Made by a program: the position numbers and the translations under genes
NCBI RefSeq assembly: GCF_029674545.1
Contig: NZ_CP121354.1
Coordinates: 1,178,001 to 1,242,000 of the forward strand
Direction: 5' to 3'
DNA: 64,000 bases
Origin: Mesorhizobium sp. WSM4904
GTDB taxonomy: Bacteria > Pseudomonadota > Alphaproteobacteria > Rhizobiales > Rhizobiaceae
Notes under the pieces: model-generated
Databases searched by the model: none
Seen by the model: the letters and a program-made list of their open reading frames with translations, nothing else
What the model was told of the DNA's origin: nothing
Shown here: in pieces, positions 1-64,000 of the stretch
Numbering within the stretch: position 1 is the first letter of the stretch
Layout of the letters: each line of letters begins with the position of its first letter

Positions 1-1
1 T

Positions 2-1807
2 CCAAAGCGGCGCGTGCTGAAGGACGTGTTCGGCTTCGACGATTTTCGCCCCGGCCAGGCCGACGTTATGGAGACGCTGCTCTCCGGTCGTCACGTGCTG
101 GCCGTCATGCCGACGGGCGCCGGCAAGTCGCTCTGCTACCAGGTTCCGGCGCTGGTGCTCGGCGGGCTCACCATCGTCGTCTCGCCGCTGGTGGCGCTGA
201 TGCAGGATCAGGTCGCGGCGCTGCGGCTCGCCGGCGTCGCCGCCGACACGATCAATTCCTCGCTCGACCGCGACGCCAATGTCGCGGCATGGCGCCGGGT
301 CGCGTCGGGCCAGACGCGCCTGCTCTACCTCGCGCCGGAGCGGCTGATGACCGAACGGATGCTCGACGCGCTCGCCAGGCTCGACATCCGGCTTATCGCC
401 ATCGACGAGGCGCATTGCATCTCGCAATGGGGGCCGGCCTTCCGGCGCGAATATGAGGACCTTGCGCGGCTGCGCGACATTTTTGCGAAGGTGCCGATCA
501 TCGCGCTGACGGCGACCGCGGACGAGGCGACGCGCACCGACATCTCGGCGCGGCTGTTTGCCGACCGCGTCGACACGCTGGTGCTGGGCTTCGACCGGCC
601 GAACATCAGGCTCGCCATCGAGCCGAAGCAGGACAGCAAGCGCCAGCTGCTGCGCTTCGTCGAGCGCCATGCGGGGCAGAGCGGCATCGTCTATTGCCTG
701 TCGCGCCGCAAGACCGAGGAGATGGCGGCCTTCCTCGAAAAAAACGGGGTCACCGCGCTCGCCTACCATGCCGGCATGAGCAAGGACGCGCGCGAGGCCA
801 ATCAGAACGCCTTCATGACGCTCTCGGGCGTCGTCATGGTGGCGACGATCGCCTTCGGCATGGGCATCGACAAGCCGGACGTGGCCTATGTCTTCCACAC
901 CGACCTGCCGGCGAGCCTAGAGGCCTATTACCAGGAGATCGGCCGCGCCGGCCGCGACGGGCGGTCGGCCGAAGCGCATATGCTCTACGGCCTCGGCGAC
1001 ATCCGCACGCGCCGCCTGTTCATTGACGACGAGGATGCCTCGCCCGAGCACAAACGGCGTTCGCACGGCCGGCTGGACACGCTGATCGGCTATTGCGAGA
1101 CGGCGCAGTGCCGCCGCCAGGTCCTGCTCGGCTATTTCGGCGAGACGGCGCAGCCTTGCGGCAATTGTGACAACTGCCTCAACCAGGCGCCGCGCGCGGA
1201 CGGCAGCGCCGAGGCGCGCATCATCCTTTCGGCCATCGCGCAAACCGGCGAGCGGTTCGGCGCCTCGCATATCGTCGACATCCTGCTCGGCCACGAGACC
1301 GAGAAAGTGCTGGCCAGGGGCCATCAAAGGCTTGCCAGCTTCGGCACCGGCGCGGCGCACAAGCGGCCCGCATGGCTGTCGCTGATCCGCCAGCTCGTGG
1401 CGGGCGGGTTCCTGATGCCGGACCCGGACGGCTATGGCGGCCTTGCCATTTCCGAAAGCGGCCGCGCGCTCGGCCGCGGCGAGACCGCGTTCGAATACCG
1501 CGTCGAGACACGGCACCGCTCCTTGCGCAACAAGGCGCGCTCGGCCCAGGCTGCCGCCGCAGCCGGCACCGACGATCTGGACTCCGCGCTGCTCGCCACG
1601 CTGAAGGCGCTGCGGCTGCGTCTGGCGAAGGAACGCCAGGTGCCGGCCTATGTCGTCTTTTCCGACCGCACGCTGATCGACATGGCCGAGCGCCGCCCGC
1701 GCGACCTCGATGCCTTCGCCGAGGTGAACGGCGTCGGCGAGGCAAAGCTCAGGGAGTTCGGCGAGATCTTCTTGAGCGCGATAGCGGCGCATAATTCTGG
1801 AGGCTGA
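2..1807 (+). CDS. recQ: ATP-dependent DNA helicase RecQ (5' end outside window)
   Basis: RecQ is a 3'-5' DNA helicase of the RecF-type recombination and fork-repair pathways. The reading frame is open from the first bases, and the GTG at 14 lies inside it, so the true start is probably just upstream of the window. Visible in order are a Walker A motif (MPTGAGKSLCYQ, about residue 33), the DEAH box (AIDEAHCISQWG, about 131), motif VI region (GRAGRDGR), a RecQ zinc-binding cluster of cysteines (YCETAQC then PCGNCDNC), a winged-helix region and a C-terminal HRDC domain ending in GEAKLREFGEIFLSAI. Length near 600 residues matches the family. It belongs to the chromosomal part of the window. A close alternative is another RecQ paralogue, but the Zn and HRDC domains make the call firm. 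Confidence 0.95.
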   Translation, partial: PKRRVLKDVFGFDDFRPGQADVMETLLSGRHVLAVMPTGAGKSLCYQVPALVLGGLTIVVSPLVALMQDQVAALRLAGVAADTINSSLDRDANVAAWRRVASGQTRLLYLAPERLMTERMLDALARLDIRLIAIDEAHCISQWGPAFRREYEDLARLRDIFAKVPIIALTATADEATRTDISARLFADRVDTLVLGFDRPNIRLAIEPKQDSKRQLLRFVERHAGQSGIVYCLSRRKTEEMAAFLEKNGVTALAYHAGMSKDAREANQNAFMTLSGVVMVATIAFGMGIDKPDVAYVFHTDLPASLEAYYQEIGRAGRDGRSAEAHMLYGLGDIRTRRLFIDDEDASPEHKRRSHGRLDTLIGYCETAQCRRQVLLGYFGETAQPCGNCDNCLNQAPRADGSAEARIILSAIAQTGERFGASHIVDILLGHETEKVLARGHQRLASFGTGAAHKRPAWLSLIRQLVAGGFLMPDPDGYGGLAISESGRALGRGETAFEYRVETRHRSLRNKARSAQAAAAAGTDDLDSALLATLKALRLRLAKERQVPAYVVFSDRTLIDMAERRPRDLDAFAEVNGVGEAKLREFGEIFLSAIAAHNSGG

Positions 1808-1844
1808 ATCTTCGGCGACTCAGCCGCCAGGCGCCCTACGATCC

Positions 1845-2822
1845 TCAGTTGGTGAGGCAGCATTTCTTGAATTTCTTGCCGCTTCCACAGGGACAGGGAT
1901 CGTTGCGCCCAACGTCACGCCAGGGGTTCGTAACCGGCGTAGCGTTCGCCCAGTCTAGCCCCGAGGGCTGCCAGTCGTCGTCCTCGCCAAGCTCGAAGTC
2001 GTCATCCTCAAGCTCGAAGTCGTCGTAGTCGCCAAGGCCACGAGTCCAATCCAGCGCCACGAGAACATCCTCGATGTAACTCAGACTGGCGCGGTCGAAC
2101 CGGCCGATGTCTTCGGGCTGCTGTGCGGCGTCCCGCAGGTCGCTTTCGAAATCGCTGCGTTCAAGCACGTCTTCCGGTATACGGCCCTCGTCCCAGGCGC
2201 TGTAGGCAAGCGGAACGAGGTCTCGCAGGGCAAGCATCGAAATCGCCTGCAGCCAGCCGACCCAGGCGTAATCCCAGTCGTCGGCCAGCCTCTCCCGGTA
2301 GAACCGCTCCACGAAATGCCGTGTCCGATCGCGCTCGATACGACCTTCCCAGGTCAAAAAGGTCACCGCGCCAAACACCGCGTCGCGGATGAATTCGTCG
2401 ACGGAGCGGTCGGCGATGATGCCGAACAGCGCGTCGGCGTCGCCATCGAACACGCCCGCGACGATGCGCGACAAGGTTTCGGTTATGGTATCGCCAAGCA
2501 GCCAGTTGGTTTCCTCCGTGGGACGGCGTAACAAGCGCAGCAAGGGTTGGCATGCCTGGCTGTCCCGGGCTCCGCCGAGAATGTACAGGCCTCTGAAGAC
2601 CAGCATCTCTTCGTCGTCCGACAGCGCCTCTCCTTTGGCGGCGCGCTCGAGGACCGCGCGCAGCGGGGGAGCGGATTCCTCGATCCTCATCGTGCAGAGC
2701 CCGATCGCGACATCCGGCACTTCGCGCTCGGTCGCCACCGCATGAAGGTAGTCTTCTATCGGGCCAAGGTCGAAGTCCTCCCTGCCGCCACCGAAGAGCC
2801 TTTCGACTTCTTCCTTCCTCAT
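1845..2822 (-). CDS. DUF1186 family protein with C-terminal SEC-C motif
   Basis: The 325-residue product is mostly helical, of the type described as DUF1186 (HEAT-like repeats), followed by an acidic linker near residues 265-290 and a SEC-C zinc-binding motif at the extreme C-terminus ([17 protein letters not shown]). SEC-C motifs bind zinc and in SecA mediate SecB and ribosome contacts; in stand-alone proteins of this type the role is unknown. The start ATG at 2822 precedes [16 protein letters not shown]. It is convergent with recQ (37 bp gap) and divergent from the next gene. Function is not inferred beyond a probable protein-protein or zinc-binding role. Confidence 0.8.
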
Positions 2823-3070
2823 CTCATCCTCGCGCGCTGGTTTCCGCCAAGTCTACGGCGGATCAGTCGCCTTGCAAACGCTCATCCGAGGCGGATGCGC
2901 TTCGTACCACAATTTTGATGGCGTGCTCGGTGTTTCTGAAGAATATGCAGGACTGCAGGGGTTCTGGATGGGGCAGACGGGCAACGGTGGTGGCTCCACA
3001 TGATGTAGACCTTGCAGAAGCCCCGCGAATCCTTGAAACCGACGACTTCCTGCATCCGGTCCGAGCGGCA

Positions 3071-4204
3071 ATGAGCGAATACCAATATTATGAATTCCAG
3101 GCGATCGATCGACCACTCGGCGACGCGGATCGCCGGGCGCTTCGCGACCTGTCGTCACGGGCGCGCATCACGGCCACCAGCTTCACCAATTTCTACGAGT
3201 GGGGCGACTTCAAGGGCGATCCGGACCAACTCATGGAGCACTGGTTCGATCTTCACCTCTACCTGGCGAATTGGGGCTCGCGCCGCTTGATGATGAAGCT
3301 GCCGACCCGGCTGGTCGACCGGGATCACCTCGGCGCGTTTCTCGGAAATAACGACTATTCCGTGCTCAGGATCGCCGGCGAGAATGTCGTCTTGAGCATT
3401 TGGCGCGACGAACTGGAGCCCGGCGAATGGGATGATGGCGAGGGTTGGCTAGCGAACCTGTCGCCGCTCCGGGCCGACGTGCTCGCCGGCGACCTCAGGT
3501 TGTTTTATCTGATTTGGCTCATGGACGTCGAAGCCGAAGCGGTCGAGCCGGACGAACCGGAGCCGATGCCCGGAATAGGACCGCTGACCGGCGCGCTCGC
3601 GGGCTTCGCCGAATTCTTCTGCATCGATCAGGATCTTCTCCAGGCAGCCGCGGAACAGAGCTCGGCAGCAGCTCCGGACAGGTTGCCGCCGGAGACGGCC
3701 GGGCGAATAGTCGCGGCGATGAGCGACGCGGAGAAAACCAGCCTGCTCATGCGGATTTTCAATGGCGAGCCGCATGTGACAGCAGAGTTGCGAGCCTTGG
3801 TGCGGGCGCGCTCGGAACTCCAGACGGCAATCTCGCCCGGCGCTCCGCGCACAGCCGCGGACGTGTTGAACCGCGCCCGCGAGATCCGCCTTGCCCGCGA
3901 GCGCGCCGAGGCGGAACTGGCGGAAGCGCAGCGGCGACTGGAGGCGGAGGCGGCCGAGAAGGCGCGTGAAGTGCGGCTCGAGGCCATTCGCGGCCGGGGC
4001 GAAAGCATCTGGAGCGACGTCGAGGATGAAATCGGGCGACGCAATCCCGCCGGATATGACAAGGCAGCAGCCCTTCTTTCCGATCTGCTGGCGCTCGCCG
4101 AAAGACAGGACGGTGTCGAGGAATTCCGCCTCCGGCTTCAATCGATCCGGGAGCGCCATGCCGGCAAAGGCCGTTTCATCGAACGTCTGGCGACGCTGGG
4201 ATAG
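3071..4204 (+). CDS. Conserved hypothetical protein with C-terminal coiled coil
   Basis: I do not recognise a named family. The open frame extends upstream to 2915, but ATG 3071 (MSEYQYYEFQAIDRPLGD) is chosen because the upstream segment is low in structure and the conserved-looking globular part begins here. The 377-residue product has an N-terminal globular region rich in Trp, Asp and Glu (about 1-200) and a charged Ala/Glu/Arg helix (about 265-320) likely to form a coiled coil. There is no signal peptide or membrane segment. It is convergent with the caspase-like gene, 21 bp apart, and lies in the chromosomal section. Confidence 0.65.
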   Translation: MSEYQYYEFQAIDRPLGDADRRALRDLSSRARITATSFTNFYEWGDFKGDPDQLMEHWFDLHLYLANWGSRRLMMKLPTRLVDRDHLGAFLGNNDYSVLRIAGENVVLSIWRDELEPGEWDDGEGWLANLSPLRADVLAGDLRLFYLIWLMDVEAEAVEPDEPEPMPGIGPLTGALAGFAEFFCIDQDLLQAAAEQSSAAAPDRLPPETAGRIVAAMSDAEKTSLLMRIFNGEPHVTAELRALVRARSELQTAISPGAPRTAADVLNRAREIRLARERAEAELAEAQRRLEAEAAEKAREVRLEAIRGRGESIWSDVEDEIGRRNPAGYDKAAALLSDLLALAERQDGVEEFRLRLQSIRERHAGKGRFIERLATLG

Positions 4205-4225
4205 GTCCGCGGGGCCGCCATCCAT

Positions 4226-5860
4226 TCAATAATGCGCGTAGCCGCTCAACGGGCATCTCTGTGATGCGGGAACCTCGAAGGTGCCGTCGATGCCGCTGCA
4301 GGTGCGGTATCCGGACTTTCGCTGCGCCGGCTTGGATTTCAGCGCCGGTCTTGGATTGGCGGCTTCGCGTTGCTGTTCGCGTCTCGGCTTCGCGCGGACG
4401 ACCGGTTGCGGCTTCTGCGCCTTTTGCGACGTGGCGCCTTCCTGCTTCTTCGCTTCGGCCTCCGACGCTTTTTGGGCGCGGTAGTTCTTCAGGGCATCGT
4501 CCGTGTCGAGCTTCAGCCGGGCATATTGCTTTTGCGTAAGGTAGGTGGTCGCCGGCAAGCGGTTTTCTTCCTGCCATCGGCCGATGGCTTGGCGCGTCTT
4601 GCTGCCGAAATCGCCGTCGGCCTCGTCCAGGTCGTAACCGATCGCCAGCAGCCTCTCCTGCAGATCGATCCTATCCTGACGACCAAGCCCGATCGCGCTT
4701 TCCGTCGGTTCAGTCCCCGCGTCGGTTTCCGGATTGGCGGCCGCGGCCGGAGGTTGCGCCGCTGCGGCCGATCGCGCCGCGTCGCCCTCTGTCTTGGCGT
4801 CGGCAGCCGGCGTATTTCCGACAGTGATCGGCGGCTTCTTCAACTGATTGATGTTGAGGCGGGCGAGGTCGGCGAACGCTCCGTTGGGGAATTGCTGAAG
4901 ATAGGCCTCGTAGTGCGCCAGCGTGTTGCGCTTGGAGGCTTCGTCCCACACGCGCTGCTCGATTTCCCATCCGCGCGCGTCCGAATTTGGCGGCTCGGCC
5001 GGAGTCTCGGTTGCGGACGGCTGCGGAGCAGCGGCGGCCGGTGGCGGCGTCTGCGGGCCGATAAAGACCTCGCGGCCGAGCGAGGCATTGTGCCATGGCC
5101 GCTGACGCCCATCCGTTTCCGCCGTCACTTCGCCGCGAACGCGGGTCAGCGCGCTCTGGATTTCCACGCCCGGCTCGGCAAGATGCCGGGCAAGCGACAT
5201 CGTGTAGGGGCTGTTGGCGCCATTGCCGTCGTAGGATACGGCTCCGGGATCGGTCGCAAAGGCGATCAGCACGCCGCCGGAGCCAACTTCCGACCCGCTG
5301 ACATCGATGGGCGCCAGGCCCGGTGCGGTGGTCGAGCGGCTCTTCGGCAAGGACGCCGCCAGGGTCCTCGCCAGCGGATTGTCGCGACAGGCATCGAGGA
5401 TGACGATGCCCACGGCTGGGTCGGGCGGGAGCGCGGCGAGCAGCTCGTCCATCTGGATGGTTCTGGTCTTGAGATGCGCCGGGGCTGTGAGCTCGGCGTC
5501 GATCGGGATCAGGTAATTCTTGCCGTTCACCTGCATGCCGTGGCCGGCGTAGTAGATCAGCGCGGTATCGGCGTCGTAGGAGGCCTCGGTGAACTTGTTC
5601 AGCCGGTCACGCATTCCGGCATAGTCGAGATCCACGCCTTCGATGACGTTGAACCCCGCCTTGCGCAGCACATCGGCCATCAGCCGCGCATCGCCGGCAG
5701 GATTGGGAAGGGTCGGCGCGTAGACATATTTGCTGTTGCCGATGACCAGGGCGACCCGATTGCTGCCGGCGGCAAGGGCGTCCGCCTGCAGCAGATCGGC
5801 CGCGGCCAGGAAGAACAAACCAACAATGGCGGCCCAGAACCTCATCGCGCGCACTCTCAA
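4226..5860 (-). CDS. Caspase-family (peptidase C14) protein with peptidoglycan-binding domain, exported
   Basis: A hydrophobic N-terminus (residues 6-31, ending near ADALAAGSN) is a likely signal peptide. The caspase-like fold follows, with the catalytic dyad visible as His107 in YYAGHG and Cys158 in ILDACRDNPLA. The middle is a Pro/Ala-rich linker. A peptidoglycan-binding-1 type domain lies near 395-450 (LQERLLAIGYDLDEADGDFG), followed by a Lys/Arg-rich tail. Bacterial proteins of this layout cleave after basic residues in the few studied cases; the substrate here is unknown. The combination predicts a periplasmic protease tethered to murein. An alternative start is Met6 at 5845. It stands alone between convergent and divergent neighbours. 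Confidence 0.85.
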   Translation of the reverse strand: MRVRAMRFWAAIVGLFFLAAADLLQADALAAGSNRVALVIGNSKYVYAPTLPNPAGDARLMADVLRKAGFNVIEGVDLDYAGMRDRLNKFTEASYDADTALIYYAGHGMQVNGKNYLIPIDAELTAPAHLKTRTIQMDELLAALPPDPAVGIVILDACRDNPLARTLAASLPKSRSTTAPGLAPIDVSGSEVGSGGVLIAFATDPGAVSYDGNGANSPYTMSLARHLAEPGVEIQSALTRVRGEVTAETDGRQRPWHNASLGREVFIGPQTPPPAAAAPQPSATETPAEPPNSDARGWEIEQRVWDEASKRNTLAHYEAYLQQFPNGAFADLARLNINQLKKPPITVGNTPAADAKTEGDAARSAAAAQPPAAAANPETDAGTEPTESAIGLGRQDRIDLQERLLAIGYDLDEADGDFGSKTRQAIGRWQEENRLPATTYLTQKQYARLKLDTDDALKNYRAQKASEAEAKKQEGATSQKAQKPQPVVRAKPRREQQREAANPRPALKSKPAQRKSGYRTCSGIDGTFEVPASQRCPLSGYAHY

Positions 5861-6375
5861 TCAAGTTGCGGCTTTACCTGCTCGTTCCAGTCGCATTTCA
5901 TGCGCGGGGAGCCCCTTCCATGAAATATATAACACATCAGCGGGGTTGAATGTGCATCCTGCTTCATACCGAGGATGCGGCGGCGGCCGGGTTTGTTGCT
6001 GCCACCGGCCGGTGCTGGCGCGTCTCGATGCCGAACGTCCGGTGTGATGCCCGATACAAAAGCGCCGCCACGGTGGCGTCAACCGGTTACACAGAGCAGG
6101 AAATATCCCCGGCCTTCCGGGAGTGGCGCGTCAGCGTCCCCGGAGGCCGCGTGGGCGTGTCGTCGGTTGGGCGTTAGCGCCGCGACCGGAACGCTCCACG
6201 CCTCGCAAGCGGGATAGCGAAATCTCGTGAAGGCAAGGTCAGGCTGCGTTCTCCGTTCTGTATCGGCGACGGGCGGAGACTGGGAGAGATGGATAACATG
6301 CGCGTGGCGCGTCTGGAGGTTGGCGGGACATGGACGCGGGGCGGGCCGCGTGCGGGCGCTTGGCCGGGCGACGCA
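5861..6375. other. Intergenic region between divergent caspase and cyclase genes
   Basis: About 515 bases lie between the two divergent starts. The first part is comparatively AT-rich near 5925-5950 (a likely promoter zone for the caspase gene). I see no convincing RNA gene, terminator or named operator. An in-frame extension of the cyclase reaches ATG 6289, but it encodes a Gly/Arg-rich stretch without domain character. Confidence 0.4.
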
Positions 6376-8112
6376 ATGACCGCGCAGCGCCGCCTCGCAG
6401 CGATCCTGGCTTGCGACGTGGTCGGCTATTCGCGGCTGACGGAGCGCGACGAGCGCGGCACGCTCGAACGGCTGAAGATCTACCGCAAGGACCTCCTCGA
6501 ACCGCTGGTCCGCGAGCACCAGGGTCGGATCGTCAAGCTCACCGGCGACGGCATGCTGTGCGAGTTCGCGAGCGTCGTCAACGCCGTGACCACGGCGATG
6601 GCGATCCAGCAGGCCTTGGCGGAACATGAGGCGGAGACGCCTGAAGAAGAGCGGATTCGCTTCCGCATCGGCGTCAATCTCGGCGACGTGGTCTGCGAGG
6701 AGGACGGCGACATCTACGGCGACGGGGTCAACATCGCCGCCCGCCTCGAAAGCGTCGCCGATCCCGGCAGCGTGGTCGTCTCGGGTACCGCCTACGACCA
6801 CCTTCAGGGCAAGCTCGACTGCGGCTTCACGCCGCTCGGCGACCTGCGCCTCAAGAATATCGAGCGGCCTGTGCGCGCCTACCGCGTCGAGACCGACGCC
6901 GGCGCTGCGCCGCCTCCCTTGCCCGAGAAACCCTCGATCGCGGTGCTGCCTTTCACCAACATGAGCGGCGACCCCGACCAGGAATACTTCGCCGACGGGC
7001 TGGTGGAGGACATCATCACCGGATTGAGCCGGGTGAACTCCTTCTTCGTGATCGCCCGCAACTCGTCCTTCACCTACAAGGGCCGGGCGGTCGATCTGCG
7101 CCAGGTCGGGCGCGAGCTGGGCGTCCGCTACGTGCTCGAAGGCAGCATCCGCAGAGCCGGATCGCGGGTGCGCATCAGCGGGCAGTTGGTGGACGCGATC
7201 AGCGGACACCATGTCTGGGCCGACCGCTTCGAGGGCGACGTGAGCGACATCTTCGACCTGCAGGACAAGGTGACCGAGAGCGTCGTCGGCGCTGTCGAGC
7301 CGAGCATCCGGCTGGAGGAGATCAAGCAGGCGCGCATGAAGCCGACCGACTACATCAGCGCCTACGACCTCTACCTTCGCGCCCTGCCGCGCTTCTACAG
7401 CATGACACGCGAAGGCTTTGCCGACGTGCGCCGGCTCACCAACGAGGCGCTCAGCATCGACCCCGGCTTCAACCTGGCGAAGGCACTCGGCGCCTATATC
7501 CGCAGCCTGTCCGTAAGTCAGTGCTGGCACGAGCCCGACGATACCAGAGTCGCCGCGCGCATGGCGCGCGAGGTGTTGGCGGAAGCGCGTGACGACCCCA
7601 CGAGCCTGCGCTTCGCCGCGCAGGTGATCGCCTACAGCGCGAAGGACTACGAGATGGCGCTGCGCACCATCGAACGATCTTTGCTGCTCAACCCCAATTC
7701 GGCGCAGGGCCATACGGGCAGTGGCTGGGTGAACGCGCATTCCGGCCGCCCGCTCGTCGCGATCGAGCACTTTCACAGAGCGATGCGGCTGAGCCCGATC
7801 GACCCCGAGAAGGGCATCGCGCTCTCCGGCATCGGGATGAGCTACCTGATGCTCGAGCGCTACGAGGAAGCGCTGGCATGGGGAGAACGCGCGCTGCACG
7901 AGATGCCGAACTACGGTTCTTCGCACCGGGTGGTGATCATGGCGCTGGTCAAACTCAACCGGCTGGACGAAGCGCGGGCAGCGGCGCGGCGGCTGATGGA
8001 GGCGTTCCCGACCTACACGCTCACCCTGCAGAGACAGATCAACCCGTGGCAAGACAAGGCGTTCGCCGAGCGTTACCTCGAGGCGCTAGGCGTATCCGGC
8101 GTGCCGGAGTGA
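6376..8112 (+). CDS. Class III adenylate/guanylate cyclase with TolB-like and TPR regions
   Basis: The N-terminal ~170 residues are a class III nucleotide cyclase domain: the metal-binding Asp in LACDVVGYSRL, the GDG loop in LTGDGMLCEF and the YGDGVNIAARLES helix are all present, so it is likely catalytically competent for cAMP. A second region (about 185-290, from PSIAVLPFTNMSGDPDQEYF to GHHVWADRFEG) is the TolB/FlgO-like domain common in rhizobial cyclases, and the rest is TPR-like repeats. ATG 6376 (MTAQRRLAAIL) matches the usual family start, and the frame extends to 6289. Rhizobia carry many such cyclases; the ligand sensed by the C-terminal part cannot be told from sequence. No operon partners. 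Confidence 0.9.
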   Translation: MTAQRRLAAILACDVVGYSRLTERDERGTLERLKIYRKDLLEPLVREHQGRIVKLTGDGMLCEFASVVNAVTTAMAIQQALAEHEAETPEEERIRFRIGVNLGDVVCEEDGDIYGDGVNIAARLESVADPGSVVVSGTAYDHLQGKLDCGFTPLGDLRLKNIERPVRAYRVETDAGAAPPPLPEKPSIAVLPFTNMSGDPDQEYFADGLVEDIITGLSRVNSFFVIARNSSFTYKGRAVDLRQVGRELGVRYVLEGSIRRAGSRVRISGQLVDAISGHHVWADRFEGDVSDIFDLQDKVTESVVGAVEPSIRLEEIKQARMKPTDYISAYDLYLRALPRFYSMTREGFADVRRLTNEALSIDPGFNLAKALGAYIRSLSVSQCWHEPDDTRVAARMAREVLAEARDDPTSLRFAAQVIAYSAKDYEMALRTIERSLLLNPNSAQGHTGSGWVNAHSGRPLVAIEHFHRAMRLSPIDPEKGIALSGIGMSYLMLERYEEALAWGERALHEMPNYGSSHRVVIMALVKLNRLDEARAAARRLMEAFPTYTLTLQRQINPWQDKAFAERYLEALGVSGVPE

Positions 8113-8314
8113 TCGTCGCGGTAGCAAAGGCCTCTCCTAAGCGTCAGTCCGGCAGGCGGCGTCGCTTGAACATCGGCCATGAAGGCAGCGTAGCCTCACG
8201 AATCATGAGCCCGCATCGACCGGGAGGAAGACCGTCCGATGGATCAACGGGCGGCGACCAGCTTACCCACCAATCGGTCCCACTGAACTCGACCCTGCGA
8301 TCGCCTTGGGCCCG

Positions 8315-8731
8315 CTAGTGCCAAAGGCACACGCGGACGTCCTTCCCAACATAGCACGCGCCTTCGCGGCGAAGTTCTCCCCAATCTCCTACCTCGCCGT
8401 GAGTGTCGCGAATGTCCGCGTTCCCATAGCCTTCCCAAAGATCGCCGTCCTTGTATACGACTGCCCAGTAATCTTTGGACATTTCACCTGCCCCACTATT
8501 GGTGTCAGGATAGTCGATGCCCGCAAAAACCTGCCGAGGACCCTGGATATTGAAATCGCCGCCCTTCTCGATTTGATAGGAGCATCTTCCGGATATGCGA
8601 GTCTGACCGTGAACAACAAGCAGGCAGCGGCCCCATTTATAACCGCTCGGTAGACGATGCTGTGATTGCGCATGCGCAGGCAAAAAGGAAAAAACAATTG
8701 CAAGGGCAGCCGCCATAGTTCGCCCGATCAT
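8315..8731 (-). CDS. Small secreted protein of unknown function
   Basis: The product of about 138 residues begins MIGRTMAAALAIVF and has a clear signal peptide cleaved after AHAQ. The mature part has three or more Cys residues and aromatic motifs (GDWGELRREGACYVGKDV, ending CLWH), consistent with a small disulfide-bonded periplasmic protein. An upstream TTG at 8749 is in frame, but ATG 8731 has a GGA-type ribosome site. I do not recognise the family. It is the last gene before the putative attachment site, so it may be chromosomal or already accessory. Confidence 0.6.
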   Translation of the reverse strand: MIGRTMAAALAIVFSFLPAHAQSQHRLPSGYKWGRCLLVVHGQTRISGRCSYQIEKGGDFNIQGPRQVFAGIDYPDTNSGAGEMSKDYWAVVYKDGDLWEGYGNADIRDTHGEVGDWGELRREGACYVGKDVRVCLWH

Positions 8732-8919
8732 CTTGTCATCCGATGTCAAACAGCCAATCCGGACACCGCTGGATTCCGCCCAGAGCGCATGTCGAACGGT
8801 CCTCCGCAGGATGATTCCCCTGAGATGCTATTGTTATCGCCCATGGTTGGATTTTTGTCACGCGACATGCGGTGACATGCGGGCTGCTGCACCCCTCCTT
8901 CGCCAAGGCTTCGGAGGGT

Positions 8920-8983
8920 ATCCTGCTTCGCGCTGAGGGGGATTCGGAACCTGTCCTGCGAAGCGCGCAGCGCGAAGCAGGAT
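8920..8983 (-). terminator. 16-bp perfect inverted repeat, probable terminator-like hairpin
   Basis: ATCCTGCTTCGCGCTG at 8920-8935 is exactly complementary to CAGCGCGAAGCAGGAT at 8968-8983, with a 32-base loop. It lies immediately downstream, on the minus strand, of the tRNA-Ser 3'-end fragment, where a tRNA terminator would be expected. There is no clear T-run, so the terminator role is inferred from position. Confidence 0.5.
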
Positions 8984-9001
8984 GGCGGAGAGGGAGGGAT
9001 T
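8983..9001 (-). other. tRNA-Ser 3'-end fragment, candidate attachment site of an integrative element
   Basis: Read on the minus strand the 19 bases are AATCCCTCCCTCTCCGCCA, the T-arm end, acceptor stem and CCA expected of an alphaproteobacterial tRNA-Ser. The bases upstream on that strand do not continue as a tRNA, so only the 3' tail is present. Integrases of the tyrosine recombinase family commonly use tRNA 3' ends and leave such a tail at the far end of the element. The polarity fits: DNA downstream of the tRNA (lower coordinates) is core-like, and accessory DNA begins on the other side. Confidence 0.55.
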
Positions 9002-9648
9002 CCCTTTCACCTCTATGATACTGAAAATACTAGTCTTTTCGCGCTTTTTGTTACACAGTTTGTTACACAGCTACAACTACGATTTATAACCGCTCTAAGC
9101 TCGCAGCTTTTGGGCTCGCCTGCCCAATCCATCCGATCTGTCGAAACCGATGGCTTGTAGGACACTCCCGCGTGTGTACGTTGGGGCTTGGGTCAGAAGG
9201 TGACCCACAGCAAAGACGGGAGCGCCGCAGCGCAAAAGATCTCATCGGTCAAGGAACAGATAGTGAAGTAGCCTGTGACAATCGGCGCCAGCATCACCTC
9301 CAAAGCCGACCAGGAAAAACCCGCAAAAAACGTCGCCCTCAGATACCCCGTCGGCAATGAATATGGGACCGAAGTTGCGCGGCAGATCGGGCGTTAGATG
9401 CCTTCATGACATCTGAACCTGAGCAGGCTCCTACGCCGCGAGCCGGCACATTTCCGAACGGAGTTTCGTCCGGCTGCGCAAAAAGGTGCCCTGTCGAGAC
9501 TTACTTGTTGGCCAAATGGCTTAGCAGGGACGAACTCGTGAAGAGATTGATAATGCAACACTATCAGTCGTTGTGCTGATCCGACAGGCTGTGCGTTTTG
9601 GCACGAAAATCATGGCGAAAAGCGCACCGGCACTTTACTCTCCAAATT

Positions 9649-10605
9649 ATGATTCGCCTCGATCCCGCGACCGCCAGCTCCTCTGCGCCGCCCTCCGTTC
9701 CCGCGTGGGCGATCACAAGCGCCGGCGCGCCGAGTGACGGCGACGCCGCCTTCCGGGCCGGCGCCGCCCTGGGTGCCCTCGACACGCTCGCCCGCGCGCA
9801 GGCAGCCTGGGCCGGCGCTTGGCGGCAGCGGCTGGCGGTTCGCTGCGCCGCCTCCAGCATGCGGCTCGCCGGCCGCGCCGAGGATGCGGCCGCCTTGCGC
9901 GATGCCTGGCATTTGCGTCCCCTACGTGCTGACCCCGGTCCCGCAGGCGCCGTCTTTGGCGCCTGGCGGCAGTTGGCCAGGCAGCCGCCCGCCGCTACGC
10001 CCGGCCGGCTCGGGAAGATACTCGACCAGCTTGGCCTCCATTGGGACGGCGCCGCGCTCGCCGACCTTTGCACGCAGATCGAAAAACTCGGGGTATCCCA
10101 GCGGTCGGCGCCATTCGACGCCGCGGCGATCGCCGCTGAGGTCGTCGCCATGCGTCCCGATGCCGAAGTCTTTGGCTGGTGGCTCGCCGACCTGGTACTG
10201 GCGCAACGCCTGGGCTGGCCGCAGCCCCTGCCGCTCCTAATGGCGCAGGGTTTTGGACCATCTTTCCGCACCGAGGCCGGCGGTGGCCGGCGCATCCGGC
10301 CCGGGGACAAGAATTTTGAGCGGGCGGTTTGCATCGCGCTCGTCGCGGCCGCCGCGGACGCTTGTCGGTTGGCCGCCGAGCTGTCGCGCCGGGCCGAAAA
10401 ACTCCTGGCGGTGGCGCCGAAACTGCGCGCCAAAGGCGCCGGCGACGTAATCTTTCTGCTGCTCAGTGAAGACGCCGTGTCCGGATCGCTGACGACGGAC
10501 AATCTGTCGCGCTTTGCATCGCGACGGCTGTTCGAACGGCTGCAGCAACTGGAGGTCGTGCGCGAGCTCTCCGGCCGCCCCACATTCCGGCTGTTCGGGC
10601 TGTAG
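9649..10605 (+). CDS. DUF1403 family protein
   Basis: The 318-residue product (start MIRLDPATASS at ATG 9649; the frame extends to a TTG at 9598) is an Ala/Arg-rich helical protein of the DUF1403 type. These are recalled from rhizobial symbiosis plasmids and islands next to a second scpB copy, and the same pair is seen here, with the stop of this gene two bases before the ATG of scpB. There is no catalytic motif, signal peptide or membrane span. The coupling to scpB suggests a role in chromosome or element maintenance, which is inference. A 448-codon open frame lies opposite, but it is an antisense shadow. Confidence 0.75.
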   Translation: MIRLDPATASSSAPPSVPAWAITSAGAPSDGDAAFRAGAALGALDTLARAQAAWAGAWRQRLAVRCAASSMRLAGRAEDAAALRDAWHLRPLRADPGPAGAVFGAWRQLARQPPAATPGRLGKILDQLGLHWDGAALADLCTQIEKLGVSQRSAPFDAAAIAAEVVAMRPDAEVFGWWLADLVLAQRLGWPQPLPLLMAQGFGPSFRTEAGGGRRIRPGDKNFERAVCIALVAAAADACRLAAELSRRAEKLLAVAPKLRAKGAGDVIFLLLSEDAVSGSLTTDNLSRFASRRLFERLQQLEVVRELSGRPTFRLFGL

Positions 10606-10607
10606 CG

Positions 10608-11270
10608 ATGAGCGAAGCGTCCGCCCGCCGCAAGCCAAACGATCAGCCGGCGCTGCTCGACACCGAACTGGAACATCTGCCGCCGGAGCTGCGCTGGTGC
10701 GAATGGATGGCCCGCGTCGAAGCGGTGATCTTTGCGGCAAATGAACCGGTGACACGTAGTGTCCTCGCGCGGGTGGTGGGAAAAAACTGCAATATCGAGC
10801 TGATCATCGACGACATTCGCGCCGAACTCGCCGGCCGCCCTTACGAGCTGGTCGCGGTCGCCGGCGGCTGGCAGCACCGGACCAAAAAGGTTTTTGGCGA
10901 CGCCATTCACGCAGCCTTCGGCACGGCAGCGGGCGAGGGAGCAAAAGAACTGTCGCAGGCGGAGGCGCTTGTCTTGATGTGCATTGCCTATTTCCAGCCG
11001 ATCACCCGTGGCGAGCTGTCGAGCTTTTTCGGCAAGGAGGTGTCACGTGACCTGATCGGCGTGCTGCGCGCTGAGCAGCTGGTCGCCTCGGGGCCGCGCA
11101 GCCCGCAGCCGGGCGCGCCCTACACCTATGTGACGACCAAAACTTTTCTGTCGCAGTTCGGGCTCGACACGCTGCGCCAGCTGCCGGATTTCGAGGCGCT
11201 CGAGGACGCCGGGCTGCTGTCGAAGGAGAAGCTGCTGGATCATCCCAGGGTTTGCAGATATCGACGATGA
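10608..11270 (+). CDS. scpB: ScpB-like SMC complex subunit (accessory paralogue) with frameshifted C-terminus
   Basis: ScpB binds ScpA and the SMC ATPase and acts in chromosome condensation. The protein shows the paired winged-helix layout, including RVEAVIFAANEPVTRSVLAR, ELVAVAGGWQHRT and LSQAEALVLMCIAYFQPITR. The frame ends at 11270 with an odd basic tail. Shifting frame at about 11241 restores an acidic ending (IPGFADIDDDGASAALDE) that stops at 11298, so a one-base insertion has probably altered the last residues. The core fold is intact and function may persist. It is translationally coupled to the DUF1403 gene and is likely a mobile-element paralogue, not the housekeeping scpB. Confidence 0.85.
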   Translation: MSEASARRKPNDQPALLDTELEHLPPELRWCEWMARVEAVIFAANEPVTRSVLARVVGKNCNIELIIDDIRAELAGRPYELVAVAGGWQHRTKKVFGDAIHAAFGTAAGEGAKELSQAEALVLMCIAYFQPITRGELSSFFGKEVSRDLIGVLRAEQLVASGPRSPQPGAPYTYVTTKTFLSQFGLDTLRQLPDFEALEDAGLLSKEKLLDHPRVCRYRR

Positions 11271-11298
11271 TGGCGCCAGCGCCGCGCTCGACGAATAG

Positions 11299-11827
11299 AT
11301 GATCCCATCACGGCGGGACACACGCGATCTCGCCGCTCGTCACATAGAAGATTGCGCCACGCACGCCGTCTGGTCTCGCCGGCTGGGTCCTTCGCGTGAC
11401 GGAAGGGAGGTGGCGGCACGCGTCCGCTTGTCGATGAAGGATAAGCGAACAGGCAATTGATCGAGCCTGGTCGCACATGTCGATCACCATTGAGAGCTCT
11501 CGAAGGGAGAAAGTTCAATTGAACCACGTCTACCTTGAGCTTCTCGCGACGATTGAGGCGTTAAGATCCAGCCCATCGGGGCGACCATTCAGACGCTGAT
11601 GGACAAGGTTCGCGACCTTTCACAGACGATCAAAGCCCTGAAAGACGATCTCCACCAGACAGCCGGCTATGGCCTGCTAAGAACCTAGCCAGCCGGCGAG
11701 TGCCCATCCCGGCCATTGTCAGCGAGGCGGCCATCCCAACAAGATCGCCTTGCCGCCACCGCCAATGGCGGATGCTGACAGCAGCGCCATAAGAACGCCA
11801 ACGTAGATGGGGAAGATCATCCTCGGG
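11299..11827. other. Intergenic stretch with a decayed short coding remnant
   Basis: About 530 bases. On the plus strand, 11521-11690 encodes in two frames what looks like one short protein: NHVYLELLATIEAL, then, after a one-base shift, QPIGATIQTLMDKVRDL and DDLHQTAGYGLL before a TAG at 11690. It resembles a broken small gene of unknown family. The remainder has no visible feature. Confidence 0.4.
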
Positions 11828-12181
11828 CTATTCGTCCTTCCAAATGACAGTCTTCCCCCGAAAATCCCAATGAAATTTGAGGTTGGCTTTCAGTACCTCG
11901 GTGGGGATCCTCGGCTCGATCGCTGTGTGGAGAGCGTTATACGTTTCTCGGCAGAAGCTCGGCGGCGGGACATTCAGCTTGTACCCCGACGGGTACCTAA
12001 AATCTTGCTGAGAATTCATCAGGTCAAGGTTGTTGGCAATCATCTTCACGTTCCCAATCGGCGGCATTCCTAGGGCCACTGCGGCTTCGTAAATGTCCTC
12101 GATCTTGTGACCGAAGCCGAGCCGGAGACCGCGTTTCGACACGCCCTTTGAAGCTAGATACGCTTTCAAGAGGAGTTCTAG

Positions 12182-13215
12182 GTGTGAGCTTTCGAGAGGT
12201 TGTCCATTCGGACCGGACCGAGGAGACTGGAGTTACCACGCTTCAGCATCCATCGGAGGGTCCGAATGAACATCCACAAGAATGCCCGTCTCACACCGCT
12301 GCGTCGAGAGGAGATGGCGTTATCGGTGATAGAAGGCGCTTTTTCCAAAGCCCATGCGGCGCGCGTCTATGGCGTGTCGGCCAAGATCGTGGCGCGCTGG
12401 GTCGAGCGCTATAAGACCAAAGGGCGGGCCGGCATGGTCGACCGCTCGTCGCGGCCCACCGTCATGCCGAGCCTGACCGAACAGTCCGTGGCCGAGCGCA
12501 TCGCAGCCTTGCGTCGCCAGCGGCTGACCGGCAAGCACATCGCCCATGAGGTCGGCGTCTCGCCCGCCACCGTCAGCCGGGTTCTCAAGCGTGCCGGGCT
12601 GTCGCGGCTCAGGGATATCGAGCCGGCCGAACCGGTCCGGCGCTACGAGCGGGAGCATCCCGGCGAGATGATCCATATCGACATCAAGAAGCTCGGCCGC
12701 TTCAGCCAAGTCGGCCATCGTATCACCGGCGATCCGCAAAAGGGCAAGTCGCGCGGCGCCGGCTGGGAGTTCGTCCATGTCTGCATCGACGACGCGTCCC
12801 GCATCGCCTTCTCGCAAATCCTGCCCGACGAGAAAAAGGAGTGCGCCATCGCCTTCCTCAAGGCCGCGGTCGCCTATTACGCCAGCCTCGGCGTCACGAT
12901 AGCCCGCGTCATGACCGACAACGGCTCCTGCTACAGATCAAAGGCCTTCGCCAAGGCCTGCCGCGATCTCGGCCTCAAGCACGTCACGACAAGACCCTAT
13001 ACGCCCAAGACCAATGGCAAGGCCGAGCGCTTCATCCAGACAGCACTGCGCGAATGGGCCTACGCCATTGCCTATCCGACATCCGATCATCGTGCCGCCG
13101 AACTGCCTGTCTGGCTGCACAGATACAATTGGCATCGTCCACATGGCAGCCTAAAGTCAAAAACGCCTATCAGTCGCCTCGCCCTGATCGAGGACAACCT
13201 GTTGAAGCTCCACAT
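12182..13215 (+). mobile_element. IS481-like insertion sequence, complete, with CTAG target duplication
   Basis: The 1034-bp element is flanked by CTAG at 12178-12181 and 13216-13219. Its ends are imperfect inverted repeats: the left end starts GTGTGAGCTTTCGAGAGG, and the right end, reversed, ATGTGGAGCTTCAACAGG; both continue TTGTCC. One intact transposase gene fills it. It disrupts a HEPN-like gene of the opposite orientation. The intact ends and transposase suggest that it is still able to move. Confidence 0.9.
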
Positions 13216-13219
13216 CTAG
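12266..13219 (+). CDS. IS481-family transposase
   Basis: The 317-residue protein starts MNIHKNARLTPLRREEMALS. It has an N-terminal helix-turn-helix region with a second DNA-binding segment (KHIAHEVGVSPATVSRVLKR), then an rve/DDE integrase core with catalytic Asp in MIHIDIKKLG, Asp in ARVMTDNGSCYRS and Glu in KTNGKAERFIQ, and the usual WLHRYNWHRPHGSL close to the end. ATG 12266 is preceded by GGAGGG. The TAG stop at 13217-13219 lies in the duplicated target CTAG, so the element borrows its stop codon from the target site. Confidence 0.95.
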   Translation: MNIHKNARLTPLRREEMALSVIEGAFSKAHAARVYGVSAKIVARWVERYKTKGRAGMVDRSSRPTVMPSLTEQSVAERIAALRRQRLTGKHIAHEVGVSPATVSRVLKRAGLSRLRDIEPAEPVRRYEREHPGEMIHIDIKKLGRFSQVGHRITGDPQKGKSRGAGWEFVHVCIDDASRIAFSQILPDEKKECAIAFLKAAVAYYASLGVTIARVMTDNGSCYRSKAFAKACRDLGLKHVTTRPYTPKTNGKAERFIQTALREWAYAIAYPTSDHRAAELPVWLHRYNWHRPHGSLKSKTPISRLALIEDNLLKLHI

Positions 13220-13422
13220 GGCATGCGAAAATAGAAAATAACGGGCAAAAAGATGCGCCTTTTCCGACTCCGAGCCTAGATGGTTGAAAGCCTCGAAGTA
13301 CTCCTTCGTCCGCTCGAGGAGATCTCCCGCATAAAGCGCCAACGGCTGTGACACGGTGACCCTCGGGCGCGCCTTGACCTTCGGCGTCTCAGGTCCACTC
13401 TTGGCCATCTCAGATTATCGGC

Positions 13423-13707
13423 TTAATTCCGGTGCCGGTATGCGACAAAGCCGAACAGAGTAGCCGCTGCGACGTTGAAGATTGCCCACAGCTCGCGCGG
13501 CAAATGAACCGGCATGAACGGGTTGAAGATCGCTGCCGCTCCAAACAGCGCCCAAGCCAGGGTGCGATTTTCAGGGCCTGATCGCCACACCATGGCTCCG
13601 CAGTAGATCCCGGCGAAAAAGACCACCACGCGGAGGAATTGGTAATAGCCGTACGGCCATGGCGCTACCGCCAGCAGCGAGGCAATAGCTACACAGATGC
13701 AGACCAA
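13423..13707 (-). CDS. Small multi-pass membrane protein (DUF6804-like)
   Basis: The 94-residue product has three or four hydrophobic segments: VCICVAIASLLAVAPWPYGY, FLRVVVFFAGIYCGAMVW, LAWALFGAAAIFNPF and LWAIFNVAAATLFGFVAY. The layout, including Pro-Trp-Pro-Tyr after the first helix and ENRTLAWALFGAAAIFNPF, recalls the DUF6804 family of unknown function. It is one of several small envelope-protein genes in tandem here. The family name is from memory and should be treated as tentative. Confidence 0.65.
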   Translation of the reverse strand: MVCICVAIASLLAVAPWPYGYYQFLRVVVFFAGIYCGAMVWRSGPENRTLAWALFGAAAIFNPFMPVHLPRELWAIFNVAAATLFGFVAYRHRN

Positions 13708-13759
13708 CCGGACCGTTCCGGCCGGCGTCGAAAAGCATTATTTTCAGCAAACTTGATCC

Positions 13760-13999
13760 TCAAACGCCCAGCACGGTTGTTAGTGGAGTTTCGGCGCCCG
13801 CCATATATTTGAAAAGCCAGATTGCCCAAGTGATCGGCCAAATGAACGCCAACATCGCATCCAGGCTCAAGTTAATCAGGATTTTTACGACCACTGATGC
13901 ATGGCCCTGCCATGTGTCGACGACATTCATCACGTAGGTGATCGGCCCGCCCAGCATGAAGAGGAGGCCCAGCGGAGCTGACATGATGTTCTTCAGCAT
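13760..13999 (-). CDS. Small membrane protein of unknown function
   Basis: From ATG 13999 the product is 79 residues (MLKNIMSAPLGLLFMLGGPI), with two hydrophobic stretches around GLLFMLGGPITYVMNVV and LINLSLDAMLAFIWPITWAI. The open frame extends to 14101, but the extra part overlaps the next gene and lacks character. No family recognised. Confidence 0.5.
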   Translation of the reverse strand: MLKNIMSAPLGLLFMLGGPITYVMNVVDTWQGHASVVVKILINLSLDAMLAFIWPITWAIWLFKYMAGAETPLTTVLGV

Positions 14000-14027
14000 G
14001 TTTGTGTCCCTCAGAAAGGCGTGACCT

Positions 14028-14162
14028 TCAGTGACAGTGATACGCGCCGGTCTTATGGTTGGTATGGCAACCGTTGGCATCAGTGCCGCCACTGTGTGCA
14101 AACGCGCCGGTCGCGCAAGCGATTATTGCAGCGGCCATAGCCGCGAGAAATGTTGTTTTCAT
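14028..14162 (-). CDS. Short secreted YHYH-type Cys/His peptide
   Basis: Only 44 residues: a signal peptide (MKTTFLAAMAAAIIACATGAFA) and a mature HSGGTDANGCHTNHKTGAYHCH. The pattern DxxGCHTNxKTGxYHCH is the core of the YHYH/excalibur-like short motif found in many exported proteins, probably metal-binding through its Cys and His residues. It is too short for most gene callers, but both the signal peptide and the motif argue that it is real. Confidence 0.7.
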   Translation of the reverse strand: MKTTFLAAMAAAIIACATGAFAHSGGTDANGCHTNHKTGAYHCH

Positions 14163-14291
14163 TTTATTGCCCTCCCAAAGTATTTCAGACAGAGCACTAT
14201 TGCCGGTCGGGCACAAGCTGCTCGTGGCACTGTGAACACAAATAGGATAGATGCTCCTCTGTGCAGGCCAAGATCGGGCGAGGAGAATACT

Positions 14292-14732
14292 TTGGATGGA
14301 TTGCGATTGATGCACGTCCCGTTGGCGATCCTGCTGACATGGCCAAGGGTGGCGACGGCAAATGAATGCCTCTCGAAGTACACCAAGACCGACGTCTGCG
14401 CCTACGCAAAAAAAATGCAAACCGAAATGGCTCCAGCATTGCCCATGCTGATCAGTTCGAACATCTCCGTTCGGAGCATCATCGCAATCGGGCCAAGGAT
14501 CGTTTTCAACGCCACCTGGGCTCAGACCGATGCGGAAGTAGACGCCAAATTGTTGGCTGCTGGCGTCTCGCGGCCGGTCTATGTCCAGAAGATCGATGAA
14601 ATGACCAAAAACTATGTCTGTCGTGCGGAGGAACTATCTGCCTTCGTTCGCCTGGGCGGTGAGATCCAGTACACGTATACGACTGTGGATAATTTCCCAG
14701 TCGCGAACCCGCTCGTAGCACTCTGTCCTTAG
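14292..14732 (+). CDS. Secreted protein of unknown function
   Basis: The product of about 146 residues has a signal peptide (LMHVPLAILLTWPRVATA) and a mature part beginning NECLSKYTKTDVCAYAKKMQ, with Cys residues at both ends (final VALCP) suggesting disulfides. TTG 14292 is preferred because AGGAGA at 14281-14286 is spaced five bases upstream; ATG 14310 is the alternative. I do not recognise the family. It is divergent from the small YHYH-type gene. Confidence 0.6.
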   Translation: MDGLRLMHVPLAILLTWPRVATANECLSKYTKTDVCAYAKKMQTEMAPALPMLISSNISVRSIIAIGPRIVFNATWAQTDAEVDAKLLAAGVSRPVYVQKIDEMTKNYVCRAEELSAFVRLGGEIQYTYTTVDNFPVANPLVALCP

Positions 14733-14929
14733 AGCATCGCAGCACGGCTCATGACATGACTAGTCGCGGCCGATCAACCAGTTGATCAGCAGCCATGATC
14801 ATTTGTTGGAACTCAATTGAGCCTGATCCGCACTAGCAAGTGGATAGAAGTGAATGTGCGGTTGCCCTTTAGCTCTACTATGCATAGAAACCACTCTGCC
14901 GGGGGGCGTAAAGTTGGGGTTGTGAGTGC

Positions 14930-16369
14930 GTGGGCTCTAAATTCGAAAAACTAAATAAGTTGCGTGACTCACTGCGAGAATCCAACCACGATTTTCGGGC
15001 GAGCACTCAGCTATTCAACAGCCTGGACCCTGCCAAGATCGACGGCGACCTGGATGTCATTAACCGCGGAAAGCAGCGCGGCGAGGTGAACCAACCCCCG
15101 AAAACGGCAAAGAATCTCGACGATGTCGAACATGCCATCGTGGAACGCGTTGAGGATGAGAAGAAGGCTGCGCATCACACTCTTGAGGACAACCTGCAAC
15201 TCCTTGGAGGTCGTCTTGCCGGCCTCGATTTCGAGGAACAATTCGGTCTAATCCGTCAGACGAATGCCGCTAGCGTTTCGGACTTCAAAGCCTCGGTCGC
15301 CGTGGGCCTCGATGAACTTCACGGCCTGAGAAGGGCCCTGAACGACGCCGAAAAAGAGCATGCATGGTTTAAGGAGAAGCACGGTCTCGTTCGTGCCGCG
15401 CGTGTGCAGCACGGTGCCGCTCACATTTTCCGGCTATCGCTTCTGCTATTTCTGTTTCTGGTCGAGACAGCGATGAACGGCAACTTCCTGGCCAAGGGCA
15501 ATGAGCAGGGATTTTTTGGTGGCATCCTTGAGGCTGCGGCATTCTCTTTCATCAACATCGGGGCGGCTTTGCTCCTGGCGGTTTTCTGCGCTCGTCTCGT
15601 CACCCATCGGTCGTTTTTCGTAAAATTCGTTGGGATCATTTCAATCCTTTTCTATATCGGCTTGGCGATTTCGATAAACTTGGCGCTAGCGCACTACCGT
15701 GAGGTCAGCGGCTCGCTCGCTGACGGCGCCGGCGCTGAGGTCATCCGTAATATGCTCGCCAATCCAGCGGGTCTCACGGACATCAAGTCCTGGTTGCTGT
15801 TTGCGATCGGCCTGATGTTTTCGCTTTTCGCTTTTATCGACGGCTGGTTCGTGCTCGACCCTTACCCAGGCTACACTGGCGTTGAAAATCGGCTCGTTCG
15901 ACGGCGCGATGACTACATCGATCGAAAGAAGGAACTGATCGAAGAGCTGCAGGATGTCCGCGACGACCACAACGAAAAAGTGGAGGAAATCGTCAAGCAG
16001 CTTGGTAGTCGCCGGCGCGAGCACCGCGCGATTGTCGATCATCGATCGAGGCTTCTGGCTCTTTTTGCGCAGCATCAAGACCAATTGGAGCGAGCCTGCA
16101 ATCAGCTTTTGTCGATGTATCGGGAAGCCAACATCCAGGCGAGGACCGAGCCGGCGCCCAAGCATTTCGGAACGCCCTACAAACTTGATCGCATCAAGCC
16201 ATACGTCACCGGCGAGCGGGAGTGGAATGAGGGAGATGTTGGCGCATCAATTCGCCAGGCGCAGGAGGAACTCAACGAGCAGGTTCGTCTGATTGGTCAG
16301 GAATGCGAACGGGGAATTGAGCAGTACCGAGATCTTGATAAGCTTCACCCGGACAGCGTGAATGTCTAG
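14930..16369 (+). CDS. Four-helix membrane protein with flanking coiled coils, first gene of a stator-like operon
   Basis: The 479-residue product starts at GTG 14930 (GSKFEKLNKLRDSLRESN). Residues 1-150 are charged and helical. Four membrane helices follow: about 166-185 (LSLLLFLFLVETAMNG), 197-222, 228-255 (FVGIISILFYIGLAISINLA) and 287-309 (LLFAIGLMFSLFAFIDGWF). A second coiled-coil region spans 325-420. No enzymatic motif is visible. The stop overlaps the start of the next gene by eight bases, so the genes are translationally coupled. By position and topology it may be a membrane scaffold for the stator-like pair downstream; this is inference. Confidence 0.75.
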   Translation: MGSKFEKLNKLRDSLRESNHDFRASTQLFNSLDPAKIDGDLDVINRGKQRGEVNQPPKTAKNLDDVEHAIVERVEDEKKAAHHTLEDNLQLLGGRLAGLDFEEQFGLIRQTNAASVSDFKASVAVGLDELHGLRRALNDAEKEHAWFKEKHGLVRAARVQHGAAHIFRLSLLLFLFLVETAMNGNFLAKGNEQGFFGGILEAAAFSFINIGAALLLAVFCARLVTHRSFFVKFVGIISILFYIGLAISINLALAHYREVSGSLADGAGAEVIRNMLANPAGLTDIKSWLLFAIGLMFSLFAFIDGWFVLDPYPGYTGVENRLVRRRDDYIDRKKELIEELQDVRDDHNEKVEEIVKQLGSRRREHRAIVDHRSRLLALFAQHQDQLERACNQLLSMYREANIQARTEPAPKHFGTPYKLDRIKPYVTGEREWNEGDVGASIRQAQEELNEQVRLIGQECERGIEQYRDLDKLHPDSVNV

Positions 16370-17180
16370 GCGAACCCGCAGACGCAAGAAAGGCAATGCG
16401 GGTACCATTGCCGCGGCCATTGCCCTTGGTGTGCTATCCGTTGCGATGTTGGCCGGCTTCGGCTGGATGTGGACCAGGTCTGGCAATGGCCATATCGACG
16501 CCAACACGAATTGCCCATTGGACGGACCCTCCAGCCTGACCGCCGTCCTCATCGACGCCACTGATCCAATTTCGGCAACGACGATGGCTGATCTCAAGAA
16601 CGAGTTCCGAAAGACCATTGGGCAGGTCGAGCCGGGTGGGTATGTGAGGATTTATACCCTGAGCTCGGCGCCTGGTGAGCTGACGGTGATGTTCGATGGA
16701 TGCAATCCCGGTGATGGGTCGACCGTCGATAGTTGGACCAACAATCCTGCGCGGCGTCAAAAGAAGTGGGAAAACGCCTTCGGCGATCCTTTGAACAAAC
16801 TTCCCGATGAAATCCCGAATGCGGCTTCCGCGAGCCAATCTCCGATCATGGCTGGAATTCAGAAAATCAAGCTGTCGCTCTTCGATAGCAGCTTGGCCAA
16901 ACAGGGCAGTCCCAAGCGATTGGTGGTCGCCTCTGACATGATCGAGCATACGACGATTTACTCGCAGTACCGATCGGGACTGGATTACCAAAAATACCTC
17001 AACAGCGCCGCCGACCGCACATATGGGACGTCGCTGGATGGGGTGGGCATCACAATTCTTTATATCGATCGGGCAAAGAAGCCATTTCAGACCCTGGATC
17101 ACGCGGAGTTCTGGACACATTGGGTCCAGAACCATCACGGCGAGTTCGAAAAGCTGGTTGGCTTGGATGGGTTAAACTGA
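16362..17180 (+). CDS. Membrane-anchored periplasmic protein with von Willebrand A-like fold
   Basis: The 272-residue protein has an Arg/Lys-rich start (MSRRTRRRKKGNAG) and one membrane helix at about 14-36, so the bulk should be periplasmic. The beta-strand and acidic loop SLTAVLIDATDPIS (about 56-70) and the later RLVVASDMIEHT resemble strands 1 and 4 of a VWA/Rossmann-type domain, with Asp residues where a metal site could be. ATGA-type coupling joins it to the following stator-like gene. The fold assignment is from the strand pattern only. Confidence 0.65.
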   Translation: MSRRTRRRKKGNAGTIAAAIALGVLSVAMLAGFGWMWTRSGNGHIDANTNCPLDGPSSLTAVLIDATDPISATTMADLKNEFRKTIGQVEPGGYVRIYTLSSAPGELTVMFDGCNPGDGSTVDSWTNNPARRQKKWENAFGDPLNKLPDEIPNAASASQSPIMAGIQKIKLSLFDSSLAKQGSPKRLVVASDMIEHTTIYSQYRSGLDYQKYLNSAADRTYGTSLDGVGITILYIDRAKKPFQTLDHAEFWTHWVQNHHGEFEKLVGLDGLN

Positions 17181-18496
17181 TGGCGAGAGCGCACGACAAA
17201 CCTTTGCTGGATCATCCACGTCTGCCGGTCGTGGTTTTCGCGGCATTGACACTCGGCGGGTGTGTATTCATCGCCATTGCAAAACTCTCAGGCGTAAATC
17301 CGATCGTCGCGGCGGTAGCACCGGCCTGCCTGATGTTTTTCTATCTCGGGGTTTCGATCTTTGCTGGAAAGCTACAACTGCACGACGAGCAGACCGGCGA
17401 TAACCTCTACTATATGGGCTTCCTGTTCACCCTGACGAGCCTTGGGGTCTCGCTGTTTCAGTTTGGAACGGAAGGCTCAACCGACACGATCGTCCAAAAT
17501 TTTGGCATCGCGATCACGTCGACGATCACCGGTATTGCTCTGAGGGTTTTCTACAATCAGATGCGGCGCGATCCCGCGGACATTGAGCGAACGGCGAGGC
17601 ACGAACTTGCCGACATGACACGGCGTGTAAGAGCCGAGATGGAAAGCGTAACCAGGGAGTTCGCCGACTTTCGTCGTGTCAGCCATCAAATGCTCGAAGA
17701 GGGCTTTGCAGAGATTGCCGAGCAAGCGGCACGCAATGGGGAGCACATTCGATCTGCCCTGGACAATATTGCCATGGAATCGATCAAGCCTGTCCAAGAG
17801 GCGTCTGCCAAGCTCAGTGACGCGTTGCAGCACAATTTCGGGCAAGTCGAAACCCAGTTTGCTTCGATAGCGAACCGCGTTGGAGCTGCAGCGGATTTGC
17901 TGGATAAAGCCAACAGCTCGATGTCCAACTCTGTTGGAAAGCTCGGTAATCAAGCCGACAATATGGCTGCCAAGCTGGAAAAGGTGGTTGTTCCTGATGA
18001 GGTGCTGAAGAACGATCTGGCGCCGATGGTCAAGCTCCTGGGTAATGCTGTCGCACAATATGCGATAAAAACCGAAACAGCCTCGCAAGAGCAGCAAACG
18101 CGGATGACCGGTCTTGCCGACGCAGTGATCAAGGTGGCGACTGGAGTGGAGAGAGCGGCAGCGGCCGCAGAAAAGACCGCAGAAACTGTCCAAGCGCAGC
18201 AGCGTTTGACTGAGGAGTTCATGGCTGTGATGCAGAAACACAGCAATGAAACACGCGGCCTCGTCGCAACCCTTACACAACATAGCCTCCCGGCCGTGCG
18301 CACTCCCCAGCCTCTGAGCAATGCGATAGCGAACGATGTCGAGCGAGTGGCGGCACCTTCCACTGTTGCCTCCCCTGTGGAGACGCCAATCAAGGTTTCG
18401 GATGACACGGAGGGCGACACCTTCCGATCGTTAAGCAGTCCGGCGGAGGTGGAGAAGGGTGAACCGCCAAAGAGAGCAAGTTGGTGGGGCAGGTGA
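17180..18496 (+). CDS. MotA/TolQ/ZorA-like proton-channel protein with long coiled-coil tail
   Basis: The 438-residue product has membrane helices near 13-35, 38-61, 75-95 and 103-127, the last two separated by a loop as in MotA/ExbB/TolQ stators. A cytoplasmic helical tail of nearly 300 residues follows, rich in heptads (ERTARHELADMTRRVRAEME, later ATGVERAAAAAEKTAE). ZorA of the Zorya anti-phage system has the same plan, a stator plus a long intracellular tail, though I see no close motif match. Start ATG 17180 overlaps the previous stop by one base, and its own stop overlaps the next start. Predicted to pair with the following OmpA/MotB-like protein. Confidence 0.7.
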   Translation: MARAHDKPLLDHPRLPVVVFAALTLGGCVFIAIAKLSGVNPIVAAVAPACLMFFYLGVSIFAGKLQLHDEQTGDNLYYMGFLFTLTSLGVSLFQFGTEGSTDTIVQNFGIAITSTITGIALRVFYNQMRRDPADIERTARHELADMTRRVRAEMESVTREFADFRRVSHQMLEEGFAEIAEQAARNGEHIRSALDNIAMESIKPVQEASAKLSDALQHNFGQVETQFASIANRVGAAADLLDKANSSMSNSVGKLGNQADNMAAKLEKVVVPDEVLKNDLAPMVKLLGNAVAQYAIKTETASQEQQTRMTGLADAVIKVATGVERAAAAAEKTAETVQAQQRLTEEFMAVMQKHSNETRGLVATLTQHSLPAVRTPQPLSNAIANDVERVAAPSTVASPVETPIKVSDDTEGDTFRSLSSPAEVEKGEPPKRASWWGR

Positions 18497-19542
18497 GTGA
18501 GGTTAGCGGAACAGCCATTACGTTTGAGCGCAAGGGCTATGGCCGCGGCCTGATACTCGGCCTGACGATGGCTGAGACGATGCTGCTTCTCGTTTTCTGC
18601 CTTTTGCTTGCTGCAGGCGCGCTCATCGCCAAGACAAAGAAAGAGGCTGCGGCAGCGCAGAAGATTGCGCAGTCCCTCAATGAGAACGCTCGCAAGCTTG
18701 ACGAGGAAAACAAGCGGTTGCTGGCTCAGCTGAATGCCATGGTCAAGCCTGCAAGTCGACGCAATGTACCAGATCAAGAATGGCGTGAATTGGTCCGGGC
18801 CAAAGAGGCCGCAGAGGCAATCAAAAAAGTGGGACTGACCCTTGAGGAAGCGGTGAAAAGCGCGCCGGCCGCCAAAGTCCTCTCTGACAACGACGTCGAC
18901 GTTGATCAGGCCAAAGCCATGATCGAGAAGATGAAGGTTCTGCGCGAGCTCGGCTACGTTGGCACGGGCAAGACGTCCAAGGATCTTGCTGACGCACTGA
19001 AGAAGGCAAGGAACGAGGCCTCTGCTGACAAGCCACACGATTGGCCACCGATCATCAGTCTTAGCGAGCTCGATGGCTATAATTTCGATACTGGAAGTGC
19101 GGAGCTTTCCGGTGGCTTCAAAACGAAGTTGCGGCAGATGTCGAAGACCATTGCTGGAATTGCAACTTCCTATGGTGTGGACGTCATTGAGGTGATTGGC
19201 CACACGGACGAGCAGGCGATGTCCGGTGACTCATCGAATATGGACAGAGGCCTTCAGCCCGTACTGGCGCGCAAGATGGACATTGGCACACTCCATCCTG
19301 CCGACAATGCCGGGCTTGGATTAGCGCGAGCGATCTCCGTCACAGGCATCCTGCGCGATATGCCGGAACTGAAAGGCTTCACCATCCTGCCAATGTCCGG
19401 CGGCCAGTTGATATTGCCTGGCGACCGGCTCACCGACGGCGCACAGGCCGGCGACGTCAAGGCGAGGAGGCGAATTGAGATCAGGGTCAGGCAACGTTCG
19501 CGAGAGACAGATATTGGACTGGTTCCGGTACCAAAGTTGTGA
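18493..19542 (+). CDS. MotB/ZorB-like protein: one membrane helix plus OmpA-like domain
   Basis: GTG 18493 overlaps the upstream stop (GTGA); a TTG at 18481 is also possible. The 349-residue product has one N-terminal membrane helix (AETMLLLVFCLLLAAGALIA) with a Glu at its start, where MotB-type proteins carry the ion-binding Asp. A helical linker (about 45-190) leads to a C-terminal OmpA-like peptidoglycan-binding domain: YNFDTGSAELS, IEVIGHTDEQ, LGLARAISVTGILR and RRIEIRVRQ. This is the architecture of MotB and ZorB. With the upstream channel protein it should form an energised complex across the inner membrane bound to the cell wall. Confidence 0.8.
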   Translation: MSEVSGTAITFERKGYGRGLILGLTMAETMLLLVFCLLLAAGALIAKTKKEAAAAQKIAQSLNENARKLDEENKRLLAQLNAMVKPASRRNVPDQEWRELVRAKEAAEAIKKVGLTLEEAVKSAPAAKVLSDNDVDVDQAKAMIEKMKVLRELGYVGTGKTSKDLADALKKARNEASADKPHDWPPIISLSELDGYNFDTGSAELSGGFKTKLRQMSKTIAGIATSYGVDVIEVIGHTDEQAMSGDSSNMDRGLQPVLARKMDIGTLHPADNAGLGLARAISVTGILRDMPELKGFTILPMSGGQLILPGDRLTDGAQAGDVKARRRIEIRVRQRSRETDIGLVPVPKL

Positions 19543-19592
19543 GGCGAACTGCCCTTGGGTTTCGCTCACAGGGCTTGGGGGGGATTGCGGGG

Positions 19593-20738
19593 ATGGGGTT
19601 TTACGTTCGAAAATCGATTAGTGCGGGACCTTTCCGCTTTAACTTCTCGTCTGGCGGGGTTGGCGCGTCCGTTGGCGTGCAAGGTCTTCGTATCGGGACT
19701 GGCCCACGAGGGCATTATATTCATGCAGGCGTCGGCGGTCTCTACTACCGAGGCACTTTGGGAAAGCGCAGCGCCAAGCAGACGCTGCAACTGTCTGAAT
19801 TCCCATCTGGGCCAAAGCCCCATCCAACATCCTCACCCGTGGAATATGTCAGCGGTGGCGTCGTGATGAGAGAAATCGAGTCCGCCGATGTGATCGAGAT
19901 GCGTGATGAGACATTTGCCAATGTGCTTGATGAAATCAATGCGAGGCAATCGCAGACGCGAATGTCGCTCATCCTGGCCGTGCTGTTTGGGATCGCCGGA
20001 TTGATCGCAGGCGCAATGCTGGGAGGTGGGGTGGCGCTGATCGGTATTGCTGCCTTTTTGCCGGGCATGCTTATTGGCAACTGGTTGGACAGCTACCGCC
20101 GGGTGAGCGTGCTCTACTATGATTTGGAGCAGGACGCGGAGGCGGCCTACGGGCGACTTGTCGCCGCCTTTGACACGCTCACACGCTGCGCGGCGAGTTG
20201 GCATGTCGCGGCTGGTGGCAAGATAGAGGATCTGACGACTTGGAAGCGCAATGCGGGAGCCACGATGTTGGTCGATAAAAAGTCGACGACGCTCCAAGCT
20301 TCCTTGCCGACGGTTGTTCGCAGCAATGTCACACCACCGTCGATACACGTCGGCCGGCAAATCCTTTATTTCATGCCAGACATGATTTTGGTGAAGGACG
20401 GAAACCAGTACGGTGCCGTTGGGTATGGAGACCTCAGGACGCAATTTGCCCCCAGCAATTTTATTGAGACCGGCAAAGTTCCATCTGATGCTGAGATCGT
20501 GAGCTATACCTGGGCTCATCCCAATAAGAATGGCGGACCCGACAAACGCTTCAGAGATAATCGGCAGATCCCTGTCTGTCGCTACGAAGCCTTGCGGTTT
20601 TCTAGCCCATCCGGGCTCAACGAGCTGGTGGAATTTTCCAAGACAAACGTCAGCCAGCCCTTTTGCCAGGCTCTATTGGCACTCGCGCAAATGCACCGAA
20701 ACGCTGGTGGCCAGTCCGGCTTGCTGAAAGCGCGCTAA
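19593..20738 (+). CDS. DUF4236 domain protein with two membrane helices
   Basis: ATG 19593 starts the DUF4236 motif MGFYVRKSISAGPFRFNFSS followed by GVGASVGVQGLRIGTGPRG and GGLYYRGTL, a glycine-rich beta domain of unknown function. Two adjacent hydrophobic segments lie near residues 128-170 (LILAVLFGIAGLIAGAMLGG, IGIAAFLPGMLIGNWL), and the C-terminal half is soluble. It follows the MotB-like gene by 50 bases on the same strand, so it is probably the last gene of that operon. The next gene is convergent. Confidence 0.8.
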   Translation: MGFYVRKSISAGPFRFNFSSGGVGASVGVQGLRIGTGPRGHYIHAGVGGLYYRGTLGKRSAKQTLQLSEFPSGPKPHPTSSPVEYVSGGVVMREIESADVIEMRDETFANVLDEINARQSQTRMSLILAVLFGIAGLIAGAMLGGGVALIGIAAFLPGMLIGNWLDSYRRVSVLYYDLEQDAEAAYGRLVAAFDTLTRCAASWHVAAGGKIEDLTTWKRNAGATMLVDKKSTTLQASLPTVVRSNVTPPSIHVGRQILYFMPDMILVKDGNQYGAVGYGDLRTQFAPSNFIETGKVPSDAEIVSYTWAHPNKNGGPDKRFRDNRQIPVCRYEALRFSSPSGLNELVEFSKTNVSQPFCQALLALAQMHRNAGGQSGLLKAR

Positions 20739-20751
20739 GGAATTGGCTTGG

Positions 20752-21519
20752 TCAGCAAATGCCTTCGCACGGAATTCCGTCGCCGTCCCGGTCCAATTTG
20801 GGTCCCCAGCTACAGTTATTGAGATACCAGCGCGCCTCATCGCATGAGGAGATTTGCTTACAATAGCGACGCGGTTGACACGAATAGCTCTGAGCTATTT
20901 GGCGACGGCCTGTAAGGCCGTAGGATGTGTCATTACCGGGTTTATTGTTGGCTGCATGTGTTGCTCGCCAATCCCAAGGGGCTGTGAAAGTGCCAACCCA
21001 GATGCCAATCTTGGCCCTTTGGGCATCTGCCTGTTGTGACGCGTAACTACCATGGCTGTATCGAGGCCAATCCAGGGCATAACCCTGTTCGACCATCCAA
21101 GACGCAATGCTAGCACCGTCCGCCCGCTGACAATCACCAACGAAGCGGTTGTAACGATCCCACGAAACAAAGTTGCACTGGATGGGTCGGGATTGACTGA
21201 GGAAGATGTCCAGTGCTTCTGCGGATTTGCGGCCGCATGGGTATTCTTGCCCGCTTGCGTCGCTGCAGTTTTGGCTGCTTTCAGGTGCGTCGATGCCATT
21301 GAAACGAATACGCTGTCCGTGGATCTCGATCGTGTCCCCGTCAACGATGGACGCTACGCCGACGATAGGCTTCGGTTTTGACCCGAGTGCGCTTGCTGTA
21401 TTGGGTCCCGCGATCTGGTTGCCCCACCCTGTAAAGTAGGAGGTGACATAAGCGCCCACTGCTAGCGTGATCACCAGGATCGCGGCTAATGATTTATGTG
21501 AAAAGAAACGCTTGCGCAT
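20752..21519 (-). CDS. Thermonuclease-family (SNase) protein with C-terminal excalibur motif, exported
   Basis: From ATG 21519 (MRKRFFSHKSLAAILVITLAV) the product is 255 residues with an N-terminal signal or anchor helix. The staphylococcal-nuclease fold follows (VDGDTIEIHGQRIRFNGIDAPES, then DRYNRFVGDCQ and WMVEQGYALDWPRYS), with the usual Asp/Arg active-site positions. The end carries an excalibur calcium-binding-type motif (DRDGDGIPCEGIC). It likely degrades nucleic acid outside the inner membrane. The open frame continues upstream into the next gene but without domain content. It is convergent with the DUF4236 gene, 13 bp apart. Confidence 0.88.
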   Translation of the reverse strand: MRKRFFSHKSLAAILVITLAVGAYVTSYFTGWGNQIAGPNTASALGSKPKPIVGVASIVDGDTIEIHGQRIRFNGIDAPESSQNCSDASGQEYPCGRKSAEALDIFLSQSRPIQCNFVSWDRYNRFVGDCQRADGASIASWMVEQGYALDWPRYSHGSYASQQADAQRAKIGIWVGTFTAPWDWRATHAANNKPGNDTSYGLTGRRQIAQSYSCQPRRYCKQISSCDEARWYLNNCSWGPKLDRDGDGIPCEGIC

Positions 21520-21616
21520 AATTGAAACCCGGCCGCGTCTTGGCCGCGAGCTGCGGCGATGGGAATAGCGATCGCGATTCAATTTTCGATCCTTTGCGAA
21601 GCTGCCAAATGTTTTG

Positions 21617-22066
21617 CTAGCGCGTCTTTGACTTCTTGGCTGCTGCTTTCTTGGGCGCGGCTGCTGTGCGACCGAGGCCAATCGATTTTGCCAATCTGGA
21701 GCGATTGGCTGAATAGTTAGGCGCGACCATGGGGTAATCGTTGGAGAGGCCCCATTTTTGGCGATAGGCGTCGGGCGTCAGTCCAAAATGCGTGTTCAAG
21801 TGTCTCTTGAGGGACTTGAACTTTTTGCCGTCTTCGAGGCAGACGATGTAGTCTGGAGTGACTGAGCGCTTGGGGTTGACCGCGGGAACTTGGTCGGGTT
21901 TTTCCGGTTCGGACGGCTGGCCGATACGCGCTAATGACGAATTGATGCTGGCAATAAGGTCCGGCAATGAGGAGACCGGCACTGAATTCTTGCTCACATA
22001 AGCCGCAACGATATCGGCGGTAAGCTCCATCAGCGCGGTGGCCGTATTTTGGATTTCGTCAGTCAC
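21617..22066 (-). CDS. MucR/Ros family transcriptional regulator
   Basis: The 149-residue protein carries the MucR/Ros zinc-finger region CLEDGKKFKSLKRHLNTHFG followed by LTPDAYRQKWGLSNDYPMVA, with the two His of a C2H2-like site (the first Cys is single, as in many rhizobial copies). The C-terminus is Lys/Ala-rich. MucR proteins repress AT-rich and horizontally acquired DNA, exopolysaccharide and motility genes in rhizobia. This copy lies within accessory genes and may silence the surrounding element; that is inference. Confidence 0.9.
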   Translation of the reverse strand: MTDEIQNTATALMELTADIVAAYVSKNSVPVSSLPDLIASINSSLARIGQPSEPEKPDQVPAVNPKRSVTPDYIVCLEDGKKFKSLKRHLNTHFGLTPDAYRQKWGLSNDYPMVAPNYSANRSRLAKSIGLGRTAAAPKKAAAKKSKTR

Positions 22067-22115
22067 TTCATGGCTCCGGACTTCTGCAGTGAAATCCCGA
22101 TCTATTACTTATCGG

Positions 22116-22313
22116 CTAAAAAAACCAGTAGAGGGAGGATACTAAATGCCAGGCGCTAATAGTGATGAATGTTAAAGCGCCAATCAGAATGCGGAACCAC
22201 GAGAGACGGTGGATTGATTGGGCGCGGCGTTTTCTTTGTATGACCAGGAAAGCGGCTTGAGGCTCACAGGCGGATGCATTTAGATTTGGACGAGTAGGAC
22301 CTACGCATGACAT
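22116..22313 (-). CDS. Possible small membrane protein
   Basis: A 65-codon frame with one C-terminal hydrophobic segment (FRILIGALTFITISAWHLVSS). The N-terminus is polar and basic. No family is recognised and no strong ribosome site is seen, so it may not be a gene. It overlaps the divergent small frame at 22307 by seven bases, so at most one start is probably correct. Confidence 0.25.
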   Translation of the reverse strand: MSCVGPTRPNLNASACEPQAAFLVIQRKRRAQSIHRLSWFRILIGALTFITISAWHLVSSLYWFF

Positions 22314-22501
22314 TTTCGAAAGACCCGCCGCCGGAGGTTAAGCCCCAGAAGGATAAGGCAAAGACTGGATCTGAATTGGACCGCGTTCCAAGTGCGGGAG
22401 CCATTCGGGTCCGCAACGGACTCTCTGTGTCAGAAAAAGACATTGTGGAGGCGGCTAAATACGGGGGCAGGGAGCGAGAATCCTCGTCGGATAGCGACTA
22501 G
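22307..22501 (+). CDS. Possible short hydrophilic protein
   Basis: A 64-codon frame starting MTFSKDPPPEVKPQKDKAK and ending GGRERESSSDSD, rich in charged residues and likely disordered. It lies 165 bases upstream of the large helicase gene on the same strand. There is no recognised family; the low-complexity composition makes chance possible. Confidence 0.35.
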   Translation: MTFSKDPPPEVKPQKDKAKTGSELDRVPSAGAIRVRNGLSVSEKDIVEAAKYGGRERESSSDSD

Positions 22502-22666
22502 GCAAAGGGGGCCAAGAATGCAGGCTCTGACCCATATCACACGTCGCAATATTGGACGGTGTCCAGAAGTGATCGCAGTCGTTTCTAATTGAACACGGCT
22601 GTTTTTTCTTGCGCGAACGCTCTACGCGGGCTCTAGCTGGTTCTCCTTTCAAAGGGGATGTAAGTC

Positions 22667-25600
22667 TTGGACGTAAAACAGTCAGTCTTCCAAAGCGATC
22701 TCCCTCTAAAGGAGAAACTCGAGCGCGCCAGGATGGAGTTGCTCGATCTTTCCGCCCGCAATCGACTTTTGAATGTGCCGCGGTTTTCCAAGAGCGCGAA
22801 GACGATCGATATCGTCGATGAGAAGTCGTCCGAAATTTATCGATTGCTGGTGACCGAAGGAAAGGCTTTTACCTTCCTGGCCGGCAAGCCCGATAGGCCG
22901 AAAGCGGGCCAGGATGAAAGCAGCCCTCCAGACGAAGAGATCGACTATTCCCCCGTCGCTCTCGCCCAACCAGAGGACGATGGAGTCGATAACAGAGGGA
23001 TATCCGCGCGGCACTCGGACACCAAGCTGCAGACGCGTATGACCCCAACTGGGCTGCAGCGGCGGCTCCTTGATCTCTACCATGATGCCCGCACACTCGA
23101 GGAAGAGCAGGGCGTCAATATCCTCTTTCTGGCCCTTGGAATGCTGAAGTGGATTGACCCGAACAACAAAGAGAACATCCGTCAGGCCCCCCTCATTTTG
23201 GTGCCGGTTCGGCTTGAGCGAGGGGCCGCTGGAGAAAAATTCCGCCTACGAGCCCGGCCGGAAGATCTTACCGCAAACCTCTCCTTGGAACTCTATCTCG
23301 ACCGCATTCACAAGCTCGCTCTGCCGCGTTTTGAGGTGGGAGATGACTTCGACGTCTCGGCCTATCTCGATGCCGTTGCCGAAGCAATTTCGACCAAAGA
23401 GGGTTGGGAGGTGCTTCGCGACGATATGGTGCTCGGCTTCTTCTCGTTTGCGAAGTTCTTGATGTACCGTGATCTGGATCCGGATCTCTGGCCCGATGGC
23501 GCAAAGATTATCGAACAACCGAAGATCCGCTCGCTTCTTTCAGATGGTTTCGAAACACGCGAGCCGCTTATGTCGGACGACATAGCGATTGATCCGCACA
23601 TTGCGCCCGCCGAAATGTTGCATATCGTCGACAGTGACAGTTCTCAGACACTGGCGATCCATGACGTCAGAAAAGGTCGCGACCTCGTTATCCAAGGTCC
23701 GCCTGGGACAGGAAAATCGCAGACGATCGCAAACATTATTGGGTCGGCCGTTGCCGACGGAAAGACCGTGCTGTTCGTGGCCGAAAAGATGGCAGCGCTG
23801 GAGGTCGTCAAGCGACGGCTTGACACTGCTGGGGTGGGGGACGCCTGCCTTGAGCTGCATAGTAACAAGGCGAACAAGCGCATGATGCTAGAGGAGCTGC
23901 GGCGAACCTGGCAACTCGGATCGCCCAGGGGCCAGCTTCCTTCTTCCCTAACTGATCGCTTGCTGGAGGCTCGCGATAAACTCAACGCACATGCTGCACG
24001 AATGCACGTTGCGTTCGGAGCGTCCGAACTCACTCCTTATCAGGTTCTCGGCCAGCTAACCCGACTAAGGCAGGTCGGTCAGAAACCAGTGGACATCGAA
24101 CTTACGGATGCCACAAGCTGGACAACTGACGGCGTTTCGCAACGTCGCAAATTGCTCGATGAGGTCTCTCAGCGGATCAACGAGATCGGCTTGCCGATCC
24201 ACCACCCGTGGCGGGGAGTTGGCCTGGATGTCGTTCTTCCAACGACCATTGAGAGGCTCGTCCCACGCATCGCGGCGTTGCTGGACCAAGCCAAGGCACT
24301 GCACGCCAAACTGGTCGGTATCGCTGAGCGGATCAAGGCCGAGCCTCCGAAAATTCTCAGCGACAGCGGCGAGATAGAAGATCGCGCTGAGCTTCTCGCG
24401 TCCGCGCCTGGACTTCCTGCCGAGGCGCTCGTCTCGCCGGTATGGGATGAGCGTCCGAAAGACATTTCATCGCTTCTCTGGTCAGGAACGGATTTCGCCC
24501 GCAAGTCCGAGGAACTTTCGGAGCAGTTGGCGGCAACGGCTATCGACACGCCAATTGAAGGTCTCGAGACAGAGCTTGCAAAGCTTCCCTCGGAATTTCC
24601 GAAAGATGGTTTCCATCGTGCGCGACAGCTCACCATTCTGCTCCCACGCTTGAGGGAAGAAGCTGAGCGCCTGAATCAGGAACTCGGATCGGCGATATTG
24701 CCAGACACGTTGGCAGGCTTGCTCAGGCTGGCCGTGACCGGCGAGCGAGTAGCGGCAGCACCTGACGCAAGTCCGGAGGCCTTCGCAGCCACCGTTTGGG
24801 ACTCCGGACTTGAGCAGGCAGGCGACCTTGCCGACAGCGTAGCGACGCTTGAGGCTGCCAGAGCCGACCTTCAGGGCAAGGTTGTTGACGCGGCGTGGAG
24901 CACCGAGGTGGCCGCGGCGCGGCAGGCGCTCGCCACACACACGGGAATATTGAAAGCATTGAACGGCGACTACCGTCGCGCCACAGCACTTGCGCGGACT
25001 ATTGTGGTCGACCCTAGCGCGCCTGCGACGCAGATAGTTGGTCTCCTCGACCTTTTGATGAAGGGTCAGGCTGCCGCAGCAAGAGTCCGCGAAGGCGACG
25101 CTTTTGGCCGTTCCGCCTTCGGGGCAGATTGGCGTGGGGAGCGATCGGCTTCCGCGCCACTGCTCGCGCTAGTGGAGTGGATGCGGACTCTACGAGGGCT
25201 AGGCCCCGAACCTCGGATTATCGCCGGCCGGATGGCGGAACGCTCCGAGGCCGGTGCGCGTGCAGCGCGCGTTCGCAAGGTTATCGAAATCGGTCGGCCA
25301 ATTATCGAAGGTTTCTGGAACGATCTCGGGCACCTCGCGTCATCCATGCTAGGCGACGTGGCTTCCGCCGAGCGGGCCTCGCTGCAACTGATGGAAGCGA
25401 AGGCGAGCACTGTAGCTCAAGCCGATGATGCGTCACGACAGGTTCTGACTGACGTTCCGGATCTAATCACTGAGCGGGTGGAGCTACTGCGCCGACTAGG
25501 CAGACTACAAGCACTTGCTCAAGGGATCGATGCGGGAGAGAGCCTTGGCAAGTTCGTATTCGGCTCGTCGTGGCACGGTCGAGGATCCGATTGGGCCGCT

Positions 25601-28252
25601 CTCACGCAAGCCGAGCTTTGGCTGAAAGAAAATGGCTCGATCCGACATCTGGCTGCGCGGTTGCCTGAAAGAATCGAGATCGCAAACTCGGCACGTTCAG
25701 CACGTGAAGCGGCCCAAGCGGCAGCGCGGGAATTGAAGGCGCTTACAGGGGATTTGAAAGCCGATGCTCCCTCCTTGTTTGGAGTAGTCGATTTTCCGGA
25801 CGTCGCGATAGGCGAGGTCGTTTCTCGGCTGCAGGGTTGGCTCGATCATCAGGAGCAGCTCTCGAAATGGGTTGCCTATGAAGAGCGATCCGAAACGGCC
25901 CGAAAGGCTGGACTGGGACAGTTGATAGACGGCCTAGCCAACGGCCAGATTACAACAGGATCGGCTCGATCAGTTTTTGATATGGCCTACTACGAACGAA
26001 TGTTTCTGGCGATGGCGACCGATGAGCCGGAGCTGGCAAGGTTCGACGGGGAACTGCATTCCAGGGCTGTACGTGACTTCGCAGATCTGGACCGCCAGCG
26101 CATCAAGGCCGGCGCCATCGAAGTTGTAACGGCTCATCACCGGAAAATTCCTTCAAGAGACGGCGGAGCTGGACCTGTCGGACTGCTTCGTTCTGAGATG
26201 GCGCGCAGACGAGGCCACATGCCCATCCGGCAATTGATGCAGAAGGCAGGCCCTGCCATCCAGGCGCTGAAGCCAGTGTTCATGATGAGCCCGCTTTCGG
26301 TGGCGCAATTCCTGTCGCCCGGCCGGATGTCCTTCGATCTGCTCGTGATGGACGAGGCGTCTCAGATCCAGCCCGTGGACGCACTTGGCTCGGTCGCCAG
26401 GGCCAGTCAGGTGGTCGTCGTTGGCGACGAACGCCAACTGCCACCCACGACATTCTTCGCGAAGATGACAGGCTCGCAGTCTGAAGATGACGAGGGTGAG
26501 GGCGCGCAGGTCGCCGACATTGAAAGCATCCTCGGCCTGTTCACGGCCCGCGGCTTGCCGCAGCGTATGCTGCGCTGGCACTACCGTAGCCGTCACCAAT
26601 CTCTAATCGCAGTATCGAACAGCCAGTTCTACGAGAACCGGCTTTTCATCGTGCCAAGCCCTTATACCCAAGAGGCAGGTATGGGGTTGCGGTTTCATCA
26701 TGTGCCGGAGGGGGTCTTCGATTCCGGCGGCACAGGAACCAATCCGGTAGAGGCGAGAGCAGTAGCGGAGGCGATCATCCGTCATGCGAAGGTGAACCCG
26801 CAAGAGACTCTAGGCGTTGCAACATTTTCGGTTAGCCAACGCCGCGCGATCCAGGATGAACTCGAAGCGCTGCGGCGACTAAATCCCGACACCGAGGAAT
26901 TCTTTCACGCTCATCCAAGCGAGCCATTCTTCGTCAAGAACCTCGAAAATGTTCAAGGCGATGAGCGCGACGTGATCATGATCTCGGTGGGGTATGCCAA
27001 GAATGCCCAGGGATACATGGCCATGCGTTTCGGCCCTCTTGGCGCGGAAGGCGGCGAGCGTCGGCTCAACGTCCTCATAAGCCGCGCCAAGCGCAGCTGC
27101 GAAGTATTCGCGTCCATCACAGACGAGGACATCGACCTGGAGCGTGGCAAAGGGAAAGGCATCTTCGCCTTCAAGCTCTTCTTGCACTACGCGAGAACAG
27201 GGCGAATTTCGCTTGCCCAAGTCACGGTTCGCGAAATGGATTCAATCTTTGTAGAACAGGTAGCCAACGCGCTGATCGAAATGGGTTATCAGGTTCATGC
27301 TCAAGTGGGCATTGCCGGCTTCTTCATCGACCTCGCAGTTGCGGATCCAGAGAGGCCAGGCCGCTATATTCTTGGCATCGAATGCGATGGCGCAGAATAT
27401 CACTCATCTCGCTCGGCCAGAGATCGAGACCGGCTTCGGCAGTCGGTTCTGGAAGACCATGGTTGGATCATCCATCGCATCTGGAGCGCTGACTGGTTCC
27501 AACGGCCTCGTGAGCAGCTGGAGCGAACCATACTAGCGATTGAGGCCGCCAGAAAAGAACTCGATGAGCGGGCCGAATTGGGGGTCCAGAGAAATCGAGC
27601 TGTAGCCGTGCAGGTTGTTACGGTCGACCGAGGCAACGTGACGGAAATCGGTCTCGAAAGCACAAACGGATCCGAGACACCCAATCGAGCCTACGAAGAG
27701 GCCGAACTAAAGCGACCGGGATCGTTCGAACTCCACGAGACGCCCAGCGGAATCATGGCCGGACTGGTCGAGCAGGTCGTGGCTACAGAAACGCCAATCC
27801 ATGTCGACGAAATAGTTTCGCGTATTCGGGACGCCTGGGGTCTGCAGCGGGCCGGTGGCAGGATTCAGGATGCAATCGAGCGGGGGGTAAGCATAGCACA
27901 GAGAGGTGGTTCAGTAGCCCGTCGAGGCAACTTCTGCTTCAAGCCAGGTGTTCCTGTTCGTCTCAGGGATCGCAGTGGGGTCGTGTCCGCTGGATTGCGC
28001 AAGCCCGAAATGATTGCGCAGGACGAGGTCGCCCAAGGCGCTATGGAAGTCGTGAAATCCAACCTCGGTGCGACAGAGGAAGAAATCGCCACAGGCGTTG
28101 CCAGGATGCTGGGCTTCAAAGCCACAAGCGCACAATTAAGGCAGCTGATTTCAGCTGGGGTCGCCGATTTGGTTGCCAAAGGAGTGTTACGGTCCCAAGA
28201 CGGCTTGTTGGTGGCCGGCGAATCCGCGAGCGAGAAATTAGCTGAAGTGTAA
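22667..28252 (+). CDS. DUF4011 / SF1 helicase / Vsr-like nuclease / DUF3320 protein
   Basis: An 1861-residue protein. Order of parts: DUF4011 at the N-terminus (about 12-300, from KLERARMELLDLSARNRLLN); SF1 Walker A near residue 343 (IQGPPGTGKSQTIANI); a long helical insertion (about 450-1150); motif II near 1222 (LLVMDEASQIQPVDALG); motifs V-VI around 1429-1465 (VQGDERDVIMISVGYA, LNVLISRAKRSCEVF); a Vsr/DUF559-like PD-(D/E)xK nuclease about 1528-1610 (GFFIDLAVADPERPGRY, GIECDGAEYHSS, DRDRLRQSVLEDHGW); and a DUF3320 tail. Start is TTG 22667 behind AAAGGGGA. Such helicase-nuclease giants occur in defence islands and are candidate anti-phage effectors. It probably acts with the YhaO/YhaN-like pair downstream. 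Confidence 0.9.
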   Translation: MDVKQSVFQSDLPLKEKLERARMELLDLSARNRLLNVPRFSKSAKTIDIVDEKSSEIYRLLVTEGKAFTFLAGKPDRPKAGQDESSPPDEEIDYSPVALAQPEDDGVDNRGISARHSDTKLQTRMTPTGLQRRLLDLYHDARTLEEEQGVNILFLALGMLKWIDPNNKENIRQAPLILVPVRLERGAAGEKFRLRARPEDLTANLSLELYLDRIHKLALPRFEVGDDFDVSAYLDAVAEAISTKEGWEVLRDDMVLGFFSFAKFLMYRDLDPDLWPDGAKIIEQPKIRSLLSDGFETREPLMSDDIAIDPHIAPAEMLHIVDSDSSQTLAIHDVRKGRDLVIQGPPGTGKSQTIANIIGSAVADGKTVLFVAEKMAALEVVKRRLDTAGVGDACLELHSNKANKRMMLEELRRTWQLGSPRGQLPSSLTDRLLEARDKLNAHAARMHVAFGASELTPYQVLGQLTRLRQVGQKPVDIELTDATSWTTDGVSQRRKLLDEVSQRINEIGLPIHHPWRGVGLDVVLPTTIERLVPRIAALLDQAKALHAKLVGIAERIKAEPPKILSDSGEIEDRAELLASAPGLPAEALVSPVWDERPKDISSLLWSGTDFARKSEELSEQLAATAIDTPIEGLETELAKLPSEFPKDGFHRARQLTILLPRLREEAERLNQELGSAILPDTLAGLLRLAVTGERVAAAPDASPEAFAATVWDSGLEQAGDLADSVATLEAARADLQGKVVDAAWSTEVAAARQALATHTGILKALNGDYRRATALARTIVVDPSAPATQIVGLLDLLMKGQAAAARVREGDAFGRSAFGADWRGERSASAPLLALVEWMRTLRGLGPEPRIIAGRMAERSEAGARAARVRKVIEIGRPIIEGFWNDLGHLASSMLGDVASAERASLQLMEAKASTVAQADDASRQVLTDVPDLITERVELLRRLGRLQALAQGIDAGESLGKFVFGSSWHGRGSDWAALTQAELWLKENGSIRHLAARLPERIEIANSARSAREAAQAAARELKALTGDLKADAPSLFGVVDFPDVAIGEVVSRLQGWLDHQEQLSKWVAYEERSETARKAGLGQLIDGLANGQITTGSARSVFDMAYYERMFLAMATDEPELARFDGELHSRAVRDFADLDRQRIKAGAIEVVTAHHRKIPSRDGGAGPVGLLRSEMARRRGHMPIRQLMQKAGPAIQALKPVFMMSPLSVAQFLSPGRMSFDLLVMDEASQIQPVDALGSVARASQVVVVGDERQLPPTTFFAKMTGSQSEDDEGEGAQVADIESILGLFTARGLPQRMLRWHYRSRHQSLIAVSNSQFYENRLFIVPSPYTQEAGMGLRFHHVPEGVFDSGGTGTNPVEARAVAEAIIRHAKVNPQETLGVATFSVSQRRAIQDELEALRRLNPDTEEFFHAHPSEPFFVKNLENVQGDERDVIMISVGYAKNAQGYMAMRFGPLGAEGGERRLNVLISRAKRSCEVFASITDEDIDLERGKGKGIFAFKLFLHYARTGRISLAQVTVREMDSIFVEQVANALIEMGYQVHAQVGIAGFFIDLAVADPERPGRYILGIECDGAEYHSSRSARDRDRLRQSVLEDHGWIIHRIWSADWFQRPREQLERTILAIEAARKELDERAELGVQRNRAVAVQVVTVDRGNVTEIGLESTNGSETPNRAYEEAELKRPGSFELHETPSGIMAGLVEQVVATETPIHVDEIVSRIRDAWGLQRAGGRIQDAIERGVSIAQRGGSVARRGNFCFKPGVPVRLRDRSGVVSAGLRKPEMIAQDEVAQGAMEVVKSNLGATEEEIATGVARMLGFKATSAQLRQLISAGVADLVAKGVLRSQDGLLVAGESASEKLAEV

Positions 28253-28254
28253 CG

Positions 28255-28270
28255 GGGCGCTGCAGCGCCC
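28255..28270 (+). terminator. Perfect palindromic hairpin after the helicase gene
   Basis: GGGCGCTGCAGCGCCC begins three bases after the helicase stop codon. It is a perfect 16-base palindrome without a following T-run, so it may be a weak terminator or an RNA-stabilising element between the helicase and the exonuclease pair. Confidence 0.45.
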
Positions 28271-28323
28271 TCGTTGCAATTTCTGTCGAAGCTCGGAACA
28301 CCTCTTTTGCTGGCGGAGGCCGA

Positions 28324-29583
28324 ATGGCATTTCGATTCGTACACACGGCCGATATTCATCTCGACTCGCCGCTTCGTTCGCTGGCGATGCGAAATCCCGA
28401 TCTTGCCGGGCTGGTGGGCGACGCCAGCCGCCAGGCATTCGTTTCGATAGTGGATCTCTGCCTTGAGGAACGTGTGGCCGCGTTGGTCATTGCTGGCGAC
28501 CTATACGATGGCGACCAGACTTCAATGAAGACAGCGCGGTTCTTGGGCGCGCAGATGACACGCCTGCACCAGGCCGGCATCATGGTTTTCAAGATCCGCG
28601 GTAATCATGACGCCCTGTCGCGGATTTCCAAACAGCTGGTATTTCCCGACACCGTTACCATCTTTGGTGGTCGTGCTCAGTCGGTATTGCAGACAGCCGG
28701 CGGTCTGGACGTCGTATTCCATGGTTTGAGCTTTGCGAACCCTAAGGCGCCGGACAGCCTGTTAACCAAATATCCGGCGGCTCGTGAAGGGGCCGTCAAC
28801 ATAGGCATCATGCATACCAGTCTGGCTGGATCGCCAGGTCACGACGTTTACGCGCCCTGCAGCATCGCTGACTTGCACGCCCACGGTTTCGACTATTGGG
28901 CCCTCGGCCACATCCATGCTCGCCAAGTCCATCCTGGCGCCAGTGCCGTGGTGATGCCGGGAATACCGCAGGGGAGGGATATCAACGAGGCCGGTGAGAA
29001 ATCAGTCACCCTGGTGACGGTGCGCCACGACCGTTCGGTGGAGATCGAGGAACGGCTGACCAGCGTTGCGCAGTTCGAACGGGTGAGCGTCGACCTTACC
29101 GGAGCGGTGGAGTGGCCCGAGGCCGTCGCGCGTGTTCGCTTCGCACTCGAAGAGATGCGGGCAACCGTCCGATCGCGTCATGCTGTGGCTCGCATTGGCC
29201 TGACAGGAACGTCACCACTGATGTGGGCGCTGATCCGCGACAGGGACCTCCTTCTTGCCGAAGCCGAACAGGCTGCGGAACAGCTAGGCCATACGTGGGT
29301 GGAGAAGCTCGAGCTTGACCTCGCGCCGCCTCGGACGGAGACCGCCGAGGATATTGCTGATCCGATTTTCGAACTCGAGCAATCAATGCGTGCCGATGCC
29401 ACCTCGGAGGCCTTCCGCGCTGAGGCGAGGGCGTTCGTCCAAAAGATGGTCGCCGACCTTCCGGCCGACGGGCGGGATTTTGCTGGGACGGACGAAGCCG
29501 GGCTGGAACAGTTCCTCGATCAGGTGCTTTCCAAGGGCGCGGACTTGGTGACTGCCCGCCTTAAGGCCGGTGGATCGTCATGA
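28324..29583 (+). CDS. SbcD/YhaO-like DNA exonuclease (metallophosphoesterase)
   Basis: The 419-residue product shows all calcineurin-like nuclease motifs in order: FVHTADIHLD, IAGDLYDGD, IRGNHDALS, GIMHTSL and ALGHIHARQ. It is the Mre11-type subunit of an SbcCD-like complex, closest in size and layout to YhaO. Start ATG 28324 follows GGCGGAGG. Its stop overlaps the next gene start (ATGA), as is usual for subunits made in equal amounts. The position behind the DUF4011 helicase suggests shared DNA-processing or defence function. Confidence 0.92.
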   Translation: MAFRFVHTADIHLDSPLRSLAMRNPDLAGLVGDASRQAFVSIVDLCLEERVAALVIAGDLYDGDQTSMKTARFLGAQMTRLHQAGIMVFKIRGNHDALSRISKQLVFPDTVTIFGGRAQSVLQTAGGLDVVFHGLSFANPKAPDSLLTKYPAAREGAVNIGIMHTSLAGSPGHDVYAPCSIADLHAHGFDYWALGHIHARQVHPGASAVVMPGIPQGRDINEAGEKSVTLVTVRHDRSVEIEERLTSVAQFERVSVDLTGAVEWPEAVARVRFALEEMRATVRSRHAVARIGLTGTSPLMWALIRDRDLLLAEAEQAAEQLGHTWVEKLELDLAPPRTETAEDIADPIFELEQSMRADATSEAFRAEARAFVQKMVADLPADGRDFAGTDEAGLEQFLDQVLSKGADLVTARLKAGGSS

Positions 29584-32500
29584 GGTTGCGGCGCCTTGAC
29601 CTCATTCGTTATGGAAAGTTCACCGATCGTTCGATCGACTTCGGACCCAAACCGGAATCCGGACCTGATCTGCATATCGTGTTTGGCCTGAATGAGGCCG
29701 GCAAATCGACTGCGCTTTCGGCCTATCTAGACTTGCTGTTCGGCATCGAGGAACGGAGCCGCTACAACTTCCTGCACGAGTACAGTGCCATGCGCATCGG
29801 CGGGGTGCTGGAACTGGCCGGCTCCGAACACACGTTCACGCGTACGAAACAGCGCAGTAATTCGCTATTGAATGCGACGGGCCAACCGGTAAGCGAGGTG
29901 GCGATCACGGCGCATCTCGCCGGTCTGTCGCGCGACGCCTACACGACGATGTTCTCACTCGATGACGAGACGTTGGAAGCCGGCGGAAAATCTATCCTGG
30001 AGTCGCGGGGCGACCTCGGCAAGCTTCTGTTCACGGCCAGCGCCGGTCTTGGGAACGCAAGTGATACGTTGAACGCCCTCGAGGCCGAAGCAGACGCTCT
30101 GTATCGGAAGCAGGCGCATGGAACCGAACTGGCGCTGTTGAAGAAGCGCCTTGTTGACGTAAAGTCGCGCAGGGATGCGATCGACACCCTTGCATCAACC
30201 TACGAGGGCCTGGAGGCCGAACGTCTCGATGCAGCGCAGCAGTACGGCCGAACCATCAGCGATCGGGCGGTGCTGGTGGCCAGGCTGGATACCTTTGCTC
30301 GTTACGTGCGTGCTGCGCCGATGCTGGCGGATATCCGGCGCAAGATTGCCCGGCTGGATCAGCTGCCGGACATCGCCTCCCCAGCCCGGACATCGACGGG
30401 AAGTGTCACCGAACTGATCGATGACGATGCCAGCCTCAGAACGCGGCTGTCCGCAAACATCGACGAGACCGAGCGCCTGGCGGAAAAAGTCACTGCGGTC
30501 GACGAGGACGAACCGATCCTGTCGATTTCCGAACGCATTCGCGGGCTGGCGGAGAGCAAGGTGCGCCATACCGCGGCTGGCTTTGACTTGCCCACTCGCA
30601 GGATGGAGCTGCAAATCCTCAACAACAGCGTGGCGAGCTGCCTTGCCGCCTTGGGCCGATCTTCCGAGGCGGATCCTGGCGCGCTGCTTCTGCCTGCCGT
30701 CACCGTTGGCGTCGTTCGCGCCATGGTCGAGCAGAGGTCCGGGATTGCTACCGGGATGCGTGCCGCTCGCGACGAAGCCGCGGCGGCACTCGATGCGCTG
30801 CAGGTGGCAAGGCAGCGGGTCGGCGAGGAAAGGGCGGTGCCCGAACCTGCCAGGGCAAGGCTGGGCTCGGCTTTGTCGAAAGCGCGAGCAAGCGGACACC
30901 AGGCAGAGATTAGGACGGCTCGCGAGGCGGAAGATGCGGGAACAATCCGATGGAAGGCGGCGCTCGCGCGCTTGCGTCCATGGAACGGAGATGCCCTCGC
31001 TCTCGCCAACGTCGCGGTTCCGAGCGCCGGGCAGATTGCCGCCTGGAAGACGGTAGCGTCAGAACTGGCAAGGAACACCGCCGTACTTGCCGAACGCCTT
31101 GCTGAATACGAGGGCAACCATGCCATGCTCGCCGCACGATTGGATGCCCTTCGTGCCTCGGGCGACATTGTCGACGATGAAGCGGCTACCGCCATCCGCC
31201 GAGTTCGCGATGATGCGTGGGCAACGCACCGCGCAGCGCTGACCGGTGACACCGCTGACGACTTCGCCGTGGCATTGGCGCGCGATGACATTGCCAGCGC
31301 AGGCCGGCTGGCCGGCGCGGCGGATCTGGCTGAGATCCGGGCAACTACGCGCGAGCTGGCCGAGGCCGCGGCCAACCTGTCACGCAACGGCATCCAACGC
31401 ACACAGCTCGGCAAGGATGTGGATACCCAATTGTTGGAAATCCGCGCGGCCGCCAGGGACCTGCTCGGAGACGCCGTGGAACCTTCGTCTGAGCGCCTGA
31501 TCGAAAGGATCGAGGATCAGATCGAGGCGCGCAGCGATGCGCTCGCTGCCTGGGAGCAGATCGAACTTGCTCGCTTGAAGGCCGAGCGAGCCGCTGACGC
31601 CGGCGAGCAGATACGCTTGGAAATGAGAGCAGTGCTGGGAAGCGTCGGCATTGTATCAGAGTCCAACGACACCCTCGAAGCAATCATGGCCATCGCGGAG
31701 CCGTTTCTGGATCGGCAGCGCAAGGTGGACGCCGAGTATGCCGAGGCGCTCAGAATGGTGAGCTCCAAAGAAGAGGATCTAGCGGCACGACGGGTTGCAG
31801 TAGGTGTGGCGGAGCGTCGCGAGGAGGAATGGCTGGCCGGCATTACCGAAGCACTCAAGGGAACTTGGCTCGAAAGCGGGCTCTCCGCATCCGGCGTCGG
31901 CACTGTGCTCGATCAATTGGCCGAACTTTCAAGAAGCCTGCAGGAACGGGACGACCTGCAGCTGCGTATCGACAAGATGGAGGCCGACAGGGCCAATTTT
32001 CTGGTCGAGGTCATCGCCGTTGCGGTTGAAGCCGACGAGCCGACGAAGGATACCGACCCGGAGCAGTTGGCCATCCGCCTTGCCGAGCGCCTAGAGCGTG
32101 CCGAGCGGACACGTGAAACGAAGGCAAGCCTCGGCAACGACCTGAAGCGCCTCAAGGAGGCGCGCGACATCCTCGACACTGAGATTTTGGCACACGAACG
32201 CCGCAAGAACGAGGTGCTGGGCGTCTTTGGTGTCGCCACTCTGCCCGAGGTAGTCGAACGCGATGAGCTGTTGCGTGAGCGCGATGGCTTGCGCACCACC
32301 GTCGCCGAACTTGAGGAACGGATAGTGGCGGAGCTCGCGGTCGACGGATTCGAGCAGGCCCGCTCGATCCTGGACGCGATCGATTTCGACGGCCTCGCGG
32401 TCGAGAAGGCTGAGGGTGAGCAGCGGCTTCGCCTGTTCGATGAAACCATCCAGCAACAGCTGATCCGGCAGACGCGCGCGGCCGACAAGCTGGACGCCAT

Positions 32501-33053
32501 CGGCGGTGATAGTGCGGTTGCACGCCTGGATGCTGAACGGCGCACAACCCTGCTGGAAATCGAGGAGAAGGCCGTTCGCTACATAGAGCTGAAGCTTGGC
32601 ATCATGTCGGCTGGCAATGCTTTGCGGATCTACCGTGAGAGCCATCGCTCCGGCATGATGGCGCGCGCATCAGACGCGTTCAAGCTAATGACGCGTGGCC
32701 AGTATTCGGGGCTGACAACCCAGCCTGTAAGAGGTGGTGAGGTTCTCATTGCTGTGCAGGGTGACGGGCAATCCAAGGTCACCGAAGCGCTTTCAAAGGG
32801 TGCACGATTTCAGCTGTACCTTGCCCTAAGACTCGCCGGTTATTACGAGTTCGCGCAATTTCGGCCCTCGGTCCCATTCGTCGCCGACGACATCATGGAG
32901 ACGTTCGACCATATTCGCTCGGAGGAGGTTTTCAGGCTGTTCGGAGCGATGGCAAACACAGGTCAGGTCATCTACCTGACGCACCATAAGCATCTATGTG
33001 AAATAGCTGAGGCTGTCGTACCGGGAACGAGGATCCATCAACTCGCACAGTAA
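29580..33053 (+). CDS. SbcC/YhaN-like AAA ATPase
   Basis: The 1157-residue protein starts MRLRRLDLIRYGKFTDRSID and has a Walker A motif at about 37 (VFGLNEAGKSTALSAY). Roughly 800 residues of coiled coil follow (about 170-980), then the C-terminal lobe with the ABC signature-like LSKGARFQLYLALRLA and the Walker B-like PFVADDIMETFDHIR. No zinc hook is obvious. This is the YhaN type of Rad50-like ATPase and the partner of the upstream nuclease. Together they should bind DNA ends in an ATP-dependent way. Confidence 0.9.
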   Translation: MRLRRLDLIRYGKFTDRSIDFGPKPESGPDLHIVFGLNEAGKSTALSAYLDLLFGIEERSRYNFLHEYSAMRIGGVLELAGSEHTFTRTKQRSNSLLNATGQPVSEVAITAHLAGLSRDAYTTMFSLDDETLEAGGKSILESRGDLGKLLFTASAGLGNASDTLNALEAEADALYRKQAHGTELALLKKRLVDVKSRRDAIDTLASTYEGLEAERLDAAQQYGRTISDRAVLVARLDTFARYVRAAPMLADIRRKIARLDQLPDIASPARTSTGSVTELIDDDASLRTRLSANIDETERLAEKVTAVDEDEPILSISERIRGLAESKVRHTAAGFDLPTRRMELQILNNSVASCLAALGRSSEADPGALLLPAVTVGVVRAMVEQRSGIATGMRAARDEAAAALDALQVARQRVGEERAVPEPARARLGSALSKARASGHQAEIRTAREAEDAGTIRWKAALARLRPWNGDALALANVAVPSAGQIAAWKTVASELARNTAVLAERLAEYEGNHAMLAARLDALRASGDIVDDEAATAIRRVRDDAWATHRAALTGDTADDFAVALARDDIASAGRLAGAADLAEIRATTRELAEAAANLSRNGIQRTQLGKDVDTQLLEIRAAARDLLGDAVEPSSERLIERIEDQIEARSDALAAWEQIELARLKAERAADAGEQIRLEMRAVLGSVGIVSESNDTLEAIMAIAEPFLDRQRKVDAEYAEALRMVSSKEEDLAARRVAVGVAERREEEWLAGITEALKGTWLESGLSASGVGTVLDQLAELSRSLQERDDLQLRIDKMEADRANFLVEVIAVAVEADEPTKDTDPEQLAIRLAERLERAERTRETKASLGNDLKRLKEARDILDTEILAHERRKNEVLGVFGVATLPEVVERDELLRERDGLRTTVAELEERIVAELAVDGFEQARSILDAIDFDGLAVEKAEGEQRLRLFDETIQQQLIRQTRAADKLDAIGGDSAVARLDAERRTTLLEIEEKAVRYIELKLGIMSAGNALRIYRESHRSGMMARASDAFKLMTRGQYSGLTTQPVRGGEVLIAVQGDGQSKVTEALSKGARFQLYLALRLAGYYEFAQFRPSVPFVADDIMETFDHIRSEEVFRLFGAMANTGQVIYLTHHKHLCEIAEAVVPGTRIHQLAQ

Positions 33054-33376
33054 TTTTCTCCGGAATACGTGAACGAACCAGTGAAGGACGCCGAATTTGA
33101 CGGCAAGTATGCGCCCAAAGTCAGACGTTCCGGCAAACTTCGCGTTCGTCCAAAAGCGGACATATCGCCCGAGCCATAGACGGCCCCGATGTGCCCATAA
33201 TGGACGTCCTGCAAATTCATTGTCCTGCCGAATCTGGACTTCGAGAGCTGGCCCTAAACAGCAATTGTATCGCGCCTAGCCGTCCTATCGCCGGGGCGCC
33301 AATTGTAAACAACGGCGAACTATACCAATATCGTTACTGGCTTCTTCCGGTGCGACTCGGGAGAACGGGATGGGCA
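33054..33376. other. Intergenic region upstream of the ABC-3C cassette
   Basis: About 320 bases separate two defence-type cassettes. The part 33240-33330 is AT-richer, with short palindromic runs (AATTGTAAACAACGG), and likely holds the promoter of the next operon. The open frame of the next gene extends back to 33191 but without domain character before ATG 33377. No RNA gene or IS end is seen. Confidence 0.4.
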
Positions 33377-34543
33377 ATGAACGCGAAGACGCAAACGGGA
33401 AAACACAGCGCCGCTGGCCAATACCTCGGCTATGCGCTTCAACCTGTACGCCTTTGCTTTCACCTGCTCAACGCGCCTAGCGGCGCCTTGGTCTCTCTTG
33501 AACATTTAGACGATGTGGCGGTTCACCTGGTCGGCGGCGAAGTCGTTCTTGAGCAAAGCAAGAGCGCACTGAAGCAAAATCCGATATCCGACTGGGCTGC
33601 GGACCTGTGGAAGTCTCTGGCCAACTGGCTCAGCTTCATGGCGGCGGGAGAGATCGACCCGGCGACCAGCCATTTCCGGCTATATGTCACACCGGTGAAG
33701 GCGGGTGCCTTCGCGATCGCGCTGAACGACGCGAAAACAGATGCCGACGTGGAGGCGCTGGTCGCTAACCTCGCCAAAGCCCACAGCAAGCTGAAAGCTG
33801 CACCGGCATGCGACGCCGACGTCCAAGCTTTCCTGAACGCTGATGCGGCTCATTGCGCCGCCTTGGTCAAGAATCTCGCCGTTATCAGCGTCGATGCAGA
33901 TCCCGTCGATCCGATACGCGCGATCTTCAAGCCGACGGTCTCTCCGCTCATCATCGACCTAGTGTGCGAACGCGCGATCGGCGCTGCGAAGGAGGCGGCG
34001 GACAGGCTGATTAGAGCTGGCAAGCCCGCCATCTTGGACGTGGACGCGTTTCAGGCCGAGCAAAGAGCATTTGTTCAGAAGAACAACCTTCCAGGGCTGC
34101 TGTCGTCTTTCACCAAGCAACCGCCTGTCGAGGCCATCGAACAATTGATCGCCGACCGTCCCGCCTTCGTCCGCCAACTCGAGCTGATCGAGGTGGGAGA
34201 CGAAGCGTGCGTCCGGGCTGTTAGCGATTACCTTAGGACGCTCGCCGACATCTCGATCTGGGGCGAAAGCGGGCTAATCTTTGAGAAGAACCTAAGTGAC
34301 TGGGACGATGATCTTGTCGGTCGCTATGAGCACGTCAGTGCAGAGGTGCACGACATACAGGCCGGACACCCCGCAACGGTTCGTGGTAGAATAGTTTACA
34401 GGCGCTGCGCGCAGTTGCAGCCTCCACTCGATGGTCGAGTCGTCCCCGGTCATTTCGTCCACGGATCATTCAACGCCCTTGCCCACGGCCTGCGCCTCGG
34501 CTGGCATCCCGACTACCAGACTCTTTTGGAGCCAGCGACTTGA
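33377..34543 (+). CDS. ABC three-component system effector, possible Cap4/DUF4297-like nuclease N-terminus
   Basis: From ATG 33377 (MNAKTQTGKHSAAGQYLGYA) the product is 388 residues. The N-terminal 80 residues resemble the start of dsDNA-nuclease (DUF4297/Cap4-like) effectors: SAAGQYLGYALQPVRLCF, then EHLDDVAVHLVGG, with an Asp, and VVLEQSKSAL, an ExK-type pair. The remaining residues (about 90-388) are helical, with a Trp-rich segment ISDWAADLWKSLANW, and match the C-terminal domain seen in ABC-3C systems. The stop overlaps the TTG start of the next gene. The nuclease assignment is inference from the D...ExK pattern. Confidence 0.7.
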   Translation: MNAKTQTGKHSAAGQYLGYALQPVRLCFHLLNAPSGALVSLEHLDDVAVHLVGGEVVLEQSKSALKQNPISDWAADLWKSLANWLSFMAAGEIDPATSHFRLYVTPVKAGAFAIALNDAKTDADVEALVANLAKAHSKLKAAPACDADVQAFLNADAAHCAALVKNLAVISVDADPVDPIRAIFKPTVSPLIIDLVCERAIGAAKEAADRLIRAGKPAILDVDAFQAEQRAFVQKNNLPGLLSSFTKQPPVEAIEQLIADRPAFVRQLELIEVGDEACVRAVSDYLRTLADISIWGESGLIFEKNLSDWDDDLVGRYEHVSAEVHDIQAGHPATVRGRIVYRRCAQLQPPLDGRVVPGHFVHGSFNALAHGLRLGWHPDYQTLLEPAT

Positions 34544-35052
34544 TTGAGGCTGGCCGATCGCACCTACCGCTCAGCGACCTCGCCCTTGTCCAGAATCCAG
34601 GACTTGGGGCTTTCGCATTGTGGCAATTTGGCCAAGGTTTCCAGGCTGAGGACGAACGTCCAGCGCCGTTCGCCTTGGCGTTTCTCGTGCTGCCAATCGT
34701 CCTGCATCGCGCAACGCTCGAAATCGTGACTTCGACAAACCGACCCTCTGGACTGGCGCTCTTCGCGGCCAAGCTCGGGAAGGAACGGGAACAACTCCTC
34801 GCCGTCCACGAGCGAGCGCTGCTGCTGCGTACTCTGACATTGCAATCGGCCGCTGTCGGTGTGAGCGGGCGGCTGCTGTCCGTGGATTACAAGGATGCTA
34901 CTTTAAGAGCAAACGTACCAGAACCGAAACCGAGGAGGCTCGTCCTTCCAGAGCGCGTCAAGCACCTCGGACCTGCCTCGGAGAAATTGGGTTTCTGGTT
35001 TTCGAACCTGGGGACCGCGCAGGTGGCCAACCTGTTACGGGTGGAGTTCTAG
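34540..35052 (+). CDS. ABC three-component system middle component
   Basis: A 170-residue helical protein starting at TTG 34540, overlapping the upstream stop. The segments NPGLGAFALWQFGQGFQ, FALAFLVLPIVLHRATLEIV and the ending KLGFWFSNLGTAQVANLLRVEF fit the middle-component family that always sits between effector and DUF3732-type ATPase. Its stop is followed directly by the ATG of the ATPase gene. It probably bridges sensor ATPase and effector. Confidence 0.75.
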   Translation: MIEAGRSHLPLSDLALVQNPGLGAFALWQFGQGFQAEDERPAPFALAFLVLPIVLHRATLEIVTSTNRPSGLALFAAKLGKEREQLLAVHERALLLRTLTLQSAAVGVSGRLLSVDYKDATLRANVPEPKPRRLVLPERVKHLGPASEKLGFWFSNLGTAQVANLLRVEF

Positions 35053-37026
35053 ATGTATTTCCAGCTTCGAAAACTGATCCTTTGGCCCCGCAATGGTGCA
35101 GCGCCGCGGGTCGTCAAGTTCGAGCCCGGTGTCGTCAACGTCATCAGCGGCGCGTCGAAGACCGGGAAGTCCGCCGTTATCCCTATTGTTGATTACTGTC
35201 TGGGCTCGGAGAAATGCGCGATTCCGGTGGGCGTAATCCGCGAGAACTGCAGCTGGTTCGGCATTCTGATCGAGACGCTGGAGGGCGAAAAGCTCTTGGC
35301 GCGACGCGAACCGGGGGACCAACAGAGCACAGGCGACATGGTGCTGCTGGAGGGCGCACAGGTCGAAATTCCGGAGACGATCACCGACAAGACCACCAAT
35401 GTCGACACGGTCAAGCGCGCGATGAACCGCCTGGCAGGACTGACTGACCTCGACTTCGAACCAGGTACAGAGAATGGATTCAAGCAAAGGCCAAGCTTCC
35501 GCGACCTCATGGCCTTCACGTTCCAACCTCAGAACGTGATCGCCAATCCCGACGTGATGTTTTTCAAGGCCGATACGACGGAACACCGGGAGAAGCTAAA
35601 GACCATCTTCCCGTACGTTCTGGGCGCGGTCACGGCAAAGATTCTCCAGGCGCGGTTTGAGATCGATCGGCTCCAGCGCAACCTCCGCCGGAAGGAGGCT
35701 GAGCTACGCGCGATCGTGTCGGCAACTGGCGCTTGGCGGGCGGAGGCGGAGGCGTGGCTGCGTCAGGCAGTCGAACTTGGCCTAGTCGATTCCTCCACTG
35801 AAGTGCCGAAGGACTGGAGTGACGTTGTTGACCTGCTTCGGCGCGTGTCGAACAGCAACTCAAGTCTTGCTCGACCAAGCCTGGCCGGCATCGATGTGGT
35901 GCTGACGCGTCTGGAAACCCTTCGTGCGTCGGAAACTGAAATCGCCGCGCGACTTACCGAGCATCGTCAGCGCCTGAACGAACTGCGCCGTCTGGTGGAG
36001 AGCAGCGAGGCGTACGGCGACGCCATGCGCATCCAACGTGACCGCTTGGACCTTTCCACGTGGCTGAGGGACTTGGCCGACGAGTTCGCCGATCCGTTGG
36101 TCGCACTCGGGGACGGCGGCCGCGAGAAGGTCTTGGCCCTTTGCGACAACCTCGGCGGTCTGGAGATCCGACTGCGGACCCACCCTGCGATGTCTAACAC
36201 GCTTGACAAGGAAATCCTGCGCCAGCGCGGCGCCGCTGAAGCGGTCCTATCTGAGTTGAACGATGTCCGTAGCGAGATAGCGGTGCTGGAACGGGACTCT
36301 GACGTCGCCCGAGACGAGGCCAATCGCTTCGATAGGCTTGAGCGCTTCCTCGGTCGATTGGAGCAGGCGTTGCACGTCTACGACCGCGCCGACCAGTCGT
36401 CGGATTTGCGGCAGGAACTCACCTCGCTGCAGGCCGATATTGCAACGCTGCAAAAGACGATCTCCGAGGCCGACATCCAGCGCAAGCTATTCAACGCGTT
36501 GCACCAAGTCTCCCATCATGCCAATCGGCTGATTCCGCAGCTTGACGCGGAGTGGCCCGAGGCCCCGATTAGGCTGTTGATTGAAGACCTGACCGTCAAG
36601 GTGACTAGGGGAACGCGTGAGGACTACCTGTGGGAGATTGGCAGCGGCGCCAATTGGCTCGCGTATCACGTCGCACTAATGCTTGCGCTGCAGCACTACT
36701 TCCTGGCCGAACCTCATCACCCAGTCCCTGGTCAGCTGATCTTCGACCAACCTAGCCAAGTCTATTTTCCTAAGCGGGCGGCGGGCGACGAGGGCCCCGA
36801 CCTCATCGCGTGGAGGGATCAGGACGTGGTCGCCGTCAGGAAGGTCTTTGCGCTCCTAGGCGCTGAGGTCATGGCCGCGAAAGGTCGCCTCCAGATCATC
36901 GTGCTGGATCATGCAGATGAGGACGTCTGGGGCAAGCTTCCCGGAGTCAAGTTGATTGAGGAATGGCGTGGACAGGCCCTCGTGCCTCAGGCTTGGATTG
37001 CCGCCGCATCTTCCAACGGTGGATAA
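35053..37026 (+). CDS. DUF3732 SMC-like ATPase of an ABC three-component system
   Basis: The 657-residue protein begins MYFQLRKLILWPRNGAAPRV, typical of DUF3732. The Walker A is ISGASKTGKSAVIPIVDYCL at about 35-54. A coiled-coil arm spans roughly 190-480 (LQRNLRRKEAELRA; later VLERDSDVARDEANRFDRLE). The C-terminal lobe holds NWLAYHVALMLALQHYF and the Walker B-like LIFDQPSQVYFP. Such ATPases were described in ABC-ATPase surveys as the sensor of three-gene conflict systems. It is directly coupled to the middle component. Confidence 0.85.
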   Translation: MYFQLRKLILWPRNGAAPRVVKFEPGVVNVISGASKTGKSAVIPIVDYCLGSEKCAIPVGVIRENCSWFGILIETLEGEKLLARREPGDQQSTGDMVLLEGAQVEIPETITDKTTNVDTVKRAMNRLAGLTDLDFEPGTENGFKQRPSFRDLMAFTFQPQNVIANPDVMFFKADTTEHREKLKTIFPYVLGAVTAKILQARFEIDRLQRNLRRKEAELRAIVSATGAWRAEAEAWLRQAVELGLVDSSTEVPKDWSDVVDLLRRVSNSNSSLARPSLAGIDVVLTRLETLRASETEIAARLTEHRQRLNELRRLVESSEAYGDAMRIQRDRLDLSTWLRDLADEFADPLVALGDGGREKVLALCDNLGGLEIRLRTHPAMSNTLDKEILRQRGAAEAVLSELNDVRSEIAVLERDSDVARDEANRFDRLERFLGRLEQALHVYDRADQSSDLRQELTSLQADIATLQKTISEADIQRKLFNALHQVSHHANRLIPQLDAEWPEAPIRLLIEDLTVKVTRGTREDYLWEIGSGANWLAYHVALMLALQHYFLAEPHHPVPGQLIFDQPSQVYFPKRAAGDEGPDLIAWRDQDVVAVRKVFALLGAEVMAAKGRLQIIVLDHADEDVWGKLPGVKLIEEWRGQALVPQAWIAAASSNGG

Positions 37027-37050
37027 TAATCTGCTGCCAGAGGAGAAGGC

Positions 37051-37617
37051 ATGGCGAACGTGGACGAGATCAACCGTCTGACGGCCCTTGGCTTGAACGT
37101 CATCACAGCCATGGATGTCGCGGAAGGAAAACTAGACGAAGCCTTCGAGGTCGCCCGCGCTCAGGAGAAACGCAAGGTCGACATCTGGTGCAAAGGAAGA
37201 AAGAACATTCCGGTTGCACTGACTGCGATATGGGACTGCGATCCTGCAAACTTCTATCTCGCGTTCGACGGCGATGATCCCAGCGACCACGCTTCGACGG
37301 ATTTCATTCTTATCGACGCTGATGTCACTGACGTTGGCGGCAGGCTTACCTACGCCGCCAGCAGGGACAAGGGTCCTTGGCATCAACGTTACAAGAGCAA
37401 GAGCTGTGGGATCGCCTACCGATGGCTGCATGGCCGCGGTGTCACACCGCCTTTGCTCGGCGAGTACCAAGGCCAAGTTCACATCGTAGGAGGCATGCAC
37501 CGCTTCCATCTTGCCAAGCACTATGGGACGACGCGCATGCCATTCCTCGTCCGGAGGGCCGAACTAGCCGCAGTAATGGCGTTGATCCCCTCGGCGACCG
37601 ACACCGCCAACTCGTAA
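37051..37617 (+). CDS. Hypothetical protein, ParB/Srx-like pattern near the C-terminus
   Basis: A 188-residue product (start MANVDEINRLTALGLNVITA, RBS GAGGAGAAGG) that follows the DUF3732 gene by 24 bases on the same strand. The segment GQVHIVGGMHRFHLAKHYGT, then MPFLVRRAEL, resembles the (D/G)GxHRxxAAxxxG and following strand of ParB/sulfiredoxin-like domains, which can be nucleases or NTPases. The first 110 residues are not recognised. It may be a fourth member of the three-component cassette. Confidence 0.55.
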   Translation: MANVDEINRLTALGLNVITAMDVAEGKLDEAFEVARAQEKRKVDIWCKGRKNIPVALTAIWDCDPANFYLAFDGDDPSDHASTDFILIDADVTDVGGRLTYAASRDKGPWHQRYKSKSCGIAYRWLHGRGVTPPLLGEYQGQVHIVGGMHRFHLAKHYGTTRMPFLVRRAELAAVMALIPSATDTANS

Positions 37618-38522
37618 TGGCGGGGACTGCAGAAAAGAAGCGAATGAGTTGCGAACTTACCGGGATCACTCCCCGAAAGCTGACCGACGGCTTCCGGCCC
37701 CGTTGCGGCCATTCTTACTCCCGCACTTTGGCTTTTCCAGCGCTAAACCGGCCTTGGGCGATGAATGGAAACGGTCAGATGTTCCCGGTCTGTGCTCGAA
37801 AAGTCGCATAAAAGGGCAGACTGGTGTGACGTCCGGAATTATTGGGCCTTTCACGGGTTTACCGGTCCCGAATTATCGGTTGCTGGCGGGCGGGCTATGC
37901 GATTGAAAACAGGAGAGTTTTCTGGCTAAGGGTGGGGTTTCAGACTGAGTTTACCAATGCCCTTAATGACGATTAATTCTGGATTGGCATCAGGTGATTG
38001 GGTTTGCGCAGAATATAGCCGCCCTTATTGGTAAACCCGCTCACGGTCGACAACGGATTGGTCAACCTAGGACGACAGGATTGGTAAACCGGAGCCGCCC
38101 TATCGACGAAGGTCTAGCTTGGCGCATTCACTGTCGCCGGTAGGCAGATATTCGGGCGACAATCGGGACCAGCGTGCGACGCCGCCAAGCGTGAGACACG
38201 TCGGCTACGCCGCAAATCGACACGGTTTGACCGGGCGCAATACCGCACCGATCTTCTAATCTCGGCTTAATTCCGGAGAGAGGCAGATAATTCCGGACGC
38301 CACACTGATTGGTAACCTAAGGCCACCCACCACGCGGATTGGTAGCCCACAGGAATAGGTTTGGTAACCCTTATCGAGTGAGGGCCGCTCGTACCTTTCG
38401 GCGGGTTCGTTTCAGTTCTAAGCCCGGCTTAATTCTGGACAACGACAGATAATTCTGGACGGCACAGTGGAACTCAACGCGTTGTAAGGATGGCATAGAG
38501 AAGCAGTAGCCCTCCAGTCTCG
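37618..38522. repeat. Non-coding region with two families of short repeats
   Basis: About 900 bases without a convincing gene. Two 45-base units share most positions: 38263-38307 and 38425-38469, each reading CGGCTTAATTC(C/T)GGA, a variable 6-base spacer, then CAGATAATTC(C/T)GGACG and CACA-type ends. An inverted relative (GTCCGGAATTATT) is at 37831. A second motif, ATTGGTAAACC with variants, occurs at 38027, 38057, 38080, 38308, 38338 and 38360, and inverted (GTTTACCAAT) at 37949. A half unit CGGCTTAATTCCGG recurs at 13419. They look like binding sites or transposon-end sequences, but no transposase is adjacent. Confidence 0.6.
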
Positions 38523-39338
38523 CTACTGGAAAAATTCTGGAAAATGGGTCTGCTTGGCTGGACGCAGAACGTTGTGATTATTCAGCCGGCATTTCTGAAG
38601 CTTCTCGAACACAAACAGCTTGCCTTCGCGCACGCTATCTTCGAGCGACTTCGCCTTCGCCAGATGCGCCGCAATCGCGCTGGCCAGCATGCAACCTGTT
38701 CCGCGCATCGATATAGCAAGGCGCGGCGTGTCGAAGTGGATGGGTTCATGATCGGAGCGTAACAGAATATCGGCCGATCGGGGACCCGACGCGTGCCCAC
38801 CCTTGATCAGCAGGGCCTGAGGGCCGACGGCCTGCAGTCTTTGTCCTTGTTGGAGCGCACCGTCCTCATCCGAAGCCGGTTCGGAACCAGTAAGGAGCGC
38901 CAGTTCAGGAAGGTTGGGCGTGACAATGCAGCAAAGCGGCATCAAATCGCGCTTCATGGCAGCGATAGCGCCTGCTTCCAGAAGTGCGCGGCCTGAGGTG
39001 GAGGCCAGCACAGGGTCGAGTACTGCCGGCACTTGCGGAAATTTGCGCAGCACTGCGGCAACGGCAACAATGATCTTGGCAGTCGCCAGCATGCCGATCT
39101 TGATTGTGGCTACGTCGTTGGCCTGTAGCGCGGCACACATCTGATTGGCCACCATGCTGGGTGGCGAATGATGGATTTCGATCACGGCGTCGTGCGTTTG
39201 CACCGTTAGCGCTGTGACGGCGAGACAGGTGCGCACGCCAACGGCAGAGATCGTCTCGATGTCGCGTGCTATTCCAGCACCCCCGCTGGAATCTGATCCG
39301 CCAACGACAAGCACATGCGGTTCTCGTCTCATCGCCAT
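38523..39338 (-). CDS. thiD: Hydroxymethylpyrimidine (phosphate) kinase ThiD
   Basis: ThiD phosphorylates HMP and HMP-P to HMP-PP, the pyrimidine half of thiamine. Motifs: VGGSDSSGGAGIARDIETIS at the N-terminus, HDAVIEIH, KIGMLATAKI, AVLDPVLASTSGRALL, VTPNLPELALLTG, LIKGGHASG and the anion hole MRGTGCMLASAIA. The length (about 271 residues from ATG 39338, [14 protein letters not shown]; another ATG at 39359) fits. It is the last gene of the thi operon and overlaps thiE. Confidence 0.95.
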   Translation of the reverse strand: MAMRREPHVLVVGGSDSSGGAGIARDIETISAVGVRTCLAVTALTVQTHDAVIEIHHSPPSMVANQMCAALQANDVATIKIGMLATAKIIVAVAAVLRKFPQVPAVLDPVLASTSGRALLEAGAIAAMKRDLMPLCCIVTPNLPELALLTGSEPASDEDGALQQGQRLQAVGPQALLIKGGHASGPRSADILLRSDHEPIHFDTPRLAISMRGTGCMLASAIAAHLAKAKSLEDSVREGKLFVFEKLQKCRLNNHNVLRPAKQTHFPEFFQ

Positions 39339-39934
39339 CGGTCCGTCTTTTCGATCCATTCTCGCGTGCGCGCTTCGGGGTCGAAGCTCAACGTGATGTC
39401 CGTGACCACTGCGGCGCTGTTGGCGCCGGCCTCAAAGACGCCGTCGAGGCGGTCGGGGTTGAGGCCGCCGATGGCGACCAATGGGATCGGCGCCACCCGC
39501 CGCTTCCACTCGCTGATCCGCTCTAGCCCTTGCGGTGCCCACTTCATTTTCTTCAAAGTGGTGGGATAGATCGGACCGAGCGCGACATAGTCGGGCTCGG
39601 CAAACATGGCCGTTTCCAGCTCGACATGATCATGCGTGCTCAATCCGAGCCTGACGCCCGCTGCCCGTATCCTCGAGAGGTCGGCCGTTTGCAAATCCTC
39701 CTGGCCCAGATGCACGAAATCGCAGCCTTCCTCGATTGCCAGGCGCCAATAATCATTGATGATGAGCTGGCTTTTGTGTTGGACACACCAGGCCTTCGAC
39801 TTGCGGATCTCCGCGCGCAGCCCGGTTTCATCCATGGTTTTGATGCGAAGCTGAATCAGCTTGACGCCGAGCGGCGCCAACCTTTCGATCCAGGCGGCGC
39901 TGTCGACGATCAGGTAGAAGGGATCGAGCTTCAT
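39329..39934 (-). CDS. thiE: Thiamine-phosphate synthase ThiE
   Basis: ThiE joins HMP-PP and thiazole phosphate to thiamine phosphate. The 201-residue TIM barrel shows [59 protein letters not shown] and [12 protein letters not shown], all family hallmarks. The start overlaps the thiG stop (ATGA, 39931-39934), and the end overlaps thiD. Confidence 0.95.
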
Positions 39935-40704
39935 GAAAAAACGGCCCTGCCGACCATCGGTGTCGATGGCACGGCGACGTCGCGCGGTTCGAGCATTCCC
40001 GAACTGAACGCCTCACGACCGGCGTCGACCGCCTTACCGAAAGCACGCGCCATGCCGACCGGATCTGCCGCCTTGGCGACCGCTGTGTTCAGGAGCACGG
40101 CGTCAAAGCCGAGTTCCATGACGGTGGCCGCGTGCGACGGCCGTCCGAGCCCCGCATCCACAATCAGCGGGACGCCAGGGAAATATCCGCGCATCGAGCG
40201 CAGCGCCGTCATGTTGACCGGTCCCAAGGCGGAACCGATCGGTGCGCACCACGGCATCAGGACCTTGCAGCCCGCTTCCAGCAGCCGCTCGGCGACAACG
40301 AGATCGTCGGTGGTATAGGGGAATACCGCAAAGCCGTCCTCGCACAGGATGCGGGCGGCTTCAACCAGACCGAACACATCCGGCTGTAGCGTGTCGTGAT
40401 TGCCGATCACTTCGAGCTTGATCCAGTTGGTGCCGAAGACCTCGCGCGCCATTTTCGCGGTGGTGACGGCTTCCTTGACGGAGAGGCAGCCGGCGGTATT
40501 GGGCAGGGTTCTGGCGCCCAGCGAGCGGATCAACGACCAGAATTGTTCGCCGGCCCTACCGCCCGCCATCTCACGCCGCAACGAGACGGTCACCACCGAC
40601 GTGCCCGATGCCTTGACTGCATCGGCAAGGATGGCCGGCGAAGGATACTGAGCCGTGCCGAGAAGCAGGCGCGACGAAAGCTCGGTTCCATAAAGCTCCA
40701 ACAT
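39931..40704 (-). CDS. thiG: Thiazole synthase ThiG
   Basis: ThiG makes the thiazole phosphate from deoxyxylulose phosphate, dehydroglycine and ThiS-thiocarboxylate. In the 257 residues the active-site Lys is in [10 protein letters not shown], and other conserved parts are [31 protein letters not shown] and [19 protein letters not shown]. The Asn after VIG replaces the more usual Asp, which is worth noting but not obviously damaging. One base separates it from thiS. Confidence 0.95.
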
Positions 40705-40871
40705 GCTAGCCGCCCTGCATGGGCGAGAGGATTTCGATCCGGTCGCCGTCGCTCAACTGGAACTCCGCGCGGTTGGCTTTGTGCACGAGGTCGCTGTTGA
40801 CGGCGGTGGCGAGCCAATCGCCCTCATAGTCGAGCGCGGCAAGCAACTCGGCCAGCGTGGTGGCGGCAATC

Positions 40872-43919
<3,048 letters not shown>

Positions 43920-44242
43920 AATGCCTTAGGTTGAACGGGCTGACGCTATCTTGTCAAGCGCATTCGGGCGCCTTCGGCCGGTGGCGACGACCGGCGGCCA
44001 GCCGGGCGGAGAGCTCGCGCATGCATCGGGGACAAGTCACGCCCCGTAGACCGGGGCTGAATGGCCAAAGCCTCATTCGCTTCGTGAAGGATGGAGAAAC
44101 TGTATTGGCCATGTGCGCGTATCGACCAAGTAGCTCAGGCGGTCACGGATGTGGTTATTCTGGTCGAAGGTGACGAACGGCCTTGGGGGTCACCTCCTTT
44201 AGGATTCAGAGGTTGGAAGACGGCTTCTCGCGATCACGGCCA
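43920..44242. other. Region upstream of the TPP riboswitch with a small coding remnant
   Basis: About 320 bases. It should contain the thi promoter. On the minus strand, 44073-44174 encodes VTFDQNNHIRDRLSYLVDTR and a short tail, which looks like the C-terminal end of a broken SnoaL/NTF2-like protein; this is a weak call. A TCACCTCCTTT run at 44189-44199 looks like the 16S rRNA 3' end but has no rRNA around it. Confidence 0.35.
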
Positions 44243-44506
44243 TCAGGAAATACCTGTCTTCGGCTCAACCTCGACATGGCGTCCGATCGACCGCAGATAT
44301 ACAGCTATCTCGTTCATGAGATGATCGCGTTCGCCGTAGATTTCAGCAATCCTACGCAGCTGTGGCTCGACGGCCCTCCGTTGCGCTGGCGTGAAATCAG
44401 CATCGCCAAAGACGTATCCCAAGTTGCCAATCGCGCAAATTTTGCAGCCGGCGTCCACAACTGCTTGTACGAATGCCGGAATGTCTTTTTCTTGCATGGT
44501 CTTCAT
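44243..44506 (-). CDS. Small conserved hypothetical protein
   Basis: An 87-residue protein from ATG 44506 (MKTMQEKDIPAFVQAVVDAG), with AGAGG five bases upstream of the start. It includes CKICAIGNLGYVFGDADF and EIYGERDHLMNEIAVYLRSIG; there is no signal peptide. The composition and a good ribosome site argue it is real. Family unknown. Confidence 0.6.
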   Translation of the reverse strand: MKTMQEKDIPAFVQAVVDAGCKICAIGNLGYVFGDADFTPAQRRAVEPQLRRIAEIYGERDHLMNEIAVYLRSIGRHVEVEPKTGIS

Positions 44507-44997
44507 GTCGAACCTCTCGTGAATGGCGTGCTTGCGCCCCAATCTGCCTTTTCAGCGTGTCCTCTGGGCGGCGCAAGCCCTGAGCGTGACTGTGCACGGG
44601 CAACCTCGACTATCCCATCTGCCACGCTCTTTAGAATCGGTGGGGTCTGGTGATCGCAGGCTGGGCCACTCAAAAGCCTGCAAGAAGAAAGTCATGGCGA
44701 CCATTGCTCAAGATCGCAAGGGTGCGTGCAAGACCTTCCGTTGGCAGTCATGCACGCTCGCTCAGAGATAGTCCGGCCGCGGAAATTCTCCCTTATTCGT
44801 AAGAAAGCTCATTGAGCAACTGGGCATTGAGCAACTGGGTCTCACGTCACGGGTCTCGTGTGCTTCACAGCCGAAAAATAGCCGCCGTGGCAATTCTCGA
44901 AAAGTGCAGGCTACCTCGTTAAGGACACTGCGGATGATCGTTCGCGCTTGGCAAAAGCGAACGGATTAGTCTATGGCTCTCGGCAGGGGGGCGAGTT
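44507..44997. other. Intergenic region with a 15-bp tandem repeat
   Basis: About 490 bases with no credible gene. CATTGAGCAACTGGG is repeated exactly in tandem at 44810-44824 and 44825-44839. The part just before 44998 should hold the promoter and ribosome site (AGGGGGGCGAG) of the phosphoesterase operon. Confidence 0.5.
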
Positions 44998-46335
44998 ATG
45001 CGGCGGGTGCGAATCCTTCAAGTAGGCGATATTCACTATCCGGACTGGCATCCTTCCTCTAGCAACATCGATGCCAAGGATAGCAAGTTCGCTCCGAAAA
45101 TAACGCAGAAGCTACGCGCGTCTTCGCTGCGTGCCGTCTTGACGAAACTTCGGCGGCTGACGACTTCGAAGCCCTTGGATTCGATCGCCTTCATGGGGGA
45201 TTTCACGAGCCGTGGCGACAAGACCTTCATTGCTTCGGCATTCCAGCATTTCACGTTGCTCTGCCGCGCACAGGGACGCAGTTCAAAGGCGCTTCCGTTG
45301 ATATTCGTACCGGGAAATCACGATGTGAACCGTGATGACGCGCGCGAACTTGGACCGACTGAGAAATTCAGCGAAATGGCGAGTTTAGCCGCCCGCTTGG
45401 GTTGGCAGACCGTTCCCGTGGACCAACCCGTGCACTTCAGACTTCCGACAGGATCCGCAGGCGCAAACTTCATCCTCGTCAACACAGCGATAGGCAGTTG
45501 GGAGCTTCAAAACCTTCCCGCGTTCCTTCGTGATCGTCTCGAGGCACTCAGTCCTTCTACAGAGCCTCTAGATCTCGGCTCGCCGGACATCTCGGGACAT
45601 TCGCCCGCGACACCTCCCAGCGATCCAGACAAGGAGGCGTCCGACGACGAGTATTACGGTCAGATGGACACGCCATACATCTCGCGTGAGATGCTTGCAG
45701 GCCTACAGGAATTGCTCCAGCAGCCCGACATGCGTTACGGCATCATAATCGGCCATCACAATCTGCTGCCACAAAAGACTCCGCGCATTACGCCATACGC
45801 GGAGATGCTCAACAGCGGATTTGTCAGAACTCAGCTGCTGCAGGGCAACAAGCCTATCGTCTACCTGCATGGACACATACATGCTGATCCGGTCGAGATC
45901 GTCAACGATCCAAGGTTTCCGGACGGCAAATTGATCTGCATCTCAGCACCAGAGATACAGTCAGGTTTCAATGAGCTCGTCTTCTTCACGACCGATCAGG
46001 GAGAGCTCGTCGGCATCCGACTTATACCCTACCGCACCAATGTCGCCGACGGGACGGTCATGGAAGGCGAACATTGCTTTATTTCGACCATGTCCAACGG
46101 CAAGGCCTTTCTGAACAACGACACGTTTGACCTGCTGCGCCGACTGCGCGACCATGCCACCAGGCGCGGGAATGGGTTACTCTTCTGGGACGAGATCACT
46201 GAGATTGCTGCCTCCGCCGAGCTCGGGCTAGATCTGGAAGACTCTCTTCTGATGCTCCAAGCGGCGCGCTTCATCGAGATAGACGGCCTCACCAAGGCAA
46301 ACTCGGCTTGGCGCATTAAGGTAAGGGACGAATAG
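44998..46335 (+). CDS. Calcineurin-like metallophosphoesterase, first gene of a three-gene operon
   Basis: A 445-residue protein with the complete metal-binding set: LQVGDIHYPDWH, AFMGDFTSRGD, VPGNHDVNRDD, IIGHHNLLP and YLHGHIHAD. It has a C-terminal extension of about 110 residues, mostly helical (LRDHATRRGNGLLFWDEITE). The substrate could be nucleic acid, a nucleotide or a protein. It is followed after two bases by the ATPase gene, and this tight coupling points to a multi-protein system, not a housekeeping hydrolase. Confidence 0.85.
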   Translation: MRRVRILQVGDIHYPDWHPSSSNIDAKDSKFAPKITQKLRASSLRAVLTKLRRLTTSKPLDSIAFMGDFTSRGDKTFIASAFQHFTLLCRAQGRSSKALPLIFVPGNHDVNRDDARELGPTEKFSEMASLAARLGWQTVPVDQPVHFRLPTGSAGANFILVNTAIGSWELQNLPAFLRDRLEALSPSTEPLDLGSPDISGHSPATPPSDPDKEASDDEYYGQMDTPYISREMLAGLQELLQQPDMRYGIIIGHHNLLPQKTPRITPYAEMLNSGFVRTQLLQGNKPIVYLHGHIHADPVEIVNDPRFPDGKLICISAPEIQSGFNELVFFTTDQGELVGIRLIPYRTNVADGTVMEGEHCFISTMSNGKAFLNNDTFDLLRRLRDHATRRGNGLLFWDEITEIAASAELGLDLEDSLLMLQAARFIEIDGLTKANSAWRIKVRDE

Positions 46336-46337
46336 CG

Positions 46338-48404
46338 ATGGAGAATCCGTTCGGCCCCAACAGGATCGAGTACGAAAGCCGCCCGATACTGTGGTTCAGT
46401 CAGAAGTCGGCGTTGATTTCTGCCGCCGCCAAGCCGGTCTTCGTCGCAGGGACGAGAGGCAGCGGCAAGACCAGCATTCTTCGCTCGCTTTCCACAGTCC
46501 ATATTCTTGAAGACAAAAGTCTCTCGGACCAAGTCGGCAAGCTCGCTTGGTATGGCGTCTTCTTCCAGCTCAATGAGACATTCTCGCCCCTAATCGACAA
46601 CGCCGTTCTGAACCTCATTCCGGAGCGGATACGCTTCGACACGGCCGCCGTGATCCCGCGGCAATTCGTAATCTTCTCTCACTATCTGGAGCTGAAGATA
46701 GTCGAACGCCTGCTCGAGAGCATCGGCCAGCTCAGACGCGACGGCCACTTGAAATACCGGGCCTCCGAAGATAGGGACGTCGCCCTGGCACTGCATCGCG
46801 AAGTGCTGCACTTCATACCCCAACCTGCCCGTCTCGACTTCTTCAGCATCGATGAGCTGCGGGGTGGGATAACCCGGTACGTCGACGAATGCTTCAACGC
46901 GTTCTTCTTTGCCGCCGATGCCGGAGCGACCGGCTTCAGAGCAACAGACCCTGGCGCGATCATTAACAAGGTCGCGACCGCGATCACTCCACTTTTAAAT
47001 GGCCCATCTTTCGCCGGTGACAGGGCGCCCTTCTTCAAGATACTGATTGACGACTGTGAAGCACTGACACCGCTCCAACAGCAGTTCCTGAACACCTTGG
47101 TGAGAAAGACGCGCGGCAACGTGAAATGGGTCCTCGCCTACATCGGCGGCCTCTACGACACGATCCGGACGATCATACCCGGCCAGTCGCTCTCGAATGC
47201 TGACCGGGACGTCGAGAATCTTGATTCAGTCGATCCGAGGGAGTTCGCCACGCTGTGCGAGAACGTGTCGTCGCTTCGGCTGTACTATGCGCTTCCTGAC
47301 CATCTGCGGAGTGATCTCGAGCGCAACGATGCGCTCAGCGCGTTTTCGCTCAAAAACCGGCTGGGGCGGCTTTCCGTCAATGACATCATCGAGCGGGTTA
47401 TCATATCGGGTCATTCCGAGGGCAGAGAAGAGCTTGTGGCACTTGCTGATGCAGCACGTGAATTCCTCTCCGTGAATTTGAGGACGGCGGATCAGCAGCA
47501 ATTCCTTCTTGATCGAAAAGCGCGCCCTTATGCCGAAGGGCTGGCGCTCGCGCTCATGAACCCGGAAATTAAGCGCCGGCCCATGAGCAAGGCGGATGCT
47601 TCAAATCTGAAGAGGTCGATCGCCCGGAAACAGGGATGGGCTTTTCTGAAAGCGTGCCAGATGCTGCGTCTGCATGACTACCCGTACGTAGGGCACCAGA
47701 TCATCACATCATTGAGCGACGTCTGTATACGCGATTTCCTTGATATAATGGGAGAGATCTTCCGCCGCAGTGTTCCGAGTTCCAGTGATCCACGAAAACT
47801 GGTGGAATTCATCAACTCGGATTTACAGATTCATCTCGAACAGCAGAGACAGGCTGTGAACGCCGCCTCTCAACGGAAGCTTGATGGACTTCAGGCGCTT
47901 TCACATCCGTACGAAGAAGAGAGCGTGCGCATGGTGCGGGCGTTGGGTTACCTGACCGCTCGCCTCCAGACAGAGTTTGCCGAAGAAAATGCTCTAGGAA
48001 CGACAGAGAGAGGCATTTTCAGGGTTGATCTAAAGGAAATGCGCTCGCTGGTGAACCGACTGGAGCAACCCAGCGGAAAACTGGACGAGGTCCTGCGTCG
48101 GGCGGAAAGGGATGGGTTTATCCGGGAGGTCTCCGCCGCCGGCAACTTTGAGGTGGACCGCGCCGACCCCGCATCGAAGGAGATGATGATCAGATTGCAT
48201 CGGCGATTTGCACCTTACTTCGGGTTCTCCTATCGCGGCCCGTACGAAATCAACACAATCCCTGCGGCGCGGATGGTCGACCTGCTTTTTACCAGGCATC
48301 GGCTCCCAGAAGACTGGGCCGACTCGGTGTTTAAGGAGCTCGTCGCGCGGCCCGCACTCAAGACCGAATTCCAGCACTCGCTTTTCGAGAGCGATCTCGA
48401 ATGA
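46338..48404 (+). CDS. ORC/CDC6-like AAA ATPase
   Basis: A 688-residue protein with an early P-loop (PVFVAGTRGSGKTSILRSLS, about 33-52) and a Walker B-like strand near 235 (FFKILIDDCEALTPLQQQFL), followed by WVLAYIGGLYDTI, where sensor 1 would be. The short N-terminus before the P-loop (PFGPNRIEYESRPILWFSQK) resembles bacterial ORC-CDC6 family ATPases found next to defence effectors. The C-terminal 300 residues are helical with winged-helix character (LRRAERDGFIREVSAAGNFE). It overlaps the next gene by four bases (ATGA). Confidence 0.8.
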   Translation: MENPFGPNRIEYESRPILWFSQKSALISAAAKPVFVAGTRGSGKTSILRSLSTVHILEDKSLSDQVGKLAWYGVFFQLNETFSPLIDNAVLNLIPERIRFDTAAVIPRQFVIFSHYLELKIVERLLESIGQLRRDGHLKYRASEDRDVALALHREVLHFIPQPARLDFFSIDELRGGITRYVDECFNAFFFAADAGATGFRATDPGAIINKVATAITPLLNGPSFAGDRAPFFKILIDDCEALTPLQQQFLNTLVRKTRGNVKWVLAYIGGLYDTIRTIIPGQSLSNADRDVENLDSVDPREFATLCENVSSLRLYYALPDHLRSDLERNDALSAFSLKNRLGRLSVNDIIERVIISGHSEGREELVALADAAREFLSVNLRTADQQQFLLDRKARPYAEGLALALMNPEIKRRPMSKADASNLKRSIARKQGWAFLKACQMLRLHDYPYVGHQIITSLSDVCIRDFLDIMGEIFRRSVPSSSDPRKLVEFINSDLQIHLEQQRQAVNAASQRKLDGLQALSHPYEEESVRMVRALGYLTARLQTEFAEENALGTTERGIFRVDLKEMRSLVNRLEQPSGKLDEVLRRAERDGFIREVSAAGNFEVDRADPASKEMMIRLHRRFAPYFGFSYRGPYEINTIPAARMVDLLFTRHRLPEDWADSVFKELVARPALKTEFQHSLFESDLE

Positions 48405-49456
48405 CCGCTTCAACTGTCGAGTATCGAGTCTTCGGCCATCTGGCCGTCACCGAGAAGGCGAGAGATGCAGGTACCTGCGAAACGATGGAGGCAGATATCG
48501 CGATCGTCGCGCTTGGATGGGAAACGCGTTTCGCCGCGTTCGAAAACCATCTTGACCTGAAGGTCGGCAAGATCGTGGTTCTGGACTTTGCTCTGAAGGA
48601 AGCGAACGTCCCAGCCGTCGAAGAAAACCGGCGAAAGCTCATCGCTATGGGTACCCGATGGGGCGTCGAAGTGACTGTGATCACCCTCGAGCCTTCCATC
48701 GAGTATCAGAAGAACATCAATCTCCTCGATCACCTGCTCACTCAGATGGCCGCTTCATGTGGCTCATACGAAGGAAGCCTGCGGAAGGTTTTCGTCGAGT
48801 GCTCGACGATGCCGCGAATCTACATCCAATGGCTGATTGCGGTGGCATTCAAGAAAATGTCGATTCAGTCTCTCGAATTCGGGTACGCCGAAGGTATCTA
48901 CGGGAACGCGATCGGCAAAGAGGATTTTTCCAGCGGCTTGGACCGATACGTCACCGTCCCTCATCTTCAAGGCAGCGGAGGAATGGGCGAAGAGAAAGTC
49001 CTGCTCGTGGGGATCGGAGGAGATGCCGACGTATTCTACGGATTGATCGATATCGTCAGTCCGGAACGGATCTCGCTCCTCGTCCCAAGAAGCGACAAGA
49101 ATGCGCATATCGATGCTTTGCTCGATCAACAGGTGGCCAAGGTACGTGAAACCCACCGGCTCGAAGATGGCGAAGTTCGCGACATCCAGGCTTTCGGGCT
49201 GATGGCCCACCTCGATGCTTTCGAGACGTATCTCGACGGGTTCGGCTCGCGTGCGGTGGTGAACGTTTTTGTCAGCGGCCCGAAGGTTCAGGCCATCGCT
49301 GCTGCCGTGCTCGCCTGCTCCGACAGCCGCGTCCATCTCAAGGCAAGAATTCCCACCTCCTATGCCCATCGTGAAGTCTCAGCGAATGGGCGGTATCATA
49401 TCTATAGGCTGATTGACCTGACATCCCCTGCCTGCAGCCTTCCCGGGACGTTCTGA
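48401..49456 (+). CDS. Unknown protein with Rossmann-like halves, third gene of the operon
   Basis: A 351-residue protein that I cannot assign. It shows two alternating strand-helix regions: the first about 28-180 (EADIAIVALGWETRFAAFE, KIVVLDFALKEANVPAVEEN, KVFVECSTMPRIYIQWL), the second about 195-330 (KVLLVGIGGDADVFYGLIDI, AVVNVFVSGPKVQAIAAAVL). That pattern suggests a Rossmannoid fold, perhaps a CARF-like sensor or a nucleotide-handling enzyme, but no motif decides. It is tightly coupled to the ATPase. Confidence 0.65.
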   Translation: MTASTVEYRVFGHLAVTEKARDAGTCETMEADIAIVALGWETRFAAFENHLDLKVGKIVVLDFALKEANVPAVEENRRKLIAMGTRWGVEVTVITLEPSIEYQKNINLLDHLLTQMAASCGSYEGSLRKVFVECSTMPRIYIQWLIAVAFKKMSIQSLEFGYAEGIYGNAIGKEDFSSGLDRYVTVPHLQGSGGMGEEKVLLVGIGGDADVFYGLIDIVSPERISLLVPRSDKNAHIDALLDQQVAKVRETHRLEDGEVRDIQAFGLMAHLDAFETYLDGFGSRAVVNVFVSGPKVQAIAAAVLACSDSRVHLKARIPTSYAHREVSANGRYHIYRLIDLTSPACSLPGTF

Positions 49457-49675
49457 CACTATCTTGCATTCGAGTAGCATCATGGTCCCAGTAGCCGTTC
49501 CGCCAAGCCTTCAGCGCATGTTCGTGTCGCCCGATCCGGTCGATGGGGGGCTAATTCCCACTTGGAAGCTGCTCTACATCAGATCAGGGGGGAATGCAGA
49601 CTGGCAGAATTCCGTCTAATTAGCGACTAGCTAAAACATATACTCAGGCGAGACTGTTCAGCATAGAAATAGTGA

Positions 49676-51224
49676 GTCGGCCGTGAACTATCCGCAAGCC
49701 ATTGATCTGGCCTGTTGATTGAGGCGGATAGCGGCTTTGGAATTGCAGGATTAGCGGTATTTGGACGCTGTTTTCCTGCAATTCGGTTTTGCGATTCCCT
49801 TGTGGCGCGGAGCGTGATTCACTCGGTTCGGCGGCGGCGAATCGAGGGGACAGCGAATGTCCAGGCCACGCGAGAAGCGCGAGACGGGAGAGCAGGACCT
49901 GTTCCGCTCCCGGCTCGACCAAATCATCAACATGAAGCACGAGCTGGTGCGGCTGGCGCAGGCGATCGACTGGCCGGTGCTGGAGGAGCGTTTCGGCGCC
50001 GTCTATTCGGACGGCCCCGGCATGCCGCCGCTGCCGACCCGGCTGATGGCGGGGCTGGCGATCCTCAAGCACACCTTCAACCTGTCGGATGAGGTGCTGT
50101 GCGAGCGCTGGGTGGAGAACCCTTATTTCCAGTATCTCACCGGCGAGACGTTCTTTTGCCATACGCTGCCGTTCGACCGCTCCTCGATGACGCGTTGGCG
50201 CAGCCGTATGGGCGAGGAGCGGATTATGGTGCTGTTGCAGGAGAGCCTCAGCCTCGCGGTCAAGACCGGGGCGATGAAACCGGCCGACACGCGCCAGGTG
50301 ATCGTCGACACCACCGTGCAGCCGAAGAACGTCATGTTCCCGACCGACGCCAAGCTCATCCATCGGGCACGCGAACGGCTGGTGCGGCTGGCCAAGAGGA
50401 CGGGTCTCCATTTGCGCCAGAGTTATGTGCGGGTCGGCAAGCTGGCGCTGATCAGCCACCAGCGCTATGCCCACGCCAAGCAGTTCAAGCGGGCCAACAA
50501 GGCGCTACGCAAGCTCAAGACCTATCTCGGCCGGACCATTCGCGACATTGGTCGCCAGATCGCCGGCGATCAGGGGCTGGACGCTGTTCAAATGGCCGCT
50601 CTACCAGGCCGCCACCGTTCTCGAGCAACGCCAGCGCCAGCGCGGCCGCAAGATCTACAGCCTGCACGCACACGAGGTGGAATGCATCGGCAAGGGCAAG
50701 GCGCATGCGCCCTACGAGTTCGGGGTGAAGGTGTCGGTGGCCACCACGCTGAAGCGCTCCAGGGGCGGCCAGTTCGCCCTGCATGCAAAAGCACTGCCCG
50801 GCAATCCCTATGACGGCCACACGCTGGCAAGCGTCATCCCCGACATGGAAAAGACCATCGGCAACGAGATCGGCCGCATCCTCGCCGACGCCGGCTATCG
50901 CGGCCACAACGCACCGCAGAGCCACAAGCTCAGGGTCTTCACCGCGGGCCAGAAACGCCGCGTCACCCCAGCCATCAAGCGCCAGATGCGACGGCGGTCG
51001 GCGGTCGAGCCCGTCATCGGCCACATCAAGAGCGAACACAGAATGGGCCGCAACTACCTCGCCGGCCAGCAGGGCGACACCCTCAACGCCATCCTGGCCG
51101 CCGCCGGCTACAACTTCTCCCTCCTGCTCAGGTGGCTGAAGGGGTTTTTGTCGCTCTTGATTGCCCTGCTTCAAATCCGGCCGAAGCCGGTCGCCGCTTA
51201 GGGCTCGGATTGTTCACGGTCGAC
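49676..51224 (+). mobile_element. IS5-like insertion sequence (transposase frameshifted)
   Basis: The 1549-bp element is bounded by imperfect inverted repeats: GTCGGCCGTGAACTATCCG at the left and, reversed, GTCGACCGTGAACAATCCG at the right (17 of 19 match). TAGTGA is found directly outside both ends (49670-49675, 51225-51230) and is the likely target duplication. A single transposase gene is broken by a frameshift, so the copy is probably immobile on its own. Confidence 0.8.
49857..51201 (+). pseudogene. IS5-like transposase gene, broken by one frameshift
   Basis: The first part runs from ATG 49857 (MSRPREKRETGEQDLFRSR) through DUF772-type motifs (LPTRLMAGLAILKHTFNLSD, YLTGETFFCHTLPFDRSSMT) and the first catalytic Asp region (VIVDTTVQPKNV) to about 50580. 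The second part continues in another frame from LFKWPLYQAATVLEQRQRQR through the second catalytic region (ILADAGYRGH) and EPVIGHIKSEHRMGRNYL to the stop at 51201. A one-base change near 50580-50590 would rejoin them into about 447 residues. Confidence 0.88.
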
Positions 51225-51285
51225 TAGTGAGCACTCTCCAATATGTTAGGCTCTGTCGCAGTAGCGCAACAAGCTCAGTCTTTGG

Positions 51286-51528
51286 ATGGGTGGTATGAGG
51301 ATGAGACGACTGAATGTGTACAGGCTCAGTCTTTTTATCGAGGCTCTCGTTTTTGTCGTAAGCGCGTTCGGTGCGACGTGGCTTACCAGCTTTGTGAACG
51401 CGCCATGGTGGACATATGTGATTATAGCGGCCATCGCTATGGGCATGTTCGTCGCCGTGCGTGGGGTCCTTTCTGAGCCGCAACGTATGGGACTCTTGGC
51501 ACACAACTCGGCAGCGACCTCTGCGTGA
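51286..51528 (+). CDS. Possible small membrane protein
   Basis: An 80-codon frame with two hydrophobic segments: YRLSLFIEALVFVVSAFGAT and WWTYVIIAAIAMGMFVAVRG. ATG 51295 has a better upstream purine run than 51286. It starts just beyond the right end of the IS5-like element, so it may be a truncated or newly expressed frame. No family recognised. Confidence 0.4.
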   Translation: MGGMRMRRLNVYRLSLFIEALVFVVSAFGATWLTSFVNAPWWTYVIIAAIAMGMFVAVRGVLSEPQRMGLLAHNSAATSA

Positions 51529-51622
51529 ACCCAGACGCCTTGAAAATGTGCCCGATGCGTCCGGATTTTTGGCGGTGATCTTCATCAAATGCGATGAGCT
51601 GCAATTTCTGGCGACGGCCACG

Positions 51623-52681
51623 CTAAGGGCGGGCCTCCAGCACCATGTTGAACGGTGTCTCCGCGGCGCGACGCAATCGCTTGAAGCCGCCGCCGGTCAC
51701 AACCTTGCGCAGCCTCGCCTCACCGGCCTGGGCTCCAAGCGCGAGCCCGACTTCCTGCGACACGGATGCGGGCGTGCACACGAAAGTGGAAGCGGCATAG
51801 TAAACGCGGCCGACGGGATTGAGGTTCGCCGCCAGATGATCATGCGCGAACGGCTCGACGATCATCCACGTGCCGTCCGGCTTGAGCGATCCGTGGACAT
51901 GGGTGGCGGCGCCCGTCGGGTCGCCCATGTCGTGAAGGCAATCGAAGAATGTGACGAGGTCATAGGTTCCGGGATAGCTCTTGGCGGCCGCCACGTCGAA
52001 CCGCGTGTTAACGCCGACGCCGGCTACCTCGGCCGCCTTGCGGGCGCGCTCAATCGAAGGGGCATGATAGTCGAAGCCGACGAAGCGCGAATTGGGGAAG
52101 GCCTGTGCCATGAGCACGGTCGATGCACCATGACCGCATCCAACATCCGCGACGTCCACGCCGCGTTCGAGCTTCTCGACGACGCCCTCCAAGGCCGGCA
52201 GCCAGGAGTCGATCAGATTGGCATTGTAGCCTGGACGGAAGAACCGTTCCGTACCGCGAAACAGACACGCGCTATGATCGTGCCACCCGACGCCCTTGCC
52301 GGACTGGAATGCCTGCCTCACCTTTTCTTCATCGAGCCACAGCGCGGACAGGAACTCGAATGCGCCTGCCATGAAGGCCGGGCTGTCTTCATCAGCGAAC
52401 ACCAGCTCTTGCTCGGCGTTGAGATAGAATTTGTCGCTCGCTTCATCGTAGTCGACGTAACCCGCCGCCGCCTGCCCGGAAAGCCATTCCCTTACGAGGC
52501 GTTCCTGGGTGCCGGTGCGTGTCGAAAGTTCGGCGGCCGTCATCTTGCCGCCTTCGCGCAATGCCTTGAACAGGCCGAGTCTGTCCCCCAGCAGGACTCC
52601 CGCGCCCGTTGCGATCGCACCGAGATCGCCGACCATTTTCCCCAAGAATGCGTCCAACTTTTCCTGATTCGCTTCAGACAT
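51623..52681 (-). CDS. Class I SAM-dependent methyltransferase, likely NifA-regulated
   Basis: A 352-residue protein with an N-terminal winged-helix (about 20-90: LGDRLGLFKALREGGKMTAA, EWLSGQAAAGYVDYDE) and a Rossmann methyltransferase domain with motif I DVADVGCGHGASTVLMAQ, then RFVGFDYHAPSIERARKAAE and DLVTFFDCLHDMGDPTGAA. The layout is that of small-molecule methyltransferases; the substrate is unknown. ATG 52681 has a GGGAG site. A NifA/sigma-54 promoter lies about 430 bases upstream on the same strand, with only a broken peptidase gene between, so expression in nodules is likely. A long open frame opposite is a shadow. Confidence 0.88.
   Translation of the reverse strand: MSEANQEKLDAFLGKMVGDLGAIATGAGVLLGDRLGLFKALREGGKMTAAELSTRTGTQERLVREWLSGQAAAGYVDYDEASDKFYLNAEQELVFADEDSPAFMAGAFEFLSALWLDEEKVRQAFQSGKGVGWHDHSACLFRGTERFFRPGYNANLIDSWLPALEGVVEKLERGVDVADVGCGHGASTVLMAQAFPNSRFVGFDYHAPSIERARKAAEVAGVGVNTRFDVAAAKSYPGTYDLVTFFDCLHDMGDPTGAATHVHGSLKPDGTWMIVEPFAHDHLAANLNPVGRVYYAASTFVCTPASVSQEVGLALGAQAGEARLRKVVTGGGFKRLRRAAETPFNMVLEARP
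52533..52594. repeat. Duplicated segment, part 1 (copy A)
   Basis: This stretch, inside the methyltransferase gene, recurs almost exactly at 61463-61523, where it is fused directly to the part 2 sequence. Confidence 0.85.
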
Positions 52682-52699
52682 CTGAATCTCCCTTTGGGT

Positions 52700-53070
52700 T
52701 CAATCTCTCCAGGCGACGGAGCCGTGCTCGTCATGAGGCGCCTTGAGCATCAGATGCTCGAAGACATGCAGATATCCCCGGCGGCTCATTCCGCGCTGCC
52801 GATCCTGCACCAGACCATATGGGTGACGACCGGCGCGGTGGTCGGGAATGACAGCCACCTCCATGCCGTTGAAAAGCAGGAAATCCGTCACTTTGCCCTC
52901 GTCGGTAACCGGCGGAGCCGGAGTGGTCGTCACCAGGGCAAGCCCTGTTGCAGCAGGTATCCTTGGGCAGCCTGTCAGAACATCGATGACTCCGGTTGTG
53001 GTGCCGGGGTGGGCGATCAGGGGCCAAGTGATTGTTCCGCGGCGGCTGTATGTTGTGGTAAGGTGATCAT
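52700..53070 (-). pseudogene. Remnant of an M16 zinc-peptidase gene (5' part)
   Basis: Minus-strand frames encode TTTPAPPVTDEGKVTDFLLF with NGMEVAVIPDHRA, followed after a frameshift by YLHVFEHLMLKAPHDEHGS, which is the region of the HxxEH zinc motif of M16 peptidases (here HVFEHLM). The rest of the protease is missing. It lies between a NifA-type promoter and the methyltransferase gene. A second, shorter copy of the same stretch is at 61524-61660. Confidence 0.75.
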
Positions 53071-53111
53071 GCGAACTCTTGTTGGTCGGTCACGTGTTTT
53101 GCGGATGACCC

Positions 53112-53126
53112 GCATGTACTGTGCCA
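53112..53126 (-). promoter_or_regulatory. Sigma-54 -24/-12 promoter (copy A)
   Basis: On the minus strand the sequence is TGGCACAGTACATGC: GG and GC are separated by 10 bases as required, and six of the -24 bases are consensus. It points towards the M16 remnant and the methyltransferase gene. Confidence 0.75.
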
Positions 53127-53177
53127 AATGAGAAAACCATTCAAACGCAATCCAGTAGATCTGACTGTATCCGACAT

Positions 53178-53193
53178 TGTCGGAATTTGGACA
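53178..53193 (-). promoter_or_regulatory. NifA upstream activator site (copy A)
   Basis: TGTCGGAATTTGGACA is a perfect TGT-N10-ACA site, 51 bases upstream of the -24 element, the usual distance for NifA-activated promoters. Confidence 0.8.
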
Positions 53194-53275
53194 TCGCCGA
53201 ACGCGAAGCGCTCGGGGCTTGTGACGATACTTGAGCGTGCTGCTTCGGAGGAGGGATGAGCCTCGAACCGGCCGC

Positions 53276-53589
53276 GAGGCCTTTTTCTGGCAACGGATAT
53301 TCCGGCCGGGTTAGGCCGCGAGGAAAGCGACGGTGAATAAGAGGTAGAGGACCAACCGTTTTGAGCGGGTAGTTGCCGTGTTGCGCCCCCAGGCAAAGGC
53401 CAGCACCACGGAGCAGTATTTCTGGTGGCGATACTACAACGCCTTTTAGTGCCGGTTACCCGTTTTTACCCAGTTGGCCTGGTGCATTCAGAGCGAGCTC
53501 GTTGGAAACCGCTTATTGTGGCTATGAGCGAACTCGGGATGGAGGAGTGGACCCAAAAATTGGCAAAATGCCCCAGGGAGGATTACATG
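53276..53589. other. Intergenic stretch upstream of the solute-binding pseudogene
   Basis: About 310 bases. I see no gene, RNA or clear regulatory element; open frames crossing it have no recognisable content. Confidence 0.3.
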
Positions 53590-54559
53590 GGTCGCTCATT
53601 CCCCGTACTCGTTACAGGTGCGCGTCGCTTCGCAAACAGCTTGCTTTTGACTTGGCGTTTTTTGCCGTCTCGGCATCGCTCACTAATTCGGCCGCTGCCG
53701 ACACCGTGAACTGGCGTCAATTCGAAGGGACCAGCATAACTTGGGCCTACGACATCCACCCCTATGCGGATGCTCTCGCTGCGCAATTTCCGGAGTTCGA
53801 GAAGCTGACCCGGCATCAAGGTCACGCCGGAACTCTACCCAGACGATTCTTACTGGAACAAGATGACGATCCAACTGACGACGAAGTCGCCAGCATGGGA
53901 TGTGTTCGGCACTGGCATTCAGCCCGCGTAGGACCTCGCTCCGAGTGGCGCCCTGGAGCCGCTGGACAAATACCTGAGCGATTGGAAGCTTACCGATGCT
54001 GGATACGACTACATTACGTGGACATGATCAAGAAGTGCGCGGCTCCTTCCTTCGCGTCCGGCCGCAGCGCGATGACGATCGACTCAAATATGTTCGGCTT
54101 CTGGAACGATGTTGCGGGGAAGCCGGCATCCGGCAAGATCGCCTTCGCTCCGCCGCTGCACGCACCGAGCGCCACGAGCTTGGAGTCTGACATCTGGATC
54201 TGGGCTCTCGCCATGAACGCGGCTTCCGAAAAGAAGGGCACGGCCTGGCTGTTCATCCCGTGGGCCACCTCCAAGCAGGTGGCGCTCAAGGGTGCCCTTG
54301 CTGGCCAGCTCGTCAATCCGCCGCGCACGTCGACCTGGCAGACGACACCTGGACTAAGTACGCTTCGCAGCCCGAGTTCAACAACTTCGTTGACAGCTTC
54401 AAAAAGATACAGGACCAAGCCGCGCTGGCTTTCACACCGCGTGTCGGCTTCGGCGAAGCCATGAACGCATGGGCCGTGGCGATGCAGAAGATGGTAAACG
54501 GCGATGACGTCGAGACGACGTTGAGGGCGCTTGCCGAAGAAATCCGCACTGGCCTCTGA
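53590..54559 (+). pseudogene. Broken sugar ABC-transporter substrate-binding protein gene
   Basis: The pieces fit an extracellular family 1 solute-binding protein. A signal peptide and N-terminus are in one frame (LAFDLAFFAVSASLTNSAAA, VNWRQFEGTSITWAYDIHPY). A second frame gives VTPELYPDDSYWNKMTIQLT, with an internal TAG near 53930. The first frame resumes with MTIDSNMFGFWNDVAGKPAS and EKKGTAWLFIPWATSKQVAL, and a third supplies the C-terminus (TKYASQPEFNNFVDSFKKIQ to the stop at 54559). There are at least three frame changes and one stop, so it is inactive. Confidence 0.82.
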
Positions 54560-54565
54560 TCAAAA

Positions 54566-54599
54566 GGAACAGGGCAGTACTATTGCACTGCCCTGTTCC
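54566..54599 (+). terminator. Strong 13-bp hairpin after the solute-binding pseudogene
   Basis: GGAACAGGGCAGT at 54566-54578 pairs exactly with ACTGCCCTGTTCC at 54587-54599 around an 8-base loop. Such hairpins commonly lie between binding-protein and permease genes of sugar transporters; no T-run follows. Confidence 0.7.
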
Positions 54600-54729
54600 C
54601 GCCAACGGCGGAGATCACGCCGTGTCACCCCAAGCACTTAAACCCAGCGTGCCGATGGCAGCCGAAGGACCTGGCGCGCGCGCCTCGTCCGGTTCGGCTT
54701 CGCTGGAGGGGCGTTCCATCGACTGTTTC

Positions 54730-54968
54730 AGCCTTGCAATCATCCAGGCGCTGGCCAAAAGCCAGATGGAGCGCCGGCTCAGGAACCGGCGCAAAAACTC
54801 GAGCCTGCCGGCGCTGATCGAGCTGGTGCTGGCGCGGCCGCTGGTGTCGGCAGGTCTGGTCGCGGCCGAGCTGAAAATTAGCCAGCGCGCTGCGCTCGGG
54901 CTGGTGCCGAACTCGGCATCCGTGAGGTGACCGGCAGGGGGCGCTACCGGGCGTGGGACCCCGTTTAG
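54730..54968 (+). pseudogene. C-terminal remnant of a DUF1612/HTH (RHE_PE00001-type) gene
   Basis: LAIIQALAKSQMERRLRNRR, SSLPALIELVLARPLVSAGL and ELKISQRAAL match the C-terminal helix-turn-helix of this rhizobial plasmid/island family. A frameshift at about 54905 separates the usual ending (AELGIREVTGRGRYRAW, stop at 54968) from the rest. The first two-thirds of the gene are missing. Confidence 0.75.
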
Positions 54969-55310
54969 CTGCGGCGGGCTTTGGCGAAAGCGACAGCACT
55001 GATGATTTTTGCTGTACGCTCATTCTCCCTCATCTGCGCGTTGACAGAAAACCAGCAGGCGAGGGTCACAGCACGCTGTGCTCCCCGCGATTTCCGGAAA
55101 ACCAATGAAAAACGACTTTGATCGATCGCGCGGGACGTATCATTCAACCATGTCGAGAACGGGCGTGACGGCACGTACACTATGGACCGAGAGAACTTTG
55201 TCTGGCGACTTTGCGCACGCTTGCAAAACTCTTCGGAAAACTTCCTTCTGTTGATCCAATGATCGTAATGAGCTGGAGTGGCATCGCCGCTCTCCTCGGT
55301 TCTTGCTCTC
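54969..55310. other. Stretch without a recognisable gene
   Basis: About 340 bases. A minus-strand frame at 54965-55444 crosses it, but its N-terminal half overlaps the outer-membrane pseudogene, and its content (SRAIDQSRFSLVFRKSRGAQ) matches nothing I know. Confidence 0.3.
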
Positions 55311-56356
55311 TCAGTTGAACTTGATGCTAGCCTGCACGAAAACGCCGTAGCGCTTTGCCTTCCAATCGTCGGCCTGCGGGGAACCACGACCGCCCATTGC
55401 CTCTTCGAAATGAGCGGTGCCGTTATTCGCCACGGCCGCAACACCGCCTCGAGCTGGACGCCATGCCCATCGCCGTCTTCGGGAATTAGCTTGATCTTGG
55501 GCGCATGTGGTGCTGCTCTTTGCCGTCGAGCCGCGTGAAGAGGAACGCCACGTCACCAGAAAGGCTGAGTCGCTCGGTGAGTTGCGTCTGCCCGGCCAAG
55601 CCGAGTCGCAGCGAATGCCAATCGTTGTCCTGGCTGAGAGGTTGACGTAGGTGGGACGGTTGGCACACAGGTTCCCCAGTTGGTCGCCTGCTGCGTGCAA
55701 CCGAAAGCATCGTAGCTCTCGTGCCAGAAATTGTTGCCAACAAAAGCACCGATGCGGTAGCGCGGTGAGTTCAAGAAATTATATCCAAGATCGGCGGTGA
55801 AATAGCTGACGCCGCCCCCGCGCTGATCACTGAATGTGTTTGAGTAGCCCCCCATTTCCGTAAGAAGTCCTCGTCATGAGAAAATCCTCCCTGATGCCGC
55901 CCGCACCGAGGAGGCCTTTACGAAAATGCCAGTCGGATTGTGGACTCGAATGCGCGTCTAGATCGTCATAGGTGAGCCGCGAGACCAGTGACGTACCTTT
56001 ATGATTGTAAAGTTCCTTCGATGCGTTGCCGGTACTGGCCAGTAACGTAGTCCACCCTCGAAGGAAAAGACTGAGGCCGCCGACCCGGCTACCGACGCCG
56101 ACTCGCAATCACCGGCACTCGACGGCGGTTCGGAACTTCTCGGTGCCGCAGCGCCGGCCAAGCCGGACGGGCCCGGTGAAAAATTCGTCGTCGAGGGCAA
56201 GGCGCCCGCTGCTGCGCCCGGCCGCGCCGACGATTTTTCTTGGCCGCCAAGGCGGCAGCCTGCGGCCGGGGCCACAACCGAAACGACCACGGCGATCAGT
56301 CCGTAAGCTGCCCGGGGCAGCGGAAGGGCGGAAAGCGCCTTCAGGTGGCCGCACAA
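55311..56356 (-). pseudogene. Broken outer-membrane beta-barrel protein gene
   Basis: Minus-strand fragments in several frames line up as one protein. They start with a signal-like N-terminus (ALPLPRAAYGLIAVVVSVVA) and a Pro/Ala/Ser linker. Next comes FSFEGGLRYW, then NASKELYNHKGTSLVSRLTY and MGGYSNTFSDQRGGGVSYFT. The strands YNFLNSPRYRIGAFVGNNFW, HESYDAFGCTQQAT and TERLSLSGDVAFLFTRLDGK follow, and the typical final strand is YGVFVQASIKFN. Alternating hydrophobic and aromatic residues and the terminal aromatic/Asn are typical of a barrel. At least four frame changes make it non-functional. Confidence 0.75.
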
Positions 56357-56375
56357 GTAGGGTCTCGAGACGGAC

Positions 56376-57830
56376 TCAGCGCGGCAGCACGCTCGATCCC
56401 ATCAGCGCCTCATCGATGGCGCGCGCCGCCTGGCGGCCCTCGCGGATCGCCCAGACGACCAGCGACTGGCCGCGCCGCACGTCGCCCGCCGCATAGAGCT
56501 TTTCGACGCTGGTCCTGTAGTCCCGGTCATTGGCCTCGACATTCTTCGAGCGGCGGCTGTCAATGGCGATCTTCATCTGGCCGGCCAGTTCCGACACCGG
56601 CCCGCGAGCGGCTGGCCCGGCAAAGCCGATGGCGATGAACGCGAGATCGGCGCGGATGACGAATTCGGTGCCGGCGATCGGCTTGCGCTTTTCGTCGACT
56701 TCGCAGCATTTGACCCCGGTCAGCTGGCCGTTTTCGCCGATGAATTCAAGCGTCGCCACCTGGAATTCGCGCTCGGCGCCTTCGGCCTGCGAGGATGACG
56801 TGCGCATCTTGGTCGCCCAGTATGGCCAGACCGACAGCTTGTCTTCCTTTTCCGGCGGCTGCGGCCGGATGTCGAGCTGGGTGACGCGCACCGCGCCCTG
56901 GCGGAAGGCGGTGCCGACGCAGTCGGAGGCAGTGTCGCCGCCGCCGACGACGACGACATGCTGGCCGCCGGCGAGGATCGGATGCGACGGCCACGCCACC
57001 GACTGGATCGGTTCGCCGCCGACACGCCTGTTCTGCTGCACCAGATAGGGCATCGCGTCATGCACGCCGCCGAGATCGTCGCCGGGAATGCCGGCCGCGC
57101 GCGGCGTTTCGGAACCGCCGCAATAAAGCACGGCGTCATGTTCGGCGAGCAGCTCGGCAACCGGCTTGTCGACGCCGACATTGACGCCGCAATGGAAGGT
57201 GACGCCCTCGCCCTGCATCTGCTCGATGCGCCGGTCGATATAGTGCTTCTCGATCTTGAAGTCGGGAATGCCGTAACGCATCAACCCGCCGGGCCGGCTC
57301 TCGCGCTCATAGACATGGACGTCGTGGCCGGCGCGGCCGAGCTGCTGGGCAGCCGACATGCCGGCCGGGCCGGAGCCGATGACGGCGACGCGCTTGCCGG
57401 TCTTCTTCTCCGGCGGATAGGGCCTGATATGGCCGGTCTCGTAAGCCTTGTCGGCGATCGCCTGCTCGACCGTCTTGATGGCGACGGGGATGTCCTCGAG
57501 GTTCAGCGTGCAGGCTTCCTCGCAAGGTGCGGGGCAGATGCGGCCGGTGAACTCCGGGAAATTGTTGGTCGAATGCAGGTTGCGGATCGCATTGTCCCAG
57601 TCGCCATTGTAGACGAGGTCGTTCCAGTCCGGGATCTGGTTGTGGATCGGGCAGCCCGTCGGCCCATGGCAGAACGGAATGCCGCAATCCATGCAGCGCG
57701 CGGCCTGTTTCTCGACCTCTTTGTCGGACATCGGCAGCGTGAATTCGCGGAAATGCCGGATGCGGTCGGAGGCCGGCTGGTACTTGTGCACCTGCCGGTC
57801 GATTTCGAGAAAGCCTGTTACCTTGCCCAT
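56376..57830 (-). CDS. gltD: Glutamate synthase small subunit GltD (NADPH-dependent)
   Basis: GltD passes electrons from NADPH through FAD and 4Fe-4S clusters to the large subunit GltB. The 484-residue protein starts [20 protein letters not shown] and has the N-terminal cysteine region ([20 protein letters not shown]; then [18 protein letters not shown]), the FAD motif [20 protein letters not shown] and the NADPH motif [21 protein letters not shown] 57830 is the family start; the frame extends to 57980 without character. No gltB is next to it in this window, so it is an orphan or works with a distant large subunit. Confidence 0.93.
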
Positions 57831-58222
57831 AGTCCAGTTCCTGCTGTCCAGATGGTGCGCCTGGCGACGCCCTGCAGCTGGATCAGATGGGGCATCCCGT
57901 CCACACATGGGCCGCACCAAGTTGCCCAAAATTCGACTATGTACACTTGCCGGGCTCAAAGCTCGTGAGGGGCTCGCCATGCAGCCAGTTCTCGACTCTA
58001 ATCGAAGGAGCCGGGGACTCCATCTGCAATACCACGTTGCGGTCCAAAGCTATTTCCAAAGGTTTCTGCACGAGCTGGTTTCCTCTCAGAGACGGCACAC
58101 GGGTTCAGGGAGGAGCGCATCGCTCGTCTTGCCCCATTGAGTGCAGTCACAGTCACTCAGTCTCAAAAGCCATGCCAACGCGCTCAGCGCGCAGTTAGCG
58201 CCCATTGCTTCGAAAAACCTCG
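57831..58222. other. Intergenic region upstream of gltD
   Basis: About 390 bases with no gene recognised. The gltD promoter should lie here; I see no NifA site or convincing sigma-54 element. Confidence 0.35.
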
Positions 58223-58534
58223 TCAGTGCCCAGATGTTGGTTGTAATGAACCTGACATTTGTCTGACGCTGTCAGCTTTTGGACACGCGATCACGCGCTT
58301 CGTGCCGCCAGATGGCCAGGCCGAGCCCTGTGTTGCCAGCGGTCGCTTCGATGATTGTACCGCCCCGCGCGTGCCACGCTGTTCGGCATTAACGATCATC
58401 GACAACGCAATGCGATCCTTGATCGATCCGCCGGGATTCTGGCTTTCGATCTTGACGAAGCGACGACACCTGCCGGTATCGAATCTCTTCAGTTCGACGA
58501 CCGGCGTCTCCCCAATCAGATCGAGCACTGACAA
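58223..58534 (-). pseudogene. Cysteine synthase-like gene, truncated by frameshift
   Basis: The start is a clear PLP-dependent cysteine synthase or SbnA-like enzyme: MSVLDLIGETPVVELKRFDT, then FVKIESQNPGGSIKDRIALS, including the Lys that binds PLP (SIKDR). After about residue 50 the frame departs from the family, and only about 100 residues remain of an expected 300. Confidence 0.82.
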
Positions 58535-58539
58535 ATGGC

Positions 58540-58850
58540 GGACGCAGGCGAGAGGACGCCTTTGTCGACGGTCGGCGGAACATCTCGAGGCTCATGCGGC
58601 TGCGGTCTCCAGAATGTCGGCATAGTGCCGTTGCGCAATATCGGGATGCGAGCGCAGTCGGCTCTTCAGCAGTTGCGGAACAGGGGATTGTCGGGGTCGC
58701 TGGCGGGGCACCCGCTTCGGCAGCCAGTTCAGGCGGCAGGTCAAGAAACCGTATGTCGGCATCAAGCCGCGCGCCGAAGAAGAAGGGAATAGAAACAGTG
58801 CCCTTCGAAAGACCCAGGGCGACGGAAATCATTGCATCGGGCGAGTTCAT
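58540..58850 (-). pseudogene. Remnant of a gene upstream of the cysteine synthase fragment
   Basis: Minus-strand frames give NSPDAMISVALGLSKGTVSI with PFFFGARLDADIRFLDLPPE and, in another frame, SHPDIAQRHYADILETAAA just before the ATG of the cysteine synthase fragment. They look like the end of one gene in the same ancient operon. I do not recognise the family. Confidence 0.4.
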
Positions 58851-59600
58851 GCGCCTGAAGCAGCGCTGGCTGCAACTGCTTCATAGCGACAGGCGGGCGG
58901 AGACTCTAGCGGGGCTTTCGCCGCTTGGTTGATTGAGGCTCTCGACGAAGCCACTAAGATTCGGCGGCCGATAATAGCTTGCTGCTCATTGGGACGCCGA
59001 CCAACGCCGGGATTGAGAAAGGCAACCCTGCCCCACAAGGCGGGTGTCACACGTGCGGTGCGTCCGCTCGTCGCGCCGGATGGTCTTTGAGACCTGGGTT
59101 CACGGCTATTCAGATGCACCCCTGTCGGCTTTTCGGTGCAGGCCGCCAGGCGGCGTGTTGCAGCAGCGGTAATTAGTTTGAGAGCGTGCGAGCACGGGCT
59201 GCATAGTGAGATCATTTGCCGGCGTGGGGACCAAGGTGTGGCGCAGCCTTAGAGAACTCAACACCGAGACCGGAGCAACGGAGACGGCTCTTTCGTCGAG
59301 ACAGTTTAATTGGAAGGCCGAGAAGCACCGGCTGGGTAGCGTCACGCCGCATCATTCTTTGCGGAGCTGGAGCGCGCGGGATCGCTGGAGCGGCTGGTGA
59401 AAGCGGTTGCCGGGGCGCACGCCAACAACAACACGTGAGCTGGCGCCTCGTGTGGCAAAAGGAGGGGGCGAGAGCCCATGGCCTGCAATGAAGCGATCAA
59501 GCATTGCGATCGTGGAACCAAGCTGCCTAGTCGACCATCCGGACCGCGGCCTTCAAGCCAGCTCGCCTTGGAATCGGCCTTCCAGGAATCACCGTCAAGG
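58851..59600. other. Decayed region without recognisable genes
   Basis: About 750 bases. Several short open frames on both strands lack motifs, ribosome sites or consistent codon use. No hairpin, IS end or RNA gene stood out. Confidence 0.35.
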
Positions 59601-59604
59601 CCGA

Positions 59605-59877
59605 CTCACGACCTTTTCGCCATGAGCCGCGAAGAGGGCATTCCGCCGGAAGCCGATGGCTGCCTTCTCTCGTTCATCGACGGCTATGTGGTGAGCGGCC
59701 ATGTGCCGGTCGGCACGGTCAACAAGCTCTTGACCGAGCGGCCCGACATCAAAGGGCATGACGCTGCCCGGCATGCCGATGGGCTCCCCCGGCATGAGTG
59801 GCACGAAGGAAGCGCCCTTCGAGATTCTCGAAATCCGAAAGTCTGACGCGACCGGCGGCATCTACGCCACGGAATAG
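59605..59877 (+). pseudogene. DUF411 metal-binding protein remnant
   Basis: HDLFAMSREEGIPPEADGCL, IDGYVVSGHVPVGTVNKLLT and ERPDIKG are in one frame. After a one-base shift near 59758, TLPGMPMGSPGMSGTKEAPF and [18 protein letters not shown] follow to the stop at 59877. This is the C-terminal part of DUF411 proteins linked to copper and metal resistance. The N-terminal Cys region is missing. Confidence 0.8.
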
Positions 59878-59886
59878 GAGGCTTCG

Positions 59887-60120
59887 ATGATGGAATGCAT
59901 GAGCGGCATGATGATGTTCGGCACGGGCCTGGTGTGGCTGCTTGTCGTCGTCGTGCTCGTCCTCGGGACGGCCGCGCTGATCAAATACCTGTTCTCCAGC
60001 GGCGGCAAAGGAGAAGGGCGTCGGTCCTCTTATCGATGCGTGGCCGCGGCAGGCCTCGGATTGGTCTGGACATTGCCTTGGCTCGCCAACCGGATGGCCG
60101 CGCCCCGGCCGCGGCGATAG
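59887..60120 (+). CDS. Small membrane protein of a metal-resistance remnant
   Basis: A 77-residue product with a Met/Cys-rich start ([20 protein letters not shown]) and one membrane helix ([20 protein letters not shown]). It follows the DUF411 remnant closely with a GGAGG site (59876-59880). The C-terminal half (after [10 protein letters not shown]) looks unlike the usual short family, so the gene may also be fused to foreign sequence. Confidence 0.55.
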
Positions 60121-60169
60121 CGCTAGGCAAGACGGTTTTAGCCAGGCGAAGGTCAGCGCGATTGGAAAG

Positions 60170-60400
60170 CCCGCTGCCTTCGGGACGCATGCCGGCGCCG
60201 GGACCGGCCGCGGTCGTCGGCGGCGGCTACCAGAGCGACATGCCGGGCTTCGGGAATGTCCTCACCGACGAGGAGATCCGGGCCGTTCTGGCCTTCATCA
60301 AAAGCACATGGCCCGAGCGGGAACGCGCCTATCAGGCAGATGAGCCGCCGGGAGCGGGAGCAGACACAGTGAGACCAATCCTAGCCGCGGAGCCCTCGAA
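60170..60400 (+). pseudogene. Cytochrome c class I C-terminal remnant
   Basis: [20 protein letters not shown] with [19 protein letters not shown] is the distal-Met loop and last helix of a class I cytochrome c. The CxxCH haem site is not present, so only the 3' end remains. Confidence 0.72.
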
Positions 60401-60425
60401 CGCCCCCAACCGGAATGCATTGTCC

Positions 60426-60642
60426 ATGAAAGCGAAACCGTCGCTTGCGATTCAATTTCTGGCGCTGATCCTCGGGACCTCCGCGCTGGCCCACCATCCG
60501 GGCGCCGATCTCGACAAGATGAGGGACAGCGCGGAGAGGTTCTTCCAGGCGATCGACGAGCAGGCCGCGCCGCCTTTCGAACTGGCCGACGCGGACGGAA
60601 GGGCCGTCCGCCTTCCGATCTCTCCGACAAGATCGTGGTGCT
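60426..60642 (+). pseudogene. SCO1/SenC-type copper chaperone, 5' remnant
   Basis: [20 protein letters not shown] is a signal peptide followed by [21 protein letters not shown] one-base deletion near 60612 shifts the frame just before the expected [13 protein letters not shown] strand, and the gene then ends at a junction with unrelated DNA around 60640-60655. The CxxxC copper site is lost. Confidence 0.7.
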
Positions 60643-60770
60643 CTACTTCATGACGAGGTAACCTTGGAAGAAGAAGGCGACGGCCACTGGCGGCAGGATG
60701 GCAAGCACGCTGGCCGCAAAAAGCGGCCCATACTCATAGAAGCGGGCCGGTTCTGTCGCAAATCGTGCTT
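60643..60770 (-). pseudogene. C-terminal remnant of a sugar ABC-transporter permease
   Basis: On the minus strand RFATEPARFYEYGPLFAASV with [20 protein letters not shown] and a stop at 60643 is the standard end of MalG-type permeases. It may come from the same transporter as the binding-protein pseudogene near 54 kb. Confidence 0.75.
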
Positions 60771-60874
60771 TTGGCCACAACTGGACGCTTTCGCGCGCTT
60801 ATGGACCAGCTCACATGACAGGGCTCGACGTGCCCCGGGGTGGCGCCCTACTTCCACGCTCGCACTGTCACACT

Positions 60875-60890
60875 CCCGCCGAAAGGCGGG
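60875..60890 (-). terminator. Stem-loop directly after the proteasome-like gene
   Basis: CCCGCC and GGCGGG (6-bp stem, AAA-type 4-base loop) lie one base past the stop codon of the minus-strand gene. There is no T-run, so termination is plausible but not certain. Confidence 0.45.
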
Positions 60891-60891
60891 T

Positions 60892-61338
60892 TTAGTGAGT
60901 TATGGCAGTGACTGTGCCACCAGTCCAAACGTCGAGTTTCGCGGCAACTTCGACGCTTTCCTTAGCTGACTTGCCCAAAACCAGCGCGGCCAAAGCATAC
61001 TGCTTGCCGCTCCCGATGGCATAATATTCACCTTTCACGGGATCACTTGGCAGCCAATTGCCGTCCAACAATACGGCTTCCCCATTTTTGCGCACTATCA
61101 GCGCCTCAAATTCAAAATTGTCGTCGTTGCGCGGCACAGGAATATCAGAAACATCCATGCCCTTCTCAACCCAGTCTCGAACGGCCTTTGGAATACCCAA
61201 GGACGAAGAGGAAACGCCGATGAGTGTGCCGTCGCATAAGCGAAACACCTTCGTTTTCTCACCGACGGATACTGAGTCAAAACCCAAGGCTCGGCCGTCG
61301 CCAGCCATGGTTCCGTTCCTGTAAGCTATTGTTGTCAT
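60892..61338 (-). CDS. Proteasome-like Ntn hydrolase
   Basis: The 148-residue product starts MTTIAYRNGTMAGDGRALGF. As in HslV and 20S beta subunits, the Thr after Met would become the N-terminal nucleophile, and GDGR places the usual Asp. Further hallmarks are KVFRLCDGTLIGVSSSSLGI and YAIGSGKQYALAALVLGKSA. It is shorter than HslV and resembles the phage- or island-borne proteasome-like proteins of unknown substrate. It stands alone among pseudogenes with no ATPase partner in sight. Another ATG two codons upstream (61344) is less likely because it would hide the Thr. Confidence 0.82.
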   Translation of the reverse strand: MTTIAYRNGTMAGDGRALGFDSVSVGEKTKVFRLCDGTLIGVSSSSLGIPKAVRDWVEKGMDVSDIPVPRNDDNFEFEALIVRKNGEAVLLDGNWLPSDPVKGEYYAIGSGKQYALAALVLGKSAKESVEVAAKLDVWTGGTVTAITH

Positions 61339-61462
61339 TGGCACCCTTCTATCGCTGCATCAAACTTCAGGACCTTGCGCATGTCCCCTGTGTCAAGGTC
61401 ACTGACCGACGGCCTATTTGCCTGATACACGATACAGGCTGCGCTCCTTGAGTTCGCGCACG

Positions 61463-61523
61463 GGTGGCCGTCATCTTGCCGCCTTCGCGCAATGCCTTGA
61501 ACAGGCCGAGTCTGTCCCCCAGC
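61463..61523. repeat. Duplicated segment, part 1 (copy B)
   Basis: Near-identical to 52533-52594 inside the methyltransferase gene, but here joined directly to part 2, so the intervening 250 bases of copy A are absent. Confidence 0.85.
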
Positions 61524-61720
61524 GGGAATGACAACCACCTCCATGTCGTTGAAACGCAGGAAATCCGTCACTTTGCCTCGTCGGTAACGGGCGGAGCCGG
61601 AGCGGTCGTCACCGGGCAAGCGCGGTCGCAGTAGGTATCCTGGGCAGCCCGTCAGACATGGATGGCTTCGGTTGTGTCATGCGACTTCTTGTTGGTCGGT
61701 CACGTGTTTCCGGATAACCA

Positions 61721-61735
61721 GCATGCGCTGTGCCA
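61721..61735 (-). promoter_or_regulatory. Sigma-54 -24/-12 promoter (copy B)
   Basis: Minus strand TGGCACAGCGCATGC, with the same GG-N10-GC spacing as copy A. It points to the chimeric frame and then to the proteasome-like gene about 380 bases downstream. Confidence 0.7.
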
Positions 61736-61787
61736 AATGAGAAAACCATTTAAAGTCAATCCAGCAGATCTGACTGTATTCCGACAT

Positions 61788-61803
61788 TGTCGGAAATTGG
61801 ACA
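61788..61803 (-). promoter_or_regulatory. NifA upstream activator site (copy B)
   Basis: TGTCGGAAATTGGACA keeps the perfect TGT-N10-ACA pattern, 52 bases upstream of the -24 element. Confidence 0.75.
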
Positions 61804-62005
61804 TCGCCGAACGCGGGCGCTCGGGGCTTGTGATGATACTTGGGCGTGCTGCTTCGGAGGAGGGATGCGCCTCGTACCGGCCGCGAAGCCTTCCTGCATT
61901 TAAGGCGCCAGATCAATTGAACGCGATGCCGGGCAGCGTCGCAGCGGCTAAGCCAGCCACTCGCATTGCTCCCTGACAGGATGGTGCCGATCCTGCTGAG
62001 ATCGC

Positions 62006-62281
62006 ATGCTGGCGCGACGTTGCTTTGCGGCCACCGTCGCGCCTGCCCGTGAACTGTTCGCGCCTGTGCTCATGCTCGCCTTGACACCCTCGATGGGTCC
62101 ATCCGGGATGGTCAACCATCCGGAACATAGCGGGCAGGCGGGCATCTTCACCAGCAGTCTCTGTGTCGCTCTCGTGGCGGCAAACAAGATCGAGGCTGGC
62201 GGGGTGATGATCAACGGTCCTCGAACCATCGATTTTGATCGCGGTGGCCGTTCAGTGCGTTCAAGCACGAGGCGCCGTTAG
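62006..62281 (+). pseudogene. Aldehyde dehydrogenase C-terminal remnant
   Basis: FAPVLMLALTP, QAGIFTSSLCVALVAANKIE and AGGVMINGPRTIDFD match the late region of aldehyde dehydrogenases (the GxxAGIFT and VGGVxxN segments). The catalytic Cys/Glu part is missing and the ends do not fit. Confidence 0.7.
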
Positions 62282-62631
62282 ACGGCACCGCAGCATCATA
62301 GCGAAGTGCCATGCAGGACGACTCCCTGCAGCATCGTCTCGCGCAGCCAAACACTTGCCGGATCACTGTTGTGAACGGCCGGGCGTTTGACGGCCTGTGA
62401 CGCGAAAAGGCAACGGAAGATCTAGCATTTATGGGGGAAATGTTTTTTCGGAGTGCTTGACCCGCAGGAAGGGCAGGGCATGACTGCCTATCGCCCGACC
62501 CGGCAAGGCCGCACTCATGACCGGCTGGGCTCGGTTAATCCTGCATGCCGCGCCCATGAGGTTACTTGTCCGGAGTGCGTCGAGCACAACGAGGAGATGT
62601 AGTTCACGATCTTTGAAAAGCGTGGTCAACC
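62282..62631. other. Stretch without a recognisable gene, upstream of the nod box
   Basis: About 350 bases. Short frames on both strands have no motif that I can identify. Confidence 0.3.
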
Positions 62632-62678
62632 ATCCAAAGTGTGGATGCCTTTCATCGAAACAAACGATTTCATCAATG
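62632..62678 (+). promoter_or_regulatory. nod box (NodD-binding site) of the nodFE operon
   Basis: The 47-base region reads ATCCAAAGTGTGGATG, then CATCGAAACAAACGATTTCA and TCAAT. The conserved blocks ATCCA, TGGATG, CATC and AAACAA/CGATTT are at the right spacing for NodD binding. It lies 389 bases upstream of nodF on the same strand and should activate it with NodD and host flavonoids. Confidence 0.85.
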
Positions 62679-62775
62679 TTCTGGAATCCTGCATGGGCAG
62701 AAGCACCTGATGGACACCGATGCCCCCACTGCCTCATGGCGTGGCGAGCGTCTTAAGAAACCGCCCGAAAGGAGA

Positions 62776-62959
62776 TTTTTCATGCGCTCTACCGGGCAGT
62801 GGAGTGCTGGGAAAGGGAGTTGCAACTGACCGGCCATGTCAAACTGTCCGACTTCTTCCGAGCCTATGGACAGACCGGGAGACGCGCACGTGTAGCGGCT
62901 CACATCGTCATACTGCACCTACGCCACACACCGGCCGGACCTGATCCGGCTTTATGAGC
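62776..62959 (+). pseudogene. Unidentified coding remnant in the nodF leader
   Basis: IFHALYRAVECWERELQLTG, VKLSDFFRAYGQTGRRARVA and HIVILHLRHTPAG are in one open frame ending at a TGA near 62957. It has protein-like composition but no start codon and no family that I recognise. It may be the end of a gene lost when the nod operon was rearranged. Confidence 0.35.
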
Positions 62960-63066
62960 ATTGGGTTTTGTCAGTTGCCCAAGCGTGATGGCTTTCGCGA
63001 CGCGGCGCGCCTCAGGAACTGAGCCGCGTCCAGGTCGAAACGCGGGAAAGAAAGACAGGAAACAGA

Positions 63067-63348
63067 ATGGCCGATCAATTCGCAACGGACGTCATTGCCC
63101 TGATCAAGAAACGCGCCGAGTCGGAGAGCGGTGAGGGAATGCCTGCGTCATTCGTCGGCGAGATAACAATCGCCACGGAACTGGACGCGCTCGGGTTCGA
63201 TTCGCTGGGTTTGGCGGACGTCCTCTGGGATGTGGAGCAGGCCTACGGCATCAAGATCGACATGAACACGGCCGATGCCTGGTCCAATCTCAAGAATGTC
63301 GGCGACGTCGTGGAAGCCGTCCGCGGCTTGCTTGCGAAGGAGGCTTGA
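63067..63348 (+). CDS. nodF: Nodulation acyl carrier protein NodF
   Basis: NodF is the specialised acyl carrier protein that holds the growing unsaturated fatty acid for Nod factors. The 93-residue product [20 protein letters not shown] has the 4'-phosphopantetheine Ser46 in [20 protein letters not shown], as NodF has. It has a GAAACAG-type leader with AAGAAAGACAGGAAAC upstream. The stop abuts the nodE ATG. Confidence 0.95.
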
Positions 63349-64000
63349 ATGGACAGGCGCGTCGTTATCACCGGAGTGGGCGGCCTGTGCGGACTGGGCA
63401 CCGAGGCCGCCTCTATGTGGAAAGAGATGCGCGAAGGCCGCTCCGCCATCGGCCCGATCGCCAATTCCGAGCTTCATGACCTGGAGGGCATGACCGGCGC
63501 TGAGATCAAGGCGCTGCCCCAGCACGACATCAACCGGGGGCATCTCATCTCCATGGACCGCTTCAGCTTGCTCGCCGTGCTTGCAGCGCGCGAAGCCATG
63601 CGGCAGGCCGGACTTTCCTGCGACGAGGGGAATGCCCATCGCTTCGGCGCGACAGTGGGCGTCGGATTTACCGGTTCGTACGCAACAGAACAAACTTACC
63701 GCTCACTGCTTTTGGGTAGCGCAATCCGTGCTGAACTCTTCACTGGAGTAAAGGTGATGCCCAGCGCCGCTTCCGTCCATCTTAGCTTGAGCCTCGGCTT
63801 GCGCGGGCCGGTCTTCGGGGTGACCTCCGCATGTGCCTCGGCCAACCATGCGATCGCCTCGGCGGTGGACCAGATCAAGCTGGGCCGGGCCGACGTAATG
63901 GTTTCCGGGGGCAGCGACGCACCCTTCGCATGGGGCGTGCTGAAAGCATGGGAAGCAATGCGCGTGCTTTCACCCGATACCTGCCGGCCCTTCTCCGCCG
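63349..64000 (+). CDS. nodE: Nodulation beta-ketoacyl synthase NodE (3' end outside window)
   Basis: NodE elongates the acyl chain on NodF and sets its length and unsaturation, a determinant of host range. The frame from ATG 63349 ([20 protein letters not shown]) is open to the end of the window (217 codons of about 400). The active-site Cys162 is in [20 protein letters not shown], as in KAS II enzymes, followed by [20 protein letters not shown]. It is directly coupled to nodF. Confidence 0.95.

Follow-up and report, generated by a model that had tools for sequence, protein, structure and literature searches.

We identified in the genome of Mesorhizobium sp. WSM4904 a fixed cassette of four genes (g1 to g4) encoding a candidate motor pair and two obligate membrane partners, which is repeatedly found beside a nuclease gene and, in some distant relatives, has a nuclease domain fused to g4. 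The reading that we favor, with moderate confidence, is that of a Zorya-like ion motor with a nuclease on the periplasmic side that would act on incoming DNA, for example phage genomes. A search of the accessible open-license literature returned no description of this operon.

A fixed four-gene cassette with an accessory fifth gene

The analyzed window (64,000 nucleotides of contig NZ_CP121354.1) carries the five same-strand open reading frames of the original prediction at the expected positions (Table 1). Only the first four had been described as overlapping; those overlaps were confirmed, yet g4 and g5 also overlap, so that all five genes are joined. A longer version of g3 could start at a TTG codon at position 17120, which we judged less likely. 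Comparisons with Mesorhizobium relatives (approximately 76-91% protein identity) gave dN values of 0.05-0.18 and dS values of 0.7-2.1 for g1-g5, and a more distant relative (L027) gave a dN of 0.26-0.35 for g1-g4, with dS at 2.1-2.3 or saturated. These values and the recurring order of g1-g4 identify g1-g5 as genes and exclude chance ORFs; the operon is real.

The four genes g1 to g4 were found together and in order at every locus returned for g3 (80/80) and thus form one fixed cassette. Co-occurrence holds for g1-g4 but not for g5. The latter does encode a DUF4236 protein, as proposed (PF14020, E 2.3e-14), but its homologues were present at 22 of 115 loci, mostly in Mesorhizobium, and those outside this genus (L067, L102 and L114) lie near the cassette and outside the operon. 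We rejected g5 as a core component on this distribution.

Table 1. Positions in the window of the operon genes, the nuclease gene and neighboring conflict genes.
Feature	Coordinates	Strand	Description
g1	14930-16369	+	start GTG; 479 aa
g2	16362-17180	+	start ATG; 8-nt overlap with g1; 272 aa
g3	17180-18496	+	start ATG overlaps g2 stop; 438 aa
g4	18493-19542	+	GTGA overlap with g3; 349 aa
g4 Glu28 codon	18574-18576	+	motif GLTMAE
g5	19539-20738	+	GTGA overlap with g4; DUF4236 membrane protein, accessory
SNase gene	20752-21519	-	SNase (PF00565, E 3.2e-11) and Excalibur (PF05901, E 2.4e-9) domains
Hhe/ProA-like protein	22667-28252		first 800 residues scanned
Lamassu LmuA/LmuB	33377-37026

Predicted motor subunits and their membrane partners

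The g3 protein has four predicted transmembrane helices (residues 15-36, 41-61, 69-94 and 101-129) with a short link between the second and the third, invariant polar residues (T84, S87, S114 and T115) and, after the fourth helix, a cytoplasmic tail with helices spanning residues 132-369 in the predicted model and by hydropathy. A structure search of its predicted membrane core against the PDB ranked type II ZorA first, at an E of only 0.1, and the fold search also described the core as ZorA/TolQ/ExbB-like; this fold evidence derives from a single structure model, and the VIA scores of designed helical bundles are equal or higher. The model is consistent with the proposed assignment of g3 as a MotA/ZorA-like A subunit with a long cytoplasmic tail and suggests that the MotA/ExbB-type fold on which that assignment depended is present. 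At the sequence level, g3 did not match the MotA/ExbB/TolQ family PF01618 at E 0.01 (four other genes in the genome did), hhalign produced no alignment with TolQ/ExbB (cleaned set, n=13) and, among the matches listed for its sequence profile against the PDB, all were to the tail region and none to a motor protein. We also rejected the PADLOC ZorA match as proof of homology. It provides no evidence because it covers the tail only and because the model fires in 42 of 61 control genomes, where most hits are long ORFs aligned to the tail part of the model and a few are short ORFs aligned to its membrane core.

The g4 protein agrees with its description as a MotB/ZorB-like OmpA protein: one predicted transmembrane helix (approximately residues 27-45) precedes a periplasmic OmpA-like peptidoglycan-binding domain, and the periplasmic part matched PomB by profile (E 4.7e-6). 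The PADLOC ZorB match was weak (E 1.3e-3), and no single stretch of it passed by itself. Placed by its motif, Glu28 would in our reading occupy the position of the ion-carrying Asp of MotB/ZorB. All 37 aligned rows carry this Glu, as do 210/210 of the database relatives with a recognizable motif; it is thus invariant, whereas the acidic transmembrane residue of ZorB is an Asp. Taken with MotAB, ExbBD and TolQR, the pair shares the predicted fold family of g3 and the PomB-type periplasmic domain of g4, but g3 differs from their A subunits in the missing PF01618 match, the C-terminal tail and the shortness of the TM2-TM3 link.

Unfamiliar membrane partners had been proposed for the motor pair, and g1 and g2, both obligate in the cassette, fit this description in matching neither a PADLOC family nor any Pfam family above its threshold. 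As anticipated, g1 is a predicted four-helix membrane protein (approximately residues 162-187, 195-224, 229-260 and 285-308) whose membrane helices lie between long helical stretches at the two termini that are predicted to be cytoplasmic. The membrane region contains the invariant polar residues E179, N183, N209 and N250. Fold searches with g1 gave no match above helical bundles, and g1 had no match on phage records. For g2, described as an anchored periplasmic VWA-like protein, the anchor is predicted as a single N-terminal transmembrane helix; the VWA-like domain that would follow it in the periplasm is suggested by a motif pattern (VLID.TDP ... SPIM ... SDMIEHT) and a weak alignment of motif I in one hhalign comparison with VWA (probability 9%, E 0.0036). 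Cys51 and Cys114 are conserved, and 84 g2 homologues contained no Pfam domains.

Nucleases linked and fused to the cassette

The original prediction saw none of the cytoplasmic Zorya effectors beside the motor genes. Models for ZorC-G indeed gave no hit among the scanned proteins of the window or scanned neighbors elsewhere, but the adjacent SNase gene had been missed. Its ORF extends to a TTG at 21681, with a likely Met start at 21519, and contains the motifs IRFNGIDAPE and DRYNR. The product, predicted to be an exported or anchored staphylococcal-type nuclease, is a probable partner of the cassette and its likely effector. An SNase gene lies near the cassette at 46 of 99 loci and in 31 of 82 distinct cassettes, compared to a chance occurrence of approximately 0.3% per locus. 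Furthermore, distant relatives L211, L218 and L223 carry SNase fused to the periplasmic C-terminal end of g4, and L222 has a GmrSD_C/HNH nuclease domain in its place, for a total of 4 nuclease fusions in 11 deep complete operons. A phmmer search of the loci in hand found GmrSD_C-like domains near the cassette in L222 only. SNase was absent from the surveyed flanks of 18 of 43 hand-listed contexts (for L072, on the downstream side), from L212, L213 and L217, and from all 28 loci of the Rhizobium tropici/rhizogenes clade. Several loci without SNase sit among metabolic genes.

In a comparison of flank clusters, in which family models were applied to a minority of the small ones, SNase was the only recurrent gene found across groups. 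Hhe-like genes (14 loci) and type IIG restriction-modification genes (7 loci) recur only within Mesorhizobium groups, and we discarded them as a shared cytoplasmic effector.

Distribution and proposed function

The cassette is patchy rather than universal in core genomes: it was present in 22 of 150 genomes of relatives, including the source genome, and in 13 of 367 in the class. This distribution weighs against a Tol/Ton-like envelope maintenance motor, in which g1-g4 would couple ion flow to peptidoglycan or outer membrane work and the nuclease would serve in secondary scavenging or clean-up. The fusion of two different nuclease domains to the same motor subunit is also hard to explain in this way, and we consider such a function unlikely. 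It does draw support from the 28 R. tropici/rhizogenes-clade loci, where the cassette, with no SNase, occupies one shared, apparently vertical site among ordinary genes (between genes for an ABC-F-type ATPase and a ketopantoate reductase), and from the penicillin-binding protein gene that adjoins the cassette of R. johnstonii 3841. Similarly, vWA proteins encoded with TolQ-like motors have been proposed as force transducers and, like g2, are tethered to the inner membrane (PMC12204202). In that study the motors are TolQ only or TolQ with a TolR pair and TPR; the cassette differs in its tailed ZorA-like subunit, OmpA-domain B subunit, four-helix membrane protein and, often, nuclease. No flagellar, TonB or Tol genes were found beside the cassette in the loci that we looked at.

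The neighborhood in the window contains conflict genes, as originally noted (Table 1). PADLOC hits at E<=1e-15 were found in 8 of 20 cassette flanks, compared with 4 of 20 random regions. A cut-off of E<1e-100 left six flanks, two of them the same Hhe-like context, and one random region (20 each). The association with defense islands is only suggestive, and the role in defense is inferred. Many cassettes lie near defense genes, and the known systems nearby are mostly anti-phage. The latter speaks against a barrier directed not at phages but at plasmids or DNA entering by transformation, in which the periplasmic nuclease would destroy DNA during conjugation or uptake. So does the route of conjugating DNA, which is generally taken to pass through a channel. 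The side of the membrane on which the nuclease is placed would suit such a barrier, and relatives of g3 were found on 24 plasmid records, with the full cassette in both records inspected in detail; we regard this function as quite improbable.

Zorya types I-III combine ZorA/ZorB with ZorC/D, ZorE or ZorF/G, and no such type-specific effector was found beside the cassette among the scanned proteins. The two share the ZorA-first fold match, a C-terminal cytoplasmic tail on the A subunit, a B subunit with an acidic transmembrane residue and a peptidoglycan-binding domain, nuclease linkage and patchy occurrence. Unlike Zorya, however, the cassette has two further obligate genes, a Glu where ZorB has Asp, and a nuclease assigned to the periplasm, which is either a protein of its own or part of the B subunit; PADLOC Zor models leave its motor core unmatched. 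Hence, although the modeled fold of g3 and the long tail and peptidoglycan domain, as described for Zorya (PMC11890865), would fit a true Zorya subtype with an effector encoded elsewhere or shared and an incidental SNase, g1, g2 and the nuclease fusions make this very doubtful.

In the favored reading of a Zorya-like motor with a periplasmic nuclease, g3 and g4 would form an ion-driven stator, expected to be 5:2, with five g3 subunits, their cytoplasmic tails bundled, surrounding two g4 helices. Glu28 would carry the ion and the OmpA domain would grip peptidoglycan, while g1 and g2 would most likely serve as sensor or gate and adaptor. A phage or other DNA source may perturb the envelope, so that the g4 domain engages peptidoglycan and ions flow; the motor would then position or activate the nuclease, whether separate and exported as in the window or fused to g4, where DNA crosses the periplasm. 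More tentatively, the motor could be rotary, the turning g4 dimer acting as an output shaft that brings the tethered SNase or HNH domain onto DNA in transit, to be cut before it reaches the cytoplasm. Self and non-self would then be told apart by compartment alone, with no need for a sequence or modification check because the cell's own DNA is absent from the periplasm. SNIPE (PMC13190303) is likewise a nuclease anchored in the membrane that encounters phage DNA as it enters, but it consists of one protein, has its GIY-YIG nuclease in the cytoplasm and lacks a motor.

If correct, this reading would couple a flagellar-type motor to a nuclease outside the cytoplasm in an immune or DNA-exclusion machine. 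It would also provide a natural experiment for Zorya research, in which a similar stator logic is combined with two additional obligate subunits and the effector sits across the membrane from its place in Zorya. In the fused versions, the coupling of motor and nuclease can be tested directly, and R. johnstonii 3841, a tractable symbiont, carries the operon (RL_RS31080-RL_RS31095) next to a thermonuclease gene (RL_RS31100).

A four-gene unit and its distribution

All five operon genes in the window overlap; the original prediction had correctly joined g1 to g4 and missed the overlap of g4 with g5. In comparison with close relatives, the window operon genes gave dN values of 0.05-0.18 and dS values of 0.7-2.1, indicating purifying selection on the reading frames. 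A search with g2 (anchored periplasmic VWA-like protein) matched 22 of 150 related genomes, the source genome included. We retrieved 18 of these regions, omitting the source genome as well as G021, G029 and G081, whose match was likewise 100%. The order g1-g2-g3-g4 was kept in 17 of the 18, the exception (L038) carrying g1 and g2 only. Scanning GTDB species genomes with an alignment of g3 (MotA/ZorA-like A subunit) confirmed 113 relatives, and g1 to g4 were in order in all of the best 80, g1 and g2 both being present in 80/80; three of these cassettes (L060, L064, L096) contain a split ORF and one g1 (L072) is cut by a contig end. The named loci with identical (100%) g3 belong to Mesorhizobium strains. 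The window, the 18 regions and these best 80 make 99 loci, repeats included; the same genome is often in both sets, and the distinct cassette sequences number 82.

Homologues of g5 (DUF4236 membrane protein) occurred in just 22 of 115 loci examined: the window, L021-L026, twelve named Mesorhizobium loci, and L067, L102 and L114. The last three are outside Mesorhizobium (53-57% identity) and occupy other positions near the cassette, on varied strands, as a recurrent accessory. Given this distribution and the fixed order of g1 to g4, these four genes form the unit, with g5 as an accessory rather than the fifth operon member first proposed.

The g1 protein has four transmembrane helices flanked by long helical parts; it matched no Pfam family above cut-off and no PADLOC family, and solved-structure and fold searches returned no match of note. 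As predicted, g2 has an N-terminal transmembrane helix and a periplasmic domain with VWA-like motif order. Compared by hhalign with five VWA sequences from the source genome, g2 aligned over the first motif at a probability of 9%, and the VWA assignment remains a reading of the sequence. Pairs of g1 and g2 with no detectable g3 or g4 (L038, L219, L220, L224 and the 5.8-kb contig L221) possibly represent a second system type or have partners too divergent to detect.

The occurrence of the cassette is patchy. Within the order, an alignment of g4 (MotB/ZorB-like B subunit with an OmpA domain) matched 17 of 297 genomes (three with E above 1e-5), spread over 13 of 122 genera. The g1 alignment matched 13 of 367 genomes from the class and 10 of 378 from the phylum, none of these ten lying outside that class; each count includes the source genome. 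One locus (L118) comes from a metagenome bin labelled Flavobacteriaceae that may be misbinned. Relatives of g3 are encoded on 24 plasmid records, and phage records searched with g1 gave no match. In the R. tropici/rhizogenes clade, the neighbourhood common to 28 loci makes the cassette look vertically inherited.

Nucleases beside and within the cassette

Flank clustering and Pfam first revealed a staphylococcal-type nuclease (SNase) gene beside many cassettes. The window has one, likely starting at the Met at 21519, a candidate effector gene that the initial view missed. By profile search, SNase genes accompany 46 of the 99 loci (repeats included) or 31 of the 82 distinct cassettes. They occur in 32 of the 80 named loci (the best 80 of 113 g3 relatives), all within 3 kb; another (L028) is at 3.2 kb. 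The background of 29 matches in nine genomes (about 63 Mb) puts the chance of finding one within 3 kb at about 0.3%. The 28 R. tropici/rhizogenes-clade loci had none; 43 hand-listed contexts outside this clade, which are not independent, divided into 25 with and 18 without. The gene may be upstream on the same strand, upstream and divergent, downstream on the opposite strand or, once, downstream on the same strand. Among 34 distinct SNase domains, counted after removal of one ORF each in L046 and L214 that lacked the core motif, rough tests found the R..GIDAPE-type motif, presumably catalytic, in 32. Three of the 34 are fused to g4, and a hydrophobic stretch precedes the domain in 28 of the 31 others.

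Sixteen more distant g1 loci were also retrieved, 11 with all four genes (the L216 contig ends after g3). Three of them encode a g4 that ends in an SNase domain (L211, E 3.4e-13; L223, 2.3e-13; L218, 3.5e-5), and in L222 this position is occupied by GmrSD_C (E 2.3e-11), which we take to be an HNH-type nuclease domain. All four fused domains exceed the Pfam cut-offs, as does OmpA in two of the four proteins. A separate SNase gene adjoins L215, L225 and L226, a 78-aa SNase-like ORF lies upstream in L214, and the complete loci L212, L213 and L217 have no SNase. Searches with two fused g4 proteins returned 97 relatives, 24 with SNase and 27 with GmrSD_C (query included), and 1253 relatives, with SNase in 25 among 120 listed; the queries being fused themselves, these numbers establish that many fused proteins exist but say nothing about their frequency. 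Wherever both features were located in the SNase set, the transmembrane motif is followed by the nuclease core only after >320 residues. The strongest evidence on function is that the C-terminus of one motor subunit, g4, can carry either of two different nuclease domains, which suggests that the machine's job would be to cut nucleic acid on the periplasmic side.

In a separate observation, the g4 ORFs of L214, L215 and L217 encode a different periplasmic domain in place of OmpA. The three have a Cys-Trp motif in common there, and Pfam offered no convincing match.

Defence genes near the cassette

The predicted proximity to other conflict genes was borne out in the window by an Hhe/ProA-like protein and a Lamassu pair. 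Targeted scans found the Hhe/ProA-like protein in related loci as well, and type IIG restriction-modification (L030), Shango SngA/SngB (L058) and Gabija (L053) near other cassettes. In a blind test, the largest flank ORF from 20 of 43 contexts was compared with 20 random regions of cassette-bearing genomes. PADLOC matches at E<=1e-15 numbered 8/20 and 4/20, respectively, and those below 1e-100 numbered 6/20 (Orf5/HEC-06, Hhe-like protein twice, GajA, HerA and DpdF) and 1/20. With 8 versus 4 matches, the association leans towards defence but falls short of proof, and further contexts are clearly metabolic.

Several neighbouring genes were recorded in passing. Directly after the window's Hhe/ProA-like gene lie two overlapping SbcD/SbcC-like genes with no PADLOC match. 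Further on, the genes at 45193-49456 possibly form another uncharacterised conflict operon. A protein of roughly 640 aa (cluster c11) is encoded just upstream, on the same strand, in L087 and 15 other R. tropici-clade loci; Pfam and PADLOC gave no family for the L087 copy. In one Mesorhizobium group of seven loci, in which three genomes are counted twice, every cassette is preceded by genes for two proteins, one with DUF4403 and one of 216-243 aa that has no family assignment.

Coordinates of the cassette and neighbouring features
Feature	Locus	Coordinates	Strand	Remarks
g1-g5	window	14930-20738	+	five overlapping genes
SNase ORF	window	20752-21681	minus	SNase and Excalibur domains by Pfam
SbcD/SbcC-like pair	window	28387-33053		phosphoesterase and long ATPase, by eye
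Lamassu pair	window	33377-37026		LmuA E 1.6e-36, LmuB E 2.1e-126
P-loop NTPase-like and phosphoesterase-like genes	window	45193-48404		by eye; before CARF6-type gene
CARF6-type protein	window	48401-49456		PADLOC E 3.3e-220
g1-g2 pair	L038	8342-10716		g3/g4 not detectable
DUF4236 homologue	L067	5106-6194
DUF4236 homologue	L102	15929-17026
DUF4236 homologue	L114	5696-6790
Cluster c11 protein	L087	5563-7518
DUF4403 protein / 216-243 aa protein	L033 and L056 (examples)	13158-13886 and 3759-5429		Mesorhizobium group

A candidate motor-nuclease

In ZorAB, envelope disturbance is reported to lead the B subunit to engage peptidoglycan and to open ion flow (PMC11890865; PMC12904381). By analogy, envelope disturbance would cause g4 to engage peptidoglycan and ions to flow. 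The simplest scheme would have the nuclease placed locally or activated at the breach, because the cutting domain is on the same periplasmic part of the B subunit. Rotation may play a role in this, g1, g2 and the g3 tail may act in sensing, and the target may be phage DNA, conjugating DNA or another substrate. The accessible text of open-licence papers yielded no description of a g1-g4 operon, and the word periplasm is absent from a 2026 review of DNA-targeting defences. The system is not classed as Zorya because no Zorya effector was matched among the window proteins and neighbours scanned, and PADLOC Zorya profiles gave no match over the motor core. Unlike Zorya, it would keep its nuclease across the membrane, in the periplasm, and it has two extra obligate subunits, g1 and g2. 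We rate it as a Zorya-like motor-nuclease, new in these two respects, and give about even chances to the view that it would act against incoming DNA.
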